Assembly: GCF_016859285.1 (NCBI RefSeq)
Contig: NC_053414.1
Span: 27,858,261-27,922,260 of the forward strand
Length of the DNA: 64,000 bases
Direction: 5' to 3'
Origin: Xiphias gladius
Lineage: Eukaryota; Chordata; Actinopteri; Istiophoriformes; Xiphiidae
Position numbers and translations under genes: made by a program. Shown here in pieces: positions 1-64,000 of the stretch (positions are counted from its first letter, which is position 1; each line of letters begins with the position of its first letter). The notes under the pieces are model-generated. The model ran no database searches. It worked only from the letters and a program-made list of their open reading frames with translations, and was not told the origin of the DNA.

Positions 1-315
1 CATTTAAACTGTTACAAGGATGCTGCTCACGTCTGTCATGTTGTACTGTTTGGGCTATAATGCAAAGTTGGAAAAGAAGTTAATATCTCCCCCACATCTG
101 TTCTGTATTTGTTCTGTATCCCAGAAACATTAATCCAGCGGAGACCTGTATTCCTCTGAATGAGCCGAAGGGAAGCTTCAGAAACTGAATTTGTTAAAGC
201 AGGAATTTTAGGAAGAGAAAATCCACAGCGAAGAAGAGAGACTGTCTCAGAGGAAGAAACTCTTAGTGGAAGATAACATTTGACCTTTCAGAGACCTGGA
301 GAGAGGAAGTGAAGC

Positions 316-2564
316 ATGCAGGGGTACGAGGTTGGTACAAGGCTGCTCTACCGGCTTACTCTGGCCTCGGGGGTGCTGGAGTGTCTGTGCTTTGCCGGTG
401 TGGTGTTCGGTTATGCCTCTCTGGTGTTTGTGCTGAAGGAGGATGGATACTTCAGTCAGCTGTGTGACAGTGTCCCAGGCACCAACGGCACGCTGACCAG
501 TACCGGTGAGTGACTCTGGTGTTAAAGTTTCGGAGGTGATCATTCAAGTGTCCCGGCTGGGTAAAGCTCAGATGGACATCAGTCTGTTTTTTTTTTTAAC
601 AAAGTGCCCAACATTGGTACGGAACAAAATAGAGTATATTTCCTGGAGAAAGTAAGTGAGCTAGATGACAGCAGTTGGCATCTTTTTTTTTAATCTATCA
701 ATGATTAAAGAGAAAGAATACATAATGTTAACAAAATAAGGGCACGTATACTGTATCTTTAAATTGAAGCAAAACAGTAAAAATACTATCAAGTAAAGCT
801 GCATTAATTTAATAATTGACTTTTTGACCTCTTAGGGGCAGAAAAACACCGAAGTACACTAACAGGCCCAACCCTGTCATACTGTAACCTTTGCAGTTGT
901 TGTTGTGACACTCAGCAGAAACAGAGCAACATTTTCTTGACACCAGGCGAATCTAATTCCAACATTCATTCTGCTTTTAGCTCTGTTTTGGTGTTGACGA
1001 TCTTCACCAGCTAGACATTATTTTTGTCTGTCTGCCAAACCCAAAACAATGAGCTAAAAGAGGCTAAATAGTTCTGCAGAACTGAGTTTTTTTGATAAAT
1101 CTCTGTGGGTTTGTCACTATGAGCATCTCATTTCACATTACATAGACCCATTTGATTAATTGTTAAGATTAATTTTGAATAATGCAGTTTCAAATGAACA
1201 TATACGATAAAGAGCATGTGTTGCAGAATACAATTTTTAAAACTAAGTCTTTGATGTTTAACATTTAAAACAACAATACCTCTGCTAGAATACTATATCA
1301 TACCATGGGTGTCCTCTCAAAAAATTGCACTCTACATATACGAACTAGTCTCCTCCACTTGTAAAGGAGCATACAGAGCACAGCCTGTAATTTTCTAGCT
1401 GGAGGAAAACCACGTCTTTGCATGCCACTGAACAGTATGGAGAGTATAAAGACAGGACATTCGTGGGTGACTGAACACACAACACTAGCTACTGTGGTGA
1501 TGCTCTCATGAGGTGGGGTCTGATTTGCACTGCATTTTTCTTCTGTTTTTTTTTTTTCTGTCTCTCTATCGCAGACTGCAGTAGACAGGATGAGAAGTTC
1601 TCTCTGGTCTTCACCGTTGCCTCGTTCCTCATCAACTTCTTGAATCTCTTCTATGGCTACCTGTTTGATCGATTTGGCACCATGGTGACCAGGCTGCTGG
1701 GAATGTGAGTTCATGTCATTTGTCTTTCTTCAACCAAAAAAAAAAAAAAAAAAACACTCCAGAGGTTGCAGTCCAAGATCCCAAATGCATGGATTTTTGT
1801 AGTGTCAAGGACATATTAGTTCATTGACAAATGTACCCTAGCTTTTAAATCATGTATTCTTTACCAGTAGGTGAAGAGCCTTTAGTCAGACATCCTCAGA
1901 CAGCATACTGAGATAAATGGTTAGGAGTTTTAGGGCATTACTTTGGCCTTCAATTCAGCAGAGAAAGCAAGAGGCTAACAAATTGAAACAAGTTATTATT
2001 CAAACCCTGTGACCCCTATGGTACATTTCACAAAGAACACATGCCTGCACATATCTACAAGTATGTTTGTGTTGGAAACCCATAACTGTATCACCTGTTT
2101 TATTGTGGTATCACACATGGGACCAATATAAAATTGCCTGTTATTGTGTCTTTTTACAGGTAAGGTGCAGGTAAGGAATTTTGATTTCTGAAGCTTTTAT
2201 GTTATACATTGTCAATTGAGGTTACTTATGTCTTGCTCACAGTGCACATGAATTCATATCTTTAGGTCATGTGACATTGGTTATCAGGTTAAAGAGCCCA
2301 CCCACAACATACCCTAAGACAGAGTGTGTGTGTTTTTTTTTTAAATAGGATAACTTGCTTACTAATTTGAAATAACCACAATAAATTCAATAAAAGCAAA
2401 TGTTCTGTTCATACAATCCATTATAGTTACTGCCAGCTGATGTTAGCTCTGTCTGCCAAGATATTTACCAGAACCTGTGGCGACTACAAACATTCATGGT
2501 GTATTTACTATAGATTCTTATTTACCATTGTGTTTTTTTATGCGAAGACGCTTTAAAAAGCTTT

Positions 2565-2638
<74 letters not shown>

Positions 2639-5254
2639 GGTGGATAAATGAGAGAAATACTAACATGGCTGCCATAAATTCAGTCGTATGTCTCTCTCCA
2701 GATGTTTGTACACTACTGGATCCCTTCTGGTGGCCTTTTCCAGTGCAGGTTAGTACACAAGCACACACACAAGCGTACACAACACGCGTCAAATAATACG
2801 ATCATGTAACCTTTTCTAGCAGTTCACCAAACTTTTTATACATCACCTCATTTTAATGTTAGAAATCATGTAGTTCACAAATGGGAAATGGAGCGTTGAA
2901 TCGATTCACCTCTCACCTACGCGTCGTTGTACCTGTTTCTAATAGTCATTTCACAGTGTTGTAATATCTTCTAATCCTGTCACATTTTCAAGTGTGTATC
3001 GCGGTGCCAACTTTCTACATTTTCCAGAAAGCAGGCTCACACAAACAATTTCAGCCTACCTCATTTTGAGCAAACATTAATCTCCTCCCAGTTAATTGGT
3101 TTATATAGTGTGTGAATAAGTGCCATTACTTATGCATGTGGAAACAAGGAACACTGATTTTTAAAAGCAAACTTGACAGCCAAAACAGCTAAATGAAGTT
3201 AGCGGGGAAGTTAGCTTGCTTACTAGTTAAATAGCTGTATAGCTAACAAGTCTTGATTCTGACAGCCTCTCTCTCTGGATTCTTCTCCCACTTGTTAAAT
3301 GAAATGTTTGTCCAGTTATACTTTGAATAATACATTATCTTGGTCCAATTAGTTAGTCTAAAGTGAGTCCAAATGGCTCCTCGTACAGTAAAAACCATGC
3401 CAGTTATTACTAGCAACCCGAGTGATTACAGAACATAATTCATGCTTTAATCATATCAAACCCATATTTCATTCTTAATTATCTACTGAAAAATTAATTT
3501 CATTTAGCTGTTTGAATCGTTTTCAATGCTGCTACAGGACTAGACAAGTTTCTTTCTAACAGTTTTTTAGCTTTCTTGCTGGAATACACAATAATGATTT
3601 AACTGATCGTCAGAGCTTAGACTCTCAGCGCCTCTGCTCTTCCGGCTACCCAGTGACTTCTCTGTGGATCTAGCACTAACCAAGCGAAAGGAAAGGGAAG
3701 AAGTTGAAATTTATTTCATAATTACATGATCAGGAAAATAATTTCTGGTCTCGTCTGACAGATAATGAAGTGAGTTGAATTTGTCTTTGCCTGCCCTGTA
3801 GCATTTTCAGAGCTGCTTTTTCCCGCCTTGTCCTGCATTGCTGTGGGAGGAATTCTGCTCCTTCTAACTAACATGCAGGTGAGGAATCCACAGCATTCCT
3901 CCATACTGTACTTACCTCAGCATAGAAACATACTGTATGTCCTAAATAAAACGGATTGCACAACAGACACTTTTGGACAGCCTATGCATTTTGTATTGAT
4001 GTTACGGTGTGTGTCTGGAAGGTGGGCAACCTTTTCGCGGTTCACCGCTCCACCGTCATCACCCTCTACAACGGTGCCTTTGACTCCTCCTCAGTTGTGT
4101 TCCTCATCATCAAGGTAAAACAGTGAAGCTGTTCATCTGCGTTCTGGCTTTATTTTAAACTGTTCTCTAGATTGATGGTTGTCAAAAAACAATGTTGGAC
4201 ATAATTCAGGGCATTCACATTGCATGATGTAGTAATGCTTGGCTTTAACTGTTGTCTGTTCTGTTGCACAGTGGGATAATCTCTGTCAACTACTGCATAT
4301 GGATGGTGGATTCTTTGCTTTAGAGAGTTAGCCAGCTTGCCGTAGTGGCAGACACTATTAGTCACATTGAAAAATAAAACATTTTACCTACAGCTAGAGA
4401 GAACAAAAAAAACAACAATTGTTTTTTGTCATGTTTGCAGCAAAAAAATGTGAAATTTGGTCCTTTTTATCAATTCCACTTTAACTTGTGGTTTGAAATG
4501 CAATTGAAATACACCATAAGAGGTCATGGTGCTCTGTGCCTGTTCGACATACATGTGTATTTTTATTAGCACTAAGGAACATACAAATCAACTGCTAGAA
4601 AATTGTTATTATCTATTTTCTTGAGGTTTAACCAAATTGTTTTTTCTTCTGCTTTCCAGGTTCTGTATGAACAGGGAGTCTGTCTCCGCTCCTCCTTCCT
4701 TGTTTTGTCCTTCTGCAGCATCGTACACCTGTTGAGGACCTTCCTGCTTATGCCCACAGCCCACATCCCGTACCCTCTGCCACAACACTACACCTACGGG
4801 TGAGAGTATGACATAAACTTTGGAGCAGCTATTTTGCCTGAGGTTGCGTAGATCATCCTCATGGATGAGACATGACGTATACATCCACTTTTTCTGACGC
4901 TCAGACTGAATCGTGGGAAGGCCAACACTTACAATGTGGAGCAGTTTGATAGGATGAGGGACGGCACGATGACAGCGTCACAGGAGTCCAGTGCGAGGGA
5001 CAACTCACCACCAGCACCTAAGGAAGGGACAGAGGCCCAAGACTCTGCAAAAGGTACTTATCCTCATTGTTTTCATCTTCTCCTCAACATCCACAATGTC
5101 AGGTGTGTAGACCATGTTTTTCAACAGCCAAAACTAAAAATATCTTCTTTACATGTGCCAATGCAGAAAACAACTAGAGAAACAACTAAAAATGCCCACT
5201 AACGCTGATCTTCCTCAGTATTTTTTGCCTAATCTCCACTGTTTTCCACTCTGA

Positions 5255-5328
<74 letters not shown>

Positions 5329-7699
5329 ACTTTGTAGTAGCAAGCAGTCTTCATCTATTTTTTGTTATAGCAATGGGATGCAATGTAGTATTAGCTGCTA
5401 GAGTTTTGGATCTTCTCTACAATCATTTGACCAGAAAACACTTATCATTATGATGGTTATTCAGCACGATCTTTTTGGACAATTTAAGAGTCATTTATTT
5501 TGCTTAGTTTGGAGCTGTTAAAAGATGAACACAGTAATTTCTGGAAGAACTGATCACTGAACTGTTCCTTTAACCCAGTGCTGAGCAGATAAACTAAACA
5601 CAGGCCAAAATGTGCTTGAAATGTCACAATTAGATTTTAATAAATGTAACATAACACAGGCTTCCTATGAATTTTCCTGTGTTTAGCGGCAAGTTTCCAA
5701 AGCTGTGTGTGGTCTTGGTTCTTCCTGTGGCACCTGCTGTGGTTGTCCATCATGCAGCTGAGACATTATCTCTTCATTGGCACACTCAACCCCATGCTCC
5801 ACCGCCATGGCTAACAACAGCCCCAACCTGGGTAACTGATTATAATATTCACTGACCCTCCTTTACCACATATATTAACTGCCTGTGATTTAAAGCTCAC
5901 TCCTTGTTCTCTCATTGGCCTTTTTCATTCTCTCCTCTCCTTATCACCACCCAACACCAACTCCTGTCTTCTTCTATGCCTCTCTCTGTGGCTATTTCCT
6001 TCCCACTGTATCTCCCTCAGTAAGCCACTACACAAATGCTTTTGCCGTGACCCAGCTGTGTGGAGTGCTGTTTGCTCCCTGGAACGGCCTCATCATGGAC
6101 AGACACAAGGGGAAGCCTCTGGCTCCTGGTAAATCAGTGACTGGTGTTATAACTACATGTCTGTGTGTCTGTGTGTGTGCAACAGACCAGCTTTACTTAT
6201 TTCTTCTTAACTCTTTTCCCTCCTGTAGGAGAAACAGAGCAGGAGGCGGACCTGCGCTCCTCCTCTCTGTCTCTGTTCCTGACCTCCCTGCAGTGCCTGC
6301 TCTTCTCTGTGTGCGCCTCCGTTCCTCTCCTCCCCCTGCAGTATCTCACCTTTCTTCTACAAGTGCTCAATCGCTCCTTCCTCTATGGCGGAAATGCAGC
6401 CTTCATTAGCATCGCGTGAGCAGCTATCACATACACTAACAGGGTGGACAGAATAAAAGGACCACTTTAAAACGCAGTAGTCCTGCAGAAAACACCAACT
6501 TGGTTAAGGCCACAATGTTTGTTTCTTTTATGACAGTGACATGCTCGATGGTCATTTCTCTGTATGATGTGTTGTTGAAAAAAGATAATTTAACGTCTTT
6601 CAGTCAGAGTAAAGTCTGCCTGTAAACACTGTTCATCTTTGCAAATGATATTTTCTTATGTTTAGCTATGTCAACATGATTTTCAAAGTATTATTATTAA
6701 TTTTGCAGTGTTTTTAGCTGTTGCAGTCCTGGCAGCGACTGTCACATATCTTTGCACTTCTGTACGGTGCATTGTTGCTTTAAAACTCATTTATATGGTG
6801 AAATTGAAATTATTACACCAGTTACACATCAAATATTGAAGAGTGCAGAGTTCGTGCGAGAAGGAATATAGGATGAAGACCATTCATAAAGCATCCTACA
6901 GATCAGCTAACAACAAAATCTGTGAACAGTCACAATGTTTGCCTACTTTTCTATCCTGGCATCCCTATCCTCTATGAAGATGGAAGTGCTGAGGGACCTG
7001 ACTCAGCGAATTCAAAGGTTCACTAAATGAACTACTCTATGTTTCACTGCTGTGATATTGGTGCCATCATACACGCTGGAATGCCACTGGAAGTGCGACA
7101 CATACAGTAGGTGCCAGACACATCCCAAGTTACAGACGTACCTGTGAAAATGACACGTCTTCTCCCTCAGTTTCCCAGCCTGTCACTTTGGGAAGCTGTA
7201 CGGCCTGATGATGTCCATGTCTGCTGTCGTCTCTCTGCTGCAGTACCCCTGCTTCGCCCTCGTCAAAGGAGCTCTGGGTGGTGACCCCTTTTTTGTAAGT
7301 GCTCAAGAAAGTTTAAGACGTAGTTTTGCAGAAGAAAGAGCGGTTGATGTCAAAACAAGCTGTACAAAGCTGATATTTAGAGCACACATGTAGGCAAGAA
7401 TACATTTTGGGGAGCAGTTTGTGCCACTTTAGTGGTCAGAGGATTCATTTCAAAATGAAATGTAGGTCCGCATATAAAATCAAACAGACAAGAGTAGTGT
7501 GATATTGTAACTGGCATCAGGTAATGAATGATGTTTTCATGTGTTCCAGGTGGACATTACTCTGACCCTCCTCACTCTGGTGGTGTTTATCCATCCCGTC
7601 TGCGTCTTCATCCACTGTAGGAAACTAGCCCACCACAGGGAAGACAACGGCCAGACTGAAGCCACTAGTGCCACCAAGCTGGCTGAGGCCAAGCTATAG
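316..7699 (+). CDS. slc43a3: Equilibrative nucleobase transporter, SLC43 member 3 (12 coding exons)
   Basis: Major-facilitator membrane transporter; mammalian SLC43A3 (ENBT1) carries purine nucleobases across the plasma membrane by facilitated diffusion. Exons read by splice site: 316-505, 1575-1704, 2702-2748, 3802-3878, 4022-4114, 4660-4799, 4905-5053, 5687-5831, 6021-6128, 6229-6415, 7171-7294, 7550-7699. All use GT-AG and the phases agree except across exon 8. Family hallmarks: the first helix with [12 protein letters not shown], an N-glycosylation sequon NGT in the first loop, [12 protein letters not shown], the loop [18 protein letters not shown], and [21 protein letters not shown]. The hydrophilic central loop (exon 7) and short cytosolic tail fit the family. 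Predicted length is about 512 residues, against roughly 490 in human. Summed exon length is 1540 nt, one more than a multiple of three, because of an extra base in exon 8. The start ATG at 316 precedes the conserved first helix. The call excludes SLC43A1/A2 on the HIPYPLP loop and C-terminal match; a or b duplicate status is not determined. Confidence 0.9.
2569..2634. repeat. (TG)n microsatellite in slc43a3 intron 2
   Basis: More than 30 uninterrupted TG units, ending about 70 nt before the acceptor of exon 3. Confidence 0.97.
5256..5322. repeat. (CA)n microsatellite in slc43a3 intron 7
   Basis: An uninterrupted CA tract of about 33 units between exons 7 and 8. Confidence 0.97.
5687..5831 (+). 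other. slc43a3: slc43a3 exon 8 with apparent +1 frameshift
   Basis: The exon opens in the frame set by exon 7 and encodes [13 protein letters not shown] and then [16 protein letters not shown]. After the CACCGC codons that frame meets TAA within three codons. The continuation expected in SLC43A3 proteins (MANNSPNL, leading into SHYTNAFAV of exon 9) is in the next frame, starting at the ATG at about 5807. Removing one C from the CCGCCATGG context restores phase with exon 9. I see no alternative GT or AG that would repair it. It could be an assembly or base-calling error, a null allele, or a decaying gene; the rest of the coding region looks intact. Confidence 0.75.
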
Positions 7700-7800
7700 A
7701 GGGATAATAATGCAAATGTTTTAGTCTCTGTCTAGAGGTGTTGCTTCCCAGGTTGTAAAACACTTTTCTGTCTGTTCCTGATCATTGTTTTTCACTAGAA

Positions 7801-7806
7801 AATAAA
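7801..7806 (+). terminator. slc43a3: slc43a3 poly(A) signal AATAAA
   Basis: A canonical AATAAA lies 102 nt after the slc43a3 stop codon and is followed by a T-rich stretch, consistent with a short 3'UTR. Confidence 0.7.
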
Positions 7807-8820
7807 GATTGTAATTGTAATAACTTTTGTTTTTTATCCAAGTGCACTGAATTCATTTCAAATGTTTTTAATGCTTGTGAGAACAGATACATTACAGGAA
7901 GACAAAAACTGTTATTCTGCACGTATGTGAATATGCAAAGATTCAAGAACATCACAGTCTAAAACAATACAGAAATTGTGCTAATGTGCTTCATCCATTG
8001 ATTTCACAATGTGCAATGTAGTTCTGAAAATTACATTATACTTCGTAAAAGTTTGAAAAAACTTTTAGGTTTCACTCCACATCTAACAAATTACTTTCTA
8101 AAATTCAGCAGGTCTACAGTAACAAGTAAACAATCTTTCTCTACAATTGAAATGAGACAGCACATTTTATTCTATGCATTAAGCTTTGAACTGTTTTCCT
8201 GGGATCCTTTTTCAGCGATCACTTCATTTATGATTGAAGTTCCATCGTTAATTTTTACTGAGACAATTTTTGAATTCCTTCGTAACATGAAGAAACAGCA
8301 GCATGAATTGAGCTAATATTCAGTCTTTGGAGTTGTCTTTTATAATCTACTGATTGATAACACAAAATACAAGTGGTAATGGTAAAGTCACATGGTAGAA
8401 GTTTTACTCAGTACAATCATGAAGGACCTTGACAGACAATCCACTTGTACAGTTATATATGTTTCTTCAAAAAAATAGGAATACCTTTCAATCTACTATA
8501 TCATAGTATTAAAACAAGGTAAGGCACAAGGTGCTACAAAGTACTATAAACAGTTAAATGTAAATCAGTAGTAGAATAGTCCAAACTATACACACTACAT
8601 TAAGTATTTTCCTTCTCTTTAGTGCCTAGAAAATCAGGAAATAAAAATGACAACATCAAATCTGTTTTACTTGCATATAATGACCTTCATAATAATTAAG
8701 GTTAAATAAATATTTTCAATCAATAAACTTTAGACAAGGTGACGATAGTTGAAGGATGTTCCAATCCAATATAAAGCCGCATCTCTAATCCCCCAAAAAT
8801 TAGTCTCTTCCTAATATGCA
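7807..8820. other. Intergenic region between convergent genes
   Basis: AT-rich DNA between the slc43a3 poly(A) signal and the likely poly(A) signal of the minus-strand fusion gene. The longest open frame here (about 100 codons near 8011) has no recognisable domain, is AT-rich and is not flanked by convincing splice sites. I see no gene. Confidence 0.6.
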
Positions 8821-8826
8821 TTTATT
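8821..8826 (-). terminator. Likely poly(A) signal of the minus-strand transposase-fusion gene
   Basis: TTTATT on the plus strand reads AATAAA on the minus strand, about 230 nt beyond the stop codon at 9058. It is the nearest canonical signal I noticed downstream of that terminal exon. Confidence 0.45.
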
Positions 8827-9057
8827 TTACACTCTCATATGACCTCTCTATGTACGGCATCCAACCTCAGCATCCTGTTCTTATCCCAGCTGGAGACATT
8901 GTGCTCTTTCTCCTTTTTCCAGCATGATAACTTTGTGTTGGGGCTTTGGTTTATGGTAATAATCAAGTTTATATCTGGATAAGTCTAATTTTTACACGTG
9001 TAGCTGACTGTTAAATTAAGAGTGTGTGTAAAAGCAATCAGTGTTGTGTGTATGTGT

Positions 9058-12000
9058 TTATGGGACCTTTTCAATCCCAGTGTTCCTGTCATCATTTCTA
9101 ACTGCTGTTTGCCCGGTGTCGGTGGTGGGCATTTGGTTGTGGTGTAGAAACAGGATCGCTTCCAAACTTTCTGGTGGAATGTTGGCTCTCTTCCTGTACA
9201 TGGCTCCAGCTCCTTCCTGTACAAAGTCCTGTGCAGCATTACCTGCCACGGCAGGGGCAGCCAGGTAGGCCCGTGCCACTATGGCCAAGAGCGGAAACTG
9301 TACTGCCTTCGTCCTCCACCACTGCAGAGGCTCCACTCCCAGCGAAGCCCCCTTGTCGGCCCTGAAGACAGACATCTCCATGTCTATAGACTCCTCGACA
9401 GAGCTTTGCCTGCTCCGGGGGGCAGAGCAGAACAGGTCTCCCAGCAGGAATTCCATACCAGAGAGCCCGGCCTGAGAGCCTGGGTCTGCTGACTCATTGT
9501 CATCGGTCTCTCCTACATCACTCTCTTCATCTTCATCTTCGATCTCTCTGAAGTTGATTGGTCGGGATTCTTTGATACGTTTGCTCCTCCGCAGGAAGTC
9601 ACTCTCTGACTCTGGTGACCCAGGGGAGGGGCTTCTCTTAAGATGGCTTTGCTTCTTACCTTGCCTCCTCCTTCTGTCCTCCTTCACAATTCTGACGGCT
9701 TCTTTTTTCAGCCAATCAAAAGTTGCTGTCTGCTCCTAGAAATGGACACCATTAGGAAAACACTAATCTCTCAGTACACATTAATATCTATGCTAAAACA
9801 TCCCCAAAGAGACAGTAAAAGTCTTGCATGTGTGTGGCTATGCTTTAAAGTGATATATGCTATTCATAGGGTAGCATGTCAAACCTCAGTGTTTTGGCAC
9901 CAGCTGAAATGTGTCCAGAGAACCAAGTATTAACAAAATGCCAAGTACCATAAGCTGGCATTTTATTAGACTGTTCCTGATTTTGAAATCCAAATTTTAC
10001 CAATTTTAGACTATTTTATTGTACCAAGATCCTCGTATGGCCGCTTTTGTTTAGACAATGACCTCTGCTTTGAAGCATTTTGTTATCACAACCAAAACTC
10101 GGGTATCATATTGCGCTGATATCGGCAAGACTAAGAGTCTAGACTGATAGCATGCTAATATGACAAAACTTGGCAGCGGTAATATTTACCATGTTTACCC
10201 TCTTAGTTTAGCATGTTAGCATGCTAACATTTGTACAATTTGATGTAAAGAGCAGCTGAGGCTGATGGGAATGTTAGTTTTGTGGGTATTTGATCATAAC
10301 AGAGTATTGGAGAAATTACAATTTTGGCCTGATAATGGCACTACTTTAAAAGTTAAGGGATCAGCAGAGTTATTACAATTAATCTGAGGGGAACCAAATG
10401 AACAATATTTCATGGCAGTCCAGCCAACAGTTGTCAAAACATTTCATTAAAAACTGATGCTACAGAGGAAAGTCAGGTGGCTTCATCCTGTGAGGGTAAA
10501 CCAACCAATAGGTGCCATGCCCGCCAGCGTGGGTACAAATTTCAAGTGATACCAGCCCCCAGTTATTCACTAATCAGTTCACTTCATTAAAACTTAATGA
10601 CTCACCTTCTCCTCCATGAACCCCAGCCCATGGAACTGGGGGTCGAGGGAACATGCTATACACAGAACCCTGTTGACAACAGGGTTGTCGTAACAGCTTG
10701 CCAAGTTCCGCCTCATCATCCTCTTCACCTCCTTTAAGATGGATGACGAATCTCCTGGGCGGGATACAAGGTGGCGGGAGAGCAGGCCGATGAGAATGGG
10801 TTTGATGAGAGACAGACGGGGGAAGGCCTCTTTGGCAAGGGTTCGACATGCCACATCTAAAGGTTTGAGGACCAAGCACAGCTCCTCCAGGACCTTCCAT
10901 TCAGAACGTATTGTGACGTTTGCTGAGGATGTGTTGGAGGTTGAGTTTGCGTGGCAGCTCCCAGATGAACTGGTTTCTGATGCAGTGTCTTCTTTAGACA
11001 AGCCCTCCCCTTTAATCTCTTTTATTATATCACAGACAAGGCTTTTATGTTTGATCAACGTGCTTAGTAGAGTGTACAGCTTATTCCACGTTGGCCGACT
11101 ATGAGCCCACGACTTCAGCTCCGCCTGCTCTTGTTTTGTCAGGGCCTGCAACAGACTCTGATATGAGCCTCTGTTTTGAGCAGATGGCAGGAACAGGGTT
11201 GAGAGAGTACCCTGGAATTGGCAGAGAGTCTTGGAGATGACAGGGTATGACATCACTTCCTCAATGCAGTCCTGCACAGCGCTGAAGAAACATGGGACAG
11301 ATGGTAGTCCCTCACTGGAATGGCCGTGCTCAGAGCCATGTGGTTCCTCGGGTGACACAGATTCATCTCTCTCAAGAAATGTTGTTGAGTTTGGGTGAGG
11401 GACACTTCCTGCAGCATCTCCACCTTTGTCACTCTTTATTGGCCCCAGCCTCATCTTATTCCTCCCCTCCCCTCCCAGCAGGACCAGATTGGGCTGGGAT
11501 ATTCCCCACTCCTGTGCCATCACTTTCACTTGTGTCTCCACTGTTTGAACTCTGTACTCTTTCATCCCACTCTCTGTCAGTCTTTGGGTTGCCAGGGCCA
11601 GGTTCTGAAAACTAAAATTAGAGTCTATGTAGTGTGCCCAGAGGGTAAGGTACCTCTCAGTGTTGCCCTGCCAGTTGTGGGACCAGACATCGACACTCAA
11701 AGTGACAAAGTGAGGAATTTCCCTGCGATGGTTGGGAGGTCGCCCACGTCTCCTGGGCTCAAACTCGATGGGAGCAGTGTAGTCAGATATCTCCTCATTT
11801 TCTGCACTTCCTGTTTTACTTCTCAGCAGCTGAGAAAGGGTTGTCTTGCCTTTGGTGTGGTGTTCTTTCAGGAGGTTATCGAGGTGACAATGGGACGGCA
11901 GCTCCTTGCAGGAGGGTAGGAGGGTTTGGATAAGCTGTCTGAAGCCTTCTCCTTCTACCAGAGCTGGGGGCTGGAGATCCATGATGAGAAAGTTGGTGAT

Positions 12001-12086
12001 GGCATCGGTCACTTGTGCAGACAAAACCAGGGGGAGTGTACTGACCAGACCACTGTTAACCATCATGGGCTGAGAGCGTTGTTGAC
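9058..12086 (-). CDS. hAT transposase body and dimerisation exons of the fusion gene
   Basis: Exon 12086-10606 (493 codons) and terminal exon 9735-9058 (225 codons and stop) join in phase 0. The first has hAT features: VTDAITNFLIMDLQPPALVE, the strand LSVDVWSH holding the position of the first catalytic Asp, FFSAVQDCIEEVM, and WKVLEELCLVLKPLDVACR. The terminal exon starts with a basic stretch, goes through an acidic Ser/Asp/Glu linker and ends with the hAT C-terminal dimerisation segment (PLQWWRTKAVQFPLLAIVAR and LEAILFLHHN). The frame is intact across 2.1 kb with no terminal inverted repeats seen nearby and spliced introns present. This argues for a domesticated gene rather than a live transposon. 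Confidence 0.85.
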
Positions 12087-15000
12087 CTGTTGGGGGGAAA
12101 AAAAAAAGAGCTTGAACACATAGCAGTAGAAGAGTGGCAGAACCTACCAGCAGACAGGGGCAAGAAGCTTCTAGATGGCTGCAAGAAATGTTTAGAGGCT
12201 GTCATTGTTGCCAAAGGTTCTACAACCAAATATTTGTGAAGGGTGCCAATAACTGTGTCTGGATTATATTTTGTGTTTGCATTATTTAACTATCATGCAA
12301 GTTTTGTTTTTTATTTTCTTTTGTTCGGTAATCTTGGACATTTTATTAAAATATTATGATTATACAGAATTGGTTAATTTGCATAAGGGGTGCCAATAAT
12401 TTCAACCAGGGCTATATCTATCAAGCTTTGTACTATACTGGATACCAGATACATTTGCTTGTTGGAAAAAGGGCAAAGAAGGAGATTCCTCACAATAACA
12501 GATGAGCTTCAGGATGGTTAACTGACCATCGTTTGACTAATCGGACGGTTCACCACTTTGGTCCAGACTGAAATATCTCAACAACTATTGAATGGATTGC
12601 TATAATATTTTGTACAGACATTCATGGTCCCAAGAGGATGAATCCTACAGACTTTCTTGAGCCTACTGATTTTTCTTCCCATGCCACTGTGAGGTTGACA
12701 TTTGGGGTTTTTAGTGAAATGTCTTGACATCTACTGCATGAAATTTGATACAGATGTTCATGGTGCCTAAAAGATGAATCTTAACGACTTTGGTGGTCTC
12801 CTGACTATTCTTCTAGCATTATCACCAAGTCAAAGTTTTCACTTATCTTAAGATATCTCAACATCTAAAAGATGAATTGGCACAAAATTTGGTACAGACA
12901 CTTGGGTTCCATGCTTATCACTTTGATGATCCCTTTTCCATATAGCTCAATCATCTGTTCAAAATTTAAATTTGCCCAGTACTTAAATTTCTGACCAAAT
13001 ATCTGAAATTCGAATGTATTCACATCAGCCTAAGCTGTGTTTAACATCAATTAGGAAATGTTAGTATGTTAACACACTAAAATAACACGTGAACATGGTA
13101 AACACTGTACCTGCAAAACATCAGTGTCTTAGCTTTGTCACTGTGAGCATGTTGCAACGATAGCGCTAGCATTTAGCTCAACCCACTGCTGTACCAAAGC
13201 GCAGCTTCGCAGAGCTGCTAGAAAGGCTATAGACTCTTAGTCAATAGTTTTGGCTATCATTCCTTTTAGTAATAACACTGCACTTGCAATATTAATTGCA
13301 GAAACTGGAGACTACATTGCTTAAAAGAAGTCCGACTGGATAAAATCATGAGCAGTCAGACAACTAAAACAGGGTCTGGGTTAACAGAATTACAAAATTA
13401 CCCGAACTGTCATTTGCTTCCTCCCTGGTTTATATTTGACCTACAGTACCCACCATAGCTGTTACCATAGTTTAATGTGTGATATGCTGTGTTCCCAGAT
13501 CTCAGCAATTATTCTGGTGATTAAAATGTTTTCCTAAATGATTGTGAAATCTATGAAAATAAGGTTCAACTTGTAATAAACCAGAACTTTCCTTTAACCT
13601 TGTATCTTTGACCTGCTGCGCAATGCCAAAAGGCAGGAGAGAGTAATTGTTACCTATGATCAGAAGACTTCGATCCTTGTTACTGTCACGTGGTCTGATG
13701 TGGTGCTTGTTGGTCAGATGGTTTTGGAGGTCCGCTGCTCCTCCAGCACAGCCCACATGCTCCCCACACAGCTTACAGACCACAGTGCTACGGTCCAGGG
13801 GCCGACCAGTGGGGTCTGGCTCGAACCCAAAAAAGTACCATGGGCTGTTCTGTGTTGCGTTTGGGTTACTCAGAAGTTTCTCGGTTCCAGGTATAAAATC
13901 GTACTTTTCCATTGGATGAGAGCTGGGGGACGGGAAGGAGATCACGGAAGTGGAGGTGAAGGCTGAGCCAGAAATCCCGCCTGGGTCATTAGCTGTGTCT
14001 GGGTTTGACATTGTCGTCACGTCACTAATGACAGGCATGGGGCTCTGTGATTGGCTGTGATCTGACCAAAGGGAAGTGCTGCTGGGCTCCGGGAGGGTGA
14101 CCAATTGGATGTCCTGCAGTAGGCGCAGAGCTGTCTCCTTTTCTCCAACTTCACATTTCACATTGTCACCTGTGTTGCCCAACCAAAATCAAATGCAAAG
14201 GATATTGGCAAGATATTAAGCAAGCTAATTTTCTGGTCTTAAGACCTTCAGAATAGTTACAATTAAATTAAGTCTACCGTCAGCTGAAAAATGAATGTTA
14301 AAGTGAAAAATTGATATGGTTCGGCTAGTGTGTATCTATCATGACAGTAACCCAGTGAGACAGAACTCACCCATCCCCAGGCCCAGCAAGGAGGCATAAT
14401 CCTTGCCAATCCAGACCCTGAGCTCTGCTCCCTCTGTGATGGGCTGGGAAACCCTGTAGTAGATGTGACGGTAAAACTGGAAGACAACCAGATTGTGTTC
14501 CTCCTCACTGCTCGTATATTTTACATACCTATAATATGGAGCAAATACATACAGATTGTCAATGTGACCAACCAAGTAAGCACAAAACTCTGTACTCTAC
14601 TATGAAAAAAATCTGTAATTAAAACTGCATGTCAAACAGTATTACAAAAAAAACAAAGTGACAGGGAGAAAGGAAACTTAGTTTAGAGGGAAACACTACT
14701 TTAATTAGTTCACACTACCCACCTCATCCAGTTGGATTTGTTTTCATCAGAAGCATCAACGTAGATGAAAGCAGCATCATCCCTAATCTGGAGATGGGAG
14801 CAACGTGTATGTCAGCTATTCTTATGACCAATTCTATATGGAATTTCTAAATGGAATTGGCAACACAAACCACAAATTACATCATGTATTTTAAGTGGAT
14901 TTTAAATGTGATTGTGGCACAAAACAACACTGTTGCAGTAACTTGATTTCAAACTGCCTCTTTATGTCAGCTCAAACCAGTCTACTTACAGCCCAGGCAT

Positions 15001-17980
15001 ATTTGAGGTTGGTCGGCATTTGTCCCCTACACACTTCTCCTACAAAGGGCCCAAACATGACGCCTTGCTGAAGGTGACACTTGGCGTACACCTGCATGTC
15101 TCCCATCTGCTCCTCGCCAGAAGGACCAGACATCCCAGACTCAATGTCCCTGCACAGGCACAGGCAGGAAGGCAGGGATAGCACTGCTCGGGAAGGGCCG
15201 CCATGGAGCCACGGCTCCCCAGGTGGCAACACTGCATCTGGGACATAGTTCTGATTCGAAGCATTGTGGAGAAACGGAACATCCTCAAAGAATTCTTCAT
15301 GGTTGAGATCCAAACCTAGAAAACAAAAGAATGATTAGTCAGATATGGAACTGAGTTGGGATAGTCCTCTTTATGGAGCATGTTTACTGTTTCTTTTTTT
15401 GTTTTAGGTAAAAAAAAAAAAAGAAAGAAAGAAAATATAACAGAATTAAGCAACACGGGAAAATACAGATAACACCTTTGGAAAATGTCACTGCATTAGA
15501 ATGTAACTGTTACTATACAACATAAGATACGCCACTGGTCAAAAGCTTCAGAACACCACCATTTTTCCAGTTTTTATTTAAATCTAAGCAATTCAAGTCC
15601 AGTGAATAACCTTAAATGCTACAAAGGTAAGTAATAAACTGCCCAAGGTAAAAAAAACAAACAATTTAGCTCACCAAAAACCGAAAAATCATGTAAATGT
15701 CATAGAAAACCAGCCTTTTTCCAGGAATGAAGAAAGGGGTTAACTTACAGCTTTCACATAGCAAGGGAAGTAAATTAAGCATTGAAATGCAAACAGTTCC
15801 TACAGGTGCCCAAACTTCTGTTGAGTTCTTACAAACCCTCTGTCTGTACAAAGGCAGTGTTGGAACAAACTGTGTTACTACTGTACTGCAGGAAGTTGGA
15901 CTGTATATTGCTGTCAGAATGGGGAGAAAAAGGCAAGTAACAGAGGAAGACAGACTGGTTGGTCAGGGGTTCTTCCTACAGCAAGATAATGACCCAAAAC
16001 ATTATAAGAACTAGAAGGTGGCTTCACATGATGGAAGACCACCACAGTCTCCAGACTTAAACCCCAGGGAGCTGGTTTGGGATGAACCGGAAAGAAGGTG
16101 AAAGCAAAGCAGCCTGCAAGTGCAACACATTCACGGGAACTTCTGCAACAGTGTTGGGATGAACTCTCTGAACAAGATTTCATTTCCACTGTAGAAAGAG
16201 CAGCACGAGTGTGTTCTGCAGCTGGATTAGTCAAAGATTGTGGTTTTATTTCGTTCAACAAGATTCCATGATTCATTGTTTTTATAATCTCCATTTGGTT
16301 TTTTTTTCTTCTATGTTTTCATTTCAGAAACAATGAGACATTGAATTCTGTAAATTTAATAACACCTGGAAAAGTGGAGGTGTTCTAAACCTTTTGACCG
16401 GTTGTGTATATTACATAATTGGAAACACACAACCTTTTACAAATTACTTATTTATAGCAAAGACAGAAGCTTTGAGTTTGTTTCGATTAGTTTTATTTTG
16501 TTCCCCCACCAAGAAAAATTTATGTTTTTTTCAGTGTCTTGTATCCAGCATCACGATTGTTCATTCTGAATTCTGTAGACTTTTATCCTAATATTTCACT
16601 CAGACTGTGATTACTAAAAATAATTAATCCATTGCAGCAGTGGTGCAGAATGTGTGTGCTCGAGTGAACTTCTGTTAGGGTTGCCCACTTGTCTGGTGGC
16701 AGACCTGCTGGGCCAGCTGAATCGTTCTCTGGCAATATCTCGCTGCACTGCTTTCTGCTCCTGAGAGAGGGTGTCTGGTGACTTTGGAGGGAGCTTTCAG
16801 ACCTGTTAGGAGTATAATATTTACATAGTTTGATCAGGTGAAACAGGACAAATGTAAATTAAGATGCCAACAGGTGAATGAACGCATCCTACCTCTTCAC
16901 ACTGACAGTAATAATCTCTCTCCCCTCCAGTCCTGAATCACACAGTTGGTGAAAGGGTGTGCTTCTGATGCAGTGATTGGTGTAGATCACCGATGTTCCT
17001 GCTTCTTTACACATGCGAGCCAACATTGAGCCCAGATAATTGACACCTAGGGGGACATGGCTGTACCACATATCATCTGTTAGCTCCTTCTTAGGCTGCA
17101 AGTAAAGGGCGGCTGCGTTGGATGGCAGTTTGCTGAGGTACTTTAACAGAGAAGTAATAGGACAGAGTTCACTGCCTGGCTTCTCAAACATAGAACATCG
17201 GTCCTTCTCATTATACATTTTTGTCTCATCACCAAAAATTAAGGTGCAGTATCTCAATCCTCTCTCGTCTTTTCTTATTACAAATGAATCAGGCTTCAGA
17301 TTCCTGTTGGCCTGCTTCCCTCTGCGGCCGAAATGTACCTGTATATCAAACCAGACTTTGTTCAGAAGTCCCTTTGGAGTGCAGGTGTCCATTGCACGCG
17401 AGTGTTTTAGGATGCGGATATCATTAGGCGTCAGTGCCTGATGGTGTGAAGTTATGTCTCGACCGGACTTCCTGATTCTCCTGAGCACTCCCAAGAACAC
17501 CTTGTTGGCTGAGGTGAACTCAGCATCTCTCATTAAGCACACAGGACGGCCGACAGGAGGCTCTTTGAAGTAACGGTTAAGCCCAGCTCGCAGTGCAATG
17601 TAACTGGCAATCCCATACAACTCTCCTTTGCTGTTTCGTACGGATCCATAAAAGTGTCTCAGCAGTCCGTTGAGCTCTGTATTCTCCACCGTACTCAGGT
17701 CCACCTGGCGCCCCTGGGACTCTAACCAGCCAGTGAAGCAGTTCACAGCCCATGTTGTCTGCTTCTTTGTAACCTTACTTATTTCAGTCCTGCTGTCTTC
17801 GAGTTCTTCCAGCTCCAAGTCTGATACCATTGCATGTCTAAAAAGGTCAGTGGTATTTACCTCACACTCTTCCTCTTCTTGTGACTCATTCTCTTCTTTC
17901 AGAATGATCTCCTCTTTAGTTGTCATATCAGAAGCAAACAAATCCAAACTGTCACGACAATCCCTCTGGTCTGTTTTCAT
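9058..17980 (-). CDS. Candidate chimera: Crypton tyrosine recombinase - PR/SET - BED finger - hAT transposase
   Basis: Eight minus-strand exons join in one open frame: 17980-16893, 16802-16705, 15315-14990, 14787-14723, 14528-14371, 14169-13654, 12086-10606, 9735-9058. That is 4410 nt, 1469 residues plus stop. Domains in order: acidic N-terminus and DUF3504/KIAA1958-like Crypton recombinase (about 1-395); PRDM-type PR/SET domain (about 430-580, NWMRYV and ELRVWIGKDY); BED zinc finger (about 690-745, CKLC then HLTNKHH); hAT RNase-H-like body (about 750-1240); hAT dimerisation tail (about 1245-1469, with PLQWWRTKAVQFPLLA). The last six exons are tied together by strong donors and matching phases. 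The link from exon 1 to exon 2 is supported by homology continuing across it. The link from exon 2 to the PR exon relies on a weak donor (GCAG then GTCTGC), so the locus may instead be two adjacent genes. Likely nuclear and DNA- or chromatin-binding; function unknown. I cannot assign orthology to PRDM9 or PRDM11. Confidence 0.6.
10125..10450 (-). repeat. Interspersed fish repeat, copy 1 (reverse orientation)
   Basis: This segment contains GTTAGCATGCTAAC-type motifs, the block TTTACCATGTTTACC and a degraded reverse-complement of the ATTTGGT...GACTTTGGTGATCCC block. It matches, in reverse orientation, the copy at 12.5-13.2 kb. The family is common in percomorph introns; I do not name it. It lies in the intron downstream of the hAT exon. 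Confidence 0.65.
12130..12420 (+). mobile_element. Truncated Tc1-like element (3' end)
   Basis: The fragment begins with a relic of a Tc1 transposase C-terminus (CTTCTAGATGGCTGCAAGAA, reading LLDGCKK) and ends with the terminal block GGGGTGCCAATAATTTCAACC typical of fish Tc1 families. Its 5' part and left terminal repeat are absent here. It sits in the intron just upstream of the hAT exon. Confidence 0.65.
12500..13245 (+). repeat. Interspersed fish repeat, copy 2 (forward, most complete)
   Basis: It opens with blocks such as AATATCTCAACAACTATTGA and GTACAGACATTCATGGTCCC, repeats two diverged internal copies of the ATGAATC...GACTTTGGTG block, and ends with GCTAGCATTTAGCTCAAC and TATAGACTCTTAGTC. 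Similar sequence occurs at 10.1-10.4, 27.7 and 63.7-64.0 kb. Confidence 0.7.
13654..14169 (-). CDS. BED zinc-finger exon of the fusion gene
   Basis: A 516-nt exon with phase-1 borders on both sides (donor G then GTAACA). A low-complexity Ser/Pro-rich linker is followed by a BED-type finger: SPWYFFGFEPDPTGRPLDRS, CKLCGEHVGCAGG, then LQNHLTNKHH, giving the C-x2-C and paired His ligands. BED fingers bind DNA and typically head hAT transposases and ZBED genes. Its donor joins the hAT exon in frame, reading IIGQQRSQPMM. Confidence 0.85.
14371..15315 (-). CDS. PR/SET domain exons of the fusion gene
   Basis: Three exons, 15315-14990, 14787-14723 and 14528-14371, encode a PRDM-family PR domain. The first exon starts in phase 1 at a good acceptor and encodes an acidic leader (NHEEFFEDVPFLHNAS) followed by the PR N-terminus (GDMQVYAKCHLQQGVMFGPF). 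The second encodes AAFIYVDASDENKSNWMR, and the third RYVKYTSSEEEHNLVVFQF and AELRVWIGKDYASLLGLG. The NWMRYV segment and the WxGxxY-like end are diagnostic of PRDM rather than classic SET enzymes. No C2H2 zinc-finger array follows; instead a BED exon does. The third exon ends at a strong donor (G then GTGAGT) whose phase matches the BED exon. Confidence 0.85.
15529..16409. mobile_element. Degenerate Tc1/mariner element with terminal inverted repeats
   Basis: The ends form imperfect inverted repeats: CTGGTCAAAAGCTTCAGAAC at about 15535 against the reverse complement of GTTCTAAACCTTTTGACCGG at about 16383. The interior keeps fragments of a DDE transposase (a QQDNDPKH motif near 15980 and SPDLNP near 16055) broken by stops. 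The element is too short (about 0.88 kb) and too decayed to be autonomous. It lies between the recombinase exons and the PR/SET exons of the minus-strand locus. Confidence 0.8.
16583..17980 (-). CDS. Crypton-derived tyrosine recombinase domain gene (KIAA1958-like), stand-alone form
   Basis: Exon 1 (17980-16893) and exon 2 (from 16802) encode a DUF3504-type domain like that of KIAA1958, QRICH1 and ZMYM proteins. It has an N-terminal SAM-like part (TTWAVNCFTGWLESQG, YGIASYIALRAGLNRYF) and a catalytic-like part (QVHFGRRGKQANRNLK, TNHCIRST). The intron is phase 2: AAG AG at the donor joins G of exon 2 to give KRSESSLQSH, which continues the family pattern. If the weak internal donor at 16705 is not used, the frame reads to TAA at 16583, giving about 436 residues, but the last 40 look non-coding. 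The HxxR motif is present. The residue aligned with the nucleophilic tyrosine (S-Y in the usual KSEASIRSY) appears to be His here. This suggests a domesticated, non-recombining DNA-binding protein. Confidence 0.65.
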
Positions 17981-18500
17981 AATGTTAGCTGCTGTTAGCT
18001 CCAGCAGCTGACAGGGTAGTCGCTTTGTGATAAATAGACAATGCAGCAGGCGCAGCAGGTGTTATGATAAGGCCATGTAAACAAAGCGGGTGGATACCGA
18101 ACCGTAGTCAGGTTCGGGTGCTATACAGCGATTATACCACAGTCATTATCACCTTGTATTGAAGAGACGGGTCAGTCTTTTTAGAAAAGGGTTTTAAAAC
18201 GGTAAAGATGGCGGCTTATACTGGCCAATCATTGCCCCAACCGCATAACCGTTATTTACGACATATCATGCCAGCGGGACAATGGCAACACCTTCCGTAA
18301 CAAATGCATTTTAATAACAAAATATTCGCAGATGTTACCGTTTGCTCCTTACAATGAACCGCATGAATGACTGTTTAGCTGATACCATGGCAACAACAAG
18401 GGTATGAGACTGTCGTAAAACAGACCTCTGGCGCTAGCGTTGCATTCTCTTTGAGCATGCGTACAAGCATTACAGATGTTTGTATTATGACTTTTATGCC
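17981..18500 (-). promoter_or_regulatory. Probable promoter and 5'UTR region of the recombinase/fusion gene
   Basis: The sequence upstream of the ATG at 17980 is relatively CpG-containing and has no TATA box I can place. It lacks coding character and ends the open region. The start site cannot be fixed from sequence. Confidence 0.35.
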
Positions 18501-19080
18501 GAAAATAAACACTCTGCGTCGAATAGTGTAAAATGTACCAGTGCCCCTAAACCTGACATGGAAATGACATTATATATGAAAGAACTTGACATTAGATAAC
18601 CCCCCGTTTAAAGAAATACACCGTTTTACTCAGAAACCGACGCAAACGAACTATCTTGATGATAGGCACTCTGATACAGAGCATGGTCGGAATTAAATGT
18701 TGCATTCATAGATGTGACACATTAAATACACTCACATCATTATGTGTTACAACATTAAATATTCTGCTAAGTAAAATAACTTACTGTATCACGTGATCTA
18801 TGCTCTAAAGTGGGTTATAAATGGGCAAAGAGTATGCATACACAATAACAGCATTAGGGTCAGCGGCTATTTTTTCCCCCTTAAACTGCTCCCCATGGAC
18901 CTGCAACTTTGCAAACTTTAGGAAACCCATAGTAGTGCCCCACTGCAATGTATTCTGTCAGTTTAAAGGGGGTGGATGCATGTAGTCGTTGCAATTGCTG
19001 TCAGTGCTCCAAGACTCAAATCTGATGCACGCTATACATCTATAAATGCAGTGAAATCACTGAATTTGGTGGGAAATCAC
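18501..19080. other. Non-coding interval
   Basis: AT-rich DNA between the fusion-gene promoter and the orphan BED exon. I looked for a hAT body continuing from the BED exon and saw none. Confidence 0.5.
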
Positions 19081-19321
19081 CTGGCGCCTCAAACAAAGCT
19101 CCAGAGGTCGTGGAGGAAGTGGTCTCGAAAAAATCTGCACGATGTCGACGTCTCAGATGACTTCTTAAATTCGTGGTATTTCCACCTTTTGCAAGCACTA
19201 TTTTTCGGCACAAGCGACAAACGGCCTCGCCAGAGTTCAAAGGTTGTCCCTTTTCATCTGCTTTCAGGCCAAAATACAACCACACGATAGACTTGCTTCT
19301 TGGTTTACTGATAAGATCCAT
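19040..19321 (-). CDS. Orphan BED zinc-finger exon or gene fragment
   Basis: A 93-codon frame starting at ATG 19321 encodes a complete BED finger: SIVWLYFGLKADEKGQPLNS, CRLCRKIVLAKGGNT, then LRSHLRRRH (C-x2-C and paired His). It resembles ZBED-type hAT-derived proteins. A possible donor (CCAG then GTGATT) at 19081 would end the exon after FEAPG in phase 1. No hAT catalytic region follows nearby on this strand before the recombinase gene. It may be a first exon whose partner is far downstream, a stand-alone short gene, or a transposon remnant. Confidence 0.6.
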   Translation of the reverse strand: MDLISKPRSKSIVWLYFGLKADEKGQPLNSGEAVCRLCRKIVLAKGGNTTNLRSHLRRRHRADFFETTSSTTSGALFEAPGDFPPNSVISLHL

Positions 19322-21000
19322 GTTTCTCTGGCCCTTTTTCTGCTTTTCTGCAGACTACCGCTGGCTGCAGCACTGCTGCGAGAACTGGGGTGGATAGAAA
19401 GGGCACCCCGTGGAAAATTACGCCAATTTCTGCATTGAAGTGTTTTAAGTGTATGCCACCTTAACAGCGTAGTGAGGACGAGGGCTCTCTGCGTGAAAAT
19501 CGCGAGAAAAGTGTGCAAACATTTTCAGTGGCTTTTATAAAGACAGATCGGATGACAGTCAGTGAATTAGTGATGCGACGTCTATCTGCTCTGTTTCTGT
19601 GCTCCCCTACGCCTTTAATTGTGAACCAACGACAACACACCGCGACGGGTCAGGGCTGCCAGGTCCTGTTGCTTATGGACCTGCACAAATTTCAGTCCAA
19701 ATATTGTTTAAATCCCACTCAAATGTCTGAGAATGTATTTCCCTAATATAAGTGTTGCGAGTTCTTTTAAAAGTTTTAAATAATGCTGGTTTTAAAAAAA
19801 CCCCACAATAAGTCATCAGTTAATTCTGAGTGTTTTACTTTTGAAAAGGTCCCTGCCAAGCATCATTTTCTTCGTACCGGGTCATTGGCAGGTTCTATCA
19901 AGTGGCCAAAAAACAAAAAAAAGGCTAGTAAAATGGTAACATAAACAGGCATTAAAGAAATGTGGCTCATTGTGTCAGGTGAAAAGATACCAAATAAAAT
20001 AGACTATCAGTGGTATAACTTTGCTTTAAATAAAAAAGTTCCAAGGCTGGATTACCAACCAGTTAAAGCAGAAAAATGCCTCAGGACCCCAGAACCTCAG
20101 GGGCCCCAAAGACCTGGGGTCACTGCGTGACAATTAGTTTTACTAAAATGTAAACCGCAATGATTAAAATCGAAATATCTTGTGTCAAAATCTAGTTTTA
20201 ATATCTATGTTATTTTAGTTGATAGTGTCCTCCCATGTTGCATATTTTCTTGATTAATCCTTTGGTGTTCAAAATAGTGAAAAATGCTCATTCTACCCAA
20301 ACATATTTCATTTGCTATCACGTATGACAAAAAGAAGCAGCAAATCCTCACATTTAAGAAGCTTGAACAGGAGAATGTTTGGCATTTTTGCTTGAAAAGT
20401 GACTGAAATTATTCATCAGTTATCAAAATAGTTGCCTACTAATTTTCTTTTTATCAATTTATCAGTTGATCAGCTAAATGTTACAGCTCTATTTTTTTTA
20501 AAGCATATTAGTCTTTGTTGATTTCTGGGCCTCTACAAAATTTGCTGTACACACTGTACCTTCGAGATAGGAAGGCAGGCAAAGAGAGTGTGAAAAACCA
20601 GGCGTTCAATAGGGGTCCAAAGCTCCATTTTGCCCTGTAGCAGTTAATCCAGTTTTGTGTAGGTCTTTCTGACAGGTTTGAATTATCAACCAGAACAGAA
20701 AACCAGATACCTTGAGCTACCATTTCCCACCTCAAATCGTCAGAACACCAGTCCATCCATCTCCTGGTCAGGCTGTTTGTATTACTGCATGGCTCACTCC
20801 TTCCATGGTACTGACTGAGGCTTTTCATTAAGTTCTTAGGTAAAAAATTACATACAAAACCAACCAACAATCTTCTTGGCAACCCCCCATAAACATCTGA
20901 GACCCCCCTCCGTCAACCGACTTACGTGAATTCTTCAAACCTGGCAACGCCGGGGCTCGCGTACTTCCTGTCGCACAGAGTTTGGCATTTGCTGTCATAC
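19322..21000. other. Non-coding interval upstream of ccdc175
   Basis: I see no gene here. A 124-codon minus-strand frame near 20508-20882 has no recognisable domain and no codon-use support. The final part grows richer in CpG towards the ccdc175 start. Confidence 0.5.
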
Positions 21001-21526
21001 CAGGCAAGTCTGACTCGTGTTTTCAGCCCACACACGTCTGGGGAACCGAGGGTGATCCTAAACGTCTGCTCGGGAATCGTGACACTTTTCAGGTAAGCGC
21101 CAAACCTGTTGTTGAGCGCCCAGTGCTTACACCAAGTTATTTTCCAGGAAACTAGACAGGTAAGGCTCTCTAGTGGGATTACTTGTTAGTTCATGCTTCA
21201 TACGCAGAGGCCGCCGTGTCGTGTCGGTTTATCTAATATGCGGTTTATCTACAATTCGGTTTAGCTTAGTTTCTTGGGGTTAGGTAAAGGCTCAGCGGCA
21301 GCGGTCGCTCGGTTTCACGGTTAGCTAACAGTTAGCCACCGCTAACAACATTGTGGCCTCGCTGACTCGCCGTAGCATGTTGCTTCGTGGTGGCGCAGCT
21401 GTTGCCACGGCGACCGCACTCACAAGTTATAGTGGTAGAAGCTAACTGAACTTTTAATCAGGAGACAAGCTTTCGAGCGCAAGACGCGCATAGACCTAAA
21501 ACAAAAGACATTTGGATTCATAAAAG
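21001..21526 (+). promoter_or_regulatory. ccdc175: ccdc175 promoter and 5'UTR with a possible leader intron
   Basis: CpG-containing sequence precedes the long coding exon. A good donor (TTTTCAG then GTAAGCG at 21093) and a candidate acceptor (AATCAG ending at 21461) suggest a 5'UTR intron. The coding ATG at 21527 is the first in the long frame. Confidence 0.4.
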
Positions 21527-23743
21527 ATGGCTTCTTGCTTGGTCCCCGATTTCCCGGCCGTTATGGTTGCTCTCGAGCATTTAAAGGAACTGGACCAATG
21601 GCTGAAAGAGGAGGGAGTACCGTTCGCACCTGAAGCCAGCCTCCATCTGGCAGAGATGACGGCTGCTATTACTGACCTGGAGTCGGACCGACGTGCTGCC
21701 CATGAACATTTAGAAGTGGAAACCATCGAAAACAGTAAGCTAAGATGCCAAATTAACAATATACGTGAACGAATGAGCCAGGAAATCATGACAGACGTAA
21801 CAGCGGCCCGGGCTTCTAATGCTGAAGAGATAGACCTGCTGCATAGAGACCTAAACGCCGTCTCTCAGCTACAAGAAGCCACTGTGAAGAGGCATGAAGC
21901 CCTATTGAGCCAAAACAAAGCACTTTACCCTCAGCGAGATCAAGTGAAGGCTGAGAACGGAGAGATCATTGCCGCTCTCAATGATCAATTCAGCCAAAAA
22001 TATGGCTTGCAAATGCGTCTGGATCATACACAGGAGCAGATAGAGGAGCTAAAGTCCTGCATCGCCGCGGTCGAACAGGACAAAATAACACTTGAGCAAA
22101 ATATGGCACTGGGGAGAGAGGCTTTCAGTGTGAAAAAAGACAACCTGTCCAGAGAAGTGGATCAGATTGATGAGAAAATTAAGCAGCAGAAGAAAGCGAT
22201 CAGGAGGAGCAGAAGAGAGCTGAACAGAGTTAATGGCAAGAAAAAAGAAACCCAGGACCATCTGGGAGAAGCCACGACTGATATGGTCAAGGTGGAGAGC
22301 AATTTACGAAGACTGACGGCGTCTCGGTGCCAGTTTGAGAAACAGCTAGAAGGAGAGACCCAGACGCATCAAGAATTGAGGGAACAGAGAGAAGCGCTGA
22401 AGAAGGAGTTGTGTGAGTTAGGAGAAGCGTTCAGCTTTGCCATTCAGCGTCTTAAAGAGGAAATTGCCACAGTGGAGGGTAAAATAGAGGAGGGCCAAGC
22501 TTCAAGGTTGCGCTGTCAAGACCTCCTGGTTCAAATCTATGAGACATTCAAGCACCAGAACGATGAAGAGAACGAAGTAAGGGGAGGGCACTTCCACGTC
22601 TCACAGCAGCTGGAGCACTCCAAGCTGCAGCTGGAGGAACGCATTGCATCCATAGTCAAACACAGTAATGAGATCAAAGAGATGGACAAGAAGATCAGAG
22701 AACTCCTGGAAGCTGACACGATCAACAAGCGTGTGTTTGAGAGGAATCGGGAGGAGCTGTGTGGAAACATGGATGCAGAGAAGAAGAACATCAGCCATCT
22801 TGAAGAGGAGGAGAGCAGGCTAAGGAGACTCCAGGAGGAGGCGAAGAGGAAACAGGAGGAATATGTCTCAGAAATGACCTCTTACATCAGCAACACCAGG
22901 AGGAGATACGAGGAGCTGCGGCAAGAGGAGGCCGCACTCCAGCAGCGTCAGCCCAAGAGCGTAGATGCCAACTTGCTAATGAGACACGTGACCCAGTGTG
23001 AGGTGGAGTACAGACAAATAGAGATCAAACACCATCAAGAAATAGAGCAATGCACTGCAGAGACTGAGAGCATCACAAAGAGCAATGAGGAGAAGCAGAG
23101 GGAGGTGAAGGAAAAAGCGGAGATGCTGAAGGAGGTGGAGGCAAAGTGGAATGAGGAGCAAAGCAGGCACCAGAGACTGAAAACACTCCACTCCGAGCTG
23201 AGGCAGAGGAGGACTGAGCTGGAGCTGTCGATTCAGGGGTTGAAGGAGAAAACCAGCTCTCTGCTTCAGCCCAAAGAGGACATGAAGGCTGAGCTGGAGG
23301 AAATGCGAGCAAGTTACATGGATGTGCTCGACAAACAGGCCACAGAGCTGAGAGCTGTAGAAATGAGCATCTATGACAATAGCGTGAAACTGGAGCAGGT
23401 CAGCATGGAGAACAGCAGGCTGCATCTCTGTATCAGACAGATGACAGATGACGTTAGCAGAGCCAGGAGGAACAAAGACAGATACTGGCAGGAGATCCAC
23501 CAGTTCAACCAGGACATAAAGGCCTTGTTTGAGAGTTTACAGGAAGCATGGAGAGAGGATTTATTGGTAACTGAGGACTGTCAGAGCAGTGATGATGTTT
23601 TGTTGATGTCTATGAGTGCTTTGTTGAACCATCTGAAGACTAGGAGACAGCAGTTAGGAAATGTCAACACTCTCCTACACCAACAAATGTTAGATTTCAG
23701 CAAACGACTGGGAGACAAAACAACCATAGACCAGCATAATTGA
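21527..23743 (+). CDS. ccdc175: Coiled-coil domain-containing protein 175, single coding exon
   Basis: A 738-residue protein that is almost entirely heptad-rich, charged coiled coil. The N-terminal part (VALEHLKELDQWLKEEG, then HLEVETIENSKLR) aligns in layout with human CCDC175, which has an equivalent ALEQL and LEIESMELNKL arrangement and similar overall length (about 790). Function is not established; the human gene is mainly expressed in testis. There is no signal peptide or membrane segment. The whole 2.2-kb coding region is uninterrupted, whereas the human gene has many introns, so this copy may descend from a retrotransposed transcript. A poly(A) signal follows 90 nt after the stop. Coiled-coil similarity can mislead, so the family call rests mainly on the N-terminal alignment and length. 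Confidence 0.72.
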   Translation: MASCLVPDFPAVMVALEHLKELDQWLKEEGVPFAPEASLHLAEMTAAITDLESDRRAAHEHLEVETIENSKLRCQINNIRERMSQEIMTDVTAARASNAEEIDLLHRDLNAVSQLQEATVKRHEALLSQNKALYPQRDQVKAENGEIIAALNDQFSQKYGLQMRLDHTQEQIEELKSCIAAVEQDKITLEQNMALGREAFSVKKDNLSREVDQIDEKIKQQKKAIRRSRRELNRVNGKKKETQDHLGEATTDMVKVESNLRRLTASRCQFEKQLEGETQTHQELREQREALKKELCELGEAFSFAIQRLKEEIATVEGKIEEGQASRLRCQDLLVQIYETFKHQNDEENEVRGGHFHVSQQLEHSKLQLEERIASIVKHSNEIKEMDKKIRELLEADTINKRVFERNREELCGNMDAEKKNISHLEEEESRLRRLQEEAKRKQEEYVSEMTSYISNTRRRYEELRQEEAALQQRQPKSVDANLLMRHVTQCEVEYRQIEIKHHQEIEQCTAETESITKSNEEKQREVKEKAEMLKEVEAKWNEEQSRHQRLKTLHSELRQRRTELELSIQGLKEKTSSLLQPKEDMKAELEEMRASYMDVLDKQATELRAVEMSIYDNSVKLEQVSMENSRLHLCIRQMTDDVSRARRNKDRYWQEIHQFNQDIKALFESLQEAWREDLLVTEDCQSSDDVLLMSMSALLNHLKTRRQQLGNVNTLLHQQMLDFSKRLGDKTTIDQHN

Positions 23744-23832
23744 GATGATAAAAGTGACTCTAGTTCTTCTCTCGAAGAGTCACAAGTGTTTTTATGATTT
23801 CAAAAAAACTTTTAAACTGGAAAAAAAACCTT

Positions 23833-23838
23833 AATAAA
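23833..23838 (+). terminator. ccdc175: ccdc175 poly(A) signal AATAAA
   Basis: A canonical AATAAA lies 90 nt past the ccdc175 stop codon. Confidence 0.65.
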
Positions 23839-26800
23839 GCTCAAAGCAACAAAATGATCATATGAAGACATGTTTGTTAAGTTTATTTTTAACACATACT
23901 CATACACATAAAAATACCCAAAATGGTTAAAATTAAAAAATGCAGCTCTGCTGAATAGATTCACTCTTCTGATTTGATTTTGTTTTGATTGTTCACATAG
24001 TAATGGTGCAATATACAGTACAGTAGTTTTCAAACACATCTTAATTACAGACCCTTTTCGTGACATTTGGACTTCTCAAACACAGGTGGCTGTGATAATG
24101 ATTAACTTCTGCATTGCCTTGGCCAGCAATCGATCTTTGGACATTGTGGTTACTTGGTACTTGACTTAACCATTCGGTCACTGGGACGCCATTGTAGTGG
24201 ATTTTCAATCCTTGTTAAATATATTGAATGATTCTATTTATAATTTTCCTTATCAATAGGCCTTTTCACGAAGAACATTCTAACATGTCACAGTAGGAAA
24301 ATCACAGGTGTCAGTTTCAGGGTCCTGGTATTGTTCACGCTGGCGGCTGGCTCACTGTCACACTGTCCTGACTTACTGGGACACTTGAATAGATTAGAGC
24401 CATCATTAATGTTCTTAGTAGTACCTGTGCTTGTCCCACTGTGACAAGTCAAGATGTCTGCTGTGTAGAAGACCTATTTGATTATTTACTAAGTAATTTC
24501 TAAGTCTGTGCTCATAATTTTGGCTACTATAAATCATAGTTTGGGGTAGAATGGAGTTATTAAGTTGAATATGAATTACTATATATCAGCTTTGACTAGC
24601 GTCTGACGATAATAAGGAAACTTAAATAGATATAGTAAGACCAGATAGTCACATCCGGAATGGAGGCCTTGCATAGAATATTTGTGCTGTGGTTCTCTCA
24701 CTCGACGTGCCCAACTAGAAGCATTGCTTACCACTTCCAAGTCAGTGTTCACTTTCTGTGCAGCGCTTAAGCCAAACCATTCGGAAAGTATTAAGTTACT
24801 GTTTCCACCATGACTTGTCTTTTAACAGGTCACAAATGTAGTAATTTTCTTCATAGCTCATTACAATGTTTGGCACATACAGGAGCTCTTATAGATCTAT
24901 ATATAGCTATAGCTACTGTATATAGTTTTAATATGTAAAGTGAGAGCAGAGGACTCATTTAACATAAGACACATGAAGTGCACTAACAGATGTACCTCAG
25001 TGTGTTGTGTTACGATTTTTCAAAGTACTTCTCGGTAACTATCTCTTTATCCACTTGTTATTGAAATAATCCCAAACATTCAAATGTTTTCTTTACTGTC
25101 ATTAAAACAAAGTTCCAGCAAAACTCCTTCTTCAGGACTGATTGCTTTTAATAAGGATATTATAAGAAATTAGCAAGTTGTCACTCACCATCGCCATGGT
25201 GTCTTTACTTTCTTTTGCTGTTATTGTGATGCTCCATTAGTCAAAGGCAAATATACTCCTATTCCTTTTAATCCTGTGTGTATCCTGTATATTTACTTGA
25301 GTTTAGTTAGCGTCTCGCTCCAGTGCCATAGTTATTAACTCACTTATTTGTTTGCTTGCTCTTTTTATTGTCTGTGTTACTGAAGGCACAGTAATTTCCA
25401 CTGTATATTTAATGCACTAGTATTTTTAAGGGCTTTTTCCCTCTTACAGTTGTATTTGATTAATGAAAATTGCTTATTTTAGTGTTACATTAGGTGTAAA
25501 CATGCTAAAAGAAAATGGAAAATTTTAAATAAAAACGTAAAAAGAGAAAAACACTAAAATCCAAAACATGAAAATGCCACACTTCTCTTCAAACTGCTGC
25601 CTGTTACATCCATCAGTTTTTTCCTGTGGCCATGTTAAATCGTTTTTCGATTTAATACGATTGAACCCAATGAATCTTTTTTTCTTTTCAGATTTGCTGC
25701 ATGACGTTTGGTAATGAGAGAAACTTATTTCCTGTGTTGCTCCTACCAGCAGATGGCAGAAGGGACCAGGTTTCTCTCTGCTGTGACCTTGCCCTGCAGA
25801 TAGAGGGTCAAACAACCACCCACTTTCCTCTAAAGAAAAACATGCAGACACATGCACACAGACGTACATTCGCTGCCTCTGTCTCACGGACCACATAAAG
25901 GCAAAGAAAGCTAGCTGGAAAACGAGGCGGCAGCTGCACGAGTGGAGCTGCAGGCAAATCAGCAGTTTATTTCAGCAAAGAAGGTAAAACGTCAGATAAG
26001 CATGAAGTAAACTTTTCTCTGAACTCCTTTGTGCCATGTGATCTGGCGGCTACAGTATCTGTAGCTTTATGCTCTGATCAGGCTGTATCATAGCATATAT
26101 TTAAAACTGTTGAGTGATCTGTCTCTGTCAGACTGCATCTGCCTATGGCTCCTCTCATATCAATGTTTATGTCTGCGGCTGGTTATTGCTGAAACACAAG
26201 TACATCTCGCTGTTGTCATATGAAAACTGAGAAACTGTTGCGAAGTTGAAGCTGAAGGAAACTTTCTGCTGATAAGTTGAATTATCAAATTGAATTATCA
26301 ACCTTCGTGACTTGCGTAATGCCTTATATTTTGCACATTCTGAGATCAAACCTGTCTTTTATTCTGAAAAGTGAACACTGGACATAAGCTTTTTATTTCA
26401 TTGTGTCCAATTGTTTTTTAGTCATAAGTCTTTTTTAGAAGTAGTCCAAAGTCAAGTCTTTAAGTCTTGTGAAAGAATTTTGCAAAGACACAAAATATCC
26501 AGGTCTCTGAAAAGTGGCCAATTACATTTACACTGCCCAGAGGTTCCCTTCGTATTTAATAAAAACAACTGCTAAAGAATCTTATACTGAGGCATTTGAT
26601 AATGAGACTCCGCTAACTTTGCTTTCACAGAGATAAGGACTTTGAAAACATGTTGGGATGAGACCAGAAAGTATTTTCAGCACTCACATTTCAAGGCCAG
26701 ACAGTCCAAAGTCATTAAATTACATTCTTTGTTTGTAAGAGAACAACAAAGTTATTCTTACAATAACCTGCGACACTGATGCTCCTAGTCGCTGTAAACG

Positions 26801-27689
26801 GGGCACTGGGTGGATACGTAATGATATCAGATTGGGAGTGACAGCAGTTTTCTATACAGTGTGATTTTTTTTTTTTTTTAAATAGAGGTGGCATGATGCT
26901 TTTTTACACATTTGGGACATTTCGAACACAGATTGGACTGAATCTAAGCTCTACAGCTCTGATATAAAGATCACTAGTTTCCAGCTAAAGGACGACCCTG
27001 ACATCTACTCTGCATTATGCGTCAAAGTAGGGTGCTACTGGGATTCTTATATTCTCACATATTGTCACACAAGTTCTCCTTGTCAACAGTTGCCACTTTT
27101 CATACAAGCTAAAATAAAGTTAAGTGAACTGGTTGTGATATTCTGCGCTGAGGGCTTTTTGAAACTCTGTAGTGTCCATATAACATGAGAGACTATGTGT
27201 GATGAAAATGGGCAGAAGTGGGTCACATGTCTGTCTGTTATCAAACAAAGCAAGCCAACATCTTTACTTGAACAACTCATATGGACCAAGCGGCTCCTTT
27301 TTATGCTGTGGAGTGTGTTCAGACAGCTCTGCGGTGGAGGAGTCTGCCTGTGTAAAGGTCAGAGAGTAAGGAGCAATTTAACACCACAAACTAGATACAA
27401 CGTACATGATGTTCACTTTCTGCTCCGGAAGATGTCACACAGATACACTTACACATACACCTGCACGTGTTGGTGCAAGATGTAAGAAAATAAACAAATG
27501 AGAGGCATCACTTTAAAAATGGTGTGTTTTTCAATAAGGGTTCTCTGCAGTTGGATTTCTAAGTACACTGTTATATATCCAGTATGATTCTTGTTCTGGT
27601 TTTAGCCCCAATTTTTGAAGTATAGTTTATCACGTGTAAATGTTATTTATGAACATATTGATGTTTTATTACCCGTTGCTGTTAGTGTG

Positions 27690-27800
27690 GTCCTAGGGAT
27701 GACAATGTCGGTCTGTCATTCAGTCCATCACTTTGGTCAGGACAGAAATGTCTCAACATCAGTCATTTGATTCTAAAGGGTTGATTTCCGTTCTACGCGG
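27690..27800 (+). repeat. Interspersed fish repeat, partial copy 3
   Basis: A short stretch with CATCACTTTGGTCAGGACAG followed by AAATGTCTCAACATCAGTCA matches the start of the copy at 12.5 kb. Confidence 0.55.
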
Positions 27801-28272
27801 ATTATACATACTACTTTCGTGCAGATCACAAATAGACAACCGACATGATAAAGGTGTTTCAGCTGCTGCATACGACACCACACACACACGCATACATTAA
27901 AATTTGCCCACATATTGTAATGTAATGAGGCAGCTGCCCTTCAATGTTGAAATGTCAATATGCCACTAAAGGATACAGTAACACAACTCACTCACTCTAA
28001 TACATATACTCTCTCGCGCGCACGCACATACGCATGTATGCATCTCTCTTACTCTCGCTCTCATCTCATGCATCCAAGCAGTAAATTACTCTCCACAGAA
28101 TATGAGTCACGCTGCCCTCAAAGCAGCGTACATGAACACATACAATCGTACATTATCAGTGAACGCTCCGTCAGCCTGTTTGGACGTCAGCTGCTTGTGG
28201 TTCTTCTGGAAGATTATTTTTTTTTTTTTTTTTTCTATCTACCACGTGCTGCTTAAAAATTACATTGTTATT

Positions 28273-28322
28273 GTAGAAATCTTGTGGAAAATGTGTAGAA
28301 ATCTTGTGGAAAATGTGTAGAA
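28273..28322. repeat. Short tandem repeat, 22-bp unit, about 2.3 copies
   Basis: The unit TGTAGAAATCTTGTGGAAAA plus TG is repeated exactly twice and a third copy starts. Confidence 0.85.
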
Positions 28323-29479
28323 ACTGCACAGTCTGAGTAAACACAACATGAGTCATCACTCACAAAAGAACAGAGCTTTCAGTTCTCGATGGTGGCGCTG
28401 TTGTCCGTGCACTGCCACACTGACGTCAACGCAACGCAGTGAAATGAAAACATTCTCTCCTTGACTCTGTCCAGTTGGATTAAGGGATCCAGAGACAGAG
28501 GATTAATATGGCTCTGCTCGTGACACCTCAGGACCATTTTGATCACGGAGTACACCCGAGTGCCGGAATTTGTTTCGTTAATATTCATAGAGGAACAGGT
28601 GGATGTCTTTCTACAAAATGCGGCGGAGGCCACAAACACTGTATGCTGCCACTTTCACATTTTGATTCAGCGCACTCATAAGGATCAATGTTAGTGTGTT
28701 TTTGTTACAGGAAAACAAAATAAAGGTTTTTAAAACTATCCAATGTTTCAGAAAAAGATTAGAAATAAACTGGAAAAAAAAACGAACTCTGTTGGAAAAT
28801 GTATTGAACCACAAGTAGGGACCTGCTGCCTCATGCGATAATTACACTGTCTCAGTACACAACTTTGCTTCCATCCCAGCAATGTCATTAAATTAATTTG
28901 TAAGTTTGGAAAAGTACAATGTGCTGTGTGGAAATTTAACAGTCAGCACTGATGCAACTTGAGTAACAATACACTGAAATCACAGTGAGCTGGGTGCCGT
29001 TACAACATGCGGACTGAGGAAGTTATTATTGCAAGAAACCCTCGTGTGCGCACACACATAAACATAGGTTTTGTACGTCCACGCAATCATTGTTGTGCAG
29101 ATATATGTACAAATGTATGTGACATACATTTCTGTATGTAGGATTGCTTAGGGGGTGAGGCTGTCATGTTACTCATGTTTTTGCGTTTTTGCTCTATATT
29201 TATGTTCAAGCGAAGGGTGTGCTAATCTCCAGATAGGTCAGTTTAATAAACCTATCAGTAATGTATCTGCCACACACTCAGATTGCATGTGTGTGTGACT
29301 GTGAGAGAGCAGTGGTTTGGATTGCGCAGTGTTATCCCTCTCTCCTTCACTCGCACATGACCTGTAATACTCCATATGGCCTGATGTCGTCTATCCTTCC
29401 TAATCTCTCTCTCTCTCTCTGTCTCTCTCTGTCTCTCTCTCCCTCCCCGAGGTTTTATAGGCAGCAGTGAGAAGTCAGA

Positions 29480-29676
29480 TTTCTGCATTCACACAGAGAC
29501 AACAGGTGTCAGTGTCTCCCATTGCAGTGAAAACACTTGTGACGCTTGAATCAGCTGACAGTAACAAGGAGTATCTGCTACGGTGACGGTAGCATTAAAA
29601 AAGAGGTGTTGAGGACATTTTACATTTTACTGAAGCGCAGATTGGACGTAGCTGCAGACATTGATGGATACTATGG
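29480..29676 (+). promoter_or_regulatory. noct: nocturnin first exon and core promoter region
   Basis: A TATA-like TTTTATAG at about 29452 is followed by a likely 5'UTR. ATG at 29664 gives four codons (MDTM) before a strong donor (G then GTAAGA at 29677). The phase matches exon 2, so the start could be here or at the in-frame ATG of exon 2. Confidence 0.5.
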
Positions 29677-32600
29677 GTAAGAGGCAGCTATTCTTCATTC
29701 TGCTGTAGATGAGGTCCTGTTTAGATGTACAATATGGATTGTATATAGATGACTGCTGTCATTTTAAGTGTAAAAAATCAAATCAAATCAGAGGTGGAAG
29801 GTGTTTAGATGACAGCAAAGGTTTTGTATATGTGATGGTTCTGTGGAGCAGTGAGTGCGCTGGCATGTGCGTGGATATACATGGCCCCACATAGAAACAT
29901 AACATTAACGTCTAAAAGAGTAAAAAGGTCTGTTTATGTTTATCTAAATGCACCAGGGTTTGTGTGATATGTGGACAGGAGTGGTTGCTGTTCGCGACTT
30001 GTCACTGAAGTCCCGTTATGTCTTTCATAGACAGGACTGGATGGATCCTAAACATCAGTGTGCAAACAGTATTTGATCTCTCCTTTTATAGTCATATAGT
30101 TCTGGTCTGTAGAGGAGCCAAGGATAAGTAAGTCACCAGAATTTGCTTGACAGAGCAGAGATCAGTCACAGTTCTGTGCTGTTCTATGAACAAGCACAAC
30201 CTTGTTTTTTAGGATTTGAAGAAGTAGTTGCATTACTCAGTCTTTTTGAAAAATGGCTATGCTCTATGGAGAGTAATTAGGACTCTAACTGGAACTTAAT
30301 TGGCTGAGCTATGTCAACTTTAAGAAAATGAAAGCACAAATCTTAACAAGATCAAACAAATCTTTGGATGTTTTTGTATTGTTCTCGCTGCAAATGAGAA
30401 CAGTTGGAAATTAAATGCTGTTTATGACATTTCATTTAAATAGCTTAACTCTTATTAATATTATTATTATTATTGTCTGCAGCATTTGGAAGTGAACAGG
30501 CGTGATGTCTCTTGGCAAAGCAACCAGCCCATTTGACCGACTTTGGTTTGAGCTGCTGCATTTCAAGGTTCCTACAAACAGCCACCATGCTAAATACTCA
30601 TGCAGACCTAAACTAGAGGAACCGATGGTGCGCGCGCGCACGTGTGTGCGTGTGCGTCCATGTGACTCTGCAAACCTATAATTTCACATTGAAACTTGCC
30701 TCCCTTCAGTGCTGTTCTAATGAAAAGACTGCCTGGTTATCAACAACATGAGAGTTTATTCATGGCCTTTAAAGCTGCTGCAGTCTATATTTTTATATAC
30801 ACAATGGATCAGATGACTGCGTAATGTGAAAGTTGTTGCTCGTAGTGACGAAAACAGTTATAACCCAACTCTGCAGTTCACCTCAGCTTTACGCAGTGTT
30901 TTAGCACCTTTCAGCTCACTGTTTTGATTTTCACCACCGTGGTCGAGATACATTAAAGATCGAGGTTGGGCCTGTGACATGGCAAACAATTCATCGTCAA
31001 CTAATCCGTTACAACTGCTAAAACTCTGTGACACTCGTTGGGAAGCGTCGGTCTCACTTTGAGGTGGCTGTTCAGTTCACATGTGAAAAGACAGATGTTC
31101 TTGAAGGAAGACAAAAGGCGAGCTGAGCTGCAGCCATGCAATCATGCTGAGACACACAGCAGAAATACTTCAGGGTTAGGTCAGTTGGAAAAGAATAAAC
31201 GGGGATTTGCCACAGTTGCTGTTCAAGACCATTGGACAGCTGAGACGGTTTGACAGGTGCACACTCACTCATCTAATAATCTGAGCTGAAGGTCAATGAA
31301 CAGTAAATAATCTGAGGATTTGTAAGGATTTGTAAAACAGCACCACCTGCTGAACTGAGGTCATCCTTGCCATTAATTTATAGCTGTGTGTTTCAAATTT
31401 AAAAAAATCCCTCAGCTCCGGTTACTGCCACACAGATGTGACATTACTTACAGATGTGCTAAATGATTTGTTATTCTCCCTCCTCACACACACACACACA
31501 CACACACACCTCATCATCCCTGTCTTTTTCCTCCTCACCAGTGTGTCCAATGGGTGGAGGAGCCACCAGGCTGTACAGCGCTCTGACTCAGGTCCTCAGC
31601 GGCGACTCTCCTCTCCCCCTGCCTCCCCCCCACCTGGACCCCAACCAGCCTGCAGACACAAACCTGGATCCGGATTTCTGCCAGGTGACGACTCCACTTC
31701 CGTTCACGGTGCAGTTTTCAAAAAGTGGCACAGGAGATAAATCTTCCCCCTGAACCGCAGTAAATGTTGAGTGTCCTGTCTGTTTGTCTTCCTTGCAGGA
31801 GCAGAGGGGGTCCCCTGTATGTCCCCCTGATCCGGTGGAGCTGCTTCGACAGTGTAAGGAGGCCCTCAGAGACAGACCACCTCGCTTCCACAGGAAGTTC
31901 ATTAACATTAATGATGGAGACAGTGCCCCCAGCAGCCCCATTAGAGTGATGCAGTGGAACGTACTAGCACAAGGTTAATGTCTTTTATATCACACTGGAC
32001 TGTAGGCTCTGATATATCGAGGAACGGATTTTTAGCTGAATAAATAATGGATGTGATTTTGAATGTGACTGATCCAGTGAGTTATTATGATACAAGTGGT
32101 TTTCAAACTATACCTAAACTATGCACCCACACATAATGACCACCCAACGCTGCAGTTCCTTTCACGTTTGCGGAGCGTTTTAGTGTCTTTTAGGTTGTTG
32201 TTTCCGGTCACAGGCGGCTGTTCTCAGCGAAAAAGAACTGTACACTACCCAGCCAGCTTCAATCAGCAGACAGACAAAGTCAGTGAGCTAACTGAACACA
32301 GCAGAGCATTAGCAGCTAAATGTGACCACACTTTCGCCTCCATATACAACAGCAGCCGAGCACCAAACGGCACAAAAGGTTAGCTACTACTTAAGCTAGC
32401 TGGTGGAGAAAAACTGAACAGCTGGCAAGATACAACAAAACCCAGCTATTTCTCTCAGGAGCTAAAAGCACAGTGAATATTGGACAGACATTAATCGGGT
32501 GGCCAGAGAAAAATGACCCCAAATAAAAGCTAATCATGCACCGTGTCTGCTGAGTGTGTAAATAAGTGACTGTCTGCTAACATGTTAGCTATAGCAACTC

Positions 32601-33805
32601 CACAAGGTGATAACACATCAGTGCTGTGTTCACCAGTCGTTCCACATTACAGCCTTAACTGTCTAGCTAAGTTTATTAAATGTTAGAAAATGCAGTCCTA
32701 GATACAGACAGTAGTAAATGGGCCATAACTTGAAAATGGCTAGGGTGTTCTCGTTTCCAAAATCGTAGCAAGGAGACATCCTGAGCGAAGGCTTGCTAAC
32801 GTAACTATGAAGCATTGTTTGGCTACTACTGCATCCTGACGCCAGGTCTCCCTTTTCCTCTTGTCCTTCAGCCCTGGGCGAGGGACTTGACAGTTTCGTC
32901 CAGTGTCCCCTGGAGGCCCTCAGCTGGTCCCGCAGGAAGTATCTCATCTTAGAGGAGATCCTCACCCACCGACCTCATATCCTGTGTCTGCAGGAAGTTG
33001 ACCACTACTATGACACCTTCCAGCCGGTTCTGGCAGGCCTGGGTTACAACGGTAGCTTCTGCCCCAAACCCTGGTCGCCGTGCTTGGATGTGGAGGGCAA
33101 CAACGGCCCAGATGGCTGCGCGCTGTTCTTTGATCAGTCGCGATTTGAGCTCCTGGATAACATGAACTTAAGGCTCTCTGCCATGAGGATTCCAACCAAC
33201 CAGGTTGGTAGGATTCCACTTTCTCTCATAAAGGGCTACACACAAAAAAACCCTACCTCTAACATTCTTCTCTCTCGTCACAGGTCGCCGTAGTGGTGAT
33301 GCTACGCTGTCGGAGCACAGCAAGATGCGTGTGCGTGGCCGTGACCCACCTGAAAGCCCGCTCTGGCTGGGAGTGGCTCCGCAGCGCTCAGGGCTGCGAC
33401 CTCCTGCGACACCTCCAGAATCTGGTCCAGAAACACGCCGGCGGTCCCACGGGTGACCCCAGCTCTGACATTCCTCTGCTCATATGCGGCGATTTCAACG
33501 CAATCCCAACTGAGGAGGTGTACCGACGCTTCATTACGTCGCCTCTCAGTTTGGACTCGGCCTATAAGAAACTCAGCCAAGACGGGTTGACAGAGCCAGA
33601 GTACACAACATGGAAGATTCGGCCTACAGGTGAATGTTGTACCACTCTGGACTACATCTGGTACAGTCAGGACACGCTGAGAGTGGACGCTGTTTTGGAC
33701 ATGCCTACTGAGGAACAGATTGGACCAAACAGACTTCCGTCCTTTAGCTATCCGTCTGACCACCTCTCTCTGGTTTGTGACTTCAGTCTTAAGGAGAAAG
33801 AGTGA
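29664..33805 (+). CDS. noct: Nocturnin, circadian NADP(H) 2'-phosphatase of the EEP family
   Basis: Nocturnin is an exonuclease/endonuclease/phosphatase-fold enzyme. Vertebrate nocturnin removes the 2'-phosphate of NADP(H); it was earlier described as a deadenylase. Exons: 29664-29676, 31542-31684, 31799-31973, 32872-33203, 33284-33805. All junctions are GT-AG and phase-consistent, giving 394 residues, or 387 from the ATG at 31550. Conserved parts: MGGGATRLYSAL (N-terminal segment), SPIRVMQWNVLAQALGEG, LCLQEVDHYYDTF with the metal-binding Glu, NNGPDGCALFF, VTHLKARSGWEW, LICGDFNAIPTEEVY, TTLDYIWYSQDTL and SDHLSLVCDFSL with the catalytic Asp-His pair. The catalytic residues look complete. The exon 2 start gives MGGG, a possible N-myristoylation site. 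The gene is convergent with elf2, as expected from human 4q31. Confidence 0.95.
31488..31509. repeat. (CA)n microsatellite next to the noct exon 2 acceptor
   Basis: A CA dinucleotide tract ends about 33 nt before the acceptor of noct exon 2. Confidence 0.9.
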
Positions 33806-34240
33806 GAAGGAGGTGACGAATCGGCGCACAAGAGGGGACGACGAGTCGCGATCGACTCCTGGTTGGCTTCACTCCGCGAGCAAGGCGCGCAGACGAGACG
33901 CCACGTGTGAGTGAAACGATGAGGGTGAAGACAGGAGGCCGAGAAACCAGAGTGGGGAACAGAAAAGTCTGGCCATTTATGATGTTGACGTTGCAGAGTT
34001 ACACGCTGCAGTGATGCAGTGTCTACCTCCCCAAACCTCTAACACTGCGCTTGTGTTTTCTACACCAGGTGACTGTCCTCTACCTTCATCTGTGCTCAAA
34101 CACAAGCTGCATCAGGAAACGAATGAATAGGATTTGAGCTTTTTTTGTTTGTATTAGTTTATAATAATCCTAAAATTAAGCTGTGTTTAATCCAAAATGT
34201 AGTAAATGTGCTTTGCACTGCCAATGTACCAGTGACTGAG

Positions 34241-34246
34241 AATAAA
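34241..34246 (+). terminator. noct: noct poly(A) signal AATAAA
   Basis: AATAAA lies about 435 nt after the noct stop codon and is followed by a T-rich segment. Confidence 0.65.
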
Positions 34247-34259
34247 GTATTTCTGCTGT

Positions 34260-36935
34260 TCACTTGTGCTTTTGATTACTCTTACTTTTCCAGTGTAGTA
34301 TTGTGTAGATTTCACATTTACTCTCTCCGACTACTCAGTCAGCGGTTTGCTAATTACTTGGTGGGTTAGGAATTAAAGGGCTGATCCACCCAATTTACAG
34401 AAAAAAGATTTTCTCAATTACCTCTAGTGGTTTTTAACCAGATATCTGCCTCCCCCTCAGAGCAAATGAGGTGAACGGAACTTTGTTTTTGGTGCTCAAA
34501 GACTTGAAATATTACATTTAAAAAATTCAACAATAGCAATTCTTCTCCAGAAGAATTTTAAATCCAGTGTCCTTGTTACTCTGATGGACTTTGTTGTGAA
34601 CAGTGTTCTTACAAAAGAAAGTCCCTATAAAACTTTCCAATGCTCTCAAAAAACAGGGTCTAAATCTCATTCAATGTAAAGGTCATGCCTATCCAAAGCT
34701 TTGTGGACTGTGAACGCAGTCACACTGCTGTCTAAACAGTAACACGGTGAAATCTGCAACACAACCAACTGGAGTGTAATATGCAACTTTTTTTTTTGTG
34801 TCATTTACTGACAAAAATTACCAAATCACTTCTGACAGTTTTATTAACTGAAACAGGACTGTTAAACTGGAGACAGTCAGAGGGCTGTCAGATCACTTGG
34901 CAGAACTTTTAGGAAGGGAAATGAAGACTATCCTATAGCCAGGTACTTAGGTCCCTATACAGTATCAGAGCACGCTATTGTTCGACATGGGTACTGTTTC
35001 ATGTTCCTGTTTTCATTAGGAAATCATACTGTAGTACATCACTGACTTCTGGCAGTTTTTTTTTTTTTTTACATTTTGGGCTTTCCAATTTGCTTCTTGT
35101 CCTCTCTCATCCACTTGTGTGATTTCCTGACCTTCACCTGACCTGACTGACAAATCAGCATTTCTGTTGATGCACATTTTTTGTATTGCTAATGTCTATT
35201 TTAGATTTTAGAGATGGGTTAGACACCACAAATCAAAAAGTACCTTACGTGAGGAGTGTCACATGTGCTGCATTCTTATAGATCTTATCCGTGTTCACCA
35301 GCAGGAGCTTCTTTTCGGCTACAGTGTAACTGAATATCACCCTGACATTTGTTTCAGTGCTGAATCTTATCAGTCTGTCTAATCATGGGGACGTGATTTA
35401 TCTTGGTCAAGGATTCAGTGAAGCAACAAGATCTCTGAACTTGAGCAACTGGATGGCAAAACGTGCAAAGGAACCAGAACCAGTCTGCACTCAGCGTTCT
35501 GCTGATACATTGAAAAAAGTAAATGTTGCCACTGATTAAAAATGAGGTTACTGCCACTCAGATTTAGTTTTATAAAGAAATGTAGGCCACCATTCCTAGT
35601 TTATCTTGAATAACTGCTGATATGTACAAGTTTGGAAAAAATAAACTATGAAAAAAGTGTCAAGTAAGAAAATCACATTTGCAAGCAGGCCGAACAAAGT
35701 AACATCCCAAGCAGTCAATCTTGAGCACCCACACTCACATCGGCTTCAGTGTGAAACCTTAAAACCATGTTGAACACGACAACTGTCAGGTTTCAAATGT
35801 CTTTTTATATTTCAGTAAAATCTACTTTAATACACTTTGAAACAAGAGTACAACAAAATAGAATATACTTCAAATGTTGAATATACAAACAGTTCAGTCT
35901 GAACACAAACAGCTTTCTCTCTACAATCCCTCTTTTAAAGATAAAAAAAATAAAAATAAAATAATGACATGTAGGGCCACAACGGCATTGACTATTCTGG
36001 CAAACTGTTTTAAGGGTGAAATAAAGTTACCTGGGATCCACAGTGGTTTTATGTCTTTCGCAGCCATTTTGCATAAACTTTAAAAAAAAAAAATAATAAT
36101 AATCAAATAACTGCTTAATTTCATTGTGATCTCTGAGTTTCCATACACTGCTGTTACTATTTGGATTCTTTTCTTTCCAAGACATGGCAGCATGCACTGG
36201 CTCTGAGTCACATTCTTTGCATTTGCATGCAGCCGGAGTGTGTAGGGTTGTGAAGAGGAGAGGAAACAAAAAAAGACAGTCAAGAACCTTTTTGTCAAAT
36301 AAATGTGAATTACAAGCCTAGAGATTTTCTTAGAAGCTGGCAGACTCACTGCAAGCAATCTGGTCATTGATCTACAACAGGTTACTGTTTCTCTATATAA
36401 GCATTAACAGCCTGATAGAGACAGAGGAACTAATGATTAAACAAATATTAGATCCCCTAGTTTCAATAATACTGTGCTTGGTACAAGGTATCAAAACACA
36501 AAACAAATTTCAGCTTACTGTTCAAACAATATATGAAAAAGAAAATTAAAATCTAAGGCTGCTCTGTTAACTTTAGCTCCGTAAACTGTATAGTAGATAT
36601 ATATATAAATATGTACATACACAACCATTTTCTGTCTGATATCGTTCCTTGTTAGAGCTTCTTTCAGCTCCACTCTCTCTCTTTCTCTCTCTTGTAGCAC
36701 CACCCACACTTGATCTGCACAGTGATATAAGTAAAAAAAAAAAAAAATTTAATAAGTTGCTGGTTTTAATATCCGTAGAGGCAAAATTGGAAACATACTG
36801 TACTCTACAAAAGCTTCATTACCCAATTTGTTTCTTTTAATTTGAAAGTTCGCACTTTGGTTGGTTGAAATGATTTGCCTCATTTTGTAGTGTTTTAGAG
36901 GTTTTTTTTTTGTTTTTTTATAAACATTTTCAAGG
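34260..36935. other. Intergenic region between convergent noct and elf2
   Basis: AT-rich DNA with scattered homopolymer runs. I see no exon, RNA gene or transposon with recognisable ends. Part of it may be an extended elf2 3'UTR. Confidence 0.5.
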
Positions 36936-36938
36936 TTT

Positions 36939-36944
36939 TTTATT
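36939..36944 (-). terminator. elf2: Candidate elf2 poly(A) signal
   Basis: TTTATT on the plus strand is AATAAA on the minus strand, about 380 nt past the elf2 stop at 37321. Later signals towards 35.8 kb are possible. Confidence 0.45.
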
Positions 36945-37320
36945 CCAAATCTGAGTCAGTGATAACTATCCATTAGAAGGCATGAACTGTAGTGATCAAG
37001 GTTGGTCCCTTTACCTTTCCCAACAACTCCCTTTAAAGTCTGTGTGTATTCCTATGTTGCAGGGTGCAGTTTGGGTTCCAGACAACACTGAGGGGTTTCA
37101 GTGTGGTTGTAGAAGGAGATGGGCTTAGTTCAGTTTAAGTCCTAGGCAGCAACAGAGAAGGTGTGAAGACAGGTTGAAGACTAAGAACAGGCCTTCAGGA
37201 GTCTTTAAAGTCTCACAGACTGCTGCTGGTTATCACAAGAGTAAAAATGACTTCAGACATGTACAAACTAACCCTCTCTGGCAGAGAGGGAGAAGATGGA
37301 TACTGGTACATGTTTGTATT

Positions 37321-46265
<8,945 letters not shown>

Positions 46266-49200
46266 GACTCATGCTCCTCGGGGATCACACGGCCAGCGAT
46301 TTGCAGCTCCTATGTCTGGTGGCCTCCACCTGTTGGGCAAAGAACGTTCCCTGGAGAGACGAGAGGCACTTGTTAAACAAAACTCTGATTAAAACGACAA
46401 ACTCTGTAACGCAACAATAATATATGACCAGATTTTGTCAAAAGTGAGTAGAACTGAGGTCAGCCTATTTTCCTCTTCAGTGTGATCAAAACAATTAATG
46501 CCTGACAGTTTCAGACTTGCTCATTTCTAGCTGACAATCCTCTTGTGCAGAAAAATCTCCCTGTGGGGATCCATCAAGAAATACACTTTGGGTAATTTTT
46601 TACTGTACAGATCTGAGAGCTCTAGCAATCTTCTCATCTCACTCTTGGCAAGAAGGCAAATAAATAAATTTAAAGTATCATCAAGTCCACATACTTTACT
46701 GTGAAGAAAAAAGCGGGTTACTGAAGCATTGTGAAATCTTGACACACACGCTTCACAAACTGAACTATTCCTTACAAAATAAAAGTAATGTGACCAAAAA
46801 AATTACTACACCTTCCTCCATCTGTCTTAACTGTAATCCAAGGCCTCATTAAGGGCCCAAGATCTTTTGCATCTCTTTCATCTCTTCCCCTCTGACTTCA
46901 GCCTGCAGGAAGTGCCTGTCTGCTATTACAGGAAGAAATGCACTCACAGGAAGCCAAGTTATTCCCTCAAAAACATGCACACAGTGTCCAGTGGAAGATT
47001 GAGGCAGGGTGGACTGGAACCATGGTAACAGTTGCTAAGAACCACAGGGCCTTCAGTTCCTGTTCTGTGCTGCTCTGCATGGTGACAATAGGTTATAAGA
47101 CAAAGGAAAGGCCAGAGCATGGAATAACAGGCAGACACACATACACAGCATGACGCCATTTCAACTGATGCTCCACCTACCCTTACTTTGCTCGGTCTTC
47201 AAAGGGATTTCCTGGACACTGACCTGCTGGTATGTGATGCATTCTTCCAATTGTGAGTATTCAGCGTTCAAAATGGAGTGTAAAATGAATAAAATTTAAC
47301 GTAAACGGCTGTTGAATCATCAAACAAGCGTCTGAAACCCCCTCCCACCAAATCTTTACAACATCAGAAGTGACTGTTCCCTAAATCTCTCCCTAGAACA
47401 ACAGTGTAGAGTGGGCTGTGGACAGATATTCCATATATGGTATATCCTGATATATTCCATATATCAGGAGTATGGATGGTCCAAAAACCAAAAACACAAA
47501 AGTTTGTTGGCTCAAATTTAGAGCGAGCTACAAATATTAGCATGTACAAACTATCTTACTACAGTAGTAACTTAACCCAGCATTACTTCCAAGGCCAGGG
47601 AACATTTCAAACTACATTATTTGAGGGGTTACAGGTTTTGTTAAAAATAAATAAATAAAAAGCCTCATTCACAATGACACATCCACTGCGTGGGAGCTGA
47701 TCCTTGATACTACTATATCAGAGTTTAGGGTAATGTTAGCGGCTCTGTCCTGCTTTTTATTGGATTTGGGAAAGTTTCCAGCAAACCCATTTAAACTCGT
47801 TCTCCAAATAGCATTATGTTTATTAAAAAACAGTGGTTATCCTCATCCTAAAATCCTTTTTTTTTGTGGCATTAAAAGTGAAAAGTAGTAGTAAAACATA
47901 CTAATTGAAAATATGCATACTATAAAGCATAAATCTAACATCTGTCTTGCCTGTTCATGTACCTTACCTAAGCCAGATGGGGTCATGTTGGGACAAAATA
48001 AGTCTGATCTTACATTTTTCCTTATCATACTTTGTAATAGTAGGGGTAGTGAATATTTAAGATCCTTTACAGGATTTTTAATTTTAAAACAAGCCAATAA
48101 ACAGTCAAGAAAATATCATTTTCCAGCTAGAAATGAGCAGCTGCTGTTGTCTATCTGTGTCTGAAAGTAGGGACTGATTATTTTGAAAATTTTGAGAGGT
48201 AAATATGCCCCCGTTTTCTTTGCAAACTGCATATGTGGAATGCAAGAATGGAAAGCTTAAAAGGTGTAACGACAGTAACTAAAGGAGACAGGGCGTACAA
48301 TACTTAAAGCAGCGATTGGTCAAGTGCGTGGAAGTGACAGGGCTTGAATTTCTTCCTGCAAGCTCACCTTTTTCAATCTTCGCACGACTACTTCCATCAG
48401 TTTTTATGTGGAAAACCAAATACAACACCTTTAGAAAGTGTGCGTCATTATTCCTACTAGCCCAATCCTCACATCTCCGCCCTCTCTATGACGGTAGGCC
48501 TTTCAATCTGGCTTCAAGTGTTTTAGTGCACAACAGCTATAAACACTTTTGCCTTCAGACGTGTTCAGACAACACATGTACAAAGTAGTTCATCTCAAGT
48601 ATACTGGGCCCTTTATTTTCAACTAAATGAGGTGGCAAACAGAACAAACTCTATTCTCCTTTTCAACCAAAGCACATCTCCCCACTTGTCCTGCCTAGGG
48701 TGCCCACCCTCTGCTTAAAGGTAATCCTACACAAAAGTTCTTTAAATTCTTCTGTAGGCACAAAGACAAGGATTAGGAAAAGACTCTTTCTCACTGGCTC
48801 TTCCCTACATTTTCAGTTTACAAGCAGTAACATATTTCAAAATACGCAGAGCAAAATGTAAAATTCACGCCGGATCCAGGGCATTTTTAATTTTGTACAA
48901 ACCTAATGAAGCAGTCTGACTGTACAATGTCCTCTGACATGGTGTGTATGAACACATGCTAGGTTACTCTAACTGCTGTATAATGGATGAACCGTGCTGT
49001 GCCAGTGCTCTCTCTTCTACTGAGACCAACATGCTATCAGCTCAGATGGAAATCCTCCGTTCAATTATTTAAAACACATACAGCAGGCACTCATCTACAG
49101 AGTTGTACATACTGATTATGGAGGGGAATCTAGAGTCCCAGAAAATCAGAACACAACAGGTTGACACTTTATACTACCCAGTTACTTTTCTGAAGTTGAA

Positions 49201-50636
49201 ATATAAAGGCCCCAGAGGAATAAACCAACTCTCTCCAATCTCTATTTCTTCTCATCTCCTATTCTATCTTCGCTTGAATATTTCATGCTTTATCTGTTGT
49301 TTGATGTTTTCTGCTCTCTGGCACAGACACAGGCTGACCAAAGAAAGGCGTATACATGTGCTGCGCTATGCGCTGTTATTTTACTGTTAAACTGGCAGAA
49401 GTTATGATGTAAGTTCATGGAAAAGTTAGAGATTGTGACACATTGGGTTTTTGTAATCTATTCAGCCTATCTAACTCCTTTCATTAGAAAGCCAGTCAGA
49501 AAGAGATTGAGTGAAAGGGAGCGTCTAAGTGCAGAGTCCTGATTGTGGTGTCTGTACTGTATGTTTTCCCCTGGTCAACCGAATGACCTACTAATACAAC
49601 AATCACATAAGTGGACAAATGCAGACCCTCCAACAACTGCATAATACAAAGTGCAGTGTCACATGGATTATGCAACATGCTTAGTGCAGGGAGAGTCCTG
49701 AATTGATGACACGCACACACACAGAGCAAACACACGCACAAGATCTGCTGGGAGTTGAGACTCTTAAACAGGACTTGCAGGTTGCATTGGTTAAAACAAG
49801 TATTGCAAGACCTGCTGGACAACTCCAAACATGTGGCTGCCTTGTCGTTTCTCACCTCAAACACAAATGAGTCAAGAGCTTGGCTTATTACCGTTTCAAA
49901 CTATTTCATTTAGAAACTACGCAAAGGAGGTGATCATTTTACAGGTCAAAAAGAAGTCCATCAATGTGACCTTTTCACTCCTTATACTTAGCTACTAGTC
50001 ATTTTAGTATCCTAGGAATTGTAAGTAGTCCTGCTGCAATGAAAATAATTTTGGATAAGAGATACAGCTACGTGCCTTAGCTATAATTGTGTTCAGTTCA
50101 CTTTTGACTTTTGATTACCAGAGTGACAAGTAGCTTGATTCTATTCCAAATGTTGCTCTCGTCATGGTGAGTCAGTAGCAGTCTCAATACCTCACAAGTT
50201 ACAGCACAGTCATCCTGACAGGCCAACTTTCCCACCCCCACAACCCAACAAACACATCAAAACTAAAGGGAAAAAATACAAACTTGCCTTGTCACAGAAA
50301 AGTCGATGTGACTCATAACGCAGGCTTGCATCTTTACTTGTCTGCTGTTTAAAAATCCACAAAGAGACAAGCAGAAGAGTGAAAGAATGATGCTTTTTCT
50401 TGCGATGGTAAGGGAAAGCAACAGAACATTTTCTGTCTCTCTCTCTGTCTGTCAGACATTCTCCCACACCTCTTCTCTGTCTGACTTCCATCTTTCCATC
50501 CATCTGGCCTGCTGTTCACCTCCTCTCTCTGCCTGCATGTTCTCTGTCTGACTGTTCCCTGGTTGGAAGGAACCTCTCAGAGCGACTCAGCACTTCTCAG
50601 ACCCTGCCCTGAGCTCAGATCACATGACAAGGGTGG

Positions 50637-50638
<2 letters not shown>

Positions 50639-50716
<78 letters not shown>
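50639..50716. repeat. (CA)n microsatellite
   Basis: About 38 uninterrupted CA units inside the elf2 intron. A second CA tract follows 97 bp later. Confidence 0.97.
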
Positions 50717-50718
<2 letters not shown>

Positions 50719-50808
50719 CACATGATCTTTCAACAACAGAGCTTTTGTTCCAAGTAACAGGGGCTGCTGGTAAAGATACAACGCCCTGCCTTGTGACCTG
50801 CCCTGCCC

Positions 50809-50812
<4 letters not shown>

Positions 50813-50887
<75 letters not shown>

Positions 50888-50888
50888 A
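50813..50888. repeat. (CA)n microsatellite
   Basis: A second long CA tract, in the same orientation as the one at 50639 and separated from it by unique DNA. Confidence 0.97.
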
Positions 50889-52909
50889 CAGATGACATAA
50901 CAATCAAACACATGGCAGGGTTTACTTGATATCCATCCAGCCCATACCCATCAACTTCACTGTAACTCAGCAGCTACAATGTTGTACTTAAGCTGTGTTT
51001 TTTCTCTCATGACTCAATAATCATTGCACTATTCCTAATGCTAGTTCCTTGTGACTCATTTCCAGTGCTTTGAAAGGTTTACGGTATTTGGTATAAAATG
51101 ATCTGGGGTCAGAATAAACCTGAAACGATAAACGACTATGAAAATTGCAGATTAATGTTCTCTCGATGTACTAATTGTTTCAGCTTTAAATTTGTCCTGA
51201 TAACCACTGCAATCTTCAACATACACACTACAAGCTTCCCTTTGTAAAATCCAATCCCAGCCTTTTTGCTTTAATTGTATCAGCACTTGCCCTCCTCTCC
51301 TGTAACCGGTCACACACCCATCTCTCCACGGTAGCAATCCCTGCACTCAGTGTCTGTATCTGGTCTTTTATCAACAGGCCTCTCATGTTTTAGCTCCGAA
51401 ACAGAGCACTCAGGCACGACTGTGGCCACCCGGCAGAAACCTTCAGACCACAGTTCAACTGTTAGCTCACACTGCAGGAGATACCGGCTGAGCAAAAGGC
51501 AGGCTGGTCAATCATTTACCGGTACAAAGCAGACACAATACCCTACAGCTGATACAGGAGACAAGCAGGTCCAAGTCTCTGGCCTCTGTACACTAAACAA
51601 CACTACTTCACCACACACAATCAAAACTGTAAATTCCAGCAGCCTGCAGACCTGTAACTTAAAAAAAGAATACTGTGCTACATTAGTACATTAGATGTTG
51701 CTCATTTATATTGTCTTCAAAGACAGTAACCACAGGTAGGTGGCGACTGCATGGATATATATACGAGGAACTATTCAATATTTTTCAACAAACACAAATT
51801 GAAAGTTTTATTTAGTGTTTTAAATGATTACTTGAACATGAATTATTTCTCATTTTAAGAACTGCTTTATCATTTGAGTAGTTTCTCAGTTGAAAGGCTT
51901 TTTTTCTTTTCAGACAAAGCAGTTATAGTTTTAGGACACTTTGAGCTTAGTTTAGATGAACGTTTTTCATTCTTTTTTTGTCATTTGACCCTTTTTTTTT
52001 TAAAAGTAATTATTAGTTAAAACATGAGCATGGAAAAATCCAATAGTTTTTGCTCCCCATTCTCCAAATAAAGTAAATCACATTGAATGTCAAAAAGTAG
52101 TATAGGGAGGGAAGTAAATCTTCACACCAGCTGTTAACTAATTCAAATTTTCAACGAGCCATGAGAAAATGGAAGAAACTACTGACAAAGTCTTACCATG
52201 TTGAGAGAATGCCACCGGGATCAATGGCCTACTCATCACCACCTGCTCCTACGTTAAATTGCATATTGCAGGCTAACAATACCATGCCCTCACTTGCTAT
52301 CCAACAAAGCCAACATAAGTTTACGTGTGTTGACACTAATCTTGTTTAATTGTGGCAATGACTCTGACACATTTGGGGGAAAAAAAAAAAAAAAGGTAAA
52401 CAGGTCATAATACCTCTGACACATAAAAAAAAGGTAATGAGGTCAGATCCAAAATCAAAGTGGTTACGATTACAACCCCCGGCTGGCCGCCTGTTTTCAC
52501 TGCTTACAAATGAAGAGCTATGAAAGACAACAAGGAGTATGTAAGGCATGTACAGCCAGTGACAGGGGGAATCCACTGTTGCGTTGGTACCTTTGCTCTT
52601 CAGTGCGGCTAACCTTGTCAATAAATTATTAGCCAGCACTTTCTTTATTTACATACAGTTGCTTAACAATAGTATAACTAGCCGGCGACGAGATCTTGCG
52701 CTAGAAGACGCGTTTGAAGAATCTGACATTCTGAGAGCACGTCGCACACATGCGGCGGCTAAAGAGGAAAAAAAACCCAAAACTAAATATTGACATTAAC
52801 TTAGCTAACGTTAGCTAGCTTAGTTAGCATTGTGACAAAAACAAGCTGTCAGAGAAGAAACACAACACACCATGTGGTTAATGCTGGCTAATCAGATCAC
52901 CTCACTTAC

Positions 52910-53008
52910 CGTGAAATCCTTGTCTTTGCTTCTAACTGGTAACCAAGTTTACAGGGAGCAGCCTGTCGTTAGCTGGCTGGCTAAAGGGAGTTTGCTCTGT
53001 GTGTGTGG

Positions 53009-53050
<42 letters not shown>

Positions 53051-53136
53051 CATCCAGTAACCTCTCTCTCTCCTCCTCTCTCCGGACGACTCTGCTCTCC
53101 TGCGGACCGACAGGCGGAGGAGTCCAGTTGCTATTG
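52910..53136 (-). promoter_or_regulatory. elf2: Distal elf2 promoter and non-coding first exon
   Basis: On the minus strand a CCAAT box (ATTGG on plus, about 53132) precedes a GC-rich stretch. A strong donor (CACG then GTAAGTGAG) lies at 52909. This fits a non-coding first exon of the long isoform, with a start site near 53.05-53.10 kb. A CA-repeat (about 53002-53048) would fall in this 5'UTR exon. Confidence 0.55.
53002..53048. repeat. (TG)n microsatellite in the elf2 5'UTR exon
   Basis: TG dinucleotide tract just downstream of the inferred elf2 transcription start. Confidence 0.9.
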
Positions 53137-53139
53137 GTA

Positions 53140-56100
53140 ACGCTATCTAACCTCAGGCTAGCTGTCTGTTATTCATAATGAGGTGCCCTGGCGCCCGCAG
53201 ACGGATGAGTACGAAGACCTCGGCGCTCCTGGTGTCTCCTGTGGGACAGTAAACGAATGAAGGTGCCGCCGTGGGGGCTTCGCCACTCTGCTAATGGAGA
53301 CTGACTCCGTTGTCAGTTTAGTCTCCGCTTGTTCGGGCAAATTACACTCGAGACGTCACGACGTGCAACAAACAATCAGGGCTCATCAGGATAAACTCAG
53401 CCATTATTTTTTTTTCTTTGTTTTCAAACAACCTACATTCTGTTCCATTCCGCAAGGTAGAACCAGCGGATAAATAGTGTTGTTGTTTTTTTTAAAGAAG
53501 GTATTTTCTTGCTTCTCTTTGCCTTGAGGCAGTAATGATAGTCATTAGAGTCAGAGGTTGAAAAAAAAAAAAAAGAAGAAGAAGCTCATAACAAGCTAAT
53601 ATCTAAATACCTGGACCAATAATCAAATGATAGCTGTCTGTCTCCACCAAGCGGTCAGTACACTAGCACTCACTTTAGCACGGTCGTTCATTAGTAGGAC
53701 GGGTCCACACAATATCAGGCACAGCAAAACCTAGTTGGTGTTTTATACATGACTTTATTTAAAGTGTCTATGTGAACACATTATCATGACAACAGAGACA
53801 ACATCCTCAAGTGAAACGGGAAAACTGGTAGGCTATATTAACTATTTCATATAGTGATATAATTTATTGTCAATGTGTGATAGTTTATGCAGTGCACCTA
53901 TAATTATATTTAAAGCAAAGCATCCATCTACAAATCTTAGAGAATTGAATGCATGTTACTATTCAATATAATCATCTAGTGTAAGCGTATAAAGGACCTA
54001 CTTATAATCTATTTATCGATCTGTTTTGCACAAGGTAAAATATAGACAACAGTAACACAAAAAATAGAAATTAAATATGCGCCAAAATATGAGCATACTA
54101 TTGATATCATTCTTAAAAAGCAAATATCAGCATTGGTGCAGTATTTTTCACTGATGTTTTTGTGATGATTTCTTCTAGGAATGCATCCCTTAATATAATT
54201 TTAAAGTTAGTGTTTATAATGGTCTAATGGTCTTAAAATGCTTACGTACCTCAAGATAGCCATGCCTGCACCTTCATTTGTGCTATGACAGAAGTGAGGA
54301 GAATGTCTATCTGTATGGTATCATTTCAGCTGAAAACATGCTGAAAAGTGCACCCCCCCCCCCACTTCAAAATCATGGTAGAGTTTGTAGATATTGGTAG
54401 GCTAACACACCATCACAGTAACAACAGACCACTTCCAATGCCTATTGTAACACCTTTAAAGAAACTTATGTTCCATTTAACTGGTCATGAAAAGCTTTTG
54501 CAAGTGTCACCTAGAGGACAAGAGACATAATGGGAATCATTTTACAACTGCTAATGCAGATTGGACAGGAACAGAAGGAGAACATACAAGAAACTCTGTA
54601 ATAACATTTCAGAAAGGACACATTAGTTGAACCAGTGGTTAGTTCTCTTCGTGTTGTTTTCATGGGTCATCTTGGTTTGACTGACAGATAGGCGAGTGTT
54701 GTGGAAGGCACACTGTCATGTCATGACTGGGCGGTCGCCACCATCGTCGTCTCTGTGGCTGCTACAAAAAAAGCACAGCACCAGTTTTTGTACAGTGGAC
54801 ATTCATGAGTTTAATGTACACCACTCTGTGATTTTGCAACATCCTTATCCTAGAGTTTTAAATAAGTAGAATGGACATTTGGTACATATCGGTGCAGCCT
54901 TTAGAACTTGCATTATTAAACACTTTCTGTAATAGGCTGTCCGATCAATTTCGAGGGCGAGTAGGATTTAAGGAGTGCTCTGAGAAAAGTGTGTTCTAGG
55001 AGTGTTCATGAGTCACACTGGCCTCACCAACGCTGAGCATTTAAATGAAGCTGTCTGAGAATAATACTTATCCTGAAGATGTCCATTCTACTATCTCTAG
55101 CTCTACACAGACAGCTGTCGTTGTGCTGCTTTTAACTGATTACCTTCTTAACTGTACTATTACATCACTGAGCAGCTTTTTACAGTCCAGATAGACACCT
55201 TTGGCTCTGTGGATATAGGCAGAAATACAGTACATCTGGTCAGAGCCAAATACAGTGTAGACTCTGGTTCTGTGATCTTTTCAAGGGATAAAGTGAACAG
55301 CAGTGGTTATCGATTGAGCCACATCGTGTTCTTTATTATGTGCTGTTAATGTGATGCTTAAAAAGGAATGTTTATCTAAATCTAGAAATCGGGAAGCCCT
55401 CACAAATGCCCTTCTTCCTACCAGCAATATTTTTCTTTTTGTAAGATGTTGCTTCGTATGCTCTTTTTCCCAAGACTCGACATAGCAAAAACTGTAAACA
55501 AAACATGAAGAGACTGAGCTCGCATCAAATGGAAAATGTTAAGCACATCTAACTTAACATTTTCCATTTGATGCAAGCTCAGTTTATGTGTTTCTAGTTA
55601 GCTTTCAAACTGAAAGGTCCTTTATTAGAAAGATTTTAAGGTCGTAGCTGGGGCAGTTATCGTTAAAGATAAATGTCAGCCCAGAACAAAGGAAACACAG
55701 GTTGAGAGTAACCCTGAGAAAATGTCCACCCTCACAGTTAACTTTGGGAGAAGGGTCCTGTATCAACTCTGACACAAACCTTTATTAAAGACTAATTAAG
55801 GGCCAGATCTGTTTTTTTTATCCGATCATCTTCATAAGCCTTCTGTGTATTGAAACACATTAATCCATGTCTGTCATTGCCGCTCTGACAAATGTTCACT
55901 TTGCTGCCATCTGGTGGCTGAAATCCTGAAGGATTTATAATGGGAAACTATTTTGTCTTCCAGGCAAAAAATAATCTGGAAACATTTTAGTCCCCCTATT
56001 TAGCATTTACAAGCAATGGATTAACATTATAATGTCATCACAAGCCGATGTAAAAGGACATATTAAGTGTTTATTAACGTATAGAATTTGTCAACAATTA

Positions 56101-56800
56101 TAACTTTACTTATGAAGACATTTTATATTTTTACAACTGTATTTTACTATGTTGTCATTAATTTTCTGTTTATAAAGCAGCCTCCACATTCGGAATTACA
56201 GTTGTTGGTAAATACATTAATGCACATGCATAGCTGCTTACGACTACTTTATAGTGTGTTATAAACTATTAAATTTTTATGTGCTGCTTATGGATGCTAA
56301 ATAGGAGGATTTAAAGTAAAGTGTTAACGTAAAGGGGATCTGAGGACAAACCTTCCACCAACCTACCCTACTTACCTTAGTCCACTGTTTTTCAAGTGTT
56401 GTCTAATACAAGCCGTAGCAGTGGTTGTCATTATTTAAGCCATCAAAACAGCGTTAACGGTACATTACGTCCATTTGGACTGTAGATAATGAACATAATA
56501 TGGAATTAACTGTGCATTATTGAAATTTCCTAAACTGGCCAGGCACAAGTATTTCTTATTTGACATCACTGTATCATGGTTAAATTTGAATGATCTACTT
56601 GTCAGTCTCACAAGTTTGTTTGAGCTTAGAAATATCAAAAATGCTAAAGTTTTGCGGGCTGATGAATGTGGGTTAATTGATTGTTGAATAGTACTGTACT
56701 GATTTCCCTGCTTTAGATTTAACAGGACAACAGGAATATATAATATGTAGAATTAAAGTAATGCCCAAAACAGGCATGAGGTGTTCAAAAACTGTTGACT
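53140..56800. other. Intergenic region between elf2 and mgarp
   Basis: AT-rich, no recognised exon. It contains the strong hairpin at 55.5 kb. Possible mgarp poly(A) signals in minus orientation (TTTATT) occur near 55621 and 55781. Confidence 0.5.
55513..55583. repeat. Near-perfect 31-bp inverted repeat (hairpin, 9-nt loop)
   Basis: The left arm (55513-55543, starting ACTGAGCTCGCATCAAATGG) and right arm (55553-55583, ending TTTGATGCAAGCTCAGT) are reverse complements with one mismatch and a loop of 9 nt. It has the size of a microRNA precursor stem but the arms are more perfect than usual. No known microRNA is recognised. Confidence 0.85.
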
Positions 56801-56806
56801 GGCAGC

Positions 56807-57732
56807 CTATATGTCCTTACTTTGTCCCTCCATCAGTGACACCGCCTCCTTGGCCTCATGTGTTACAGCCACCTCTCCCTCACTGAGCAGCTCCCCTCCC
56901 AAAGCAGCAGGTGACGCCACCTCCTCTCCAGCTGAAGGAGCGGAGTGGCAGGAGTGGCAGTGCTTCGCCTCGTGTGCCGGAGCTTCCGATGTGGATTGCT
57001 GTTCAGCAGCTGAAAGAACTTCCAGATCGGCTCCAGTGGAGGCAGCTGCCAGCTGAGTCATGTCCACAACTGCTGCGGCTTCACCGTGCGTCGACGCAAC
57101 TTCGGCGGCCTCCCCTGCTGAAGCTTCATCCGCTCCCTCCTCCACTGATGTCTCAGCAGCAGGTGTCATCTCATCTGGTGATGTTTCATTCACTGGAGGA
57201 GCTTCAGCAGCGGTGCTGGCCTCCTCAGCAGGTGCGACTTCCTCAGCTGTATCTTCAGGTGAGGCCTCTGCAGAAGAGACGGCTTCCTCAGGAGCAGCTT
57301 CAGGGACCGGTGCCTCATGCTCAGCTTGAACCTCTTCCGCCTCCTCCACTGTCGCTTCCTCAGGAGGAGATGCAGCTGCTTCCTCCTCCTGCCTTGCAGC
57401 AGGAACCGACGTCTCCTCTGTAATCACCTCTTCAGCAGATGGAGCTTCTGCAACTTCTGCATCAGCCACTTCCTCAACAGCACCAGTCTCTGCAGACTTC
57501 AGCTCCTCCTCGCTCGCTACAACAGCTTCCTCTTCAGCTGCCTCCTCAGCTGCCACCTCTGTGGACGCTTCCAGGACTACTGCTTCTACGATCTCCACTG
57601 TGGTGTCCGAATCTTTAACCTCTATTTGTTGGACAGCTTTCACCAGACTCGTCTCCCCGACGGAAGCTGCGGCGATCTCAGCTGTAGAGCCTGCCAAGGC
57701 CTTCACAGCTGTGAAGAGATCTGGAGTAGCCT
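56807..57732 (-). CDS. mgarp: mgarp-like terminal exon B (Glu/Ala-rich tail)
   Basis: A long minus-strand terminal exon follows an acceptor CTACTTCAG and encodes about 307 residues. It starts ATPDLFTAVKALAGSTAEIA and becomes strongly Glu/Ala/Val/Ser-rich to the stop. A small Cys/His cluster (KHCHSCHS) lies near the end. Vertebrate MGARP (HUMMR/OSAP) is an outer-mitochondrial-membrane protein with one N-terminal membrane helix and a Glu-rich C-terminus. It is implicated in mitochondrial transport and steroidogenesis and sits next to elf2 in human. The gene call rests on composition and synteny rather than on a conserved motif, and the membrane-anchor exon was not found. Two acceptor positions (57732 in phase 1, 57730 in phase 0) are possible. 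Confidence 0.6.
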
Positions 57733-58056
57733 CTGAAGTAGGGAAGGAGGAGAGGAATTAATGGCTGAGGAAGATATTTTATACAGAACATTCGAATTTT
57801 CAGTATCCAGTATAATTGCCTTAATATCAAATTAAGAATATCAAATATAAAACTTGTACTGTAAAGGTATTGTATTTTTATGTTCACTTTACTGAGGGAT
57901 AGTTTTTCTGAGGGAGTAAAAACCCTCTTGCACTAAGAATCTAATTCTCATTTCCAAATAACTTTGTGGTAAAGAAAAGAGGGGAATTATATCTGCTATA
58001 CACAGCACATTTTTTTTTTGGTATGACATACTATGCTTTATTGTATAAATTCCACT

Positions 58057-58128
58057 TACCTTGACCTTGATGTCTATCACTGGATGCTCTACAGTCAACA
58101 CAGGTTCAGGAAAGGCTCTACAGGAGAC
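58057..58128 (-). CDS. mgarp: Possible small internal exon of mgarp
   Basis: A strong donor (GTCAAG then GTAAGTGG) ends a short open segment encoding FPEPVLTVEHPVIDIKVK. The only open frame ends in phase 0 and would join exon B at 57730, reading VK then ATPDLF. The acceptor (CAG at about 58129 or TAG at 58115) is uncertain. Confidence 0.4.
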
Positions 58129-58199
58129 TACCTGCCCAGTTCATGCTCCTACTTTTAGAAAAAGTGTCCTGTGATACAGTGTATCTGGTGATAACTCTT

Positions 58200-60640
58200 A
58201 AATCTTACGTAAATTGGTATGATAGCGCTAAATTGAAATATAGAATATCTATATGGCTTTCCAGACAGGGAATAACCCCTGGATGGAAAAATTGTAATGG
58301 TGATTTCAACATAGCGTTCACAGATATTAGTTACATGGCATTTATGTATGTTTTGCTACGTAGTATGTAATGTAATGGGAGTCAGGGGGTTAGGCTGCCA
58401 CTCACACTGTCCCATGATGTTCCTGTCCGTCACCCCACCCTGGCAAATCACCAGGACAGCCTAAAAATGAGCACTGTAATCCTGGATTAGTCTTAACCTG
58501 TCTGTGAGGCAGCTTTAAACTGCACTGGTCAAAATTTAAATAAAAGGCTCATACAAAGCTGTAATTTATCAATGAAAACTGTGGTAAATTTTCAGGATAA
58601 AGAAAAAAAAAAAATGTTCAAGCTGTACACACTTTTAAGCATGTGGTGGGTTGAGGATTTAAAAAAAAAAAAAAAAATCTTCTTGAGCAGGACCTGCCAC
58701 ATACATCTGATAGTTTCATTCTACCCGTCTCTGCCTGTTGTACAACCTTATGAATAAATTTATGCAGATTAATCTATTACAGACACTTAGGTGAGGGCAG
58801 GTAGAATTGTGCTTCTAGCTTCGGTTTTTTTTAACCTTTTGTTTTATGTTGTTGCATATAAAAAACAAAATAAAAAAAAAATAAAAAATTCTGTGATTGC
58901 TAATGGATTACTCCGGTCTCGGCAAACTTTTCTTCCAATTAAAAATTGTGTGTGAAATGCCTGTGATAAAGGGCTATACAATTCAACTGACTATCAGAAA
59001 TATATCAGCATAGTCATGTGAAACGTGGAGAAAAATTCTTAGGATCTTTGTCGTTCAATGTTCCACTTGATTGCACAGGAGCATGAAAACGGCACAGGGA
59101 TTCTTCAGGCAAGGAGGCATTTCTACAGAAGAGGGTGTTTCTATATCTACAGTATAATTATTACAATATTTACTGCGTCACATTCACCTGCTTTGGTCAA
59201 AGCAACGAGCAAAAGCATCTAAGAGTGTCAAATGTATTTGGGCCACAAATTAGCCCTGGACAGATTTGATATTGATTCTGATCCACTCTTGGACAAAACC
59301 TCCCAATCTTTTGATAAATGCAAACAATAATCATGTTTAAAAAACACAACCTTGAATATACAGACAGACATTCACCACGCAAGAATAAAAATGCAATATC
59401 AAACCAAAAAAAAAAGAGTAACTTTGTCTTTATTGAAGCACATCAAACGTACTTATCATCCAGTGATGTATTATTCTTTGAACACTTAACTGTATTAATC
59501 ATCATGCCAACTTTCGTGGCTCAGACAGAGATGAATCAGTTCTCTTTTCTGTAGTGTTCCCTGAAAGATTAGTTTCACAGTTAAAGAGACAGAGAGTTGG
59601 AGCAGAAGTGTGTTTAAACACTTAAAAAAAAAAAAAAAAAAAAACTAAAAAGAAAAATGGCTTTCGGAGAAAAGGCTGGAAAAGATGTCATGATGTAGAG
59701 ACATGGGTGAGTTATATGAAGTGGGCGCAGGCTGGTGTAATTGTAGATAGATAACTAATAAAAATGTAGTAATGGAAATAAGTTTCTGAATGTATGGCAC
59801 AAAAAGACAAAAGGAAAATTCTGAAATAAGAGGACAAAAGAAAATCCCATTTGAACTTTTTCTCACCATGAGAAACAGGATTTTATAGGAGTCAAGAATA
59901 CCAGACAAGAGCTGCAGTCTAGAAAAGAAAAAAAAAAAAAAAAAAAACACAACTAACTAGTTTTTGGTCACACTTCACAGAGAGACAGAGTTAAATCTGA
60001 AGGAGTTCCACCGTCCCACCGTTTGTACAATAATCCTAAACTTAGCCAGGAATCATGGGACATAGCTGGAAGTAAGCATTTGCTGAGCAGAGGATGTCCG
60101 AGAGAAACAAGACTGAACAATTTCTTAAATGGACTGCATTCATCCACCATCACAACATTTTTAGATAAGTAGAGGAACAGATGATGCAGGACCGTGTCTT
60201 GTTTTTAAGGGCACTTCCAATATGATTTTACTGAGAACAACATTAGTTATCAACTCTGCTCTATCCCTTATATCACCCCCTTCAACACTCCTCTACTAAC
60301 GGTACAGCAGCCAAAGCATAATTTGGATTAGCTCTGCTCTGGTGAAGAGGATTCCTATAGAAACTGAATTTTCCAAAGTGAATCTGTTTAGACAGCCTAA
60401 TGCCAAATATTATGGTCCGGCTCTGAAGGTTGGGGTGAGGTAAAGGGAAGAAAGGCACCTGAAAACTGGACTGATGAACCCCTCACTGGTATTCACTAAC
60501 CAACTGGAAGTGAAAACTAAATGCTTTTTTTTCCTCTTTACTAAAACAGGGGTTTATGAGTCCTTTTTTCCTGGGCCCAGAGAGGCGGGACACAGCACAA
60601 ATAACTTCTAGCCCTCCTTTCTGGCCAAACTATAATCGAG
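58200..60640. other. Non-coding interval between the two mgarp-like terminal exons
   Basis: AT-rich DNA with several poly(A) runs and no recognised domain. TTTATT at about 59427 could serve as a minus-strand poly(A) signal for exon A. Confidence 0.45.
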
Positions 60641-60651
60641 CTTCCAGAGCT

Positions 60652-61091
60652 TTATGCAGCCACCTCTACAGCAGGAGCAGCCTCACCCTCAGGGGCTGCA
60701 GGCACAGTCTCTGCCTCAGCGAGGGGAGCGGGAGGGACTTCATCTACTGCAGCCATACCAGTGCTCTCTGCCGCGGGGGCTTCTGCTGGAGTCTCCACCG
60801 TGGCGGCGACTTCCGCAGCGACAGGAGCAGCCTCGGGGACTGCCTCTACTGCTGCAGGTGGAGCAGCTTCTTCTGCCACTGCTGGCTCCGCTGGTGCCTC
60901 GGTAACGATCGCCTCAGAGGCTTCTTCAGCCGCGGCCTCGACGCCAGGATCGGCAACGGTCTCCGGTACCGCTTCTGCGGGAGCGGGGACAGACTCTGCG
61001 ACGACCTCGGTGGCCGGCACTGCCTCCTCCTCCACCGGGGCGGGTTCAGCTGCAGGAGCTGCTGCCTCTGGTGCTGCCTCAGCTGAAGAAG
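60652..61091 (-). CDS. mgarp: mgarp-like terminal exon A (alternative Glu/Ala-rich tail)
   Basis: A second terminal exon on the same strand follows an acceptor ATCTGCAG and starts SSAEAAPEAAAPAAEPAPVE. It encodes about 145 residues almost wholly of Ala, Glu, Val and Pro, ending VEVAA and stop. Composition and phase-1 entry are the same as in one reading of exon B, 3 kb downstream. It may be an alternative last exon of one gene, or the tail of a tandem duplicate. The opposite strand is also open over this segment because of the GC-rich repeats; I prefer the minus strand for its splice acceptor and its match to exon B. Confidence 0.55.
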
Positions 61092-61099
61092 CTGCAGAT

Positions 61100-62088
61100 G
61101 AACATTTCGTGATAAGAAATCCATGAATGCAGCCACTTTTGACAGACCTATCCGTTACCTGTTATGTGCATAATGAAAAATTACAGCTAGTATAATGTAC
61201 CTTAGATTTCAAGGCCTGTTTTGGCTCACTTCTATGGATAACTGAAAAAAGGTCTGGTCGTATTTGCTGCTACAGATACAGATGTGAGGGTAAATATTCT
61301 CTCTAAGGAGTTGATGTAATGAGACAAAACATGTCCGTAATGAGCTCTAGGTGACTCAGAGGTCAAACTGTTCTTCCAATCTCCTCAAATAAAATGTGGG
61401 AATATCAGGGCACTGGAAATCCTAAATCAAACTATGGCCTCCAGCTGCCTTCCACGACCCAGCTGGGCGATAAAAACTTTAGACTTTTAAAAAGAAAAAA
61501 GGGTCAGATTTTAACCATTTGACCTCAAATTCCTTTCAATAGGTAACATACGGTTGAAGGTCAAGAGATTAGGTCTTAAAAAGGTAAAGCAGCTGCTGTT
61601 GAAACTGCCAACATAACATGTGTAAAGAGAAGGATAATCCTTAATCCTAACTTGTCAGAGGGACAGAAATATAACTGCTGAGCACACTGAAGCTGTTGGT
61701 TACTGGATGTTTGGTCTTAATAGCTAAAAGGAAATTCAATTTCTGTTTATACAGACAGAGATACTCCTTAAAAGACTTAATTAAATGACTGCAGTTACTA
61801 CAGGGTGTACAAAAATGAGCGCTCGGGGGCTGAGGTTTGAAGCATCAAATCTGAGCTAAAAGCGGAGCGACAGTACAGCTCTTCAGGTTCTCATCTTTGC
61901 TGAAAACGCGCCATTACTCAATATCCTCTGATAGCTCCTGATAAGTCATTATCTGCCAGCTAGTTTGACCAACTGAGTAAGAGCAAAATTTATAGTAAAA
62001 ACAGTGAAACAAGAACCTGATAAGCAAAACAGTTTGTCTATGTGTCTTAGTGTCCATCCAATTCTTCTTGCTGTCCTGCTGGACACAT
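61100..62088. other. Non-coding interval
   Basis: No exon, RNA gene or transposon end recognised. It is probably mgarp intron on the minus strand. Confidence 0.45.
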
Positions 62089-62180
62089 GGCTCTGTGGCG
62101 CAACGGATAGCGCATTGGACTTCTAGTCAAGCACGGGAGGAGTGATTCAAAGGTTGTGGGTTCGAGTCCCACCAGAGTCG
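62089..62180 (+). tRNA. tRNA-Arg(UCU) with intron
   Basis: A complete cloverleaf: acceptor stem GGCTCTG pairs with CAGAGTC and is followed by discriminator G. The D-arm is GGCGCAACGGATAGCGC, the anticodon loop CTTCTA holds anticodon TCT (62122-62124), and the T-arm contains GGTTCGAGTCCC. A 19-nt intron (62126-62144) interrupts the gene one base 3' of the anticodon, the position used in eukaryotic tRNA-Arg(UCU) genes. Box A and Box B are intact, and a TTTT terminator lies just downstream (about 62184). It is likely functional. Confidence 0.96.
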
Positions 62181-62189
62181 TGCTTTTGA

Positions 62190-63715
62190 AATGACGACGC
62201 TGCCGTAAGAAAAACTAACACACCTATTAATAAACTAAAGCGACGTGTGGTAGGATGAGAAGGATTTATCCAGGTTCCAATGTGGGAAGATTAATCTCAT
62301 CCTTAAGATAAATGTAATAGTGTTAAGGTCTGTGTTAAAGCAATAAGCAAATAAAAGTCAGGATGGAAAAGGAAAAGCATTTGCACAGCACTAAATGTTA
62401 CTTGCTTAAGTAGCAATGGATATGATATTGATATTACCAGAGACCGTAGTTCTTCAAATATATTTGTTGCAACACAGATGTGAGACGTAATACCCGTCTA
62501 AATTAAGATACTACAGGACAGTACGTGTCTAAAGATGTGACCAAGGTTTTGCGCTGACAGTAACAAGTATGACTGCAGCCTTGTGTCCACCAGTGAGCTT
62601 CAACTTTTGATGCTGTCTTTACTAAGCTTAAGCTTAACATCCATTTAGACATTATGATGTCTTTACTCTTGTATGCAAATGGTGGATTACTTGTCAGTGC
62701 CCACATCAGAACATTAAAGTGGCTGTTTTGAAACAGGCAGCCAAACAAATCCACCGGCCCCCTAAATGTGCAACTCAAGAACACTAAATTGTACTGTAAT
62801 GACAGTCAGTGATGAGCACTCAGATTAATGTGTCAGGAAATATCATCCTTGATCACAATCACTTTAATCGCCATCACTGTGTGCATCAAGGTGTTTCTGT
62901 GACTTTGTTTCCTAGAAACTTTTTTCTATACTATTACATAATAAGATAACTGGCCGACCAAAACAGTGCAACATCCAGCGCTGTAGGGAGCAGAGCTTTA
63001 AAATCTATTTGTGACCAAAAACAGCACTTGGAGGCAACATGTACACAAGTGATCCAGTGACAGTGGCTGCTTATCCCCATTACAGGCTAGTTAACTGCTC
63101 TGGGCGCAGAGCCATGATCTCTCCTGGCTCAAACTGGCTGAATAAGCAAATAATTTGCAGACAGAAATCAAAACAGACAGGCCAGATCAAGCCATTGAGT
63201 GTGATCATTCTACCATGTTTGACATTTGGGTGGTGAAGCCAGAACCACCTCAGAAAAAAAACCCAAAAAAAAAAAAAAAAAAAAAAATCTTCTGCTCTCT
63301 CTTTTTCTATTTTGTCTCTCTCAGATGAAACTTTACTTCATTTGACTTCTCTGAACCATTTCGGTTGAACCATTTGATTCTTCAATACTCAGTATATATA
63401 CACCCACTACGTATATTAAAACAAAAATGTGACTGTGGATCATGTGTCACATTGAACTAATCTAGAAGCCAAAGACAGTTGCCCAATTAAAATCTGGCTG
63501 AGTTTTGAGGTTGCTGGATTCAGAAATATTAGAGATAAAGGATGGGGAAAAGTGAGTGCCATTTTTTCTGTATTAGTACTATCAATCTTTCATGAAATGT
63601 CTCAACAAAAGAGAAATATTCTTGTGTAGAGGTGATCAAACTGAAGTTTGATATTTTTAAGTCAGCTAACTTTGTCTAAGCAGAAAAAGATAGTCAGGCA
63701 ATTTATGTAGCTTTT
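62190..63715. other. Non-coding interval
   Basis: No gene recognised. It includes a poly(A) run near 63265. The open frames here (up to about 93 codons) have no domain support. Confidence 0.45.
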
Positions 63716-63719
63716 ATGT

Positions 63720-64000
63720 TGATTTTTAGCCTTGCTGACAGTTCTAGGTCTGTCCACCCCTTTGATCCAGAATATCAAAATATCTCAGCGACAATCAGAC
63801 GGGTTGCCATGATACTACATTTGGTCAAATAAATCAAGGTCTCCAGAGGGTGAATTGTAATCACTTTGGTGATCCCGTCGCTGTTCATCTAGTGCATCAT
63901 CCGGTCAAAAATACCTGCCAAACTCATGTACTTTGTGTTTGTTGCTATTTAGCAAATGTTACTAAACTAAACTAAGATGGCCAGCATGGTTGACGTTATA
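63720..64000 (+). repeat. Interspersed fish repeat, copy 4 (cut by the window edge)
   Basis: Contains AAATATCTCAGCGACAATCA, TTGCCATGATACTACATTTG and ATCACTTTGGTGATCCCGTC, matching the copy at 12.5 kb in forward orientation, and runs off the end of the window. Confidence 0.65.

What the first reader, a model, noticed from the sequence alone, without database searches (positions are those of the whole stretch)
9058..17980. A possible four-part chimera: Crypton recombinase + PR/SET + BED + hAT transposase
The sequence shows eight minus-strand exons whose phases all match, giving one 4410-nt frame (1469 residues) with domains from two unrelated DNA transposon classes around a PRDM-type PR/SET domain. 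The PR-BED-hAT part is joined by strong splice sites. The Crypton part joins through a weaker donor at 16705 whose phase fits exactly, and beyond which the reading frame loses coding character. Domesticated Crypton domains (KIAA1958, QRICH1, ZMYM) and hAT domains (ZBED genes) are known separately; I do not know of a described protein combining both with a PR domain. If real, it could couple transposon-derived DNA recognition to chromatin regulation.
Basis: partly seen in the sequence, partly recalled or inferred. Interest (0 to 1): 0.92.

Follow-up and report, generated by a model that had tools for sequence, protein, structure and literature searches.

The report
PR/SET–BED–hAT gene beside a Crypton gene
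A fish-like genome carries a one-copy gene built from a chromatin-enzyme-like domain and a tamed jumping-gene protein, next to a second tamed jumping gene; whether the two make one giant protein, as first proposed, is unproven, and an overlooked zinc-finger exon further upstream is a better candidate for the start of the gene.

Summary
The eight exons and their phases are as described (4410 nt, 1469 aa). The PR–BED–hAT part (15315–9058) is well supported: PR domain of the PRDM9/PRDM11 kind, hAT dimerisation domain, no second locus with both in the own genome. The Crypton ORF is real too: intact, its catalytic tyrosine lost, five of six related loci carrying stops. Their fusion is not established. 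The donor at 16705 scores 4.06; 0.44 as good and in phase are expected by chance there. The Crypton frame has its own stop and AATAAA. Low coding score after 16705 is weak evidence, since relic tails score low too; but that tail, unlike the stretch before it, is not like relic tails, which favours a fusion. An overlooked BED exon (19321–19081) has a CpG-rich 5′ region and an in-phase donor of 8.46, giving a 1154-aa BED–PR–BED–hAT protein. I favour that gene with the Crypton gene in its first intron (0.42); alternative first exons, as in KCTD1, or the four-part fusion remain open. No transcript evidence exists here.

The parts
19081..19321 (-).
   Evidence: zf-BED E 3.6e-11; in-frame stop 19357-19355 and start aacATGG; donor CAGGTGATT 8.46, phase 1; next best genome match 46% identical (150 of 252 candidates scored)
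19101..19900 (.). CpG-rich stretch (o/e up to 0.89), candidate promoter and first exon of BED1
   Evidence: window median o/e 0.354
17901..18800 (.). CpG-rich stretch (o/e up to 1.04) directly 5' of the Crypton ATG, candidate Crypton promoter
16893..17980 (-). Crypton-derived exon 1 (DUF3504), ATG at 17980
16583..16802 (-). Crypton-derived exon 2: box SESSLQSH (Tyr replaced by His), then either its own tail to the stop at 16585-16583 or, by donor 16705, a join to the PR exon
16492..16497 (-). AATAAA, poly(A) signal candidate for a separate Crypton gene
15523..16413 (.). Tc1-like element (name recalled) with 59-nt inverted ends (81%) in the supposed intron; a partial copy 97% identical lies about 193 kb away on the same contig
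14990..15315 (-). PR exon 1, acceptor 12.16
14723..14787 (-). PR exon 2
14371..14528 (-). PR exon 3 (PRDM9 Y341 kept; Y357 replaced by Ile)
13654..14169 (-). linker + BED2 exon
10606..12086 (-). hAT transposase body exon
9058..9735 (-). last exon with hAT dimerisation domain and stop; AATAAA downstream at 8826

Best explanation
Two domesticated, same-strand genes. The first (about 19.3-9.06 kb) is a host gene BED1-PR-BED2-hAT of 1154 aa: BED exon 19321-19081 splices over 3.8 kb to the PR acceptor at 15315 and on through a probably dead hAT transposase. Shown: exons 3-8, phases, domains, no second locus with PR and hAT in the genome. Inferred: the BED1-to-PR splice and expression. Likely mode of action (inferred): the BED fingers bind DNA, the hAT C-terminus dimerises, and the PR domain, which has lost two of the three PRDM9 active-site tyrosines, contacts histones or partners rather than methylating; together a sequence-specific chromatin regulator. 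The second is a Crypton-derived DUF3504 gene (17980-16583) with its own CpG-rich 5' region, an intron inherited from the transposon and its own stop, lying inside the first intron of the other.
For: BED1 has the highest-scoring donor of 11 ATG-led phase-1 candidates (score 4 or more, 10 aa or more, within one exon) between 15316 and 21520 (donor 16705 is not in that scan because its ATG lies in another exon). Among 249 AG sites downstream of BED1 the PR acceptor scores best of those with an open phase-1 frame of 30 codons or more (12.16; the next two, 15910 and 16188, lie in the Tc1-like element). BED1 and BED2 are related (36%). In the first 20.9 kb of the window only two CpG-rich stretches pass o/e 0.75: over and before BED1, and before the Crypton ATG; o/e is 0.24 in 15316-16585. 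Just before the Crypton ATG the best in-phase acceptor scores 1.38, so BED1 is unlikely to splice into the Crypton start. The Crypton intron is present at the same place in decayed copies L013, L015 and L016. PR-BED-hAT: 6 of 15 matches are its own exons, the 9 others weak (5 to PR, 4 to hAT), none at a shared locus (43 of 52 candidates scored).
Against: No transcript. BED1's codon score lies between coding and noncoding: 0.9-12.8% of coding 80-codon windows score as low, 4.5-6.0% of noncoding ones as high, by model, and it was not above its best other frame. BED fragments without stops are common in this genome (58 matches), so an intact 80-codon BED is not proof of a gene. The Crypton frame's tail after 16705 is not like the tails of the decayed copies (shuffles equal or better in 96% local, 66% global), while the stretch just before it is (0 of 5000 shuffles; earlier): that favours loss of the native tail, as a splice into PR would give, although tails outside the recombinase are said to differ widely among Cryptons (PMC3212892 section 10). 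A nested same-strand gene with its own poly(A) site is awkward for the outer transcript. Splice scores come from simple matrices of my own.
Confidence: 0.42

Rival explanations
1. Four-part fusion: transcription from the 18 kb CpG-rich stretch, Crypton exons 1-2, donor 16705 to acceptor 15315, then PR-BED-hAT (1469 aa).
For: Phases fit. Codon change point at 16720 or 16678 by model, around the donor. DNA likeness to decayed Cryptons ends near 16728 and the tail beyond is not Crypton-like while exon 2 before it is. KCTD1 is a precedent, and the C6 locus of this genome has a DUF3504 frame 11-12 kb before a BTB match on the same strand.
Against: Donor 4.06 is below the six others, and 0.44 as good in phase are expected by chance; a better donor 16 nt on (16689, 5.04) is out of phase. 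Own stop and AATAAA. Relic tails also score low as coding.
Confidence: 0.22
2. Alternative first exons on one PR-BED-hAT core: a BED1 isoform and a Crypton-derived isoform, made when a Crypton inserted upstream of the PR exons, much as published for KCTD1 isoform b.
For: BED1 (19081) and Crypton (16705) donors are both phase 1 to the same acceptor; two separate CpG-rich stretches. Mechanism published for KCTD1.
Against: Needs the weak donor 16705 as well; two phase matches are one in nine by chance.
Confidence: 0.21
3. The PR-BED-hAT gene starts elsewhere: from the first 67 codons of the Crypton frame (donor 17779, TAAGTAAGG, 6.65, phase 1), from a small exon at 20998-20926 (donor 7.9), or from a non-coding exon with initiation at the Met at residue 61 of the first PR exon.
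For: Donors listed; the Pfam PR match begins after that Met (residue 72).
Against: Donors score lower than BED1's; the sequence before that Met still aligns to PRDM9 (from residue 38), so it is probably translated.
Confidence: 0.13
4. The PR-BED-hAT exons or the Crypton ORF are untranscribed relics.
For: Only sequence is available.
Against: No internal stop in the 4410-nt spliced frame, while five of the six other related Crypton loci show stops, up to 14 in one match (frameshifts included); splice sites intact.
Confidence: 0.02

Closest known systems
KCTD1 isoform b (Crypton-derived DUF3504 + BTB)
   Same: DUF3504 exon 5' of a host gene on the same strand, made by a Crypton inserting upstream (PMC3212892 section 11). 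The nearest intact relative of this Crypton ORF here is at C6 (33% identity, 571-aa frame), with a BTB match (31.4 bits) 11-12 kb downstream, so probably KCTD1 itself
   Different: The partner would be PR-BED-hAT, not BTB; here the Crypton part spans two exons with an intron inherited from the transposon; the join is unproven
SETMAR (SET + mariner transposase)
   Same: a chimeric SET-transposase protein (abstract start of PMC4593633 in a search listing)
   Different: PR-type domain, and a hAT transposase with BED fingers; separate origin (inference)
ZBED genes (domesticated hAT transposases)
   Same: BED finger(s) + hAT C-terminal domain (PMC3606216, abstract start and passages seen)
   Different: a PR domain; the words SET, PRDM and fusion do not occur as whole words in that paper's text
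PRDM9 / PRDM11
   Same: PR domain closest to PRDM9 (E 6.1e-24) and PRDM11 (7.9e-18) among solved structures
   Different: no C2H2 array found in the 1074-aa PR-BED-hAT part; BED and hAT instead
KIAA1958, ZMYM2-4, QRICH1
   Same: Crypton-derived DUF3504 host genes (PMC3212892 section 10)
   Different: this ORF keeps the H-x-x-R pair; those lost its arginine and histidine

Membership tests
Crypton-derived DUF3504 gene | DUF3504 domain above the curated cut-off | tested here: met
   45.3 bits against 29.7
Crypton-derived DUF3504 gene | catalytic tyrosine lost | tested here: met
   SESSLQSHQ against SESSLKTYW (L015) and SESLLKSYW (L013); L016 has SCF there
Crypton-derived DUF3504 gene | second conserved arginine lost (true of all six human genes in PMC3212892 section 10) | tested here: not met
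   TNHCIRST keeps H-x-x-R; suggests a younger or less decayed domestication, so I call it Crypton-derived, not one of those genes
Crypton-derived DUF3504 gene | conserved across species | not testable with these tools
   no related fish genome held; scans of viral and prokaryote contigs found nothing
domesticated hAT (ZBED-like) gene | hAT C-terminal dimerisation domain | tested here: met
   35.7 bits against 21.4
domesticated hAT (ZBED-like) gene | BED finger | tested here: met
   BED1 43.3 bits; BED2 16.9, below the cut-off of 20.6, but homologous to BED1
domesticated hAT (ZBED-like) gene | catalytic residues lost | tested here: inconclusive
   Hermes Glu 572 (its role recalled; position from chain numbering of 8edg) aligns to Ala in a weak alignment; loss of the second Asp judged by eye only
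domesticated hAT (ZBED-like) gene | no close copies, no element ends | tested here: inconclusive
   no close copies; of 21 inverted pairs in 8000-21600 none looks like hAT ends; one 27-nt pair (8678/15607, 74%) brackets the exons but one arm lies in the Tc1-like element
PRDM family | PR domain | tested here: met
   119.4 bits
PRDM9 | active-site tyrosines Y276, Y341, Y357 | tested here: not met
   Phe, Tyr, Ile, placed by hand on the printed alignment to 4c1q; residues named in PMC5519329 (passages)
PRDM family | C2H2 zinc-finger array | tested here: not met
   none listed by Pfam in the PR-BED-hAT part
KCTD1-type Crypton first-exon isoform | DUF3504 exon spliced to the host core | not testable with these tools
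   needs RNA; donor 16705 at chance level

The most novel reading that the evidence does not exclude
One PR/SET-hAT chromatin core that takes its N-terminal recognition module from two different transposon classes by alternative first exons: a hAT BED finger (BED1) or a Crypton tyrosine-recombinase domain, with recombinase and PR domain, and probably the transposase, all lacking catalytic residues.
Probability: 0.21. Interest if true: 0.9.

Novelty: new variant of a known kind. Interest (0 to 1): 0.6.

Why it matters
If expressed, the PR-BED-hAT gene would be another way, besides SETMAR, in which a vertebrate joined a SET-type domain to a transposase, and the neighbouring Crypton would be a further, less decayed domestication of a class known from few vertebrate genes (KCTD1, KIAA1958, ZMYM2-4, QRICH1). 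A real Crypton-PR-hAT isoform would combine two unrelated transposon classes in one chromatin protein, and would repeat the KCTD1 route to a new N-terminus.

Tried and rejected
My notebook reading that the unspliced tail resembles the native Crypton tail: withdrawn; shuffles give no support, and the positive control (exon 2 before it) passes with 0 of 5000. BED1 as a recent transposon copy: not favoured (next best match 46%; 150 of 252 candidates scored). BED1-to-Crypton splice: no adequate acceptor just before the Crypton ATG; one at 17175 inside Crypton exon 1 scores 5.35. A 20-nt direct repeat (80%) flanking BED1: judged chance. Structure predictions of Crypton exon 1 and of the hAT body exon, single sequence: mean pLDDT 33.8 and 41.0, unusable, no fold search made. 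Scans of viral contigs and of prokaryote contigs (PR-BED-hAT part only): no relative. Rfam at gathering score on 8000-22000: nothing. The profile-HMM test of the tail failed, and the exon-2 control planned in that script did not run. In one search several frames were set wrongly; redone. Papers: eight answered searches in the open library aimed at such genes showed, in the listed titles and abstract starts, no report of a PR-BED-hAT or Crypton-PR gene; one of them found no paper with all four terms. Subscription papers are not held.

Full report
What was checked. The eight exons are exactly as stated and give 1469 codons and a stop.

PR-BED-hAT part. The protein of exons 3-8 (1074 aa) has a PR domain (E 1e-34) and a hAT dimerisation domain (E 7.4e-9). 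Its PR domain is nearest PRDM9 (E 6.1e-24) and PRDM11 (7.9e-18) among solved structures. On the printed alignment to PRDM9 chain 4c1q the three tyrosines named in PMC5519329 (passages seen) read Phe (276), Tyr (341) and Ile (357); I placed them by hand, and the spacing of the three tyrosines in the chain fits their numbers. [quoted passage not shown] The internal BED is below Pfam's cut-off but homologous to BED1. In the own genome 15 matches were found (43 of 52 candidates scored): six are this gene's exons and nine are weak, five to the PR and four to the hAT part, at no shared locus. The hAT family search gave 86 matches (150 of 214 candidates scored), so hAT relatives are many, but none is close to this one. 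I read it as an old one-copy gene (inference).

Crypton part. One search found 12 matches: two are this ORF; ten fall at six other loci, of which C6 (33% identity, 571-aa frame) is intact and five show stops. A BTB match lies 11-12 kb downstream of the C6 frame on the same strand, so C6 is probably KCTD1 (inferred). One search found 20 DUF3504 matches, nine loci by my grouping, this one included. Relics L013, L015 and L016 have an intron at the same place and nearly the same acceptor for exon 2. Against them this ORF has lost the tyrosine (His) and the GH before the intron (VK; GH is kept in L016), but keeps H-x-x-R. It has no stop over its exons, while one match of L016 shows 14. Selection for coding is the simplest reading.

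Is there a fusion? For: phases fit; codon change point at 16720 or 16678 by model; the PR exon has no ATG before its PRDM9-like part and no CpG-rich stretch before it; without the Tc1-like element, which has a 97% partial copy elsewhere and so looks fairly young (40 of 874 candidates scored), only about 380 nt separate the Crypton stop from the PR acceptor; and the tail after 16705 is not like relic tails (shuffles equal or better in 96% and 66%) although the 23 residues of exon 2 tested before it are (0 of 5000 in both modes). Against: donor 4.06 with a chance expectation of 0.44; own stop, and AATAAA about 85 nt later; relic tails score low as coding too; and the source paper says sequences outside the recombinase differ widely among Cryptons, so an unlike tail may be native.

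The missed exon. BED1 (19321-19081) begins at the first in-frame ATG after an in-frame stop, in a context good by recalled rules, holds a zf-BED (E 3.6e-11) and ends at a donor of 8.46 in phase 1, the highest of 11 single-exon candidates. The PR acceptor at 15315 is the best of the 249 AG sites that open a phase-1 frame of 30 codons or more. Joined, BED1 and exons 3-8 read through for 1154 aa. Stretches with CpG o/e of 0.75 or more begin at 17901-18800, 19101-19900 and 20901-22100 (the last at a plus-strand coiled-coil-like gene); there is none before 17.9 kb. Their G+C is only 0.41-0.45 for the first two, so they are CpG-rich, not classical islands. Splice scores come from simple weight matrices that I wrote from recalled consensus frequencies, not from a trained fish model. 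BED1's codon score is only intermediate.

Verdict. Two domesticated ORFs on one strand are well supported; the BED1 start is the best guess (0.42), the four-part fusion alone 0.22, alternative first exons 0.21, another 5' end 0.13. KCTD1 isoform b is the precedent for a Crypton giving a new N-terminus; SETMAR and ZBED genes are the nearest kinds for PR-BED-hAT. The searches named in Tried and rejected showed no report of this combination.

Noticed in passing
window 15786-16411: Tc1-like element copy 97% identical to a partial copy about 193 kb away on the same contig (C15:27680281), while the other long matches are 74-82% (40 of 874 candidates scored); only the element is shared. A recently active or locally duplicated sub-family.
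   Followed up: partly
window 17779-17980: Second phase-1 donor (TAAGTAAGG, 6.65) inside the Crypton frame would splice its first 67 codons straight to the PR acceptor, skipping the recombinase domain.
   Followed up: partly
G000:C467:90863-92785 (L026, L007): A 711-aa open frame with a BED start and a hAT end, apparently an intact hAT element or ZBED gene.
   Followed up: no
window 10185-10373 and 12917-13102: Two introns of the PR-BED-hAT gene carry inverted copies of one repeat (69% identity).
   Followed up: no
window 60514-61161: Long overlapping open frames on both strands in an alanine-rich stretch.
   Followed up: no
window 32811-33805 and 37321-38994: Exonuclease/endonuclease-domain exons (+) and an Ets-like exon (-, 24.4 bits, just below Pfam's cut-off of 26.9); by recall nocturnin and ELF2, neighbours in human too.
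   Followed up: no
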